Assembly: GCA_943704525.1 (NCBI GenBank)
Contig: CALSCQ010000082.1
Coordinates: 1 to 59,300, forward strand
Source of the DNA: Pigoraptor vietnamica
Lineage: Eukaryota > Opisthokonta > Filasterea
DNA: 59,300 bases
Direction: 5' to 3'
In this document: in pieces, positions 1-59,300 of the stretch
How positions within the stretch are numbered: position 1 is the first letter of the stretch
Layout of the letters: the number at the start of each line of letters is the position of its first letter
Translations under genes and position numbers: made by a program
The notes under the pieces: model-generated
The model's input: the letters and a program-made list of their open reading frames with translations, nothing else
Told to the model about the DNA's origin: nothing
Databases searched by the model: none

Positions 1-2840
1 CTGTCGCCGTCGACATCCGAAACATGTCCGCTCGTGATTATCGTGGAAATCACGTCGCCCGCCGACGTCGTGTCGTCCTCGTTGATCCCCGTGAACGACG
101 GAGAAGTTGGATTGAAAACCGGTGCGTCGTTGACGGCGTTAATCGTGATAGATATGATGTCCTGCGCTGTGCTGAAGGCCGTCGTTCCTCCGTTGGTTGA
201 GGCGTCTGCTGACCCGCCCTCCGTTCCAGACGAGAGATCCCATGCCCGATATGTCACTGTTGAGCCCCCGTTGAAATCGGCCGTTGGGACCAATCGAATG
301 CGCGCAGTGTTTTTCAGCAAAAGAGCCGAGCTTCCCGACACCGCCGGAAAGTCTGTCCAGACGTTGCCGGTCACGGTCTTGTACTGCCACGTTCCCCCCG
401 TCCCCATCGCAATCAGGGCAACGCCGTAGTCATCGCCATCGACGTCCGAGACTTTGGCCGCCGGCACAAGAGACGAGATGAGGTCACCCGAGGAAGATGA
501 GTCGTCCTCGTTAATGCTTGTCATCGCAGGCGTCGAGGCGGTGAGGCTCGGGGCATCGTTCACGGCCGCGATGGAGACAGACATGGTCACCTCTTGCGCG
601 CTGTACGGCGTGATTCCGCCGTTCGAGCTCACGTCCGCGGTACCTCCCTCCGATCCCACAGTCAAGTCCCATGCGCGCACCTTGACCGACGATGCTCCGT
701 TAAAGTCGGCCGTCGGAATGAACCGAAGGCTCGCCGTCTTCAGGAGGAGGAATGCACTCGACGACGACACGGCGGGGAAGTCCGTCCACACGTTGCCGCT
801 CACAGTCTTGTACTGCCACGTTCCGTGGCTCGTGTCCGTGAAGGTCACGACGACACCGTAGGTGCCTCCATCGACATCGGTCACGTCCGAACCCGTCACT
901 AGACTGGAGACGACATCGCCGGCGGGGCTCGCAACGTCTTCGTTGATTTGAGAGAGGCTGGGAGTAACTGGGCTGAGGACGGGGGCGTCGTTCACCGCCG
1001 ATACGGTGACTTGAACCGCAGACGTCGTCACGCTAAAAGCCGTGCGCCCACCCGTCGACGATGCGTCCACGAAATCGCCGGAGCTCGAACCGTCTGTGAA
1101 GTCAGTGACAATGTAAGTTCCGATGATGACGCCGTTCGCGTCCGTCGCCGCGTTGAAACGGAGCTTATCGGTCGACGCAAGGACAAGCGCGTGAGCCGCG
1201 GACACAGTTGCCGTCGTCCAGGTAGTGCCGCCGTCGGACGAATACTCCCACGAGCCGCTAATTCCGTTGTCGGAAGAGGTGAGCACAATGCCCAACGTCG
1301 ACTGCTCGATGTCGGCGGCGCTAATCGAAGTCAGCAGTGTCGAAACGGTAACGGTCGAGGGCGTGCTGTCCTCGTTGTACGTCATGCTATGCGTCAGGCC
1401 GGCGGTAAGGGTCGGCGGATCGTTGACGTTCGTAAGCGTCATGGTGTGCGTGCCCGGATTGGTCGCGAGGCTGAACGCCGTGGTTCCACCCGTGGACGAA
1501 AGCGACGCCGTGTTGTCCGCAGTGCCCGTGGAGGTGTCCCAACCGAGGTATTCAACGGTCGTCGTCCCGTACCAGTCGGCGTTGGGTTTGAAGAGAAGCT
1601 GCTCGGTCGGCCCGAGGAGGAACCCCGAAGACGTCGACACCGTCGGCACCTGTGCCGTGGCGGTCCCGCCCGATCCGTACCACCACTGGCCGTTCGTCTC
1701 GTCCTTCGCAATGATGGCAATGCCCAACTGCGTAGGCAGCGTACCGTCGACGTCGGTCATGCCCGTGAAGTCCAAGTTGACCTGGATGAACGTGGTCTGG
1801 TCGTCCTCTTCCTTCGTCGAGCTCGTGGCCGTCGTGACGATAACAGGGGCGTCGTTCACACCCGTGACGACAATGGTGACGGTACCCGACGTAGAACTGT
1901 AAGCCGTCGTGCCGCCGTTGGTGGTCGTATCCACAGTAGTACCGCCAGCGACGCCGTCGGATTGATCCCATGCTCGCACGGTCATGGATTCCGTGCCGAA
2001 GAAGTCGCCAACGGGCTGGAACCGCACGAAGAAGCCGGGCTCGAGAACGTACGCCGCCGTGGACGTGGCATCCGCCAGCGAGTTCCACGAGGCGCCCGAG
2101 TCGTCCGAGTAGGACCACACGCCGTTCGTTGTGGTCGCGTCGATAACTGCGAGGCCGAGCTGGCTGTCGGGATCCTGCGCACCCACCGACGATAGCAGCG
2201 AGGAGACCATCGAGCCGGTGTTCGACGCCGAGCTGACATCCTCCAGCACAGCCGAGAGGGAGAAAGACGCGTTTGTGGCAAGCACGGGCGCGTCGTTTAC
2301 GGGGGTTACGGTGATGCGCAATGCGATCGTGGAGCTCGAGTACGCCGTGGTGCCGCCGTAGAAGCTGGAATCCGTCAGCGTAGCGAGACCGTACTGCGTG
2401 TCCGTCGTTTGGTCCCACGCGCGAATCGTCATGCTCACCGTGCCGTAATAGTCGGCCAGTGGCACAAAGCGGATGTAGTCCGACCCGAGCAGCAACCGCG
2501 CCTTGGTGGGACTCTGCGTCACACCCATCGCGTTCCAAGTGACCGCATCCGAAGAGTACTGCCACGTTCCCGACGCCGTAGACGCGATGGTGACGGCGAT
2601 GCCAAGCGACGCGCCTTCGGTGTCGGAGAACCTCGTCGCGAGATCGGTCGACGAGATTTGAATGGCGCTGCTGGTCGTGTCCTCCGCCGTGGTGCCAATA
2701 ACGATGGCCGATGTGCTCGTCCACGTCGGCGCCACGTTGGCCGACGCACTGCCCGCCACCGCAAACACCGCAACGGCGCCTATTAGCAGCGCTTGGATGA
2801 GCCTGAGACGGCCGCGGACGGGTGCACGCGACGCCGCCAT
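1..2840 (-). CDS. Secreted protein of tandem bacterial-type cadherin-like repeats (partial, runs off left edge)
   Basis: An uninterrupted frame of 946 codons starts at the ATG at 2840 and is still open at position 1. Residues 1-34 form a signal peptide ending in GSASA. The rest is a chain of about 120-150-residue units. Six full units end in a V-N-D-(A/P)-P motif (TPVNDAPVL, TGVNDAPVI, TNVNDPPTL, SAVNDAPVL, AAVNDAPSL, NAVNDAPVF), and a seventh begins. Recurrent parts of a unit are an INEDD or similar acidic start, DVDG plus a hydrophobic strand, GTWQYS/GTWQYK, an IRF.P segment, RAWD, and a GGTTAFS-like strand. This is the repeat typical of very large bacterial adhesin or surface proteins, with a cadherin-like beta-sandwich fold. 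A role in adhesion or a cell coat is inferred. No intron is visible in 2.8 kb. The first two units match the divergent neighbour at 3963-4949. The C-terminus and any membrane anchor lie outside the window. Confidence 0.85.
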   Translation of the reverse strand, partial: MAASRAPVRGRLRLIQALLIGAVAVFAVAGSASANVAPTWTSTSAIVIGTTAEDTTSSAIQISSTDLATRFSDTEGASLGIAVTIASTASGTWQYSSDAVTWNAMGVTQSPTKARLLLGSDYIRFVPLADYYGTVSMTIRAWDQTTDTQYGLATLTDSSFYGGTTAYSSSTIALRITVTPVNDAPVLATNASFSLSAVLEDVSSASNTGSMVSSLLSSVGAQDPDSQLGLAVIDATTTNGVWSYSDDSGASWNSLADATSTAAYVLEPGFFVRFQPVGDFFGTESMTVRAWDQSDGVAGGTTVDTTTNGGTTAYSSTSGTVTIVVTGVNDAPVIVTTATSSTKEEDDQTTFIQVNLDFTGMTDVDGTLPTQLGIAIIAKDETNGQWWYGSGGTATAQVPTVSTSSGFLLGPTEQLLFKPNADWYGTTTVEYLGWDTSTGTADNTASLSSTGGTTAFSLATNPGTHTMTLTNVNDPPTLTAGLTHSMTYNEDSTPSTVTVSTLLTSISAADIEQSTLGIVLTSSDNGISGSWEYSSDGGTTWTTATVSAAHALVLASTDKLRFNAATDANGVIIGTYIVTDFTDGSSSGDFVDASSTGGRTAFSVTTSAVQVTVSAVNDAPVLSPVTPSLSQINEDVASPAGDVVSSLVTGSDVTDVDGGTYGVVVTFTDTSHGTWQYKTVSGNVWTDFPAVSSSSAFLLLKTASLRFIPTADFNGASSVKVRAWDLTVGSEGGTADVSSNGGITPYSAQEVTMSVSIAAVNDAPSLTASTPAMTSINEDDSSSSGDLISSLVPAAKVSDVDGDDYGVALIAMGTGGTWQYKTVTGNVWTDFPAVSGSSALLLKNTARIRLVPTADFNGGSTVTYRAWDLSSGTEGGSADASTNGGTTAFSTAQDIISITINAVNDAPVFNPTSPSFTGINEDDTTSAGDVISTIITSGHVSDVDGD

Positions 2841-3962
2841 GATTGCGCACAACGGCTGTCGGTTGCGCACGAAGCGCGTCGTCGACTCGTTCGAGATGAT
2901 ATTCAGGTGGATTTTTCTCGGGTGGATTTGGGAAATGCGCACCCTCCTCCGCCCCGTACACCACAAGCGCCCGTGTGCTGCACTTGAGATTGGTACAACA
3001 GCAACAATGATCGAAAAAGGGTTCAGAACACGCAACTGGTCATGTTAAAAATTTTCATATCAGTTTTATCGCAAGGTACATTGGACTCGCAGAGTGGGCC
3101 AGCGTGCACGATGCCGCCGTGAGCGGCATTCCACAGCCGTCAGGGCGATGGGATTGCGTCAATCGGCCGGAGCACTAGGAACGGCTGCGCCAACGACCAC
3201 AAGGCCGAGGTCATACGACGCACACGCACACTCCGATCGAACTGCCATAATCGCCGGAGCCGGAGGGCGCGGTTTGTGGAGAGGAGTGAGGAAAAGCCAC
3301 CGCCGGCCACACAACACCAAACCTGGGGGGCGGGCTTTCTCGCCCTGCCAAAAACGGAAGGTCGGCAGTTCCGACTGAGGAAGAAAGGGGAAGTCCCTGG
3401 GATCCTACTGCCGGAGAAATTAAAAAAAATGTGTGGGAAAACGGAGCAAATTTAAATTTTTTTTTGCAGTGCGGGTGAAAGTGCAGCCACCGCCCACTTT
3501 GCGGTTTCCTACAATGGAAACTGAATGGACGTCTCCGTGGCAACCGGAACTACAAGCGACAGATCGTGACCATTTTTGGCACGGTCCGTCACGATCTGTC
3601 ATCAGCTGTCCCGAATCGCCTGCCTTATTCGGCCTCGAAAATGCCGCAAAGAGCGGGCGCAAAAACCGGCAAAAAAGTTCCCACCGGAGACGTTGCGCAT
3701 GTCGGGCTTGCCCTTGCGTCAGTGGCTGATTTGGAAGGCGATTCGCCACGGCACGTCTTCAGTGTCGCTAGGTGACGGACAGCAGCCAACCGCGACGGAC
3801 GCTTTACGTACATAACCTCACTGCGCCTTCATTGCGCATTTATCGCCGCGCGAAGGGAAGAGACGGCCGGTCCGTCAACGGCCAAAACTCACCCTCAGCC
3901 GAGTGCATCAGGGATATCGTCAACCGTATTTAATACGACCGTTCAACACATAGTCTGTGAAA
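2841..3962. other. Divergent intergenic region between two repeat-protein paralogues
   Basis: This 1.1 kb lies between the start codons of the two head-to-head paralogues, so it should hold both promoters. I see no convincing gene in it. It contains a perfect 13-bp inverted repeat at 3558-3600, an A/T-rich stretch near 3420-3465, and an A/T-rich near-palindrome (cgtatttaatacg, 3925-3937) about 25 bp before the right-hand start codon, where a core promoter element could lie. Confidence 0.5.
3558..3600. repeat. Perfect 13-bp inverted repeat (hairpin) in the divergent promoter
   Basis: The left arm gacagatcgtgac (3558-3570) and right arm gtcacgatctgtc (3588-3600) are exact reverse complements around a 17-nt spacer. 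The position between two divergent genes suggests a binding site for a dimeric factor or a hairpin, but the sequence alone does not prove a function. Confidence 0.6.
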
Positions 3963-4949
3963 ATGCGGGCGTCGCTGTTGCTTGTCGTCGTCCTTCTTGC
4001 GACACCAGGAGTGCTCGCCAATCGCGCGCCGTCGTGGTCCAATACGGGCGCAATCACATTGCCGTCGATCGCAGAGGACACGGTGAGCTCTGCGGTCAAG
4101 CTATCCGACCTGCTGCAGGGGCGCTTCAGTGACTATGAGGGTTCGCCGCTGGGCGTCGCTGTCACCATCGCCGCGACGTCGTCCGGCGCGTGGCAATTCT
4201 CGAGCGACGGAGTCAATTGGACGCCAATGGGTGTGACCCAGAATCCGACGCGCGCGCGGCTGCTTGCTGGCGACGACTACATTCGCTTTGCGCCGATCGA
4301 AAATTACTTCGGCACCGTCAGCATGTCGGTTCGCGCGTGGGACCAAACGGCTGGCGACCGCCATGACTCGCTCACCGTGGAAGAGGGCAGCGCGGGCGGC
4401 TCTTCTTCCGTCTCGCGGGAGTCGATCTACTTGCGACTGACGGTGTCGCCCGTCAACGATGCCCCCACGCTCGTTGAAAACACGGCGTTTGCGCTTCCTT
4501 CGGTGCACAAGGACGTCGCGTCCGAGGACAACTTCGGTGCGTCCGTGTCGTCCCTACTTTCATCCCTGGGCGTCGTGGATCCGGACCGTCCCCTCGGCAT
4601 GGCCGTCGTCGGTGTGTCGCAAGGAAGTGCGGCGGGCCAATGGTCCTTTTCTGACGACAACGGCGAGTCGTGGAACGATCTGACGGGCGCGTCGGCGGCG
4701 TCGGCGTACGTGCTGGAGCCGAACTATCTCTTGCGCTTCCAACCCGCGGGCAATGTGGGCGATTCTTATGTCCGCATCGTCGTCTGGGATCGGTCGGATG
4801 GCGCGGTGGGCGGCTCGACGGTGGACACGTCGGCGAGGGGCGGGGTGCACGCATACAGCGCGAACGAGGGTATCGTCGTCGCCGAGGTTTCGGCGGATGT
4901 CGGCGACACAAACAGGCGCTCGGCGGGGCGGCAACGGCGTGATTTGTAA
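3963..4949 (+). CDS. Short secreted paralogue with two cadherin-like repeats
   Basis: This intronless frame encodes 328 residues. I chose the ATG at 3963 because it begins a clear signal peptide of about 19 residues ending VLA, followed by NRAPSWSNTG. Repeat 1 (about residues 20-163) ends in SPVNDAPTL. Repeat 2 (about 165-300) has WSFSDDNGESW, LRFQPAGN, VVWDRSDGAVGGSTVDTS and GGVHAYS. Both units align with the first two units of the gene at 1-2840, including YIRF.P...Y.GTVSM and RAWDQT, so the two are divergent paralogues sharing a promoter region. The protein stops soon after repeat 2, and its last 25 or so residues, rich in Arg and Ser, no longer look like the family. It may be a truncated copy that is still secreted, or a gene in decay. 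The 3' third is duplicated in inverted orientation just downstream. Confidence 0.75.
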   Translation: MRASLLLVVVLLATPGVLANRAPSWSNTGAITLPSIAEDTVSSAVKLSDLLQGRFSDYEGSPLGVAVTIAATSSGAWQFSSDGVNWTPMGVTQNPTRARLLAGDDYIRFAPIENYFGTVSMSVRAWDQTAGDRHDSLTVEEGSAGGSSSVSRESIYLRLTVSPVNDAPTLVENTAFALPSVHKDVASEDNFGASVSSLLSSLGVVDPDRPLGMAVVGVSQGSAAGQWSFSDDNGESWNDLTGASAASAYVLEPNYLLRFQPAGNVGDSYVRIVVWDRSDGAVGGSTVDTSARGGVHAYSANEGIVVAEVSADVGDTNRRSAGRQRRDL

Positions 4950-5478
4950 AGCTCGTTGACAAGTAAAGCGCCGGCGCAGTTGCGTTGAACTTCCACGCGG
5001 TGCTCTTCTCAGCTGTGCAGTGACCGTGACACGCCACTGAGACCTGAGTCTACCTGTTCTCTCGTAATGCCCTGCGTGCGACAGTGGCCTAGAAGTCATG
5101 ACATTAATACAACTGAGTGACTTGTCACAATCAGACCACGCCGTTGCCGCCCCGCCGAGCGCCTGCTTGTGTCGCCGCCGACATCCGCCGGAACCTCGGC
5201 GACGACGATACCCTCGTTCGCGCTGTATGCGTGCATGCCGCCCCTCGCCGAAGTGTCCACCGTCGAGCCGCCCACCGCGCCATCCGACCGATCCCAGACG
5301 ACGATGCGGACATAGGAATCGCCCACATTGCCCGCGGGTTGGAAGCGCAAGAGATAGTTCGGCTCCAGCACGTACGCCGACGCCGCCGACGCGCCCGTCA
5401 GCTCGTTCCACGACTCGCCGTAGTCGTCAGAAAAGGACCACAGGCCAGCCGCACTTCCTTGCGACACGCCGACGACAG
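4602..5478. repeat. Large inverted duplication, about 345-bp arms with a 184-bp spacer
   Basis: The left arm (about 4602-4946) is the 3' part of the short repeat-protein gene. The right arm (about 5131-5478) is its reverse complement. By eye they differ at about 13 bases plus one 3-base length difference, near 96% identity. The spacer carries no match between the arms. Such a near-palindrome is expected to be unstable and probably arose recently by an inverted local duplication or template switch. Confidence 0.85.
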
Positions 5479-5520
5479 ACAACGTCGAGCCGTTAACCGC
5501 ACCATCCGACCGATCGAGAC
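5096..5520 (-). pseudogene. Rearranged fragment of the cadherin-like repeat gene
   Basis: This is the minus-strand reading of the right arm. It encodes one repeat unit (VGVSQGSAAG, WSFSDD, SWNELTGASAASAYVLEPN, LRFQPAGN, VVWDRSDGAVGGSTVDTS) nearly identical to repeat 2 of the gene at 3963-4949. Upstream, the frame contains DRSDGAVNGST, a second copy of a motif that normally comes late in the unit, joined directly to the unit start at SVVGVSQGS. Two non-adjacent parts of the repeat have therefore been fused. There is no signal peptide, and the sequence before about 5520 is not family-like. I regard it as a non-functional remnant, although a short open frame from 5584 to 5096 persists. Confidence 0.7.
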
Positions 5521-5777
5521 AATAACGGTGTTTCGCATCCAATTCACTCCTGTTCCAAGGCAGCACAACACAGAGACAGAGCATGCAAGAGAACAGGCAG
5601 ACTCAAGTGTCGTGTCATAGCACCGTAACGCGAATGAGCCGACTTGGCTGAAGCATCGCTAGTCCCCATATAAACGCTAGCACACGCGGATGCACAAATA
5701 AAGGCTCGCGCGTCACAGCGTCGGATTCACGGCAACCAGGCCGAAGCAGTACATTGTCGCACGCAAAAATCCATCTC

Positions 5778-6206
5778 CTACGCACGGCGCCTGTCACGCG
5801 ACCTTGACCGCGACCGTGACCGCGAACGCGCAAGCCGACGGCTTCGCTCTGGCGACCGTTCCCGCGAGCGATCACGCCGTTCGGTCTCTTCGCGCGGCAT
5901 TCGCTCGCTGTGCGGCCGCTCCGAGTCTCTCTCGTCGCGGCGAGATGTTTCGCGACTGTCTTTTCGATGACGGGAAGGAGAGGGCGTACGTGACCTCGAA
6001 CTAGACCGGCTTCGACTGTGCATGCGTGGGCACGGGATCAACAAAGACGATATAACAGATGATAATACAACACACAAACACAAACACGCGCACGCGCACG
6101 AACACAAACACTCGCACGTGCACACACACGCACGCACGCACGCACACACACACACACACACACACGCACACACACACACACCCACGCGCGCACACACACG
6201 CACGCA

Positions 6207-6260
<54 letters not shown>

Positions 6261-6867
6261 GCCCCGATAGTCCGCTGGCTACTCACCCGCGTTTCCGCCC
6301 ACGCCTGCCATCTGAGTCGCTGTCCGAACTGTCCGACTCCGAGGAACTCTCGCGCCTCCGACGCGACTTCTTGTGCTTCTTGTGCTTCTTGTGCTTCTTC
6401 TTTTCCTTGTGGCTCGTCTTCTTCTCCCTCGCGGCTGGCTTGGCCATGGGCGGTGGCGGCGGCGCCTCCCCTTCCGAATCGCTCAAGTCGCTTGAAGATG
6501 TGCTGCTGATGTCGACAAATACCTCCTTCTTCGGGTCCACGCTACACGCGTGCAACAGCACCCAAACGAGTGCGGTAAAAGCGACGGAGTGAGAGCACGT
6601 TCAATGCCAAGCACATGGAGTGACATAGCGCGTAAAATGCAATGCAGGCACGTGAAAGTCGTAGGGTCGATGGAGCACACAAAACGCACCCACAGTTACC
6701 CACCGGATGAAGTTCATGCACTGGAATGTGAGGTGTCCGACTTGTCCGCACTTTTTACACGCGCCAATGTTGGCACTCGCGGGCTTGACGCCGAGGCGTG
6801 CGCTGAGGTCGCGGATTTGCTTGGCGCGCTCTTCCGTCTCCTGCGCGAGGAGCGGATTGTGCTGCAT
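5778..6867 (-). CDS. SREK1IP1: SREK1IP1-like splicing factor with zinc knuckle and RS tail
   Basis: Three exons: 6867-6704, 6541-6287 and 6015-5778. Phases agree and give 218 residues. The N-terminal part has a CCHC zinc knuckle, CKKCGQVGHLTFQC (C-x2-C-x4-H-x4-C), then NFIRVDPKKEVFVDISSTSS. This matches the diagnostic core of animal SREK1IP1 (NFLRVDPK...DVSSTSS), which binds the SR-related splicing regulator SREK1. Exon 2 ends in a Lys/His-rich stretch (repeated KKHKKH) and a Ser/Asp tract. Exon 3 is an Arg-Ser tail. Intron 2 contains a long CA repeat. The ATG at 6867 is the safest start. The frame stays open upstream to 7011 with little family likeness (NEKERAYSVAVAKM), so an extra 5' exon is possible. 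The protein is expected in the nucleus. B9D1 lies upstream in tandem. Confidence 0.82.
6067..6260. repeat. CA-rich microsatellite in intron 2 of SREK1IP1
   Basis: About 190 bp of (CA)n with interspersed CG steps, most regular in 6140-6180 and 6225-6260. On the gene's strand it reads GT-rich between donor 6286 and acceptor 6016, so it occupies most of the intron. Confidence 0.9.
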
Positions 6868-7288
6868 CTTCGCAACAGCCACACTATAAGCTCTCTCTTT
6901 CTCGTTAATGGCACTCAAGGTGCGCAAGAGTGCGGTGCAAAACCGACGGACAGAGACTGACAAGAAAAAGTGTCGTGAGGGCAAAATGGGTGACCATCGC
7001 CGTGGCCCCAACTGTTTACATCTGCGTCATGATGATGACATCACGCGCGGGCGGCCAGGTCGCTCTACAACTTTTTGCATCACGCGTCGCTTCCTTCTCT
7101 TCCTCTTCCTCTTCTCCACAGGCCACTCAACGGATGAAAGTGGGCGGTGGTAGGTTACGCTCATGGCGCAAGGTCCAAAGATACTTACAATAGGAACACG
7201 CAATTCAGTTCGCTATACAGCCGCACGCACGCGCCAACGCACACGCCCAAACGCCGCAAGACAAACGCGCAAGATATTTAGCACACAC
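6868..7288. other. Gap between B9D1 3' end and SREK1IP1 start
   Basis: This 421-bp stretch lies between two tandem minus-strand genes. It should hold the B9D1 3' end and the SREK1IP1 promoter and 5' leader. Part of it near 6870-7011 stays open in the SREK1IP1 frame. I see no other gene. Confidence 0.4.
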
Positions 7289-8341
7289 TCATGTGGACGA
7301 GGACGAGGACGGTGTCGGTCCCGAGTTGTACCCAAACTTTCGCATGTCCTTCGTGGCAATGTTGAAGGCAACGCGCACAACGCCTTGCGATCGGACGCGA
7401 GTGACTGCATGGAAACGATCATAACTCAGGGCAATGCAAGAAGGTGGACGCAAAGGGAATGAAGACACACGCGCAGACACACGCGCAGACACGTGCACAC
7501 TGATAGCAGCGCACCTTCGCGGCCCTCGCCCTGGGTTACAAACTTCGCGTCGACATACTCGGGGTGTTGCCCCAGTAGCCAGCTTACGAATCGTTGCAAG
7601 GTGGACGACGATGCCGGAACGAACATTGCCACGTCCCTCGTGTGTCTACAGAAAAGGGTTGCAAACGGACGTCAACACAGGACGTTGGGAGCTCTACACA
7701 GGAGCGGACAGCGCAGAAGAGATCGAAAAACGCAAGGAAGCCAGAAGTCGTTGGGGGCACATGGGGCACCAGTGGGGTCGCACACGGTCCATTCGACTGC
7801 ACGCACCTGCCAGCGGACACAGGTGCGTGGATGGAGCCATATCCGCGAACGACATCGCGACCCATTCCGTCAAGGCCGTAGACACTCAGCAGCAGTTGCG
7901 GCCAGCCGTGCGCGTTCGTGCTCTTGAACGTGACATCGAGCGGAAAGTTCCATACAAAGGTGCCGTTGCCTGTTGTTGTCATTCCCCGCTTTGTGATTTG
8001 CGTGATGCCTTCTTCGAGACCCTGCAACGCACGCAATGCAACTTAGTCGCCACGCACAATCACGCACAGCACATCGTAGTTACGGGCGCAACAACGTCAC
8101 GCGGAAAGCGGCACCTACCGAAACGACGACCCAATCCGGACCGTACACGAAGCAATACTTGCAATACAGGTTGTCGTACTCGGTGAACTGCAGAAACGTA
8201 ATGTCAAGCGCTCGTTGGCTTATCCTTCGTCACTACAAACTCATCGATTGAAGTGTGAAGGTCACTTTTTGCCGTCCTTACCTGCGCGCACTCGAGCTGA
8301 CCCGAGACCATCACCAGAAAGTACGACGTTGCTGTCGCCAT
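7289..8341 (-). CDS. B9D1: B9 domain-containing protein 1 (ciliary transition zone, MKS module)
   Basis: Five exons: 8341-8282, 8187-8119, 8021-7807, 7645-7515 and 7404-7289, giving 196 residues (human about 204). The N-terminus [20 protein letters not shown] and blocks such as [84 protein letters not shown] and [10 protein letters not shown] follow human B9D1 along its whole length. The B9 domain is a C2-like fold. B9D1 works with B9D2, MKS1 and tectonic proteins in the transition-zone barrier at the base of cilia. Every splice site is GT-AG and all phases agree. This gene is strong evidence that the organism builds a cilium or flagellum. It is divergently arranged with the oxysterol-binding protein gene. 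Confidence 0.95.
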
Positions 8342-8850
8342 TCTCGCCCACACACTAAGAAACACCTCCCCCGATCTCTTTGTCAGCGACTGCCTTTATG
8401 TTTTGCGAAGTAGAAGACTTTGGCCCGGCCACATTCCTCGGCAATTGCGTCATTTGAAAGTGATGACTTAGTGATGTCACAAATTTCATGATGTCATAGT
8501 GGCGTCAATTTCGGGCTTCCTCGGTTTGAATTTTCACTCACACAAAGCAAACTCTCGTCGTGAACGCACTTTGCGCATGTTTCTCTGTCTGCCCATTTCC
8601 TTGCGCACCTCTGTCTCCCACACGGCATCAGTAAGCGCTAGTGACTTTCTATCGACGGCGAGACGGAGGGGGGCTTTCGCTGTGCGATTGTCGACTTTGA
8701 GCCCCTGCGTGGGTTGCGACACTTTAATCGCAACCCGCCTACACCAACACGGCGTTGGACTTCGCTTTCATCTTCGTTATAGTGCGGCACTGATAGTGGG
8801 CGTTGGCGGGTCGGCAAAGGGGCAACGCGGGACGTGGGCCGCTGCGCCTC
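8342..8850. promoter_or_regulatory. Divergent promoter region of B9D1 and the ORP gene
   Basis: A 509-bp region separates two start codons facing away from each other. It contains two copies of the CRE/ATF-like octamer tgatgtca (8472-8479 and 8489-8496, 17 bp apart) inside an A/T-rich patch, with related tgatga and gcgtca elements nearby. No credible gene lies here. Confidence 0.5.
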
Positions 8851-11800
8851 ATGTCATCCGAAATGGCCACCATGACGGCGCCGGGCGTCCTCGAGGGACC
8901 CCTAAACAAATGGACAAACTACGGTGCGTCGTTGCTTCACCTGCGTCCGTGTTGCGCATGAACTGCAGTGTGCTGCGTCGGAGTTTGGCGGGCTGGGCAT
9001 TGAGAAGAGTGTTCTCGTTTTGCGCAGTGAGCGGTTGGCAGTACCGGTGGTTCGTGCTCGATACGGCAGCAGGAGAGCTCTCGTACTACACCGGGAAGAA
9101 CCGCGGCGGCAAATGCAGGGGCCGCCTCAGCGTGGCGAGCATGGACGTGTCCCTGGACGAGGGCGAGGACAGCCTCTTCTCTGTCGTCTCTGGGTCCGAG
9201 TCGTACTTTCTGCGCGCAAAGAGTGACGAGGAGCGCATGAAGTGGGTCACCGCCATTAACGACGCCAAGCGGCGCCTCAACATTGAGCGCAGGGGGTCGC
9301 AGCCATCGTCTGTGGGGGTGGTCGGCTCGCCCGCGGGACCTTCGATTGCGCCCGTGGCCTTGACGCCGGCGTCCCTCTCGACGCTTCCTGCGGGTCCCGT
9401 GCCCCTGCAGACGCAAGGTCCTGTCATCTCCGCGGAGACTCCCACGGGCGCAAGCCGCACGCGTGCCATGACGACTTCGCTGCACAACAAGCTGATTGAG
9501 GCACAGACGTATCGCCGCCTGCTGGAGCAGCAGCTCGAGGGTCTCTACGTCTCCCTCACGCAGAACGACGGCGCCGTGGTGCAGCTCGACACGTCCGCGA
9601 ACCTCGTGGCCTCGGACGACCCACGCGCAACCATCACGGTCGCGCGCACGACGTGGACGGCCATGTTCCGCGCCTTTGATCAGTGCCTGTCGATCATTGC
9701 GTCGGGCGAGGGCGTCGAGGCGATGCGGCGGCCGTCGGACGCTGCTCGGGCGCGCTCTGGAAGCGATCACGGGTCGCAGTCCCCCGGTCGCCGCGCCGGC
9801 CACCGCACGGCCACGATGCGGCACGCGTCCAAGGGCGGCGAGGAGGACGATGAGGACGAGTTTTACGACGCCGACGATTGGCTGTCCGACGACGGCGAGG
9901 GCAACGACGGGAGCGGGGAAGGGACGGAGGGCGGACCCTCCCCGAGCGGCGGACCGACGGGTGGATGGGCGACGGGCCCGTACAAGGACTACGACCCGGA
10001 CGCCGACGACGGCCTTTCGGACGAGGACGGGTCGAACAGCGAGCACAAGAGCGTGATTCTGCACCTGCTGTCGCAGCTGCGGATTGGCATGGACCTGACG
10101 AAGGTCGTCCTGCCCACGTTCATCCTCGAGAGGCGGTCGCTGCTGGAGATGTACGCCGATTTTTTCGCGCACGCCGACTTCTTTGTCACGTGAGTGTCGG
10201 CGGCATGTGCGGGCACCTTGGCACGTGCGTCTCTCTCTGTTCGGTAGTGTCGACCGATCTGTGCGACTAATTGGGACTTGTGTGGCCGCGCAGCATTCCG
10301 GACTTTGCCGATCCCGCGGACCGCATGATGCAGGTGGTGCGCTGGTACCTCTCCTCCTTCCACGTGGGACGCAAGGTGAGGGGCGCGAGCGTGTACACAT
10401 GTCACGTGTGTGCGAACAGTGTTGATCGCATGGTCGACTGTATGTGGCCGTGCTTTTGTTGATGTTAGTAGCGGTTGTGTAGACGTGCGTGTGCATGTGT
10501 CACATTGTGCGCGAACTGTGGATGCTGCAGATGCGCGTAGCCATGTTAGTCGCGTGCTATGTGGTGTACAAGGGGATTGTTTTGTTCTCTGTTGTTGAGT
10601 GTGCGTGGTGTGCCCCGCGCAGAGCACGGTGGCCAAGAAGCCGTACAATCCAATCATCGGCGAAACCTTCCGCTGCGCGTACAACCTCGAGGACATCAAC
10701 TGCGGCTCGCTGTCGTTCATCGCGGAACAGGTGTCGCACCATCCGCCCGGTGAGCATGCGTGTATTCGCTGCGCTCTCGATTTGCTGAGATTGCGCGCCG
10801 CCAATAGTTTGCCGTCTGTCGGATGTGTGTTTGCGAGGTCTCGCCTCACAAAGTATGTGTACCGCAGTGTCCGCCTTCTATGCGGAGGACAAGGAGAAGG
10901 GCATCGCGCTTAACGCGCACATCTGGACAAAGTCAAAGTTCCTCGGCATGTCGGTGGGCGTGCTCAACGTCGGCTACGGCCTCGTCACGCTCACGAAGCT
11001 TGGAGAGACGTACCGCATCACCTTCCCTGACGCCTACGCCCGCTCGATTCTCACTGTGCCGTGGGTGGAGCTCGGCGGGAAGACCACGATCACGTGCGAG
11101 AAGACGGGCTACCAGGCGCAGATCGAGTTCCTCACCAAGGTGTGTGGCGCGCTGTCTTGCGCCCCTTCTTGTGTGCGAATCTTTGTCGTGTGCGTGCCAG
11201 AGTGCGCTTGTGTGCGCCTGATGATGCCCGTGCGCTCTACCTCATCTGCCTCACTCGCCGCAGCCTACCTTTGGCAAGCCCAACAAGATCACGTGCGAGG
11301 TGTCGCAAGCGGGCAGCGAGCCGTTCGCGCGCATTTTCGGCGAGTGGAACGGCGTCATGTACATCAAGGACAACAAGACGCAGGTGTGCGCTCGGCCTCT
11401 CTGTCCCCTCTGTGTGCCCTCCCCCTCACCGTGCAGGCTCCTCGTACAGCTACGGCTGTGTGTTGACTCTCACTCTCTGCAGGAGACAAAGGTCTTTATC
11501 GATACGAAGGCGCTTCCCATCATCCGAAAGCAAGTGCCGCGCGTCAGCGAGCAGATTGAGTTCGAGTCTCGACGGTGCGTTGGGGTGTACCTTTTCCTTG
11601 CGCCCTCACAACCCTTTCGACCCGTTCGCTAATTCGCTGAGACCGACGTTAATTTTTTTTTTTTTTTTTAAATTAACCGCTCGGTGCAGTCTGTGGAAGG
11701 AGGTCACCGAGGCATTGCGAGTGGGCGATGTGGCACGCGCGACCGAATTCAAGATGAAGCTCGAGGCCCGCCAGCGCAGCGAAGAGCGGGAGCGAAAGGA

Positions 11801-11918
11801 GAAGAACGAGGTGTTCCAGCCCGCCCTCTTCAACCCCACAGAGGACGGCTGGATGTACAAGACTCCCATCGAAGGGTTCATGCAGGCCGGGCCCGCGGGC
11901 GACGACGGGGCGATTTGA
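8851..11918 (+). CDS. Oxysterol-binding protein-related protein (ORP9/10/11 type): PH, FFAT-like motif and ORD
   Basis: Eight exons: 8851-8923, 9028-10189, 10294-10375, 10623-10749, 10868-11139, 11264-11383, 11483-11574 and 11690-11918, giving 718 residues. A PH domain occupies about residues 12-110 ([40 protein letters not shown]), closest in layout to ORP9/10/11. An acidic linker holds EFYDADD (302-308), a good FFAT-like motif for binding VAP proteins on the ER. The sterol/PI4P transfer domain has [11 protein letters not shown] and the fingerprint EQVSHHPP (474-481), then [12 protein letters not shown] and [10 protein letters not shown]. The protein should exchange lipids at ER-Golgi or ER-endosome contacts. 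The start ATG at 8851 is followed by two more in-frame ATGs. The last intron carries a T17 run (11653-11669). Confidence 0.93.
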
Positions 11919-12376
11919 GCGCGCTGTCTGCTGTTTAATTAACTGTCTGTTCGCGTGCCACTTGCGAGCAATTTGTGGATGACACTGGGGAGAAGGAGAA
12001 GGAGAGGGGCGGGGAATGTTCGTTCGAGCGCTTTCCGTGACGCCTGTCGAGGAAGGTGAGTCCGTCTAAATTGCCATTGGGCCGTTGCGTGTCCTCTACC
12101 TTTACTATTAACTGCGGTTTCAACGTACGGTGGATGTTTCGGCTCGTTATCCTTATGATAACCGCCGCAATCGGGTGAATGTTTGCGGATGTTATCACTT
12201 GTCTGAGCACTCCCGGATGTGCAGTCCCCTTCGAACGATAACAGCAGGCAATTAGCGACCCTCTCCTCCCCCGTCTTCATTCTGAATCCCCTCTCTGACT
12301 GAAACCTTCTTCTTTCATCGTGCACTCTTCGTGGCGCGTACTTCCTTTCCAAACGTCTCTCTATTCTGCCGCCAAC
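11919..12376. other. Intergenic region before the giant intronless gene
   Basis: These 458 bp lie between the ORP stop and the giant gene's start, with both genes on the plus strand. They must carry the ORP terminator and the promoter of the giant gene. Purine-rich (gagaaggagaaggagagg) and pyrimidine-rich stretches are present, but I recognise no defined element. Confidence 0.35.
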
Positions 12377-15300
12377 ATGGGCCGGCAGCGCCTTCTCATT
12401 GCGTTGACCGCCTTCCTCGCGGTCGCTCTTTGTCCCCATGGCCTCTATGCCGACAACCCCTCTTCTCAGTCGCCTCGCTGGTCGCTCAACCTGGGCGCGG
12501 GCTATCGCGGGGAGACAACGTCGTCCCTCTGCGACGTCCTTGACGCAGTCGTGGCGAACCCTACGTCCCCGGACGGCTTCGCAATTCCCTCGCTGCAACA
12601 ACTGACGTGGGTAGCGGCGGCGTGCAACAACGCGCGCGACATTACGGACGTCCAGTATGCGTCGGGCTGGGAGGCGTCGGAGTTTGCGGTCGATGGCATT
12701 CCTCAGCTTGTCGCCACCCTCGCGTCGCCCGAAGTGTCCCGCTCGGTGCAGGCGTCCCTTGGGGACGACGGACTCCCCAGCGTCACCGTCACCGTCGCTT
12801 TTCGCGGTATGTTGACGGGGACAGCCGGCGGCACGTCCTTCAGTGCCGGCTTTGAAGGTACTGTGAGTCTTGTCGTCGGCGGCGTCCCGTCTGCGCTTGC
12901 GGGCCACGGTGCATTTGCCTGGAGGGGCGCACTGTCCGGTGAGCCTTCGGGAACGTCGCTGCTGTTCGACGACGACTTGTTTGACGGCGTGGCCCCGTCG
13001 CTCATCGTCGACCTCGCGCACCAAGCGCCGGATGCGACTGCCGTGAATGCGCTTGTGGCGGCCGTGTCGCACGCCGCGCACATTCGCGCCGTGCTCGACG
13101 ATTTCAGCGCCCTCCCCACTGGCGCAATGCCTAGCATCCGCGGGGCGTTCCCCGACTACCGCTCCCTGCCTCAGCTCGGTGAGGATCACGTGGTTGTCGG
13201 GCGCCTGCTCCTCCGGGACGGGTCGCTCGTGCCGGGTGCGTTGCTTCGCGCAACCTCGGTGTCCCCCAACCCGACGCAACTCTCGACGATCGCTGCCACG
13301 GTTCGCCAAGCCGCTACAGGCCTCTCGCGCGGACTCTGCGACGACGTGCGCGTCGCAAATGCCACGCTATCGGCGTCGGTGAGCGCAGCCATGTTCTTCG
13401 ATGGCACCACATTACGTCGAGTGGCTGTGTCGGCGTCGACCAGCGCCGTCCTGCAGTGCGTCGTGGACGACTCGGCGGTGGGCTTCCTGTCGCTGGCGCT
13501 GTCCGTGGGCGTGGACGCCTCCAAGCCACCCGCCGCGTGGCCGGCAACGGTCTTCCTGCAAGATTCGGTCGCCGCCGTCGCGATGACCAAGGCCGCGCGC
13601 CTGTCGCCGCGTGGGTTCGTTGGCGCATACATTGCCGTCTCAATTGGGGGCATCACGCGTCCATTCACGGCCATGCGCTCCAACATCTTCGGCGACGACG
13701 GCGCAGGCATACTGTTACCCGACATTTCCCTCGACTCGGCGACCACGCTCGCGTCCGTTGCGGGCGCCATTCGCCGTCTCGTTTCTCAGGATATCCCCCA
13801 GCTTGACGCCGCCGTCGAGGCTGTGCTGGCAGACGACCGAACCCGCGAAATCTTCGACGCGTACCGCGTGGGCTGCAAGACGCCGACGCTCATCGGCCTG
13901 TTGACTGCGGCATTTAGTGCGTGGGCGCACGGCACGGTGAGCCTGCGGCTGCGTGTGGGCGGGAGCGCGCTCTCCTCGCGGCACGTTGACCTGTCTGCCG
14001 CGCTGTCGTTCGCCGTCGACCTGCAAATCGGGGTGCAAGTCCATTCTACCTCGTGGGCGGACATCGACTGGCTCTCCGCACGGCTGCACGGTGCACTGGA
14101 GAGTGGCTTCCGCACGATTTCGGAATACGTAAAGAACGTCCTGAGCGGAGGAACGTTTTCCATGCCGAGTCTCAAGTCGGCGAAAGTCGCCGCAATCGAC
14201 ATCAAGGGGTTCGTCGCCGCGTCACTCAACGTCTCGGTTGATGCGGCCGGCGTCGTTGTGCACGCAGCGGCGGCCGGCGCAGTGGACTCGCAGTTGTCCG
14301 CGGTCGTGTCGGTTGACTTCGAAGAGGGTCGGCAGCTACTCTTGTTCTCGGGCGCCACGTTCGTCTGGGACTCGGGGTCCAACGAGACGTCGGCCGCCTA
14401 TTCGAGTGCGCACACCAGCTTGTATCGCCGTTTCCTGTGCACGCCCTCGGGCTTTTTCGTGGACGTCGACGTGGCGATTAGGGACGTGGCCAACAAGCTG
14501 GAGGATGCGATCGCGTCGAAGGCATCTTGGGCGGGCAAGCGCATCATGCCGACGTCGCTGACCGTCGGCACATTTGCCGGAGCGTCGATTGTCGACATTT
14601 GGGACATGCTCTGCAAGCGGATGGCACGCCAGCACTCGGGCTCGGTGGGTTTGGTTGAGCTCTACGTCGGATTGATTTCGCTCATGCGCGACGTCGCGAG
14701 TTGGACCCCCTTTGCCGTCGCCCTTCCGTCGTTCACTTTGCTGTCTGGGAACGTACAAGTGGGCTTCCGCATCTCCGAGATGCAGACGTTCACGATCGAC
14801 CGAGACGCCTGGCCGATGCTGGACACGACGCGACTGCGCGGGTCGGTGCTGGTGCGTGCGGCGTTTGGCTGCGCGCTCAAGAGAGAGTCCCTCGACGTGC
14901 AACTCCATGTGCGCGCGGCCGCAAACATGTCCGGATGGACGGTGCCCTTCCGGATGGACATGATGCCAGGCACTGTGACAGACGGTCACGTCTCGGCGCT
15001 CGTCGACTTGTCCACCACGGGTTCGGTCACGGCGGCGCTCGAATTCGGCGCCCGCGTTGCATTGCGCCCCATGGATGGCGGCGAGCCGTGGCTGGACTTT
15101 AGCGTGCGCGGATTGCGGCTTGCAGTCCGTGACGAGGATTCGCAGACATCGACCCCACCCACGGTTGAGATCCGGACGAGCGCCGACTTCGGAATGGCGC
15201 CCGCGCTGATCGTCGCTGCGCTGAAAGACGTCGTGTTGGGGGCCGCGGCTAAGCTCCAGTCCGGCGCTCTTCGCAACCCGCTCCCTCCGGTCAAAACGGC

Positions 15301-18300
15301 GACCCTCGCAAAGGCGGTCGATGCGTTTACGAGGAAGGTGGAGAGATCGTACATGACGTGGTTCAACACGTTTTCCGACGCGGCGCTTGCGGGCTTCGTG
15401 TCGCTGACGTCGGACGTGTGCTTCAAGGCGGTGCCCTATCCGGCGACGATACGCTTCCGGGTGAACGCAAACATCGAGCTCAACTGCGTGGTGGATGCGT
15501 CGGCGGCTACCTCGCTGTCCGCGTTTGAGCAGTCCATCGCCCGTGCTCTCGACGCCTGCGGCGCGTCGGCATTTTTCCGCGTCCAGGTCAACCAAACGGA
15601 CGCAGACGGCAGCTGCGGGGACGTCGCCCTCTACCCCGCAGTCGCCGGTCAGGCGTACAGCGTCGACATGGTCACGTCCGATAAATTTCTCGGTGCCGCC
15701 TCCTTCAACCTGCCGGCGTTTCCCGCGTTCACCGATTGGGACGACCTTGCGCACCTCTTGAATTCCGTGTTCGAGAGCGAGTCCCGCGGCGGCATTCGCC
15801 CATACATCACGACGGTGGACGTCGCGGACCACGTTCCGGAAGCGCTCCGCCCCGTCTTTCCGAGCAGGCTTCCGCTCGTGGGCGTGAACGTCTCATTCGC
15901 AGTGGATGCCGCGGCCTCGCTCGGCGGTGACGGCGCGGCCGATAGCGTCGATGCCTCGAACGCGGAGCTCCGCGCGTCTGTCTTTCTCAGAGGTAGCCGG
16001 GCCGTCAGTTCGGAACTTCGCTCGGCCGCGTCCGTCGGGCTCGCGGCCGTGCTTGGGGCACCGCCGCCGGAGACTGTCATGATCACCACGAAGATGCAGG
16101 GCGACGTGACCCTCGATACCCTCGTCGCTGCGCCGAACAATACGCTCGACGTGGAATTCTCGATCGTCGTCCGCAAGACGCTTCCCGCCGGCGGCTTTTC
16201 CGTCGCCGATGGGAGCGTGCGCGGGAGCCTTACCCTTCAAGCGGGCGCGCGCAGCGAGGACGCGCTTCGAGCGGCATTTGCCTCACTACTTCCGGCCGAG
16301 TGGCGCGGCGTCCTCTCTTTCGACGTCCGCGGCTCTGCCAGCGATCCCACCCCTCAGCTGTGGGTGTCCCTCACGCGAACGGAGGTGTCGCCGGGCGTGT
16401 GGGTAATACCGCGGGGCATCATCGTGATGAACAACCTCCTTCCGGGACTGGCGAGCTACATATCACACGTGCCGCGCTTCCTGGACGTCCTCAAGGTCAC
16501 GCACATGAACATGTCCCTGCAAGCCTCCGCGGTAGGGTCGGCTGAGTCGGCGAATGGGCGCCTCGGCTTTCTCAGCCTCGAAGCGAAGAACGTGGCGGCC
16601 AGTGCGCGCACGGAGGTGGCCCTCGCACTTCGCGAGCCCACGAATGTCAGAAAGCTGCTTCGCGCGTTTGGCGACGTTTCCCTGCTCTCCACCGTGGTCG
16701 ACATTCGCTGGGCGCTCTCCGCCGCCGTCTCTGTCGCGGAAGTGGACTTTGGCGCCGTCGAACTCCACGTGCCCGTCCTCAGCGGGGTTCGCTTTCTGAT
16801 CGATGCCGTGCTGACGCCGGAAAACATGACGGCGACCGCAATGGCACAGGCGACGCAAGATTGGCGAGTGGTCCTGGATCACGCGCTCGACAGCGCCCGC
16901 CTGGCGTTTGAGCGCGTTGCTTCCATCGACTATGCGTCGCCGTGCGGGTGGATCGATGCGGCGCTGATGCTGCACGACGCCGCCGTTTGCTTTCCTCCCG
17001 CGGCGGCGTCGCTGCCGTTCCTCAAGAAAAGCGCGGCGGCAGCGTCGCAAGATGCAGTGGGCCGCTTGCTCGAGAATGTGCGGTCACGCGCGTGCGCGAA
17101 CGGAGAGTCGTGGACGGTCGCAACCATGTGCGCAGTGCTCGACACGGAACTTGGCCAGGGCGCGTGCCGCGCGGTGCGACTGACCGAGGTGTCGCTGGAA
17201 GTTGACGTTGGGTTCTCGAGGGCCGTGTCCTTCGCGGACCAGTTTGCCGTCAACTTTGGCGCCCTTGTGCCCCTCAGTGGCATGAAGGCCGGCGTCGGCA
17301 CCGCGGGCGGGACGACTCTTTCGGCGGCGGTGGACGTGGAATTGCTCCTCTCGGCAGACTGGCGCGGCGGTTCTGAGCCTTCGATTCGCCTGCGACCGCA
17401 GTCGCACATTACCGTCGAGTGCAGCGCGCAAGCCCGCGGCACAGCCAAGCTGTACATTGGCGCCATTTCCGCGTCGTTTGCGAACCTCGATGCGGCTGTG
17501 GGCGTCGACGAACCCGTGACGCTCCGTGCTTGGCTTGACGAAGACGAGAGCCCGTCCGTGTTGTTGACGGGTCACGCGCACCTGTCGGGAACTCTGAACG
17601 CGCTCGGCGAGCCGGTTTGCGACATGGCCATCTCAGTCAATGTCGCGGACGCACTCGACGCGGGCGCTTGGGACGTGAGGGAGTACTGCGAGCCGAGCCT
17701 TGCGGACGCTTGGGAGCGCGTGATCGAGAAGGCCGAGTCGCAACTGGAGAGCTACTACGGCGACGCGGTGGCCGTCGTCCAGCACATCGGCGAGGGCCTC
17801 GAGGGCTTCGCCCAGAGCTTGTTGCCGACGCTCGAGAAGGCGGCGATCCCGTTTCTCGGCGACCTCCTCATGCAGCTGCTCCCCAAGTGGATAACCGGCC
17901 GCTTCGGTGCAGAGGCGCGGCGCCTCCTCACCATTCTCCTCACGGGCCTCGTGGACTCGCTGAAGCACTCGCAAGGGTCGCGCACGATTGACGAGATCCA
18001 GCAATTCATCGTCGACGAGCTCACCCAGTACCTCTGCCAAGTGCTAAAGCCGGACTCGTGCCCGCGGTCTCCGAACGCCACCTCCGACGTGCTCGAGTGG
18101 CCGATGACGTGGACGGAAGCGGTCCGTCCGGACATTCCGGCGCTGAAGTTTGGCATCGGCGGCGGGAACCTGGCGCACCTCGAGGCCAAATGCGAACCCG
18201 AGGCGAGCATTGACGTCGCGTTTAGGGCGTCGATTGTCTTTGACAGGGCGTCGGGCATCACTCTCCGATTTAGCGAGGGCCCCGCGCTCACGGCCCACGT

Positions 18301-21300
18301 CGGAGCGGACCTGGGCAAAGGATGCGTTCTCGAGGGCACGCTCGGGTTCGTCGCGGCCGTTCTGACGGCAGACGACAGCGGGATCTCGGCAGATTTTGCG
18401 TTGTCGCGTGCGGACGGCGAATGGCAGCCGTCGTTCTCGGCATCGGCTAAGCTGGAGGGGGACATCGCGTTCGGCCTGGCCGGGTCCATCGCGGATGCCG
18501 CCTCGTCGAACCCCGACGCGTCGCAAGCTATTCCGCGCTTCGAAGCGCGCATTGGGATTGCGTGGGACGCCGACCTCGAGAGCGGGCTGGGCGCGCCACC
18601 CAAGATAGAGTTTAGCGGGTGCCGTCTCTGCCTGCAGTCCTTCCTCCGACGCATGCTCGGCAGCGCCGCCCGGCCCCTCGAGAACATTCTGGGGCCGCTG
18701 CGGAAGGCGGTGGGACCAGACGGCTTCCTCATGGCGCGCACGCAGCTGCTCGGCGAGATCACGTTCGGGAGGGACATGACGGTCATCGACTTTGCCGCAA
18801 ACATCGAGCGCGTCTACTGCCAGGGCGGCTGCGTCGGCGGCGACTACGATCGGGTCTTCCAGGCGTTGCTGGCCGTGCTCCGGCGGCTCGATACCATCGC
18901 GGGCTTCTGGTCTAGCGATGCCGGCGAGTGCGCGTCGTTCATCAAGCTCGCGGACTTCCACTTTGACCCGAGCGCGCCCGATGTGGACCCCACTATCGTC
19001 GGCGACATTCCCGAGTTTACACTGAACGCCGACGGCCTCTCGCCGGAGCATCTCGCAGCCACGCAGGACCTCTTCGACCACGTCTCCGACGGTGCGGAAT
19101 ACGGCATCAAGCTGCTTATCAACCGCAAGAACGCGGCCTCGTTCATTCTCCGCCTTCTCCGTGGCGACCCGACCTTGGAGCTCGTGCAAGTGTCGGTCGA
19201 GCCGATCATCATCGACATTGGGACGGCGTCGTGGGAGATGGTCGTGTGGTCGCCCCCGATGGTGTGGGTCGGGCTCTCCGTCTCTGCGCGGCTGGAGATC
19301 AACTTTCCCACGCTGGTCATCACGACACGGGGTATTGTCAACGCTTTCAACTCGAAGCGTGTCGCGGACCTCTTGGGGGGCGTCGGAATCCGCGTCTTGA
19401 ACGACGACGGAACGCATTACGCGCCGGTGCGAATGGAGCTCGTCCTCACGGGCTACGCGGGCGTCGGCTTCAATATTGGCGTGATTAAGGTCGGCGGCGA
19501 GGTTGCCGTGAGCCTGCGGGTGGTCGGCGCCATTGTGCTGGGGTCGCCGTCGGGAGACCGCGTCCTCTACTTTGAGGAAGTGCGCCATGCGATGTTACAT
19601 CCGGACCGCCCGATTGTCGGCTTCGACCTCGGCATTGACGTGGTGATAGAGGTACGCCTTCGCGCTTGCGTCCGGCTCTGGCGTCGGAGTCATTGCTGGG
19701 ACTTTGCGAAGCGCGACTGGAAGGTTCCGCTGTACCATCACGACTCGCTCGACGCGGCGCCAAAGCCGTCGATGCTCCGCGACGACGGCAAGCTGAACGC
19801 GGACGTCGCAAGTTACGTCGGAGATACGAAGCCGGTCGTCAAGGTGCACAGCGGCTACGTCGGCATCGTGGGCGACGACAACGCGGGCGATGCGACCGTC
19901 CCCACGCACGGGCGCACTATCTCGTTCTCGGGCCCCCTTCAATTCGAGAGCGAACCGGGCGTGCCGCTTCAGCTGCAGGTCAACGGCCGCGTCGCGAACG
20001 CCATCCACGTGCCCAAGCACGCCGACCTAAGGTACGACGTCGGCCATGACACCGCGGGGCGCGGCGTCCGCATTTCCCCCTCCGGAATGACCACGGACAT
20101 TGGCAGCGCCTCCGAAAGTGGGACGAACTTCCACTTCGGCGCGGAAGGGTGCGCTGGCATCGCCCTAACCAATCTGCGTGGTATTGCGGTGAACGTGGAG
20201 GGGTCGCCGTCGACGATGGCGTTCGAGACGGACGAATCGGCCGAAGTCTTTCTCGGCGGAGTCCCTGTGGCCTACAGGGGCGGCGTTCGCATCGCGGGGC
20301 CTGCGCGCGGCGTTCACGTGTCGGCACGGGCGGCGGAATACAGGGCGGACGCCGCCGCGCTCCGTGCGGACGACGGTCTGCGGGTCTCCCTTGACGATCC
20401 CAACAACGTGCGTAACGTGACCGTGACGACGACGGCGGAGGCGACTTCGACGCTTCGCATCGGCGCTGTTCCGGCCGGACGGTCGCTCCGGGGGTACATG
20501 GGGTCTCAGCGGGACTTTGTCATGGTGGATGAGCTCAACGATGTCGACGGCGATGCACGCGTCGACGGCGCCTCCGGACGAAACGCCGGCAACGTCACCG
20601 CATCGACGCCGGCGGGCGGCATGGTATTGACGCTGGCCAATGGCGTGGTCGTGTCGAAGACGGCGGCAAAGACGACGACGTTCTCCATGCTGCACTTTCC
20701 GGACGTCGCCCTCCATATTGTGGGTCGCGCCGGGGAAGTGACCACTACACGGCTGCTGGGCTCCGCGGACGACTCGTGGATTCGCGTGCGTGGCGTCGGG
20801 AACGGTGGCGACATGGTGTACAACATCACCGACTGCGAGCCAACGGCGCGCCTGGAGGTGCACATGGACGGCCCTGGCACGCACACGCTGTTCGTTACGC
20901 AGGCGGGCGTCATTCACAACGTGCAGTGCACCATTTCAGTGCTCTGCGACGCCGACCACGACGCCGACTGCCGCATTCGCATTGTCGCCGACGCCGAGAC
21001 GCAGCCCGTGACGGTGATCATGCACAACAACAAGCTCGTCGCGTACAACCCCGAGGACTCGCGGCAGTTCTTGACCCTCTACCATTCCAGCGTCCGGAAG
21101 CTCTCGCTCGTCTTGACTCGCATGGCAGGCGTTCCCGCCCATGTGACCAGCATCATCCCGACGCCGTTTCTCGAGACACTCGTCGACTTTTCTTCGAACG
21201 AGAACGCCAACCGCGTTTCCGTCTGCCGTTCCCACAGCGCCATCGTGGCCATCGGGCGGTTCGCGTCGTCCGTCGGACCTTCCGTGTCGGACGTGCCCTG

Positions 21301-24300
21301 CAACGTGCCCACAACGTCCCACTCTGCCCACTCTGCCGCGAGCGGAGACCCGCTCGGTCCGAACCCGATGACCGAGATCGGCGGCCAGTTCATCGCCCTC
21401 AACACCAACGACGATGGATCGCCCGTCTCGATCACGCTGAACTCCATGCGTGACGAGGCTCAGGGCTTCGATGTCGGCCCGGGATTCATCGATCCCCTGT
21501 TGCCCAACGGCGAGCACCCGACGTCCCGCCCCGCCCCGCGCACGCCCTCTCCGTGGCTCTGCGGTGAAATGAGTGCGCGCGGCATCGCCGCCGTCTTCTG
21601 TTCCGATGAGGCAAGCGCGCACACGGTGCTTTACGGCGGGAGGGTGGCCGTGAGCATCACGACGGGCGCAGGAAAGGATTGGTTGGCGGCGCACGGTTTG
21701 CCGAGCGCCGTGTCCCTCTCCGGGATCCTCGGCGCCGGCGAAGACGTGGTGTCCATTGGGGCGTGCGAGGCCGCGGTGGTCGTCGACACTGGCAGCGACG
21801 CCGACGTCGCGAGGATCGTCGCGCCCGTGCGCGATGTGACGCTTACCCTGGACGGCAACTACGACCGCGACAGCGCCGACTTTGTGGACGTGTGGGTGCT
21901 GTCGTACCCGACGGGCGTCGACCGCAACGTGATTGCGCCGCTGGGCCCATCCAGTGACCACAGGGTGGCACTTGTTGGTTATCGACACCCCGACCAGCTC
22001 ATACTGCGCCGCGGTGCACCGCCGGTGCTCTCGCCGTATGCAGGTCTTATCGCCCAGCGCAGCGCACAGGTGACTGCGGGCTCCAATCGCCCTTGGGTGG
22101 TCGCCCGCGCGGCGGCAGATGGCGCCCAGAACGTCACCGTCATTCCCGTGAACGTGAGCCCCAGCACGACGGTGCGCATCCACATGTGCGACTGGTGCCG
22201 CTACGAGATTGGGCTCCTCAACGCCAGCAGCGTCCTCTACCTGGACACCAAAGACGAAGCGGGCGTGCTGCAATCGACCTACTTTGAGGTCGCCGTTGTG
22301 CTGCCCACTGTCACGGGCGCGGGCCTCGTCTTCGTGGAGGGCGCTGATGTGACCGAGAGTCTGTTGGAGCTTGTCGTTCCCCCTTCCAGCGACGCGTCGC
22401 GGCATGTCGTCAACGTGGTACGAGTGGAGCCCGGCGGTTACACGTCCGTGGGGGTCGGGCGCCTCATCGTGAAGGCCAGTCTCTTGCGTCACATGCGGCT
22501 CGTCTCTCAACACGACGCCAGCGTCGCCGTCGACCACCCTTTCCCGTCACCTGACATTCTGATCGAGGCGGTCGCCGCCGTTGGCTCGCGAACGGTCGAC
22601 GTCGACGTTGAGCTGGCCAGTCTCAGGTCGGACATCATCCTCGTCAACGTCTCGGCTAGCATCTCCGCGTCCATTGTGAACGCCACTCTTGACGGTGCGC
22701 GGTTCGGCATCGTGGGTCTTGCCTCGGACGTTGCGCTCGACGTGCGTGGTGCGGGACAGCGCCGTGCGCGATTGGTGACGGACTGCCTGGACGTGGCGGC
22801 CGCGGGACCCACGCGACCACCGGCGTCGCACTGGTTTGCGCAGGTCGCAGGGGCGCGCGGTCTGTCCCTCTCGTCGTTGAATGCGTGCGCGTTTACACTG
22901 CACAACCTCGGACGTCTCAGCGTATCGGCGGACGCTTTCAACCTCACGGACGGCGACGACATCTCGGGGGCTCGAGCCGTTCGCAGCGATGCTTTTGTTG
23001 TTGTAGTTCTCGAAACGCAGCGCTCGCTGTCGTCCCTGAACATACGGGGTGGGCTGCTGACGCCCGGCGTTGGCGGTTACGCGGTCGAGCTGCAGCGCGC
23101 CACGTCAGTCCTCGTGCGAGGGACCGTTTCAGTGGGCGCACCGGTTGCCTTTACGTGTGGTGCGACGCAGACGGCATGGACCCTGGAGCTGTCCGGAGGG
23201 CGCGCCGGTCTGGACACCACAGCAACTGTCGGCGACGCCTTGTGCGTGGCACGCGTGGCCGTCCCCGACGGTGCGTCGGCGCCTCTTGTTCGCCTGAGCG
23301 GGACTACGCAGCTGCGCGCGCTCGCAATCGATTTCAAGAGGTCGCCCGCGTTTCCATGGACGGGCCCGCGTACCGTGTCGTCGCTCCCCGGAATCCTCAC
23401 CTGCGAGTTCGGCAACGCAACGGGCGGCGCGGCGTACCATTGGGGGCCGACCGCGACTATAACGCCGCGACTGTCGTTCTGGGACGGCAGCGCCGACGTC
23501 GTGCGTGTGGACTATCAGGTCGTTCGCCCGCGCATCACCCTCGGCCCCGACGTGACCGGCTTTGCGATGGCGCTTCCCGCAGCGGCTGGCGTTGGCTTTC
23601 CGCGTACGACCATTGTCGTTGACGCCAGCCTCGGCCTGCTGCGCGCGGACGGCGCGGCCTTCGATGTCTGTCTGGATTCGGCAAAGATGGCTTCCGCCGG
23701 ATTCCGGCTCGCGTCGTCGTCGCTCACGGGCACCGTCTGCCTCAGTCGCCCGGCCATCGAGCGGTGCCAGCAGCACCAAGTCGCCGAGGTTTCGCTACAG
23801 CACGGCTCGTCGGCGTCCGTGTTCTCGTGCGTTCAAAACGCCAACGGCACGTCGATCCTCCGTTTCGGAACGCAGGCCGATGTGGCATTTGCGAGCCCGT
23901 ATGGTCGCCTGGTCAAATACGTTGCACCCCTCTGGTTCCTGTCGAATGCGGCCGCCGTTGGCCTGTGGCTTGTTTCTGGAGTCGCGGTACTTCCCTTTAA
24001 CTTTGTGGCGCTCGTGTTTTCCGCCGCCCTCGGCTCCGTCGCGCTGAAAAGTCCCGAGGAGACAATGGCCACGGCGCTCGCCATCGCTTCACAGCGTACC
24101 GTTTTCAACTTGATGGGGCCGGCCTACTGCGGCGGCGACGCAGCCACGGAACCGGAGGCTAACCTTCGCGCGCGGACGCTGAAGCTCGTTGCGGTCGCCG
24201 TTGCGGTCGTCGCAGCCGCCGGGCTTGTCGCCAGCCGCAGAGATGGCCTTACGCAATCGATCGCTAGAATTGTTCAGGGCGTGACGCGATCCGTGCTTGC

Positions 24301-25183
24301 CATCTTTGTGTTCTATCTTCTTCCCTCGCTTGTGTTCCACCTGTCGCGCTTTGCGTGGAACGCCGAGTCGACGCTGGCGCTGGTGGCACTGGTCGTGATA
24401 GTGCCGGCGTTCTGCCACGAGAGCTGGCATGAGGGGGACGAGGGCTCGCGGCCGGGGCGATTGCAGAATCTTGGACTACTTGTCGGCGGCGCCGTGCAAC
24501 AATGTGTCGCCGCGGCCGTCCACGTGACCGTGGCGTGTCTCATGGTCGTCGTCTCTCACGTTGACCTCGTCGAGCTCAAAGTTGTGACGCCTTCGGTTTC
24601 ATTTGGGGCTGGCCTGGCGCTGTTCCTCGTCGCGTGGGGCGTCCGGGTCGTTATCATGTCTCTCGGATTAAGGGCGGATCATGTCGCTCGGGAGGACGAC
24701 GACTCGGATAGAGATCCGCTTCTCGAGAGGGACATGAAAGGGCCGTCGTGCACGCGGCGGATCTTTGTGGCTCTGATCTTTGTGGCTCTGTGCGCGTTCG
24801 AGGTGGCTTTCGCCATTACGTTCTCCGTCGCCGTGTATTCGGACCAGGGAGCTGTGGAGGACGGGGCGGCGCTCGCCGTGTGGCTGCTGTGGATGTTGTT
24901 GGGCTTCCTGTCGGGGTGTGCGATCGTCGCGTACGCTTTAATCGTTCAGCCGTTACAGTACAATGCGCTCCCCTCAAATGATATTCCCATGACGAACCAA
25001 CCGCCGACGCCGGCGAACCAACCGACGCAACCGCCGACGACGAACCAACCGCCGACGACGAACCAACCGCTGACGACGAACCAGTTGCCGATGACGAACC
25101 AACCGCCAACGACGAACCAACCGCCGACGACGGCCCTCGGTAACGGCCGACGACGACTGACAGCGACTCACCATGGCGAGTAA
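12377..25183 (+). CDS. Giant intronless surface protein (4,268 aa), bacterial-like, with multi-pass C-terminus
   Basis: A single open frame of 4,269 codons. I place the start at the ATG at 12377 because MGRQRLLIALTAFLAVALC begins a signal peptide ending near GLYADNP. A frame-consistent ATG at 12320 would put 19 polar residues before it. Residues to about 2300 are Ala/Val/Ser-rich beta-strand segments broken by short helices of the type (ID/LD)...L...AL. Around 2290-2460 is a segment (PMVWVGLSVSARLEINF, GYAGVGFNIGVIKVGG, CWDFAKRDWKVPLYHHD) that resembles a conserved region of very large bacterial proteins. It is followed by a long beta-rich, possibly beta-helical part. Residues about 3845-4197 hold about eight or nine hydrophobic membrane segments, with a charged loop DDDSDRDPLLERDMKG. 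The tail is a Thr-Asn-Gln-Pro-Pro repeat. I do not recognise a named family. It is probably a cell-surface protein, and bacterial origin is inferred. The absence of introns contrasts with nearly all neighbours. Confidence 0.85.
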   Translation: MGRQRLLIALTAFLAVALCPHGLYADNPSSQSPRWSLNLGAGYRGETTSSLCDVLDAVVANPTSPDGFAIPSLQQLTWVAAACNNARDITDVQYASGWEASEFAVDGIPQLVATLASPEVSRSVQASLGDDGLPSVTVTVAFRGMLTGTAGGTSFSAGFEGTVSLVVGGVPSALAGHGAFAWRGALSGEPSGTSLLFDDDLFDGVAPSLIVDLAHQAPDATAVNALVAAVSHAAHIRAVLDDFSALPTGAMPSIRGAFPDYRSLPQLGEDHVVVGRLLLRDGSLVPGALLRATSVSPNPTQLSTIAATVRQAATGLSRGLCDDVRVANATLSASVSAAMFFDGTTLRRVAVSASTSAVLQCVVDDSAVGFLSLALSVGVDASKPPAAWPATVFLQDSVAAVAMTKAARLSPRGFVGAYIAVSIGGITRPFTAMRSNIFGDDGAGILLPDISLDSATTLASVAGAIRRLVSQDIPQLDAAVEAVLADDRTREIFDAYRVGCKTPTLIGLLTAAFSAWAHGTVSLRLRVGGSALSSRHVDLSAALSFAVDLQIGVQVHSTSWADIDWLSARLHGALESGFRTISEYVKNVLSGGTFSMPSLKSAKVAAIDIKGFVAASLNVSVDAAGVVVHAAAAGAVDSQLSAVVSVDFEEGRQLLLFSGATFVWDSGSNETSAAYSSAHTSLYRRFLCTPSGFFVDVDVAIRDVANKLEDAIASKASWAGKRIMPTSLTVGTFAGASIVDIWDMLCKRMARQHSGSVGLVELYVGLISLMRDVASWTPFAVALPSFTLLSGNVQVGFRISEMQTFTIDRDAWPMLDTTRLRGSVLVRAAFGCALKRESLDVQLHVRAAANMSGWTVPFRMDMMPGTVTDGHVSALVDLSTTGSVTAALEFGARVALRPMDGGEPWLDFSVRGLRLAVRDEDSQTSTPPTVEIRTSADFGMAPALIVAALKDVVLGAAAKLQSGALRNPLPPVKTATLAKAVDAFTRKVERSYMTWFNTFSDAALAGFVSLTSDVCFKAVPYPATIRFRVNANIELNCVVDASAATSLSAFEQSIARALDACGASAFFRVQVNQTDADGSCGDVALYPAVAGQAYSVDMVTSDKFLGAASFNLPAFPAFTDWDDLAHLLNSVFESESRGGIRPYITTVDVADHVPEALRPVFPSRLPLVGVNVSFAVDAAASLGGDGAADSVDASNAELRASVFLRGSRAVSSELRSAASVGLAAVLGAPPPETVMITTKMQGDVTLDTLVAAPNNTLDVEFSIVVRKTLPAGGFSVADGSVRGSLTLQAGARSEDALRAAFASLLPAEWRGVLSFDVRGSASDPTPQLWVSLTRTEVSPGVWVIPRGIIVMNNLLPGLASYISHVPRFLDVLKVTHMNMSLQASAVGSAESANGRLGFLSLEAKNVAASARTEVALALREPTNVRKLLRAFGDVSLLSTVVDIRWALSAAVSVAEVDFGAVELHVPVLSGVRFLIDAVLTPENMTATAMAQATQDWRVVLDHALDSARLAFERVASIDYASPCGWIDAALMLHDAAVCFPPAAASLPFLKKSAAAASQDAVGRLLENVRSRACANGESWTVATMCAVLDTELGQGACRAVRLTEVSLEVDVGFSRAVSFADQFAVNFGALVPLSGMKAGVGTAGGTTLSAAVDVELLLSADWRGGSEPSIRLRPQSHITVECSAQARGTAKLYIGAISASFANLDAAVGVDEPVTLRAWLDEDESPSVLLTGHAHLSGTLNALGEPVCDMAISVNVADALDAGAWDVREYCEPSLADAWERVIEKAESQLESYYGDAVAVVQHIGEGLEGFAQSLLPTLEKAAIPFLGDLLMQLLPKWITGRFGAEARRLLTILLTGLVDSLKHSQGSRTIDEIQQFIVDELTQYLCQVLKPDSCPRSPNATSDVLEWPMTWTEAVRPDIPALKFGIGGGNLAHLEAKCEPEASIDVAFRASIVFDRASGITLRFSEGPALTAHVGADLGKGCVLEGTLGFVAAVLTADDSGISADFALSRADGEWQPSFSASAKLEGDIAFGLAGSIADAASSNPDASQAIPRFEARIGIAWDADLESGLGAPPKIEFSGCRLCLQSFLRRMLGSAARPLENILGPLRKAVGPDGFLMARTQLLGEITFGRDMTVIDFAANIERVYCQGGCVGGDYDRVFQALLAVLRRLDTIAGFWSSDAGECASFIKLADFHFDPSAPDVDPTIVGDIPEFTLNADGLSPEHLAATQDLFDHVSDGAEYGIKLLINRKNAASFILRLLRGDPTLELVQVSVEPIIIDIGTASWEMVVWSPPMVWVGLSVSARLEINFPTLVITTRGIVNAFNSKRVADLLGGVGIRVLNDDGTHYAPVRMELVLTGYAGVGFNIGVIKVGGEVAVSLRVVGAIVLGSPSGDRVLYFEEVRHAMLHPDRPIVGFDLGIDVVIEVRLRACVRLWRRSHCWDFAKRDWKVPLYHHDSLDAAPKPSMLRDDGKLNADVASYVGDTKPVVKVHSGYVGIVGDDNAGDATVPTHGRTISFSGPLQFESEPGVPLQLQVNGRVANAIHVPKHADLRYDVGHDTAGRGVRISPSGMTTDIGSASESGTNFHFGAEGCAGIALTNLRGIAVNVEGSPSTMAFETDESAEVFLGGVPVAYRGGVRIAGPARGVHVSARAAEYRADAAALRADDGLRVSLDDPNNVRNVTVTTTAEATSTLRIGAVPAGRSLRGYMGSQRDFVMVDELNDVDGDARVDGASGRNAGNVTASTPAGGMVLTLANGVVVSKTAAKTTTFSMLHFPDVALHIVGRAGEVTTTRLLGSADDSWIRVRGVGNGGDMVYNITDCEPTARLEVHMDGPGTHTLFVTQAGVIHNVQCTISVLCDADHDADCRIRIVADAETQPVTVIMHNNKLVAYNPEDSRQFLTLYHSSVRKLSLVLTRMAGVPAHVTSIIPTPFLETLVDFSSNENANRVSVCRSHSAIVAIGRFASSVGPSVSDVPCNVPTTSHSAHSAASGDPLGPNPMTEIGGQFIALNTNDDGSPVSITLNSMRDEAQGFDVGPGFIDPLLPNGEHPTSRPAPRTPSPWLCGEMSARGIAAVFCSDEASAHTVLYGGRVAVSITTGAGKDWLAAHGLPSAVSLSGILGAGEDVVSIGACEAAVVVDTGSDADVARIVAPVRDVTLTLDGNYDRDSADFVDVWVLSYPTGVDRNVIAPLGPSSDHRVALVGYRHPDQLILRRGAPPVLSPYAGLIAQRSAQVTAGSNRPWVVARAAADGAQNVTVIPVNVSPSTTVRIHMCDWCRYEIGLLNASSVLYLDTKDEAGVLQSTYFEVAVVLPTVTGAGLVFVEGADVTESLLELVVPPSSDASRHVVNVVRVEPGGYTSVGVGRLIVKASLLRHMRLVSQHDASVAVDHPFPSPDILIEAVAAVGSRTVDVDVELASLRSDIILVNVSASISASIVNATLDGARFGIVGLASDVALDVRGAGQRRARLVTDCLDVAAAGPTRPPASHWFAQVAGARGLSLSSLNACAFTLHNLGRLSVSADAFNLTDGDDISGARAVRSDAFVVVVLETQRSLSSLNIRGGLLTPGVGGYAVELQRATSVLVRGTVSVGAPVAFTCGATQTAWTLELSGGRAGLDTTATVGDALCVARVAVPDGASAPLVRLSGTTQLRALAIDFKRSPAFPWTGPRTVSSLPGILTCEFGNATGGAAYHWGPTATITPRLSFWDGSADVVRVDYQVVRPRITLGPDVTGFAMALPAAAGVGFPRTTIVVDASLGLLRADGAAFDVCLDSAKMASAGFRLASSSLTGTVCLSRPAIERCQQHQVAEVSLQHGSSASVFSCVQNANGTSILRFGTQADVAFASPYGRLVKYVAPLWFLSNAAAVGLWLVSGVAVLPFNFVALVFSAALGSVALKSPEETMATALAIASQRTVFNLMGPAYCGGDAATEPEANLRARTLKLVAVAVAVVAAAGLVASRRDGLTQSIARIVQGVTRSVLAIFVFYLLPSLVFHLSRFAWNAESTLALVALVVIVPAFCHESWHEGDEGSRPGRLQNLGLLVGGAVQQCVAAAVHVTVACLMVVVSHVDLVELKVVTPSVSFGAGLALFLVAWGVRVVIMSLGLRADHVAREDDDSDRDPLLERDMKGPSCTRRIFVALIFVALCAFEVAFAITFSVAVYSDQGAVEDGAALAVWLLWMLLGFLSGCAIVAYALIVQPLQYNALPSNDIPMTNQPPTPANQPTQPPTTNQPPTTNQPLTTNQLPMTNQPPTTNQPPTTALGNGRRRLTATHHGE
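24991..25131 (+). repeat. 18-bp coding minisatellite (TNQPPT repeat tail)
   Basis: About eight degenerate copies of an 18-bp unit based on acgaaccaaccgccgacg encode TNQPPT-type hexapeptides at the C-terminus of the giant protein, after its last membrane segment. Variants include ANQPTQPPT, TNQPLT and TNQLPM. Confidence 0.85.
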
Positions 25184-26017
25184 CGTCGTGTTACTTCATA
25201 AAAGAGGCGACATCTCGGCCAAATTTCAATGAGCACGTGGTTGGGCGTTTTCGGCACGTCAAAGGAAAAACTTCACCTCTTTCCTCGAAACAGAAAGAAA
25301 AGGTGTGTGTTGTCGTTTCATTTGCATGCATGTGCGCGCGCAAATGCGCTCCCATTTCTCCCTCCGCGTGCGTGGGTTGACATGATGGCTTAATTTATTG
25401 TCAGATGAATAGCCGTGATTATTCTTTTCCGCTTATTATCTGATCGCCCACACACACGGCAAGCACACCTGCGCATGTTGCCGCTTGCTGAAGTCGGTTG
25501 TCTGACTGCTTCCGCTCCTGTCTGCAGACCATGGGAAATGGAGGGCGGCTGTGCGGTTTCGTCGAAATGGCAATACAGACGTGTGAATGGAAATTGCTGT
25601 GTGTCACTACATGTGCCCAAAGACTAGAGAGAAACTATGCTGAGCGAGAGGCCACGCTCGCGAGATGTGGAAATGCATCGTAGTGTGTGCCGTTTACCAA
25701 CGCACTTGGAGGCAGACCGCCTGCTCCACGGCTAACAGCCCACGCTGAGCACATGAACCAGTGAAAGAAGGCCAAGGCAACGGAGGAGCCGACGGGCCGG
25801 AGCCGCATGCACGGTCTTTCGACTGCGCGTGGCGTGCTGAGTCGTACAAAGGACTCGGCGTGGCGTGCTGAGTCGTTCGTGGGCGTGCTACGTCGTTCGA
25901 TGTCCTTCCGTTGCGCACGCGACAGGTGCGTCCCATTCGATCCCGGCGTGATGTCCGTCCAATCGCCCGTGGAAAGCACCGCAGCAATGTGAGAGTTCGA
26001 AACCCCTCGTCGTCCGC
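25184..26017. other. Convergent 3' intergenic region (giant gene / TM2D2)
   Basis: An 834-bp region between two converging genes. It is less GC-rich than the flanking coding DNA near 25380-25440. A short direct repeat based on cgtggcgtgctgagtcgt occurs twice at about 25828-25876, with a decayed third copy following. I found no supported gene here; short open frames on both strands show no family likeness. Confidence 0.4.
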
Positions 26018-26922
26018 CTAGTAGAAAGGGACCCAGCTCGATCCGTCAGCGGGGCCCAGCGTGCCCGTGCACAGCAACACAATGTCGACCAGCCACCACA
26101 CGCCGATGCCGCCGAGCGTGATGAGCTTGCCGACGCCCGTTGCCACGTGACCGAGGCAGAAGCGGTCGACGCCGAGAAGGCCGAGAAAGAGGGAGAGGAG
26201 GAGAATGGTCGGAAAGTGCTGTCCAGAGTACCTGCATGTTTGGGGAACGCAGGGCGGTTGAGCATCTTTTTTTCACAGCCAGCACACCAAAGACACACAC
26301 TGACACGCACGCACTTGATGCACGGGACGCCGCCGACGAGGAATGTGCGGTTGCCGTAGCACTCGATGCCCTCGAGTGCCGAACAAACGACAGACGTCCG
26401 CTGGACGGCCCCGAACGAATCCCCGCCATATGTCACGCAGCCATAGCCCAGCTCGGCCGCAAGCGCCGGCGCATCGGTGAGGTCGAGGGGGGGATCGCAG
26501 GCAATAAACTCAAACGGCCTGCACGCAACGGCGCTCTTAGTGTGCTGGAAGATTGAGGCAACGCAGCGTGGAAGTAGGGGCATGCCCCCCGTGCGTCAGC
26601 CAGATTACTGCTTATAAGCACTCGTTTGGGTAAGCCATAACACCCACAAGTCTGCGCACAGCACAAGCGGTCCGTTCGGATCGTACGGCCTTTCTTCGCA
26701 CTGCGAGGCGTCGGCGCATGACGGAGTGGGCGTGGGTGTGAGTGGAAGGGCCGTAGTCGCCGTAGTTGCGCTCGGGTCCGTTGTCGCCGACGTGAGAGGG
26801 GATGCAGGCTGCAGAGTACCCGTGACAGTGACTGAGTCTGACGGTGTCACGCTCTCGCACGACGCGACAGCACACAGCAGCGCCCACGCCGCAAGCGCGA
26901 GGAAAGAGCGCGCGGTCCCCAT
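26018..26922 (-). CDS. TM2D2: TM2 domain-containing protein, TM2D2 type
   Basis: Three exons: 26922-26648, 26518-26315 and 26231-26018, giving 230 residues. A signal peptide (about 1-22, [19 protein letters not shown]) is followed by a Thr/Pro/Ser-rich linker. The cysteine-rich ectodomain reads [52 protein letters not shown] and PCIKYSG. The TM2 domain contains two membrane helices joined by [17 protein letters not shown] and ends in [11 protein letters not shown]. This block order matches animal TM2D2, whose paralogues TM2D1 and TM2D3 carry the same DRF-type loop. In animals TM2D proteins affect Notch signalling and endolysosomal function; the role in a protist is unknown. The start was chosen because it begins the signal peptide. 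The gene is divergent from TCF25 across only 218 bp. Confidence 0.92.
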
Positions 26923-27140
26923 GTGCGCAGTGTCACACGGGCCCTTCCCACAGCGGAATAGCTGGACGGAGTGTGCCACTTTCAGTCCTACGTCATGCCT
27001 TCATAACCCTCACCTACTCCTGCACTCTAGAGAAGATTGTGCAACGGTTCATTCTCCTTGCGGCGGCTGGACTCTTATAATATCGAATCTCAGACACTCT
27101 TACTCTGCCACACTCTCTCGCACTCGCGCATTCTGCGGAA
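26923..27140. promoter_or_regulatory. Compact divergent promoter of TM2D2 and TCF25
   Basis: Only 218 bp separate the two start codons, so both promoters and 5' leaders must fit here. A tataatatcg sequence sits at about 27076 before TCF25. I see no other recognisable element. Confidence 0.45.
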
Positions 27141-29734
27141 ATGTCCGCGCGAGGCCTTCGCCGGCTACAGCAACAGCAGCTTGCGCCTGCCCTTCCGGTG
27201 GGCTCGGAGGCGACTGACGATGACGAGGACGCGAGCGAGGGTGACGCGCACCCGCCGGTTACTGCGCCGCGGGGAAAGGGCGGGAAGAAGAAGGCGGCTG
27301 TGAACCCCTTCGACCTGCTTGGCATGAGCGAGGACGGCGGGGAAGGTGGTGGCAACGTCGGTGACTCTGCGGAAGAGAGCGACGGGGATGGCGAGGGGGC
27401 GGTCGAGGGGAGTGCGGGCGGTGCCAAGGGGGCATCGGGGAATGCAAAGCGTAAAAAGAAGAAGAAGAAGAGCAAGGCGAACGCCAAGGGAAAGGGAAGG
27501 GCTGCAGACGACGGCGCCGAGGACGCGGGTGCGGCTGTGGGCGAAGAGGACGAGATTGACCGCACGCTGCGCGAGCTTAACATCACGTGGGTTGCTTTCC
27601 GCTGTTGTGACGCAGTTCGGTCGTGTGCTTGTACGTTTGTCGCCGGCAAATGTGTGTGCGTGTGCTCTCGCGCCTTCGCCCCGTTTGAATTACCGGTCTG
27701 CATACTCTCCGTATGGTCGTTATAATTCACTTGTTGTCTGACACTCGCTGTGCATGGCCAGGCCCCAGCCACGCCCTGCGCCAAACGAGGGGACCGGGCG
27801 CAGCGCCAACGCCTCAAGCGACTCGCGTCCCCTCCTGAGCATCGACGCCAAATTTCTCAGCGGCGAGGCCGAGATGCGCCGCATTTTCGGCTCTCGCGTC
27901 GTGAACGAGGCGGGCAGTTCGGGGGGTCGACGAGGGGCGCACGCGGCTCCGCGCAAGGCAAAGTCGTGGTTTCCCTCTCCCAAGAGCACGTGGCCGCGCA
28001 CGGGACGGCCGGGCATCTCGATGGAGTACCTTGGCGCCAGAGGGCGGGACCTGCTGTTTGAGCTGCGGCACAGCGTTGGGTATCAGGAGGCGCAGGGCCG
28101 CTTTCTGGACGCCGTCGACACGCTCGACCCCTCTGCGATTGCGGCGGTGCTCAACATCCACCCATACCACGTCGATGCGCTGCTTCAGCTGAGCGAGATT
28201 TGCAAGATGAGCGGCGATCCTCAGCTCGCCTGCGACCTTATCGAGCGCGCTCTGTGGGCGGTGGAGACGGGCTTCCATGCCATGTTCAACCTCGCCCTCG
28301 GCACGTGCCGTCTGGCCTACAGGCGCCGCGAGAACCGCGGCCTCTTCCTCGCGCTGTTTCGCTACGCGCAATTCATGGCACAGCGCGGCTGCTGGCGGAC
28401 GGCGCTCGAGTACGCACGCGTCCTGCTCGCCCTCGATCCCGACGACGATCCCCTCTGCGCGCTCTTGCTGGTCGACTACTTTGCACTGCGCGCCGGGGAG
28501 CACGGCTTCCTGTGCCGCCTTCACTCGGAGTGGGACGCGCACCGCGACCTGTCCCTCCTCCCGAACTTTGCCTACAGCGTTCCCCTCGCGCGCTTTCACC
28601 AGGGAGACGTGGAGGCGGCCGATGCGATGCTGCAACGCGCCATCCTCTCGTTCCCCGGTGTCATTCCGCTCCTCGTACCAAAGTGCGGCGTGTCGTGGGC
28701 CAGTGCGGATGCGCCATACTTTCTTGAGGCGGCGTCGGCGTCGACGTCCTCCCATCAGTCGCTTCGGCAGCTGGAGACTCTCTACGTGGAGAGGGCGCAT
28801 TCGCAATGGAAGGAGCCCGAGGTACGTCACGCGTTCGCAATTGATGCGATGCCGGCCGCAGTACAGGACGTGAGGAGCTCACGCGCAATTTGTTTTGTGT
28901 CTGTTCGTAGGTTCTTTCTTGGCTGCAGAGGAATGTCGCAGCGACGCTCGCCCGTGTCGATAAAGGCGATCCCCTCGTCAAGTCGTCGGCGCAGAGCAGG
29001 GCGGTGAACTATCGTGGCACGCCGCGCAACATCCACCGCCACATCCTCATCTCTGGTGAGCCTTCCGCGCCTCTTGTTCGGTTCGAGTCGAAGTCGTTGC
29101 CGTTGTTCGTCGCATCCGATTTCCAGTCCCCATTGTGTTTATTGTCACCGCTGCATGATGCACACGCTGCCTATCCTCTCTCTCGGCTGCCTGCCCTGAC
29201 AGAATCTATCGCAGATCTGAAGGACGTCCTCGTGACACTGCCGGAAGAGGTCACGCGCTCGGCTATTCTCATGCACGATCCGCTCCCGCCGACGGACTCG
29301 ACTTCGTCGTACGATCCCCGCGCAAATCGAGCGGTGCCACAGCCGCACAACGAGAGCACGCTCCTGTCGTTTCTGCGCGCGCTCCTCCCCTCGTACACGC
29401 CGGTGAGTCGCCGTGATCTCGTGACTGGGCTAAAGCTTTTATTCCCACTCTTTCTCCCCTAGGGTAGTTTTTCGCCCAAATTGTTCACCAAAGCGTCCGT
29501 TTCCAGGATGAGCAAGTCGCGGCCTTCAACGACCTCAACAGGCAAGTCGAGCGCCAGCTTGCGCGCAACGAGAACAACAACGGGCCCATCATGGACGAAA
29601 TGCCCAATCCGCTCGCGGGTGCACTGCGGTCCCTGAGGCAGCTCTTGGGCGGTGGAGGCGGGGCGCGCGTCGACGGAAATGCCGAGCCCGTCGATTCGGA
29701 CCCAGAAGTGGATGAGGCAATGGAGTTCGACTAG
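27141..29734 (+). CDS. TCF25: TCF25/NULP1 (Rqc1), ribosome-associated quality control factor
   Basis: Five exons: 27141-27586, 27762-28821, 28911-29055, 29203-29402 and 29507-29734, giving 692 residues. The N-terminus MSARGLRRLQQQQ is the family's start, followed by an acidic and then a very Lys-rich region (KRKKKKKKSK). The TCF25 domain covers about residues 180-620, with PHVDALLQL-like helices (NIHPYHVDALLQLSE), GDPQLACDLIERALWAVE, NRGLFLALFRYAQFMAQRG, ALEYARVLLALDPDDDPL and NFAYSVPLARF. These are TPR-like helical repeats. The protein ends in an acidic tail, DSDPEVDEAMEFD. Yeast Rqc1 acts with Ltn1 and Rqc2 on stalled 60S subunits and helps form K48 ubiquitin chains on nascent peptides. This fits the other ubiquitin genes in the window. 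All introns are GT-AG with matching phases. Confidence 0.93.
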
Positions 29735-30217
29735 TGTTTGCTTTCGCAGCGACAGCGGTCGGAAACAATTGCGCAGTTTACAGTTGGTTCCGTGGGTTAC
29801 GGGTTGCATCGCTTTTATTAGCGAAGGGCATCGCACGACATGATGGAAAGTCTGCTCCGCACAGGCGGCGGGCAGGCTGGTTCTCTCCATTAAAAAATGA
29901 AATGACAGTGCCTTTGCTTTCCACAAGCGGATGCAACTTCACTGAGGTAGGGTTCGCGACTGCGTTACACAGGCACTGCGCTCCGTCCCAATGTGCTGTC
30001 AATATATTTATTTTTCTTTTTTAAACGTATTTCCAAACGATTTCCGAAAGGTACGGTGAACCGTCATTACAACATATTGTGTTGGAAATATTCTTTGAAG
30101 ACAATTTCCCTGAACACACGACCCGTGTGCGGCTACCGGCTGTTTATAACTAAAGTGACCACCGGGCACGCGGAGACACGGCACTGTACATTGTATTTTT
30201 ACTAGAGCCCGGCACAG
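29735..30217. other. Convergent 3' region (TCF25 / lipase)
   Basis: A 483-bp A/T-richer gap between converging genes. T-rich runs lie near 30003-30022. No gene is supported. It probably contains both polyadenylation regions. Confidence 0.4.
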
Positions 30218-31593
30218 CTACACGCTGTTGAGGCGACTAACTCGAGGCTGCTGCGGCACAGCAAGCGTGCTGCGGGGATTGCGATTCAGCGCTTCGGCCC
30301 GCGCGGTGACCGACTGAAGTGCGGCCGCAAGGCGGTGTTCGTTGATGAGGCGGTGCCGGATAAGAGGAATGCGGGGATATGTCACGGCCGCCCCCTTGTG
30401 GATGTATCTGAAAAGGGAGAGGAAGAAAAAATAAATAATATTACAATTAGCCATGATGAATACAAAGTCAACACAAACCGCGACATAATGGACCACACCA
30501 GTCCAGAGGCGCTCATATTGAGACACAAAGGGCCAAGACATGGGGGCAACAACGCTGTGTCGGCTTCACTCACCGCCGCATATCCTCTTCCGTGGGGTGA
30601 GATATGATTTTGAAATGGTCGTAGAGCGAGAGCGCGGGGACGACGGTGATGTCGGATCGCGTGGTTGACGAGTACGTTTGCAAGAGAATGCCCCTTACGT
30701 CCTGTCGGAAGACACAGGGTGAGCACGAACAGCCGCTACCAGTCGCAGTATCAGCCTCGTCGCATTCTCTCTAAGCACGCGGCTAGCTGTAAAGATAGTC
30801 GCACGCCGCTGCATGCAACCCGCCCTACGAGACCGTCATCTTCGTACCTGGCCAAAGAGAGTGGGCATGAGGCCCATTTGGCAGAGCGATGTGACCTTGT
30901 GGCGGATCGCATTCGTGAGGTACACCTCAAAGCGCTCCAGTGGCCACATGGTCTCGTCCGCATTTTGCACAAACGGCGCAATGTGGGGATTCGTCTGCGC
31001 GCACTCCGAGGCGTGAGACACAGTCCCTTTTGACGGCAGCGACGTCGCATGTGTGCCTCGATAATGCATGCACCTACTCTACCGTTCAAGTAAATGTACC
31101 ACTCCCACCGACAGCATATGCAAGGTAACCCACCTGCGACACGATAAACTGGTTGACGTTGTGCATGCGGCGCACGGCGTTCATCGGCACATCCGCGGTA
31201 ATGGAGCCGTCCATCCACGTGACCCCGTCGGGATATGCCGGCACAATCTGCAGAATCGATCATCGAGTATAAGAATACCACTCGTGCGCTGGACAGGGTG
31301 AAGCCCTCTCGGCAAATGCATACTCGACACTCGCACATACGCAGTAATCGTTCTCATCTCAATGCAATGCGACCCCATTCCTTACGCGTCCCAAGCAAAC
31401 GTCTCTCACCTTGCACTGTTTGTCCTTCGCGTAGAGCGTCACCGGTGGCATGAGGCCCGGAATGGCGCACGACGCCGTGACGGCGCTTCGGAGAAGGACG
31501 TCCGGTGTGTTTGTGTAGTTGAGTATTACCGGGTGGGATATAGAATCGCTCTGTGGGAGAAGGGAAAAAAAAAGGCGTCCAAATGAATACATT

Positions 31594-31650
<57 letters not shown>

Positions 31651-33528
31651 CACGCGCACGCACACCACATCACCGACCTTTGTGACTGCAATGTTGACGA
31701 CGCGACCTGTGCGCTCAAACGCTTCCCTGAAGGTCCAATCTCCGTAGTAAGCGCGCGTGGTCGCATCAAAGTCCGCAGGATCGACGAGAACGCCGTGCTG
31801 CATAAAGTGACGTATTTGCACCGAGAGGGGTCGGAACCACTCCCGCTTGTAACGCGTCGCAATGTCCGGCTTGATGACGTCCTCAAGCAGCTCCTTGTCG
31901 GTCTTGAGAGCCATCACGGCCGCCTGCGGTCACGTGAGGATAAAAGTGCATGTCAGCAGCGCGCGGCATGACGAGTCCTTCATCCCAACTTCACCACACA
32001 CACGTGCCTCCCACAGCAACTATCGCCAATTGATTCCAGGGACCAGCGCTCACTCCCATACATGGTAGTAGCAATCGTCAAACCACACAAACGCGGGTGG
32101 CCCGGGGACGCACCACAATGGAACCGCCGCTGGTGCCCGAGATGACCTTGGGCATGAGACCTGACTCTAGGAGCGCCTTGACAACGCCTGCAACGACAAT
32201 GCGTCAGTACGCACATGACATCACGACACGACGTGCACATTACGGCAATGTTCGCTCCGACTCACCCAAATGGTACATGGCAAGTGTGCCTGAAGCCAGA
32301 TGCAAACGAGTCGGTTATCATGAGAAAAAAGGGACACACACACCGACAGACCACACGCATACACACCACGCACACAGAGACGCAGCAACAACCAACACAA
32401 AGCCATGCCGCCCTACGCACCTCCGCCGGAGAGCATGAGCGCAGTGCGGCCGAGGGCGTTGCTGATGCGCTCGAGCAGCGCGGCCTTGTCACGTGGGGAG
32501 TGATCGAGGCACTCGTGGTCCTGGAAGTAACGCAGCGACAGACCGACCTCCTCGTCGAACGCCTCAATCATGCGCTTGGTGCCTGCCTGGGCCACCTGGG
32601 GAGCCACGGGATAAGCGCACACGGACGAATGCGGACACACACACATGCCTACCCACAAGCACACGCACATGCACGCACAGAGCAATGGCTGCTCCGTGAA
32701 TCCACGCCAACAGGCTCAGGCCACATACCATGTGCAGCCGCGGATCGTCAAGCCCGCAAAAGTGGCGGTTGAACACGGTCGTGAGAAAGAAGGCGACGTC
32801 CTTACACCTTCGGCCGGCACGCGCGGCGCGCATCGATTCGAGCGTGCGCGCCAGCAGATCGTGGTCGTAGAGGTCGGACTTTGGGTCGTCGCGCCACGCA
32901 TCGTTCCCGGACAGCCGGTCCGCCTCTTCCGCACGCGCAGCCCACGTGGCATAGGAAGTTGCCGTGACGGCCCTCTCCAGTCGCGACCAGTAGTTGCCGA
33001 AATATCTGAGAGGCCAGGAGAGAGACAGCGAGAGAGCGCTTAAGCAATGTGGGTCGTTCAGAGAACGAGACGGGAAGCGCCCACTCACCGGAGGAGCCTC
33101 ACGAAGCCAAAACAGACGAGGTTGAACACAATGCGGAGAATGATCGTGATCACGATCATGCGGCGCACGCGACGGTCTGCGCACAAGTGGCCTTGTCAGA
33201 AACAAAGCACAACCAGTTTCAACGTGCGGGTGGGGAGCACCGCGGCCAAGTACCCGCCTGCACTCAGCATGATCGCAATCGGAAGCCATGATGCCCACGT
33301 AAAGACAACGGTCACATAGTTCCATATTTCGCGGTGAATGGGCGGGAAGGGCAGCCGCAGGGGTGACGGCGAGCGGCGAGGCACGGAGGCCACACTCCTG
33401 TCGCTGTCGGCAAGGTTCGCGCCATCCGCAATGTCGCCCAGAAGGGGCTCGTCTTCTGGCGCTTGCACAGTTGCAATCGTGTGACTGCGCGCCGACATGG
33501 GCGATGCCGAGCGCACCCGCGACGCCAT
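30218..33528 (-). CDS. Patatin-domain triacylglycerol lipase (TGL3/4/5, SDP1 family)
   Basis: Twelve exons: 33528-33264, 33176-33089, 33005-32729, 32595-32421, 32289-32266, 32187-32114, 31923-31678, 31550-31410, 31247-31134, 30994-30848, 30701-30574 and 30407-30218, giving 622 residues. A membrane-associated N-terminus (WNYVTVVFTWASWLPIAIML, about 68-88) and a DUF3336-like region (YFGNYWSRLERAVTATSYATW) precede the patatin domain. The domain has an oxyanion loop LSGGGT (266-270) and MYHLGVV. The nucleophile elbow is GTSGG (Ser296), and the Asp of the dyad lies in MDGS (Asp443). IPGLMPPV and RRYIHKGAAVTYP are also family blocks. Family members release fatty acids from storage triacylglycerol at lipid droplets. 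Exon 5 is only 24 nt. The first donor (33263) is the least certain; a site nearer 33200 would also keep the frame. The exons at 31247-30848 have clear GT-AG borders. Confidence 0.9.
31595..31650. repeat. (CA)n(TA)n microsatellite in a lipase intron
   Basis: About 46 bp of pure CA repeat followed by ten bases of TA, within the intron between exons 31923-31678 and 31550-31410. Confidence 0.95.
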
Positions 33529-34254
33529 ATCTTTTGAAGTAAGCGTCGCACGCCCGAGTCGCCAATCGAACAATGAGTTCCCACGGCGCACTAAGGTGCG
33601 GCCATGCGACGAAGTGGAACAGCGCGTCAGCGTGACTGAAAAAGATAGTAGTAGCTCGACGTTGCCGGAAGTGCACCAAATCGAATACCGCAATTTGAAA
33701 CGGCCGAACAGAAATGCTAGGAGTGACAAGTAGACTGGCACTTTGGAGGGTTTGCAAGTGTGACACGTGCGGGTTTGTGTTCTTGCATGCGCGCGTGTGC
33801 GTATGCATGCGCGTGCACGCGAGTGCGTGCGTGTGTGCGCGCGTGTGTGCGTGCGTGGCAGGTGACGGCAGTGCCCAAGTGCTGGGGTTGAGAACGGCGC
33901 TTGCCGGCGGATGGTGCCCTTATTTTAGCCACAAATTTCCGCGCCGAGATCTCGCTGAGTTACTTACAGGTTACCACAAGCCAACTTTACGAAAATATTT
34001 CCGATTCGGACAAAGTGCCGTCCGTCAGCTGACGAAGGCAAGAGTGGGGTGTGAGTCTTCGAGTGGATCTGTTGATCCATAGCCCAACGGCCGCTTTCTC
34101 AAACACACGAGCGCATTTTCATTCGTGCCGTCCATTCGCACCATTTGCGCGAGAGTGCGAGTGCGAGTGCGCTGCAACCGACACTTTGCCCGCGGGAAAG
34201 GGGAGGCTTTGGAGTCGGTTACACTTGGCGTTTGCGCCGCTCCTGACACAGAAG
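33529..34254. promoter_or_regulatory. Divergent promoter region of the lipase and USP14
   Basis: A 726-bp region between divergent start codons. It includes an alternating purine-pyrimidine stretch (about 33775-33860, mostly tgtg/tgcg steps) and a gagtgcgagtgcgagtgc triplet-like direct repeat near 34154-34171. No gene is supported. Confidence 0.45.
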
Positions 34255-37200
34255 ATGCCGGAAGTCTCCGGTGCGTACTTCGTGTGAAAGTGCGGTTGGA
34301 CACACGTTGTGAGACCATGCCTATTACGTCCCATCTTATGCCCAAGTGGTACTTTGCGTTTGCGCCTAGGCTCGCAATAAGGCGGTGAATGCCGTGCGAG
34401 GTGCCGTGCGACCGTCAGACTGTTAACACCGTCCCTCGCAGTCAATGTCAAGTGGAACAAGACTGTGTTTGAGAATGTGCCACTCAACACGGACGAGCCC
34501 CCCACTCTGTTCAAGGCGCAGCTCTTTGCGCTGTCGAATGTCCCTCCCGAGCGACAGAAGATCATGGTCAAGGGCGGCATGCTCAAGGTTGGCTGCTGTG
34601 ACTTTTCGCTCGTGTTGACGGCTTGCGGCCACTCTTTTGTGTGCAACTTCTTCGTGAAGCACCGTGCAAGCGTTCATATCGTCGTTTTGTTCTGATCGCG
34701 CACTTTGATGCAGGACGACACGGACTGGAAAAAGCTCGACGTCAAGCCGGTGCGCGCATGCACACACGTGCAATCACTTCTTCATTCCTTGTGTCCGCTC
34801 ACGCATCCTACGCGCCACGTGCATTGCACACATGAGCCCATTTTCTGGGACACACACGAGCGCCTTTAATCTGAATTTGCTCATACGCTCGGTCGCCACG
34901 CGCAGGGCCACACATTCATGATGATGGGCACCGCCGAGCTTCCTGCCGCCGCGCCCGAGCCGACGAGCACGGGTCCGGAGGACATGGAGATTGACGGGCC
35001 CAAGGTGGGTTATGTCGTGTGCCGCGATTGGTTGCAGCACTCCCCGGTGCTCCAAATACGACCGCGGTTTATGTTGATGTGCAGGAGGAGGCTATCGTGC
35101 CCGGTCTGACGAACCTCGGCAACACGTGCTACATGAATGCGACGCTGCAATGCCTGCGCGTCGTCCCCGAACTGCAGAGCGCCCTCAGCGTGTAAGTGCG
35201 AGCCATCTATTTTGTTCCGCTTGTCGACTTGCTTCGCACAAATTTTCACTGCAAAGCGCCATTCGCCGGCAGGTATAAGGGGACGGTGACGCAGGATCCC
35301 GCCAACAATGTGACGGTTGGAATGCGTGACCTGCTGAAGCTTCTCCACGCGGCCAGTGCCGACGACGGTGTCCCGCCCATCATTTTCCTGCAGGTTGGAA
35401 GCGGCCCCTGCGTCGCACAGCCCTTGCATTTTTCCCTTGGTGAGCGTCGGCTCAAGTACCCCTCTCGCCTTGCAGCTGCTCCGCAACGCCTTCCCGCAGT
35501 TTGCGCAGGAAGGGCCCCACGGTCCGATGCAGCAGGATGCGAACGAGTGCTGGTCCATGGTATGCATGGCCGGTCTCAATGCATTGTGTTTGGGCTCGAA
35601 TGCACTGTTGTGTTGCGCTGCTTCTGATTGCGCTTGTTCATTCCCCGCTGTAGATTGTGCGATCGCTTGCCCAGCGACTGCCTGCGGTCGACGCCGGGGG
35701 CCAGTTGACTGGTGGGTTGCAAATGGGCGGCGATACGCTTAAGGGATGCTTGGGAATGCGAAAGCTCTCGCTCCATCTGCTTGCACGAACCGCGCATGTG
35801 TGGCAGTGACTCACAAGATACGTACCATTGCGGCCGATTGCAGCGTCTTCTGCGCTGGCGACGCTCACTGACACTGCGAACGCGTCTATTGGAAGCGACG
35901 GCGTGTTTCGGCCAAAGTCGCTCATGGAGCAGTACTTTGCGGGTGTTTTCCGGTCGACGTGAGTGTGGTCTTGGACAACTGTTTGAATTTAGACCTCTCT
36001 GCGTTGACGCCGACGCTGACGCTCAAACTATGCTCGTACGCAGAATGAAGTGCGAGGAGTCGGACGAGCCGCAGACGGTGTCGTACGAGCCATTTTTCCA
36101 GCTTACGTGCCACATTAGCCAAGGTGCGTGCGAGGGAATTACACTACAATGCCGTTGTTGAGCACACCGTTGCCTTGCGTCACTCTGATTCTCTCTCCTT
36201 GTGGCTTCCCGCAGAGGTCAACTACATGTCGCAGGGCATTCGCGAGGTGCGTTGTCCGTCTTATTTGGGTCTGAATGCAGCCGTGCATGTCTTGTGTTAT
36301 TTGGGTCTGAATGCAGCCATGCTTGTCTTAACTTATTTGGGCCTGAATGCAGCCCTTGTACGTATTGTTCTAATGTGGGGCATTGTCTGCGCCACTTGAG
36401 TACATGCATTGTTTGTGTGACTTGAGTCTGAAATGCACCCTAAGCGCCTTGTCCTATGTGTGGCTGTGCTGTAGGCCCTTGAGGAGACCATCACCAAGCG
36501 CTCCGAGTCCCTCGGTCGCGACGCCAAGTTCAAGAAGTCGCAGCGCGTCGACCGTCTGCCCGGTTACCTCGCCGTCAATTTTGTGCGCTTTTTTTGGAAG
36601 GGAAAGGTCAACGCGAAGATTCTCAGGGTGGGTTGCATCGTCTCTGAAAGTGTCTGCTCAACTCCGGGCACGTGCGCGCGCATTGTCACCATCATGTGGA
36701 CCACTGGCGCTCACTGGCGTCGCGTGCCGCTGCCATCGCAGAACGTCAAGTTCTCGGCGACCCTCGACCTCTTCGATATCTGCACACCGGAGCTTCAGGA
36801 GCGCCTCAAGCCGATGCGCGAGAAGTTCAAGCAGTACGAGGACGCCTTTGTGTCCAACAAGGTAATGCGCAGTCACTCTGATCGCATCGCCCGCTAGCAT
36901 TGAGCTATTGTACAGAATGTCACTCCGACGCTGTGGATTGGGGACGGTAGTGCACATGTTGGGTGCTCTTCATGTGGCGCTGACCTTCGCGCTCGTAGCT
37001 AACGGACCCGACGGCCGGTGGCAAGGGCAAGGACAAGGAGCGCGACGTCCCCTATTATTACAACCCGCCGGCCGCGGCGGATCTCTCCAAGTTCCCCTCG
37101 TTCTCGTTTGAGAACGGTGTGTATCTGTCTGTGCAGGCCCATTAATGTTGCTTTAGGGGTGTTGCACCACTCAAAACTGACCCGTGTCCAATTTGCTTTT

Positions 37201-37579
37201 AGACCGCGGGTCGAACAACAGCGGCTTCTACGAGCTCTCGGCCGTCCTTACGCACATGGGGCGCTCGTCTGACTCTGGCCACTACGTCGGATGGGTGCGC
37301 ACGAAGGGCGGTGGGTGGCTGTGGGTGTCTACGTGGAGTGTGGGCTGCGCCTCTGACGTCACGCTGCTGCAGACAACTGGCTCAAGTACGACGATGACAA
37401 GGTCTCGCCCGTGCACACCGAGGACATTCTCAAGCTGTCTGGCGGAGGTGGGTCCGTTAGTCGTGATTTGGGCTGGCTTTTTGAATTTGAATATGACTGT
37501 CTCTTCCTGGTCGTCTTCAGGCGACTGGCACATTGCGTATGTGCTGCTGTACTCATCCCGCTCGCTGCCGACCGCTTGA
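34255..37579 (+). CDS. USP14: USP14/Ubp6 proteasome-associated deubiquitinase
   Basis: Seventeen exons, all GT-AG with consistent phases: 34255-34270, 34442-34587, 34714-34749, 34906-35004, 35085-35191, 35273-35393, 35476-35559, 35654-35711, 35844-35958, 36044-36123, 36215-36246, 36475-36627, 36742-36861, 36999-37116, 37203-37310, 37373-37447 and 37521-37579. They encode 508 residues (human 494). An N-terminal ubiquitin-like domain ([40 protein letters not shown]) binds the proteasome. The USP domain has the Cys box [15 protein letters not shown] with Cys114, the same number as in human, and the QQDANECW block. The His box is [13 protein letters not shown] (His455), and the C-terminus is [20 protein letters not shown]. 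It trims ubiquitin chains on the 26S proteasome. It converges on the HECT ligase gene with a 240-bp gap. Intron 11 contains a 36-bp tandem repeat. Confidence 0.96.
36257..36358 (+). repeat. 36-bp tandem repeat in USP14 intron 11
   Basis: Three copies of ttatttgggtctgaatgcag plus cc start at 36261, 36297 and 36333, an exact 36-bp period. The third has one base change. A decayed fourth copy follows (near 36422). Each contains a tgcag acceptor-like site but none is used in the model. Confidence 0.9.
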
Positions 37580-37819
37580 CGCGAAGGAACTGTTGCGCGC
37601 TATTGAAGGGACACGATAAGAACGCAACCTTTTTGCATGCATTTGTATTGTGACTGCACGCACGCACGCTCGCACGCACGCACATGGCACACACGCCACG
37701 CCAACACGCTGCTCGCACGTTGTACAAACACGACACGCGCACGCCTGCACGCCGCAGATATAGGTCTAGAATTGAGGTCTAGAATTGAAGTCGAACACGC
37801 GTTCCTGCGCATGCACGCA

Positions 37820-40800
37820 CTAGCCGAACCCAAAGCCCTCGGAGCACTCGTTGACGGCCGTGAGGAGCTGCCGCCGAAGCACGTCATACGAGGTGTACTC
37901 GGGTAGATCCAGCTGATTGAAGCTGTGGACAAGTGAACAACGCACAATCAGCAACCAACGAATTGTCTGGCGCGCTCGCACACGGACGCACGCACACGCA
38001 CAGCACGCACAAAGCAACCGGCGCACACGATGCCCACCATGTATGTGCGCTCGGAAGGCGGTCCGTCGCGCCGTAGTCCTTGTGAATCGAGAAGCGCTGG
38101 ACGCCGCTCATGCCCTCGAGCGCCTTGAAGCCCTGCAGCGGCACCTTGGACGTCCCCGTCACAAACTGCAGGAACTTGGCGCGCTCCTCGCGGTCAAACG
38201 AGCGCAGGGCCCGCCAGAACCAGTGGATCTGCGGGCTGCTCTCAGAGTAGCCACCGCCGGCGTACTCGGTGTTGGCCTTGAGGTCCTCCACGTCAATCTC
38301 CGGAAGGCCTGAGATGAGCAGCTCGAGCTCCTGCTCGTTGAAGATCTGGATCAGGTCGTGCGGAATGAGATCGTGGAAGCCGGTGAGGAACGCGTCGATC
38401 TGGGCGCGAATCGACGACGTCAGCTTGTTGAGGGCCACGAGCTGCACGTACTCGCGCTTGTTCTCCTCCGTCACGGGCACGTTGCGACCGTCGGGCTTGA
38501 GGTCGACGATCCGCTTGGCGCCAAACTCGCTGATCTCGATCGAGAACGTGGCGTCGAGCACGCCCGTGATGTCGTTCTCCACCATCCACTTGAGCGACTT
38601 GTAATACTCTGGGTCGACGGCCTCGAGGTCGTGGTAGGTGACGGGGATGCCGAGGATGTGCTTGTAGAAAGCGCGCGTAAAGTAGCACTCGAGCATCTTC
38701 CCGTCGCAGATGGCCTTGGCGATGATCCGCCCGATGAACCGGAAGTATTCGAGGTGCAGCGTGTTGATGCCGCTCTTCGAGTCGGGCTGGTACGTCACCC
38801 GGTCCACCGCAGACGTGCGGAAGAGCGCGTAGTTCGGGTTGAACATCTCGCGCGACAGCATCAGATACCACTCGCGCGTAACGCCGCCCGCGTCGATGCC
38901 CTCTTCGCCGGTGAAGCGCACGCTCAGGCGCCCCCGGAGCTCCTCGGGCGTCCGCCGGGCAATCTTCTGGAACGAGTCCTCGAACACGCGGTCGCGCCGG
39001 ACGTTCAGGCGCAGCGTAGGCGCGTGCTGGCCTTGCTCGCGACGGCGCAGCTGGTGGCGGAAGTAAAGGCGCTTGTTGTCAAAGTCGAGAATCCTAGGGT
39101 GCGCCACCAGGACGGAGAACGCGTTGCCGGACGATAGCGCCGATGGGACGCGCCGAACAATGTCGTTCAGAACCTTGCGGTGGCGTTCGGTGAAGCGCAC
39201 AAAGCGCTCCGTCTCTGCGTCCAGCGGCGCCTGCGCCCGGCCGTCGGCGTCGAGGACGGAATCCTGGCGCGCGAGCGACGGCGCACCACGCTGGGACGCA
39301 CCGGGGGCCGAGGCCGCCGTCAGCAGGCCCTGCGGCACGTGCTGAATGCGGCCGAGCCGACGAACGCCGCCGTGCGCGACCATGAACGCCTCCATGGCCG
39401 GCATGAGGGCGTTGTTGCAGTGGTGGTCGCCCGCAGCCTCAAACGCGTCCAGGGCGGCGCTCAGCGCCTCCCACACCGCGTCAAGCCCCGGCACCTGAGG
39501 CGACGCTCCGGGAGCACCGAGCATTCCATGCTCGCCCTTGCCAGTCGATGGGTTTTCCAGAGACGCAAGCATGCGAAGTGACCGGACAAAGAGGAACTGC
39601 GCGGCCGCCGGCGCAGTGAGGCGCGAGAGAGTCTTGAGCTCGAGCACCGACACGGCTTCCTTGGCCTTGGGGCGCGCACTGGCGGGCGTTGCCTCGCGCG
39701 GCGCATCCGTGGACGCAGAGCCCGCGTCCGGTGACGGCGCACGGCCGTTCTGCTCAGCAGGCGCGGCGCTCCCTTCGCGCGTCTTCTCCACGACCTCGGC
39801 GGCGAGGGCCGTGAGATCGTCGCACACCACTTCACCGAGCTGCTGCGTGACAACGAGCAACTCCTTCGTCACCACGTCAAAGTTCTCGGTACGCGTGGCG
39901 AGCCGCTGGAGCATCGAGAGAACGTGGAAGGCCGACCGCTCAGAGCACGCCGGCCGCGAGAGAATGTTCACCAGCAAACGCAAGAGGTCGGGCGCAATCA
40001 CCGGCGCAACGTAACGCTTGCGCTCGCCGGGCTTGCCGTCCTCCTTCTTATCCTCGTTCTTATCCCCGGCGGCCTCGACACCCGCAGGTGCTGCCGCGGT
40101 CGTCGCGGCCGTCCCGTTCTGCGTCCCAGGTGCGGGCGCCGCGGCAGAAGCGCCGTTGGCCTCTCTCTTCGCGCCGTTCGAGCCCTGCCGCGAGTCGTTC
40201 TCGCCGTGCGGCAGGGGCACTTGCTTGAGTATCATACCGGCTATTCCCAGGAGCGACTCTGTGTGGCCGGGGTTCCGCTCAAAGACGGGGTGCTGCAGCA
40301 GGGAGATCATGTAGGCGATCGGCGCTCCCTTCTGCGCGGGAGCCTTGCCCTTGCGCGCGACCGCAATGTCGAGCGCGCGCGCGTACTGGTCCCAGAAATC
40401 CACGCGCACCGGCCACTCGTCCGAGAGGAGAAAACCGACACCTCGCGGGAACGAGCTGCACATGTCGCTGATGATGTCCAGCACCTGCCGCGCCACGTGC
40501 GTCGTCACCGCCGGCAGGCCGTCGCCATCCAGGGCGGGGGACTGCGGTGCGTGCGCCGATTCGCCGCCGGCCGCGCTTGCAGCTCCTGGCGCGACGTACT
40601 GCGGCGCCTGCAGCCGGTCAAAGATCGAGAACAGCGCGCACATGATCCACGTGCGCGTGCGACCGTGACCGCCCAGCGCCTGGAGCACCGCCGACAGCGG
40701 CGGGATCCACGGATTCGGCGCCTGCGCAGAAAAGACGAGCCGGAGCAGCGCGGCAATCGAACCCTGGTCAAGCAGGCTGCGGCGCGGCTGCTCGCGGTTG

Positions 40801-43800
40801 CGCTGGCGTGGGCGAGAACCGGCGCCGCGCACCGTGTTGGGGTCGGGCGCCGTGCTCGCCACGGCCCACTCGACCAACCGGCGGTCGCGCTCGTGCCTCT
40901 CGCCGGCGAGCGCCTGCGACATCACTCCAAAACCGGGCATGTTGTGGTGCCTAGCGGCGCGCCGGTGCGCACGGTCGCGCACTTGCTGGGCCTCCGCGGC
41001 GAGGTCCGGCGGCAGCGACGCAATAAAGGCCTCGTCCTGCTCCAAGAATATCTCCTCGCGGAGCTCCGGGGGAAGCGACGCGAGGAACGTCGCGTTGTCC
41101 ACTTCCGGGACGGCCGGCGCGGCGGCGGGCGCGGCGGCACTCGATTGCGCGCGCTGTCGCATGCGTTCCTGTTGCTCGAGCACTTCGACCTGTATCTCGG
41201 GAGGGAGTGCCGCGAGGTATTCGGGGCTGACCTGCTCCAGTCCAGCGGCAAAGTCGCCCTCAAACAGCGGAGCCGATCCACCCGGCACGCCACCAGAGAG
41301 CGCAGCCAAATGGCCCAGCTGCTGCGCGAGCACTTCGGCACGCAGCTCCGGCGGAAGGGCCTCCAAAAAGTCCGGATCGATGCCCGGGGGCAGGCCCTGC
41401 GCCGCGGGCTGAGCGGGTGCGGGTGCGGCAGCCGCGGGTGCGGCGGGCGGCGCGGTCGAAGGTGCAGCCGCATCGGTCGCAGATGTGAGGGGGACAGACT
41501 GCGTCGCCGGCGCCGGTGCCGCTTCAGACGCGGCAAGTCGCGCGGCGGCTTCCTTCTCGGCGCGCTCCTGCTCCTGCCGCTTGCGCTCGGCGGCCGCGCG
41601 CTCCTTCTGGAGCTCGCTTTCCCTGCGCTTCTCCTCGGCCTCGCGGTCCAGCTCCGCCATTTCATCGAGGGCCATGCGCACGAGGCGCTCGCCGATACGC
41701 CGCACGAGGCCGTCGACGCGGTCCTCTGCCTCGTCCTCCGCCATGAGGACGTGCATTTCCTCCAGCCAGCGCTCGTGCGTGGGAACGGGTGCGACTGTCG
41801 CCACACTGTTGCGGCCCATCGGCACGCGCGCGCGCCCCATAAGTTCGGACAGCCGATCCACGGGACGCAGTGCGTGCTGCATCGCTTGCACGGCGTGCCG
41901 CGCGGCCTCGTTGGCCAGCACGCGGGAGGGCGCGGGTGCGACTGGTGTCACAGGGGTGACGGGGGTAACGGGCGCAGACGAGTCCATGAACATCGGCTGC
42001 GCCTGCGATGCCTGCGATGCGCCCTGAGCGGGCGGAACAATCTCGTCCACGTGTGGCAGAACAGCCTCCAGAATGTGAATCGGGTGCGTCGACATGACGC
42101 TGCCGCTTGGCGCCTCCACGGGACCTATTCCGAAGCCCGGCGGCAATATGGGCCGGTGGTGACCGATGTGCAAGCCGAGTGCGTGCGGCACAGGGTCAGC
42201 GCCGCCCGCGCGCGCAACGAGATGGTGCGGACCGATGAGTGTGTTGTTGTGTCGCGCGGGAGGGTTCGGCGGACGTTCCGTGTCGGCCGCGCGGGGGCCC
42301 GTTCGCGGGTCCCCAGCGCCGCCATCGCCATCGTCACTCGACAAACGCCCCATGCCCATGAACGTGCCTTCCAAGAGACGACGCGGGCCGCCGTGTCCGT
42401 ACGGCGGGTAGAGCAGCAGGTGCGGCGCGACGACGGCGCGGTTCCCGCCCATCATCACGTAATCGAGTTCCTCGGCGAAGGCGTCAGGTCCAAAGGCGTC
42501 GAAGCGGGCCATGTCGTCGTCGACAATCTCAAAGCCGTCGTCCTCGTACGGAAGCGCGTGCATGCGCGCGCCGCGTCCAATGCCCGCCATGCCGCCCATC
42601 CTCACCGCGTCGCCCGGTGCACCAAAGATGTTCCGCTCGTTCTGGAAGAGCATCCCTTCGTCCTCGCCAAAGTAGCTGTCCTCGTCATCGTCGTCGTCTC
42701 CATCGTCGCCGTTGTCGCCGTCGTCGTCCTCCTCCTCCACAACGTCTGCCTCGTCCTCCTCGCCGCCTTCTGAGCTGCCTTCGCCGTCGCCATCCCCGTG
42801 GCGGTGGCCCAGCAGCATGTTGTCGTCCTCTCCTTCCATGTGCGCGTCACCGTCGCGGCCTTCTTCGTCCTCGTCCCCCTCGCCCTCGCTGTCGCTGTCG
42901 CTCTCGCGCACCTCCTCCTGCATCGCCTGCATCATGCGGCGGACGTGGCCTTCCTCGTCCTCCCATTCCATTTCAGACCCGCCGTCCGACCCGCCGTCGT
43001 CGCCATCGCCGTCGTCGTCGCCATCTTCATCCCCGGCGCTCGAGACGCTGTCCATCCGGCGGCTCTGGTGCCGCGCCACTGCCGGGCGTTGCGCGTGCGC
43101 GTGCGCGTGGCCGTGGCCGTGGCCGTGGCCGTGGCGGCCGTCACCGCCGTCGTACCCGTCCTCCATGTCGCGCGAGTGGTCCACGCGCGCGCGGACAGGG
43201 TCTGCGTCCGGCGCATCGACGTCTGCGCGCGGCTGGGACGCCGCGTCGAGCGCCGCCTGGATGCGCCCCGGCGTAGGCCTCACGTGACTACCGACCGCTT
43301 CCGGCCTCGGCACTTCGGCGGCAGGGGCTCGCGGGCCGGCGCCGCGCTGGCTGCGGTTGCTCACCTGTCGCATAAACTGCATCCCAACGTCAACCTCCGC
43401 CGCGTTTTGTTCGTCCCCGGGTGCAAGACCTTCGGCCTCGTCGTTGCCGTCCGAGTCGTTGCCGATGGAAACGGCGCTACCCGACGACACGGTGCGCTGG
43501 CGCGCGGCCGCACCGAGGCCGAGGTCATTCGCGGTGAAAATGAGCGATTCGAGCGCGGCCATGAGACCCTTCACGTCCGACGCCGACTCGGGCTGAGTCA
43601 GCTCGACCGTCTTCAGGAGATCGGCGAGCGCCGACACAAAGCGGCGGTTGACGAGAGAGGTAAGGACCTTCTTGATGGCTTCCTCGTCCGCCTTGTCGTG
43701 ACGCGGGTCCACGCGCGGCAGCGGGTGCTCCGCGTCGTCAAAGAGAATCAGCGAGGAGACCACGTGACCGATGGCGGCCATGCGCGCGCGCCGCTTCGCC

Positions 43801-46800
43801 CCTTCTTCCATGAGCGACGCCTCCCGGACGACCTCGCGCAGCTCGCCCGTGACAAGCTCACGCGTGGCATCCGCCCGCGCGAGGGCGATGAGGACGGCAA
43901 TGTGCCGCGACGCGCAGGCAGCCTGAAGCATTTCCTCCCCCATGCGCGGTTGGGCGTCGCCAGCCCCGCCAGCCTTGGAGCGTGCCACGCTGAGACCTTC
44001 GAGAACCGCCCGTACCACCGACGCCCTCTGGCCGTTCTCAGCAAATGCCGCGGTCGCGGAAGGATACGACGACAGTATCTCGGCCAACAGCGAAAGAATG
44101 GCCGTCCTGTCCAATCCCGCGCCCGTGCCCGACCTTGCGGCATCCGCGTCTCCCTTGGGACGCGCGACAGCGTCAATCTCCATCGGGACGGGCCCGTCGC
44201 CGTTCACGTGATTCGGGACGGCCGCATCGCCCTTCGATTCTTCGGCCGCGGCCGCCATGAGGCTGTCGACAAGCGCCGACACGACAAGACGCATGGACAC
44301 TGACGGCGGTTCCGTGGGCTGGACGGGCTGCTGTTGGGTTCGCTCGGGCGACTCGTCCGCGGCGCGCCCGCGATCCTCCGATGGACCCGCGCTCCCGTTC
44401 TTGTCCTTCTTTGGCGGCGGCGATCCCTTCCTCCAGTCGTCGCCCTCCCTGTACACAATCTGCGGGTTCTTGGCAGACGCCGACGCCGAGCCGGGCGGTA
44501 TCGCAATCGCGCTCACGTGCGAGAGAAACGCAGCCTCGGTCGCCGCCTCGCTGCGATACGCAACACCCGTGACAGCCTTGAGCGCAGCGCGCAGGTCGCA
44601 CGACGGCAGCCCGCGCGATGCGTGTCGACGGAGCGTATCGCGCACAATCGTCGACGCTGCCGACTTGAGCGCCGAGCCGTCCTCGACGACGTGACGCAAC
44701 ACCATGGCGACGAGCGATGCCATGCCACGGAAGGCGGCGCGCGGAGGAATGGCGAGCACGGCCTGCACGCCCCCGGCGGACACAAACTCGGCGGCAAGGC
44801 CCTCGTCCTTCGTGAAGCGCACCACCAGCTGCAAAGCCGCACTGGTCGAATCGCGCGACATGCGAGAAGCCTGCAGCAGCCGCAGGCACGCGTGCAACAG
44901 CCGCGAGCCCTCCTGAGGCGTCAGCCCCTGCACGGCGGGCAGCGATTCGGCCGCCTCCGCCTTGCCCTTTCCGCGGCCGTTGCCGTCGCCGTCCTTCGAG
45001 CCCGCCTGGGGCTTGCGGGGCATCGCTGCTACGCGGGCATGGGCGTCCAGCATCAACAGTACGGGCGCGATCCAATCCACGCACAGGGTCGTGGGAGCCG
45101 CGGCCGTCGAACGCACGAGACACTCCGCAGCGAGTTCCACGAGGTTGACTGCCTCGGCAAAGAGGCTCGAGTTGCGCAGAATTGCGGCCATGGCGTGCCG
45201 CGCCTCACCCAGCGCAAGGGCGATCACGTGGGCGCGCGCGTAGACACGGCGCGGCATGTCGCCGTCGAACGGCCCAGCGCCCAACCGCATCGTGCCTGCG
45301 AGTTGCTGAAACGCGGGCAGCACGCCCTCCACGAGCTCCCCGAGGATGCGCTCCGCGTGCGCTCCGTCATCCCTCTTGCACGCCAGCGCAATCAGCTCGC
45401 CCACACGCACGGCCGTCCCCTCGTGGGCGTCGAGTATGGCGAGGCACGTGCCGATGAGCGACTTCATGATCGTGTGCACGGGCGTCTCCTCCTCCGACGC
45501 AGCGGGGGCGACGCTGTCCTTGGCCTTGCCCTTCCCCTTACCGGCGGCTGTCGTGCCCACTGAAATGCTGCGCGACAGATTCAGCGCCTCCCGCAGCATC
45601 TCAATCTCCTCCTCGGTGAGATCGGTCCCCCCAAGCGTGGACAATACGTCCCCGAGCGCGTCGACTTCGCTGGCAGCGCTCGGGGCACCCTCTCCCGCCG
45701 CCGACTGCGACGGCTTCGACGGGAACGACTTGAGAATGTCCGCAACGCACATGAGCAGCATGTCCAGCGTCCCCTTCGCAAAGCCGCCGACGAGCGCCGG
45801 CGACGACCACATCGGCACGAGAACATTTAGCGCGCGCTTTTGCACCGTGCGCGCCGTCGCCGCCGAGTCGCTCGAGCGCGCAGGAGTGTCCGGAGGCGGA
45901 ATGGGGAACCCAAAGCGCTGAGGCATCGGCGGCGGCTCCGACCCCGCAACCAGCTGGGCGTTTGACAGGCGCTCCACAGCGGAGAACATGCACGACAGCG
46001 CCCTGTTCGCGACCGTCTCGAGGGCGACGCAGACGGGGTCCTTCGGGGCGTCCCCTACGGACGAGGGCTGCGCGAGCGCGGCGACGTCCGATAGAGTGCG
46101 GAAGAAGCGATCGAGACCGCCGTTCGCCTCGACTGCCGCGATAATCGACGTGTGCGCGACGCGCCCGCGCTCTTCAAAGAAGAACTGGGAGAGCTCGCCC
46201 GTGGCCGTCGCCACATAAATTGCGGCTGCTGCGGTATCGACCTCGCCACCGGGGGTCCCCGCAGACTCTCTCGACAAGGGAATCAAGGCGCCGCACGACG
46301 CGTCAAAGTGGTCGCGAATAATGCCGGCGACCGCGTCGACAACTTCCTTTGCGGGCGGCGAAACGCGCCCGCTGAGAGGCCGCGCGCGCCGCGGCGACAT
46401 GAGAAGCCGCACGGTGGAAGATAGCAGCGAGTGCATGCCGGAGGCCACCTGGCACAGGCGGAACATGGGGTCCGTCACCTTGTCCTCCTTCTTCTCCTTC
46501 GGAGGAGGGGCGCCGCTCTTCGCGGCCTTGACGCCCTCAATCAGCGCCGTCGCCTTGCGCATCGACAGCTCCGCCAGCAGCAGCCGGTGCAGCCGACCGA
46601 GCTCCGACAGCATGGCGCGCCCCTCCGGCGTCGCCCAGTAGGTCGTCATGGCCCCCATCGTGCGCGCGTGGATGTGCTCACGTGACACGGACGTGAACAC
46701 GCCGATCAGGACACGCAGGAGACCGAGAGAGCGGTAGAGCCCCTGCGGCGCCGTCTCGCCACTGGCGCGCGCTGCGGCCAAGCCGGACTCGGTGTCCGCG

Positions 46801-49800
46801 ATGAGGGCGTCGAGGCGCGAGCACAAAAGCGGGATAATGTCGTCGACGCCCGACGAGAGCAGGTTGACAAAGAAATTGCACAGTTGCGCGCACGCCACTG
46901 TCGTGCCAAAGTCCACGGGCAGGCAGGCAAGGCCGAAGAGGTCGCACATGGCGTCCGCGCCCTTCAGCCGCACAAACATCTTCCGGTGCTCCTCCGATGC
47001 AAGTAGATTCCCGACAAACTGCGATCAACAACAAACTCAGCTCAACGAGCGACACACGCGCAAACGCGCACAAAGCAACCAAATTCCACGGACATACTCA
47101 GTTCAGCAGCAGCACCAAGCTCCCACCTTCGACACGTTGGCAATGTAATCCAGCAGCGGCACGAGCTGACGGCCCTCCGCCGGCCCCGCGGCGTCCAATT
47201 CGGCGTCCGTCTCCAAGCGCTCCTCCTTGTCCTCCAGATCCATCAGACGCATGGACCGCTTCATGGGGCGCTCGGGAGCACCGGTCTCTTCGCGTTCGAT
47301 CGCTATGCTTGGGTCGACGCCCATGTCGCGCAGACGGGTGACAAGCGCAACGGCTGCCGTTATGCCCTCCTCACGCAGAGTGGGCTGGTGGCGCAGGAGC
47401 TCGTCCATGGCCGTTCCCAGCTTGCTCGATGTCCCGCCCACAAGCGCGTGGCGGTATTCTGGCGACAGGAATATGCGGAAGAGACCCTCAAACGGCCGCG
47501 AGGACGCGAACGCTTCGAGACCGGCGGCGTTGAGGCAGAGGGCGCTGAGCACGTGGGGCAGCGCGCACAACACCTGCGGGATGAAGATGCGTTTCTTAAG
47601 AAAATAAAGCGGAGTTCTGCTGCACTCCGACACAAACGCACAAGAACACACAAACGCACAGGAACACACGGCCAGGGACACGTAAGTGCTTTTCCTTCCC
47701 ACCTCGGACGACGGTGGAATCTTGTTGACGAGTGCTGACAGCACCGCGCCCGCAACGCCGCTCTCTTGCAAGTGGGACAGCGTCGTCGGCTCGTGGTGCA
47801 CAAAGTTCGCGAGCAGCGAAATGGCTGCAAGGCAGCAACCGGACCCGATCAGAGTTGCAGTTAGACGCACAAGCGTATCATCACGCACGCAAGCGAGTAT
47901 TGGCAAAAAAGGAAGGGGCAGAATCGGCCCCCGCAATAGAGAAGACGAGAAAGGAGAAGTTGTCACAAAAACAAACGGACCTGCGGCAAACAGGTGCGGG
48001 CCGTAATCCTCGCCGCGCTCAACGATGCGGCGCAGAAGGGACGGGAGACGACCTTCCAGCAGCCCACGCACGCGGTCGGCGAGCGAGGAGAGACGCAGCG
48101 AATTGCCCACAAACGAGAGGAGCGTACGAATGAACGACGACTTCACAGACAGTGCGCTCGCTGCGAGTTGAGCACGGCGTGTCAGCACGCACATGCAATG
48201 TTACGCACAGAAGAGCGCCGGAACTTACCTCTGCGACCCTTGGCGAGAGGGTCGTCGGCCGTCTTCAATTTTCCAGCGTCGCTGTCCAGAATGGCCTCGA
48301 GCTGGTCCATCTCGTACTGGACGGAGGCGAAAAAATGTGTCAGGCACGAGTACAAGCAAAGACTAAACGCAATTATCATACAGAATTTAATATCCGGAAA
48401 TCAAGAAGACAACCAAACCCATTCCACGGAGCAGCGCCTTGCAACACCCACCCCGAGTCGGTCCACAAAGAGATCAAAGCCGCCCATCTCAGAGAACGAC
48501 GCGTCCCCCGGTGCGTCCGACCGCTTGAACAGCGACTGGATAATCCGGACAGACACAATCACAAGCTGCGTGCGGTTACATAGTGTTACCAGGGCTCGGA
48601 TGCGAGAGGGAATAGTGACATTATGTCACGGGCGCAGTCACAGAACATCGCGCATACCTCGTCTCGAGAGGGATCGCGGATGCGCAACAGGGGCAGCAGC
48701 GTCTGGAACGCTCCCGTCGCCACGAGGGAGGACGCCCCAAAGGACGTCGATGAGAGCAGCGCGAAGAACACCATGGCAATGTCCACAAACTTGCGCGAGA
48801 TGCCCTCGGCGCCCTCCGCAGGCGCGCCATCGGGACTGGCTATGGCGGCGACGCACTTTCGGAGCAGTGTGGGGATGAAGAGCTGGTGGGCCGAGGGGTC
48901 CATTGCGGTCAGGCATGTCGTCATGCGGCGCCTGTCCTGCGCAAAAGCCACGAGGCACCGCAGGCACGCCTCGCGGACTTTCTGCAGCCGTTCAGGGACC
49001 AATAGGGTGAGCCATCCAGGAGCATTCACGCATGTGAGCCACACAGATGCATAATGACAATGTCACGCATGTGAGAGACTCGAGACGGCATCCATCACAC
49101 CACGTGACCACACATGGAAACACAGCCGCCCACCGTGGGAACGCTGTTGCTCTCGAGCACCGCAATAATCTCCTCGACGACCTCAAAATCGTCAACGAAA
49201 ATCGCCTCGACAATGTGGAAGGGCGCGTCCGCTTGCACTGGAAAAAATACAGCACTCTTCAGTGACAACAGGACAAGCATGTGTTACACAGGACACAACA
49301 CACACACACACACACACATGCCGGCGCGCGTCCGCAAAGCACCCACCGAGCAGCGCAATCGCGGCCACCTTGACCCTCACGAGCTCACGCCGGCGCTCAA
49401 TGTTCCCGAACGACTGCGCGAGACGAATGCGGCAGAGCAGCGCAAACTGCTGGCGCCGAGAAACTCCGTGCTTCTCGACGAGGCGACGCAGGAATTCAAA
49501 GGCGTCCTCGTCCACTTGGTCCATGTGCTCCACCCGGATGTTCCCGTGCGTGGGGCCGGCGAGGTCGCGGCGACCCTCCGATTCCTCCTGAGTCACATAG
49601 TCAAACTCGAGAGTGGTTGCCTCGGCGGGAAACTGCACACAATGCAGCAATTGTGAGTCCCCATAAGCTCCACCAGCATGTGGGAATTGTGTGTGAGAGA
49701 AAATGTGTGTGTGTGCCTGTGTATGTGTGGCGTGGTATGTGTGTTCGTGCGTAACACACAAGAGAGCCACGAATACCAGTGATACGAAAAAGTTATAACA

Positions 49801-50677
49801 CGGTATGACGGCCACGCACCTCCTTCGTCTCGCTCGACGAGAGGGCGAGAAGACTGTAGCCAATTTCGCCGGGATTGTGCCCGCGGGCAAACTGGGCCGC
49901 GCGTTCCAAGAGATGGAGCTGACGGTCGAATCGCACGGGCCGAAGCCCGTTGCTCTGGCGCGCGGGCGACGACGCAACGAGCAGCAAGTAAAACACCTTC
50001 CGCACCACCCGCAGGTCCCGCTCAGCGAGGAGGTTGTACAGTCGCTGCAATGGCGACGATGAGTGATACATGTCTGTTATCCCACGGTTTTCATGTATCG
50101 CTCAGACACAGTGGATGCACGAACACTGCGCCGTTAACTCACGTCCAGCGATGCGTATGCCTGCTTGTTGTACGTCAAGTCAAGCACATCGGTCGTGAAG
50201 CGGAGTATCTCGCACACGAGGTCGCTCGCAGCCTCGGTGACGATGGCTGGCGTCAACACATCGCCCTGGCCCGCCTCTCCAAATGCGTGCGAGTGGCGCT
50301 CCAGAATTTCGTCAAAGCGGTCAAGCACGTCCGCAAACGGCTGAAGGTCCGTTTGCTACACACAGAACAAACACGCGTCAGCCCATCATGACGCAAGGGG
50401 ACAACGGCAAAGCAATGATGCAGAGACTCACCCGATCAATCGAGTACGTCGCCGGTGAGTGAAGTTTCACGGATCGCAGAACTTCGGCGAGACGATCCTC
50501 CGGCGTCGCCATAATGTGCGCGACAAGGGCATCCACCTCAGGCGCCTGTTCAATGCGCAAATAAAAATGAGCGCGAAATGCACAACAAACTCAAAGTGAC
50601 AGTTCACGCCGAGTCGAAAGACAGACCTTTCGGCGCGTTGGACGCCCGGGGAAGTGCAGTTGCCGGTCGATCTTCAT
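37820..50677 (-). CDS. HUWE1: Giant HECT E3 ubiquitin ligase (HUWE1/UPL1/TOM1 family)
   Basis: Fourteen exons: 50677-50627, 50545-50432, 50355-50143, 50044-49820, 49632-49347, 49237-49134, 48981-48658, 48535-48452, 48316-48229, 48160-47981, 47824-47703, 47573-47127, 47018-38038 and 37922-37820. They give 3,773 residues, close to plant UPL1. The first 1,100 or so residues are the helical DUF908/DUF913 region ([49 protein letters not shown]). A His-Gly/His-Ala run (about 2040-2056) and a long acidic tract (about 2065-2200) follow. [26 protein letters not shown] and [13 protein letters not shown] form the DUF4414 ubiquitin-binding block (about 2625-2760). The HECT domain (about 3420-3773) includes [26 protein letters not shown] and [13 protein letters not shown] with catalytic Cys3740. 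I saw no UBA or WWE domain, so the layout is nearer UPL1/TOM1 than animal HUWE1. Exon 13 alone is 9 kb. Confidence 0.95.
49297..49318. repeat. Short CA repeat in a HECT-ligase intron
   Basis: About ten CA units between exons 49632-49347 and 49237-49134. Confidence 0.9.
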
Positions 50678-51587
50678 GGTTGCCGAGAGCGTGCAACCAG
50701 GGAGATGCCCTGCAATAACGAATTGTCAGCACTTTCGGCGTCAGTCGTTAACCATGCGGCAAACAGACAGCCGAAAACACTCACGGCGGCAAAGGGCGGC
50801 CTCGAGGCGCGGAAAAGAAGCGCGCGCTCGCAGCGTCAGCTATCAAGTCATCTACTTGGCGATGGGAACAGCCCGGTCCGAACAAGCGGACGGGTACACG
50901 CCACGCAATGTGAACGAAGAGTAGGCTGATCTGACAACACGTCACACGTACGCAAAAAGCAGGAAAGGGAAGTGGACGCGCTGTGAAATGGCGCGCAACG
51001 AAAAAACACGCGGACGCAGACGCTAGTGGAGCGGGATCGTGTATGCCGCGCTGTTTGGACGATAACGCACACGCACACACGCATGCACAGCTACTCTGTA
51101 CCAACAGCGCACGTCGAAACTTCAGTCCGAATGTTACACGCACGCACGATTTAGTAGAAAATTGGGCACTCCATCCGCCATCCATTTATTGCACACAAGC
51201 ATCTTCTAGAAAAATTGCCACACAAGTGCCCTTACTATATGGCGTTCACCTCTCATCACGTGACGGCACGTGCCGAAGATGGTCACCTGGTGTCATGTGG
51301 CAGCACGTGATCAGTCGCCCTTGACAACGCGGCGCGATTGAAGTATCAACTGCATGTGCACACAACACGGAGATGCGCTGTAACCACCGCTAATTACTGT
51401 GCATATTGGTCGCATTCGCGTGCGACGTTGCGGACACACACGGCATTGTTATAGTCGGGGACGAGGCGTGCATACGTGCGTCCATGGCGTCGTTCAGCAG
51501 CTAGAAACCTCGTTTGCTGTGAGTTCGGAAGGGGCATCGGGCTCCCACTCGCGCCTTCGGGGCGCTCGTCGGCTCGTCGACTCGAAA
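50678..51587. promoter_or_regulatory. Divergent promoter region of the HECT ligase and CFAP92-like gene
   Basis: A 910-bp gap between divergent start codons with no supported gene. Three perfect cacgtg E-boxes lie within 53 bp at 51257-51262, 51267-51272 and 51304-51309. A CA/CG-rich alternating stretch is at about 51065-51085. I did not try to fix the transcription starts. Confidence 0.5.
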
Positions 51588-54500
51588 ATGGCCAACGACG
51601 ACTCCGCCCACGATGTTATGTTCAGCATCCGCATCGAATCGGTCGTCCAAAAGCGTGAGTGTCTGATTGTCCAAAGCAGTGCTCGTTCGTCACGTGGGGA
51701 TGTGCTCACGGCTGTTGGTTCGCAGCGGACTGTCTCGATCTCGACTCGGAAAAGTTGAAGCTGCTGTCACGTCGGCAACGCGAGAAGCGATACAGGGACT
51801 CGGCGCGGATGGCGAAGACGTTCTATTATGCGTTCACTCTGACGAAGGGCGATCCGCCGGTCAAAACGGACGCATTCACTTTTGAAAACCCTCTGTGGAA
51901 CCACAACCAGCGACTTCGTGTGACGAACGAGATGCTCATGCAGTTTTACAAGTGAGTGTGGGAGACAACACGTGCTAATGCTGCTCGAGTGTATTGCGTT
52001 TGTGGCCACTTCGTCCGTGTGCATTGACTGACGCGGTTGCCCACTTCGCGTCGCAGAAAGCCGCTCAAGTTCAAGGTGCTCGAGCGCATCATGACACAGG
52101 GGACGCGCGATGCGAAGGACAAGGACACGGCGAGCATAGCGCAGGCGTCGCACACGCGCGAGCCCAAGAAGGAGGGGAAGCGGAAAGAGGGGAAGGAGGC
52201 CAACACGCTCTCCGTTCCCAAAGTGCCGTCCCGCCCTGCGTCGGTGGCCGAAAATCAGCCGAAGCGCATACTGTCGACGGCGACGCTGCGTCACGGCGAC
52301 CCTTCGAGCATGCACCTGAATCGTCCCGAGTCGCCGGGCAGCGAGTCGAACAACGGCGACGACCGCCGCGGGGATCCGTACGCGTCGCAGGCGCAGAGGG
52401 ACGCGAATCGTCGGCGAAAGCAGTCGATATCTATAGAGTTGCAGCACGTGGGGGAGTTGCTGGTGGACCTCCACCCGCTGCTCATGGGCGAACTGACGAC
52501 GTCGGCGGAGCTCGTGGGCAACATCCCGGGGCTGGACGAGGCTAGGGTGACGGTGACGGTGGACGAGCCTCTCATGTCATACTGGCAGGCGCAGCAGCTG
52601 AACCCCCTCACGGTGACGGTGATTCGGGCGCGAAACCTGCCCGACAACCCCGGTGGCTACGACGACCTGTACGACAAGTGCCTCCCCGTCACGTACAAGT
52701 ACAAGCTGCTCGGGTTCGCCGACTCGAAGCCCTCGCGGGGTCTGCCGCACGCGCGCGAAGTGGAGTGGAACGAGCGCCAGCTGTTCTTCGCGGGGATATA
52801 CGACCAGGACGAATTCCGCGAGAAGCTGACGGGCGCCACGTTCGTCGTGGAGGTCCATGACCGGGACCGGCGACCGCCGGACATGTCGATACAGCCGTGC
52901 GTGTACGGCGACGGCGACGCGAAGGTGGAGGAGGAGCTTGCGGGCGGCATTACGCGCCACATGCGGCAACGCATCGAGCGAGACCCGTTTCTCGGCCCTC
53001 CGGCTCCGTGGGACCCGCACGGAATCGCGAGCTTTTCGCTGCAGAATTTGCTGCACGGCAAGGACACGCTACAGATGACGTCGAACATTCTCCCCTGTCG
53101 CGCGCCCCCGAAGAGGGGTCAGCCGGACGCGGGGCAAATGGCGGCGGGGCTCTACATAGAGTCTGGCGCAGAGCTCGAGATTCGCGTGCAGCTGCTCCAC
53201 CCGTTCATCGACCAGTGGCGGCCGCAGAAGGCGTTTTCGCGCGCGATCTACATGTTCAACCGCGGAGAGGACGACCTCGCGGCGCGCCTCGAACAGCTCA
53301 TCGTGGCCATCAACACGTCCTCCCTCCACCTCGACACGCTCCCACCCACGGTCGTGTCGGCGGCGCTTGCCAGCTACAAGCTCTCCCGCGAGCAGAAGTC
53401 GAGCCGCACGCTCAACCTCGTCACTGGGTTCCAGTGTGTGGATGCCGATGGCCGCATCTTTGTGATCGAGGGCCTCGCCGCGCTTGCGATGGAGCGAATA
53501 TGGAACGCGATGCTGCGTGCGGCGGAGGGGCGCAATGGGCGTGAGGAGACGGCGAGCCCCGTCGGACGCTCGGGCTCCGCCGGCGAACAGCGCATGCGAC
53601 AGCTCGTTCAGATTGCGTCGCGCCGCTTCCGCGTGCTCTACAACCCCGAGCTCACGTTCGGAGAGCGCCTCTACGCCGCCTTCGACGCCTGCATTCGCAC
53701 ATTCCGCCTGTCGGAACCGCTCGACACGCTGCTGACGTATCCCCTGCTTTACGTGCGCGGGACTGTTCCGCACGAGTGCATGGCGGGCCTCACGAAGCTC
53801 CACGGCATCCGCCAGATGCACCGCCTCCGCGACGTCGTGCGACTCGACCTCCTTCCCACGGCGGCGATGGTTGTGTCTGTTGCGAAAACGGTGGGAATGG
53901 TCTTGCCGGACGACGAGGACGCCGCGTTTCGCGCCGCGATGGTGCTCGCCGAGCGTCCAAAGTCGTCGTCACGTGACACGCCGTACGATGCGTCTGTACG
54001 AGAGTCCATGCGCAGCTCGAGTGCGAGCCCCACGGGTCGGCGAAAGTCGTCGCTGTTGCTGTCCACGCTTCAGGACCCCGTGCTTGGTATGAGTGGAGAG
54101 CCTGCCCGCGGGCAGATGGCTTCGCGAACCGGCGGCATCACGAGCGTGATTGACGCGCGGAACGGCGAGTACGAGGAGCACATGCGGCGAGGGCGACACA
54201 CGGCCAACTTCGTCAAGGAGAACATTGTGAGTTTGTGTGTGTTTAAAAAAATTCGTCTTGGTCGTGTTATGCTCGATGTGCGTGTACGTGTGCATTCATC
54301 GCCACGTGTTGCGCTTGTTCTGAGGATTTTCTCCGTCTCCTACCGTTCGTGTAGGCTCGTTTCCCGTACCACGAGCCCGCACCGCGCGAAGTGCAGGGTC
54401 CCAACGAGAAGTTTGTGCACATTTACAGCAGCCAAAAGCTGAACACGGCGGAGATGCAGAAGAAGGAGATTCGCGAGAGGATTGCCGAGGTGCGTTGCGC

Positions 54501-55705
54501 CTGCGTGCGCCTTCTTGCATGTTGTTTGTAACAGCAGAAGCCCCGTGTGTCGTGCATGTCGCGTGTGTAACAACAGAAGCCCCGTGTGTTGTTAATCACT
54601 CTGACCGCCGCCTGTTTGTTGTCCGCAGGACAAGCGCCACATTTACACGTACAGCGACACGTTCCACTCGCTGTCGTTCTGCCCCGTCGACACGGAGGAA
54701 GAGAAGAAGCAGAAGGAAGAGGCGTCCAAGAAGCTGTGGCTCACGAATGACGGCTTTGTGTCAACGCTGCAGCGAACAACGGAAGAGCTGTACCGGTGCG
54801 TCGCGTGTGCGTTGCGTAATCACGAGCAGGGGTTGCGAGGACGTCCGTGTGGCTCACCAGTGCTTACGCATTCGATTTGTTTGCAGGCACCCGAAGCGGC
54901 CTGATGACGCGCGGATCGAGGCGCTGCGCGAGCCGTGGACGGAGACAACCATGCAGGCGCACGTCAACATGCGCGAACGCAAGCCGTTCCCGTGGGACCG
55001 GCGGTGGGTTCCGACGCTTGTGGCGTATGCACAGCCACACGCACACACATCCACACGCACACGCAGCCACACGCAATGCTTGGCGCCCGCGTGGCAAACT
55101 CCCTCTGGTCTGACGTTCCGCTGTTTGCTTCCAGGCACATGGACTTTGACGCCGTCGGCCACCCGCTCATTCGGCTGGGAGAGCCGCAGAAGTCGTCTGT
55201 GCACCTTCCCTGCGAACCGCGACGACGCGAGTACAAGGTATTGTTCCGCGTTCCGCGCTGCGTGGCCCTTTTAACGTGTGCTGACATCTCTTTTCGCTGC
55301 ATTGTGTTTTCAGGACTACGTCGAGAAGGAGAAGGAGCAGTGGGAGGCGAAGGTCGTCGTGGATAACATCGACTTCAAGACGCTCATCGTCGGCTCCAGC
55401 GAACACGACCGCAAGGTATGTTCTCTGCACATGCGGCGTTCATGCGTGCGGTGATGCAGCACAAAGTCCGCTCCATCTTCGAAATGTCGCTAATGCGCTC
55501 GCACGCCCCGCAGGCGCAGCAAACGGACAGGATGAAGGGCCTCCTCAAGGACGCGCCCATGAAGCTGACGCTGCGCGGGCGCTTCCAGGCGCCGGATCCC
55601 CCGCCCCTCTCGCTCACCACGGGCGGCGACTACCAGAACGAGAGCGGGCGTGTGCACGTCGCGAAGGACAAGGAGCCTCTCGACCTCACGCGCCACATTA
55701 CGTGA
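51588..55705 (+). CDS. CFAP92: CFAP92 (KIAA1257)-like predicted cilia/flagella protein
   Basis: Nine exons: 51588-51654, 51726-51951, 52057-54226, 54355-54489, 54629-54795, 54887-55003, 55135-55237, 55314-55415 and 55514-55705, giving 1,092 residues. The N-terminal part (about 24-110, SEKLKLLSRRQREKRYRDS, WNHNQRLRVTNEMLMQFY) leads to a Lys/Glu-rich linker. A C2-like block follows, with NPLTVTVIRARNLPDNP, CLPVTYKYKL, ATFVVEVHDRDRRPPD and WDPHGIASFSLQNLL. Then come helical segments (NTSSLHLDTLPPTVVSAALAS, YNPELTFGERLYAAFD, PLLYVRGTVP, LRDVVRLDLLPTAAMVV). From memory the order of these blocks follows human CFAP92/KIAA1257, but I could not run an alignment, so the name is tentative. The C-terminal 350 residues hold charged, partly helical segments. 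A ciliary role is inferred from the family and agrees with B9D1. The start is the first ATG in frame with the conserved exon 1. Confidence 0.75.
54527..54589 (+). repeat. 39-bp direct repeat in a CFAP92-like intron
   Basis: Two copies of tgtaacagcagaagccccgt plus gtgt (24 bp, one mismatch) start at 54527 and 54566, inside the intron between exons 54355-54489 and 54629-54795. Confidence 0.8.
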
Positions 55706-55848
55706 GCGCATGCAGCCGACTGCCAACAGCGCTGCTGCTCTCACACAACATTCTAATCTCTTCCGTTGTACATAATATAGCCCGTGATAACATATACTCC
55801 TTGGCATCACGCACTCCTGACGGAGGTAGACATGGGTACAAAAAGGAT

Positions 55849-58008
55849 CTAGCTGCTGTCCCTTCGTCGACGTCGCCGTTCCCTACTTCCGTCGCGATCG
55901 CCGCTACCCCGCCTTCGTCGCCGACTGGTGCTCCGCGCACGCCTTTTCTCACCGCTCTTCGACCGATCGCGTCGTCGCTCCCCGCTGCTTAAACGACCCA
56001 TGGACCTTGACCTTGACCTTGACCTTCGCCGACGCCGATCGCGGCTCCGCGAGCGGCCACGTTCTCGCGAAACGGATCTCCGCCGATTGTCGTCCTTCGC
56101 ACGCTCCCGTTCACTATGCCCATCGTTGTTCCTTGACTCAGTCCTATCAGCCGAGCCTCCCTTGGTGTCCGCGCGCAGAGGCATACGCTGTGAAGATGCG
56201 CTCTCGTCACGTGGTCGCATTGCGCCATCGCGAGGGTGGAGGGGAGCGCCCGACAGTCGCGCTGAAGGAACTCCCGGTGGGTTCGCAAGGACGTGGAGAA
56301 AGTTGCAATTGAACGGCCTGTCGCACGCATTTCGCAAGGACTTGCCTGCGGACGAGAGCTTATCAGCCTTTATATGTAATTTGTAGCAACAGGCACAACT
56401 TCACCAAAGGAAATAACAGGGGCACACATGCAAGAATAAACAATCAAGCAAACGCGCGCACACACCACTGCGCGCACCACCCACCGCAGACTGCCTGTCG
56501 CCAGTTGTCAAAGGGGCACAGCTGGCACGCGACCTGCCGCGATGCGTAGAAGCGCCCATCAAAGCGGGCAACGGCACCCGCGGCGTCCGTTTCGCTTGCG
56601 TACTCGACGTAGACATTACCGCGCAGGTGCGGTTCCACATTGCATGCAGCGACGACGGCAACGACGTGCCCAGCCGCACTCAACTCGTCGAAGGCATCGG
56701 CGCAAAACTCGGCATAAACACGCGCCAACTCTTCCGCGTCGCTCGGCAGCTGGGTAACCAGTCGATCAGAATGCAGTGTCTAGACACCGAGCAACAGAAG
56801 GGCACGCTTCACGCACCTCGACAGCAGACGCTCCGCTGGACGCGCCCGTCGTTCGCACTGCGTTCGGCGGCGGCGGGAGGGACAGAAAGTGGCGCATGAG
56901 CACAATACGGCCCGAAGTGGGCACTGGGTGCGCCCGCGAACACCGCTCGCCGAAGCGACACGCGCCAGTCTTTGCGTAGTATTGACACGGCTGCAATTTG
57001 CGCATTCATTAATAGAGTGCGATTAGTGATATGAGGGTGGAGCACTCCACCATTCGCACACTGAATTTCAGGAAGAGAGAACAACGAGAAGGAAGGGAAG
57101 AAATGAAGGGCGCACCTCTCCGGATCGCGGTGCTTGTGTGGACATTGACGGCGTTGCGGGTGTTCCGATGGACGGGGTGTGCGGCCGCACCGCTTCCTAG
57201 TAACGGAAAGAAAGTGGAGGGGAGGGGGAACGGCGGGGTGAGGGGCGAGATACGATGTAAGCGCCACGTGTGTCGCAGGTGTCAAGCGCAAACCTCAGTT
57301 TAGCCCGCCGCTTTACAGGAGTAGACTAGCCATGAAACCAAAGCAAGACAAGCGACAGAACGACATACCCCTGGAATAGGGACGGCACCAGCAGCGCGCT
57401 TTTCGGCCTGCGATGAGCGACGAACGGGCGCAGAAGTGGATGGCGCCTTATAAGCCGTTGTGTGTTTCATGTCAAGCACTCAGGGAACGGGCGTAAGGAG
57501 AACACTCCCATGGACGACATCATGGCGTATACGCACGGAACCGTCCATAGACGTACACACAGACACGCAAACACGGACAAAGTAGTTCAGTAGGAACTCC
57601 GCAGAAAACAAACACGAAAAGTGGATATGGTGCAGCGGCACGGCACTCGCGAACCGATGCGCTTGGGCCCCTCTCAGACAACAGCGCTTTGGTTATGGAC
57701 GGAAACGTCGGATTGCCGGCATGTGCAGGCACGCACACACACATAATCTCACCCACTCACTCACTCACACACCGTACACACACACACACACATGCACACA
57801 CTGTACAAATGCAGAGAGCACGTGTGCCGATACGGCGACAGTGCCCAGGGCGTAGATGGCGAAATGCACCTCCTTGACGGCCCACTCCATGCGCCGCCGC
57901 GCATCCTCTTGTGCGGCGCGCCTTTGCTTCTCTTCGATCTCCGCCTGCGCCTTCTCTATCGACTCGCGCGCCTGCGAAAAATGCGGCAAATGAGTAGACC
58001 ATAAATTC

Positions 58009-58066
<58 letters not shown>

Positions 58067-58641
58067 GAACAAAACACTCACACGTCCTCAATGTGCATAT
58101 GCATGCACGCAAACACGCACACAAGACACACATGACAGGCGCACCTTTCGCTTCTGCTCCTCGATGAGACGCTTCTTCGTGGCCTCTCTCTCGATCGCCT
58201 CTCTCTTCGCACGCGCCTCTTCGTCAAACTTCTTTTCCCTCTCCAACCACAGCGCATACTGCCGGTCCCTGCAGCCACCACAGTATAAGCAACCCATAAC
58301 ATAAGTCGATGCCCTCGTACGCACAGAATCCCACACCTCTCCATCTTCTCTGCTTCCTCCCTCGCCTCTCGTTCGCGCTCTTGGCTCTCGCACTGCGCAA
58401 TGTACTCGGGATCCTTTTCGCGCTCGGCCTGCGCGCGGTCTTCCTCCTGACGCCGCTCCCGCCGCTTCTGACGTTTCGCAAGAGCGCGCTTGCGCTTGCG
58501 AGTGAGGGTTACTGTGGCATCGCTGCGAGCATTCGTTACGGATTCGCCAACGACTTCCTTGCACGCGCCGCTCGCACAGGGCACGGCAAGCGCTGGCGGA
58601 GGGACATGCTCTGCGGCATGTGGCGAGGCGCCTCCGTCCAT
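55849..58641 (-). CDS. ZRSR2: ZRSR2/Urp, U2AF35-related splicing factor
   Basis: Seven proposed exons: 58641-58337, 58268-58145, 57971-57870, 57407-57369 (tentative), 56990-56817, 56749-56485 and 56345-55849. Phases agree and give 501 residues (human 482). The N-terminal third is a charged coiled coil (KRQKRRERRQEEDRAQAERE, ARAKREAIEREATKKRLIEE) like that of animal ZRSR2 and absent from U2AF35. The first CCCH finger is CQYYAKTGACRFGERCSRAH (C-x8-C-x5-C-x3-H). The U2AF-homology RRM contains CNVEPHLRGNVYVEY and FDGRFYASRQVACQL. The second finger spans CGGKSLRNACDRPFNCNFLH, and the C-terminus is an RS domain. CN.EPHLRGNVYV.Y and CNFLHV.ANP separate it from U2AF1. ZRSR2 recognises 3' splice sites in U12-type introns and assists U2 introns. 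The 39-nt middle exon is placed by phase and splice sites only. An ATG at 58674 is also in frame. Confidence 0.88.
57729..57805. repeat. Interrupted CA repeat in a ZRSR2 intron
   Basis: CA-rich sequence interrupted by cactcactcactcac, between exon 57971-57870 and the next exon downstream on the minus strand. Confidence 0.85.
58011..58063. repeat. (CA)n microsatellite in a ZRSR2 intron
   Basis: Fifty-three bases of uninterrupted alternating A/C between exons 58268-58145 and 57971-57870. Length variation in assemblies is likely. Confidence 0.95.
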
Positions 58642-59300
58642 TTTGCGCCCTACACGGAAACGGTCCGTTCCCAAAGTGTTTTCGGGCCGCTGGCACCCAA
58701 GGACTGTTACGCTGTGTTACAACTTTTCGAAAACTCGTGTACGTGTCTAGGCAGTGTGCGACCCTTACGTTCTTGACCGGGAAAGGAGTCGTTCGTCGGC
58801 GGCGCCTTCAGTGCCCCGGTTCGCCGGTCCGTGCGAGCCCGCCACCTGCCGTGCTGCTGCTGCTACTGAACTGCAGTGACCGGATGCGCATGCCGATGCT
58901 GTGCGGCCGAGTAGCGAATTCACCCGTGCATCCTATGCGCTGCAAACGTATTTACCACTGGCGCGCCCCATACACGCCGTGCTCAGGCTGTGCATAGTAT
59001 CCCTAGGCGGTACGCCTGCGCCGGCGTAGACGCCGACGGCAGTCATGCCTGCAGGCTGGACGACTGGACGTAGGGCATGCCGTCACGGTTACGACTTGCG
59101 CGCCGCCGATCGTGGGGACCGGCTCGCGGCGTAATAGACGTGGCTGCGATCCTGGTGCGTCCGCCCGGGCAGTGCGGCGCCGAGTATGTCCGCACTTTCT
59201 GGACGTCCCGATAATGTATTCGTACATAAAAAAAAGCTCTGCCGTGTAGTACTGACCTGCAAAATTTACTCGTGCCGGCGCTTATCCGTCCCCCCCCCCC
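58642..59300. other. Region upstream of ZRSR2 to the window end
   Basis: This 659-bp stretch should include the ZRSR2 promoter. I recognise no gene. An A-run (59227-59234) follows an A/T-rich patch, and the window finishes in a run of C. Confidence 0.35.

Follow-up and report, generated by a model that had tools for sequence, protein, structure and literature searches.

The question raised by this locus is how a filasterean genome comes to encode a giant protein that looks in part like the surface proteins of bacteria, and whether that likeness reflects common ancestry. The window analyzed here, a stretch of 59,300 nucleotides from Pigoraptor vietnamica, contains a frame that is open from stop to stop at 12299-25183 (+), comprising 4,294 codons with no stop inside; its ATG at 12377 starts a protein of 4,268 residues (12377-25183, + strand; here named P0001). 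The claim of a 12.8-kb intronless open frame made in the first-pass annotation is therefore upheld; at the base composition of the window the chance of an open run of this length is about 10^-45. The signal peptide proposed in the same annotation is plausible, with a hydrophobic peak at residues 5-25 that was assigned by eye from hydropathy rather than with SignalP. Where "eight or nine" C-terminal membrane segments had been suggested, hydropathy gave eight at residues 3863-4184, counted as separate 19-residue segments with a KD value above 1.8, and the Thr-Asn-Gln-Pro-Pro tail is present as a C-terminus rich in Thr, Asn, Gln and Pro (Table 1). The GC3 of P0001 is 0.796, compared with 0.821 for the frame of a HECT ligase and 0.771 for that of a cadherin-like gene in the same window. 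That the gene is intronless within an intron-rich genome was likewise confirmed as an observation, but it is weak evidence of origin: because the conserved HECT ligase gene of the window also has one open frame of 9.1 kb, a long unbroken frame is not odd by itself here, intronlessness adds little, and we have rejected it as a sign of transfer.

Table 1. Features of the P0001 gene and of two eukaryotic genes in the window.
Feature	Position in window	Residues of P0001	Strand	Remarks
Oxysterol-binding protein gene with PH domain	8499-11918		+	Short GT-AG introns; Pfam domain across frames
Signal-peptide-like start	12377..12451	1-25	+	Follows MGRQR; hydrophobic peak 5-25 (KD 1.94), assigned by eye
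Strand-rich segments with short helices	12452..17740	26-1788	+	No demonstrated homolog
Bacterial-type upstream module	17741..18586	1789-2070	+	Helices with IPFLGDLL, strands with GTLGFV
Bacterial-type core domain	18590..19801	2072-~2475	+	Degenerate loop SGDRVLYFEE; PIVGFD...RLW...AKR
Strand-rich stretch	19802..23926	2476-3850	+	No Pfam match; RTX repeats often in this place in bacterial relatives
Possible worn-down RTX-like element GAGEDVVSIGACEAAVVVDTGSDADVARI	21650..21871	3092-3165	+	Weak similarity at ~3082-3180
Block of eight predicted membrane segments	23963..24928	3863-4184	+	Hydropathy only
Thr/Asn/Gln/Pro-rich tail and stop	24929..25183		+	18-bp tandem repeats
HECT ubiquitin ligase gene, presumably HUWE1/TOM1-like	37884-49977		-	HECT, UBM, DUF913; DUF908 below cut-off

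The genes flanking P0001 are eukaryotic and intron-bearing. The oxysterol-binding protein gene ends about 0.5 kb upstream; a single Pfam domain is split in it over three separate open frames, and within about 860 bases three GT-AG introns could be recognized by eye together with EQVSHHPP, which we take to be the signature of oxysterol-binding proteins. Downstream of P0001 lies a TCF25 gene and beyond it the HECT ligase gene, where the single long frame is accompanied by additional N-terminal exons. The window also holds, in divergent orientation, two genes (1-3044, - strand, and 3957-4949, + strand) whose products have bacterial cadherin-like domains and begin with a putative signal peptide; being 51% identical over about 310 residues they form a head-to-head paralogous pair, the (-) copy scoring above the Pfam cut-offs and the (+) copy ending after 331 codons and scoring below them. 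These neighbours are like P0001 in having signal-peptide-like starts and bacterial-type extracellular domains within the same eukaryotic window, but there is no significant sequence similarity between them and P0001 (best E 0.78). Elsewhere in the window a DUF3336 domain, presumably the N-terminal region of patatin-type lipases, is found within a single open frame at 32564-33808 (-), and an 804-codon open frame at 52028-54442 (+) is without a Pfam match at E 0.01.

Searches with P0001 itself gave no accepted match in Pfam, whether whole or in slices, nor in NCBIfam, PHROGs or PDB sequences, and tblastn retrieved nothing acceptable from plasmids at up to E 10 and matched 0 of 386 genomes of one phylum. 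An 8-mer scan of genome contigs returned 58 pattern matches, none of which was confirmed, and the viral contigs yielded no relative when they were scanned with P0001, with an alignment of bait sequences or with either of two bacterial relatives. RTX repeats (PF00353) were not reported in P0001 at E <=1, and neither the Pfam family DUF4347 nor any NCBIfam family was matched. Two candidates were rejected, namely Amastin (PF07344; E 0.048, with 14 bits where the cut-off is 27.2) and EipA (E 0.054, also below its cut-off). The earlier statement that no described eukaryotic family has this layout holds for the collections searched, since none of this kind is present in Pfam, NCBIfam or PDB sequences.

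The starting point for the comparison with bacteria was residues 2230-2480 of P0001, which resembled the region preceding the RTX repeats in bacterial giant proteins. Three bait sequences were composed and were afterwards replaced by real bacterial sequences. The first bait retrieved seven plasmid records with E values of at most 1 (Pontibrevibacter only at 0.5), including proteins annotated with DUF4347 and LEPR-XLL, and the core domain is carried on plasmids of Cyanobacteriota and Alphaproteobacteria. Eight genome loci matched a DNA pattern, and all except L008, which was rejected, are family members by tblastn (7/8). With a 12-row core profile the domain was detected in 16 of 194 sampled genomes from the phylum of Dulcicalothrix and in 16 of 299 from the phylum of an Oceanospirillales bacterium. 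Among the matches listed the core-bearing open frames measure 2,309-19,427 residues, and in one of them a stop interrupts the match; five found in genomes from the phylum of L006 (L061, L062, L063, L044 and L045) have about 11,600-19,400 residues. Against PDB sequences the core profile gave a single match at chance level (12.1 bits, E 0.96), and the bacterial region of about 700 residues is known as sequence and is without a Pfam family in the searches made. One copy from the cyanobacterial sample, L028 (G176), groups in the tree with copies from the Pseudomonadota sample, a placement which suggests exchange between phyla.

RTX repeats were found in four of five plasmid segments, which matched no other Pfam family, and in both of the bacterial relatives scanned at length, one of which (L068) also carries DUF4347. 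No membrane segment with a KD value >=1.8 was seen in the stretch examined of any of 15 bacterial relatives (0/15; the C-terminus is in view in nine, and six frames run off the stretch). In Thalassospira the gene is followed by one small gene and then by genes of the HlyD, efflux and TolC families. Taken together, these gene neighbours, the frequent RTX repeats and the lack of any visible membrane segment make it likely that the bacterial relatives are exported by type I secretion.

Profile-profile comparison had been proposed in the first-pass annotation as a check of the bacterial resemblance, and with hhalign the bacterial giants do match P0001. Five bacterial segments compared with the whole protein gave one match, at residues 2071-2419 (E 1.4e-5). 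The 12-row core profile reached E 3.1e-5 in hhalign and only 3.6 bits in HMMER, while a core profile of 39 rows scored 23.3 bits in HMMER (E 1.8e-9 for one target, residues 2072-2442) and E 3.6e-7 in hhalign; the best of 2,000 shuffles scored 4.4 bits in HMMER, and in hhalign the best of 100 shuffles scored 24.1 against 65.9. A second profile of 32 rows, made from the 415 residues that precede the core in the bacteria, matched residues 1789-2070 (HMMER domain E 3e-9 for one target; hhalign 7.7e-8) with 25.5 bits against a maximum of 4.3 in 1,000 shuffles. The two profiles match adjoining stretches of P0001 in the order in which they occur in bacteria, a module of about 280 residues being followed by a core of about 400. 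When both were combined in a profile of 28 rows, HMMER gave 55.1 bits in a single domain over residues 1789-2253 (E 4.9e-14 for P0001 as the sole target and a set database size of 177,635) and hhalign a probability of 98.2 with E 3e-14 over residues 1802-2419; of the controls, 1,000 local shuffles reached at most 1.1 bits and 200 other ORFs at most 8.9. Redundant rows had been removed from all of these profiles (core 56 to 39, upstream 54 to 32, combined 49 to 28), as had rows which did not span the region.

Two half-profiles which share no rows found the same place in P0001. The cyanobacterial half (17 rows) did so with E 8.1e-10 in hhalign and 0.02 in HMMER, and the remaining 11 rows, the Pseudomonadota half, with 8.4e-12 in hhalign and 2.9e-5 in HMMER, where only residues 1980-2144 were covered. 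As the HMMER domains are partial (1789-2253 and 1980-2144), the full span from 1789 to about 2475 rests on hhalign, and the end of the core at about 2475 was taken from the alignment and from the match of the Pseudomonadota half-profile to residues 1788-2477. The hhalign match is co-linear over 555-632 columns; P0001 and the bacterial family are about 14-22% identical, and of 84 strongly conserved columns that could be aligned 31 are identical and 15 similar in P0001. The sequence CWDFAKRDWKVPLYHHD, with which the first-pass annotation had ended a region near residues 2290-2460, occupies residues 2440-2456, shortly before the bacterial-type domain ends. An acidic loop of the core of the type DxDxDGKxRxxE, which by analogy may bind calcium, reads SPSGDRVLYFEE in P0001, so that one D and the E are kept and the DxDG part is lost.

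The core profile is specific, giving <=1.3 bits in 80 core-less ORFs, in 27 segments of the giants from beyond the module and core and in 120 other ORFs of the window. The upstream profile is less so: it also matches other parts of the bacterial giants, with up to 144.5 bits, and in L077, a giant frame without the core, it reaches 20.3 bits at profile positions 19-119, which are unmatched in P0001; in the other ORFs of the window it finds nothing above 0 bits. We read these additional matches as probable repeats, either of the module or of neighbouring domains. Judged from these alignments, residues 1789 to about 2475 of P0001 are homologous to the "module plus core" of the bacterial giants. 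The earlier description of the whole ectodomain as bacterial-like can be sustained for this part and not for residues 26-1788 and 2476-3850, which have no demonstrated homolog. In a tree P0001 sits on a branch of length 3.16 with a support of 59/63 and is not placed.

Relative to shuffled sequence, long amphipathic strands of P0001 are 4.4 times as frequent at residues 500-1750 and 4.1 times at 2250-2750, compared with 0.9 times in the HECT frame, 1.9 times in the cadherin-like frame and 1.6-3.9 times in the bacterial module plus core (four proteins); such an excess fits, and does not prove, the presence of worn-down module copies in the N-terminal part. At residues ~1377-1450 there is a weak hint of similarity with the profiles modB (5.1 bits, controls up to 3.4) and modBP (6.5, controls up to 5.1), but the "up" profile (2.2 against 2.3) and the core profile (-2.0 against 4.4; 500 shuffles each) remain below their control maxima, and a second bacterial-type module is not claimed there. 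Bacterial segments from far upstream, when compared with the N-terminus of P0001, gave 3.6 bits against 2.1 for the best profile, and single proteins mostly scored no higher than controls. The similarity at the possible RTX-like element varies with the query: the downstream segment of L002 gave 8.1 bits against 0.6 (60 shuffles), that of L075 4.7 against -2.0 and that of L073 2.8 against 2.7, and the six other downstream queries did not exceed their controls in sequence score. Structure prediction added little, the AlphaFold model of P0001 residues 1760-2480 (mean pLDDT 32.5) being useless and that of the bacterial module (mean pLDDT 47.5) weak. A fold search with the bacterial model listed FadL, gasdermin, ApoB100, MTTP and lipovitellin without significance (best E 0.12, probability <=0.30, in the best 50 of 395 matches); these are proteins whose sheets have a lipid or membrane face.

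Several other explanations have to be weighed against a bacterial origin of this region. A chance or convergent similarity between strand-rich, Ala/Val-rich sequences, without common ancestry, could be argued from the low identity (only ~14-22%), from the richness of P0001 in amphipathic strands and from the fact that the family was picked through the resemblance of one stretch of P0001. This is very improbable and the sequence comparisons already largely refute it, as the hhalign match is co-linear over its 555-632 columns, the 55.1 bits of the combined profile stand against 1.1 in local shuffles and 8.9 in other ORFs, and separate profiles match adjoining stretches in the right order, the upstream one lying outside the initial resemblance. 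A bacterial-looking 12.8-kb frame without introns might also come from bacterial contamination or an assembly chimera; we regard this as extremely improbable, given that P0001 has eight membrane segments where none were seen in the 15 bacterial relatives, that its GC3 is as in its neighbours, that a eukaryotic gene with introns ends about 0.5 kb upstream of it, and that tblastn found no close copy in the 386 genomes or the plasmid set.

More serious, though still unlikely, is the possibility that the module is ancient and shared, being either a vertically inherited eukaryotic family or one which passed from eukaryotes to bacteria. The very large distance, a tree that does not place P0001 and a GC3 resembling that of the neighbours are all consistent with such a history; the occurrence of the core in two bacterial phyla with large internal diversity argues against it, as does the absence of any such eukaryotic family from Pfam, NCBIfam and PDB sequences, which says little about unnamed relatives. 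A further alternative concerns function: the conserved modules could form large amphipathic beta-sheets with lipids or other hydrophobic material as their ligands, which would make the protein a carrier of lipids or hydrophobes and not an adhesin. The excess of long amphipathic strands noted above for residues 500-1750 and 2250-2750 and the inclusion of FadL, gasdermin, ApoB100, MTTP and lipovitellin among the fold matches point in this direction, but those matches are non-significant (best E 0.12 in the best 50 of 395) and come from a model with a mean pLDDT of 47.5, and the bacterial module plus core reaches only 1.6-3.9 times in four proteins, a range that overlaps the cadherin-like control at 1.9, so that we consider a carrier rather improbable.

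The explanation which we favour, and hold to be reasonably probable, is that P0001 contains an old giant ectodomain of bacterial derivation which has been adapted to eukaryotic secretion and serves in attachment or contact. Its middle part (1789-~2475) shares an ancestor with the bacterial module plus core, probably owing to an old transfer from bacteria to a eukaryote, after which the calcium-binding RTX part would have been lost, a signal peptide and an anchor gained, and codon usage adapted to the host. From its sequence features P0001 is probably a cell-surface protein: it would enter the ER by means of its signal peptide, and the block of eight segments, followed by a short Thr/Pro-rich tail, would anchor it in the plasma membrane and leave some 3,850 residues on the outer side. 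A likely job for such a protein would be extended surface contact in the form of adhesion to surfaces, other cells or bacterial prey; we infer the direction of transfer, the location and the function alike. The fusion of a bacterial ectodomain to a multi-pass anchor, as postulated in the first-pass annotation, gains support from the homology at 1789-~2475 and from the fact that a membrane segment was seen in the stretch examined in 0/15 bacterial relatives (nine with the C-terminus in view), and does not gain it for the direction of transfer, with a tree support of 59/63.

What had been a vague resemblance can now be located and has been tested: a giant protein of a eukaryote and the giants of bacteria have a homologous region in common. 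The work also delimits, in the giants of two bacterial phyla, some 700 residues without a Pfam match. If the transfer is true, it shows how a protein that was probably built for export by the type I route can come to use the ER and the plasma membrane. We also entertain, as quite improbable, a bolder version in which a type-I-secreted bacterial giant was rebuilt as a multi-pass receptor, amphipathic sheet modules, repeated along residues 500-2750, binding lipid or hydrophobic cell surfaces such as those of prey bacteria and the eight-segment block signalling contact; in the improbable event that this were true, the protein would be unlike any described family.

RTX and other type I secreted giant proteins are not known to have a Sec signal or a membrane anchor, and P0001 differs from them in its signal-peptide-like start, its eight membrane segments and the fact that RTX repeats were not detected in it. 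It differs from the DUF4347 and LEPR-XLL proteins in lacking a DUF4347 match, a domain that is present in L068. With the bacterial giants WP_101286450.1 ("LEPR-XLL domain-containing"), WP_168204493.1 ("DUF4347 domain-containing") and WP_066122221.1 ("PD40 domain-containing") P0001 shares some 690 residues of module and core in the same order, and it is like the bacterial giants in overall size (frames of 2,309-19,427 residues among the matches listed). It is unlike them in its signal-peptide-like start, its eight membrane segments and the lack of an RTX or DUF4347 match; they for their part have no membrane segment in the stretch examined (0/15) and carry RTX in 4/5 plasmid segments. Giant size is also a feature of the giant genes of Planctomycetes and other bacteria, as described in PMC5177795 and PMC11573180; Reva and Tummler (2008, cited in PMC5177795) are reported to assign more than 90% of the giant genes of bacteria to surface proteins or PKS/NRPS, and Big_9, Cadherin_4, Cadherin_5 and HemolysinCabind are named as domains that are common in huge proteins of bacteria (PMC11573180). 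No description of a eukaryotic copy of the module plus core was recognized in searches of open-access literature, and a eukaryotic copy joined to a multi-pass anchor, as in P0001, appears to be new.
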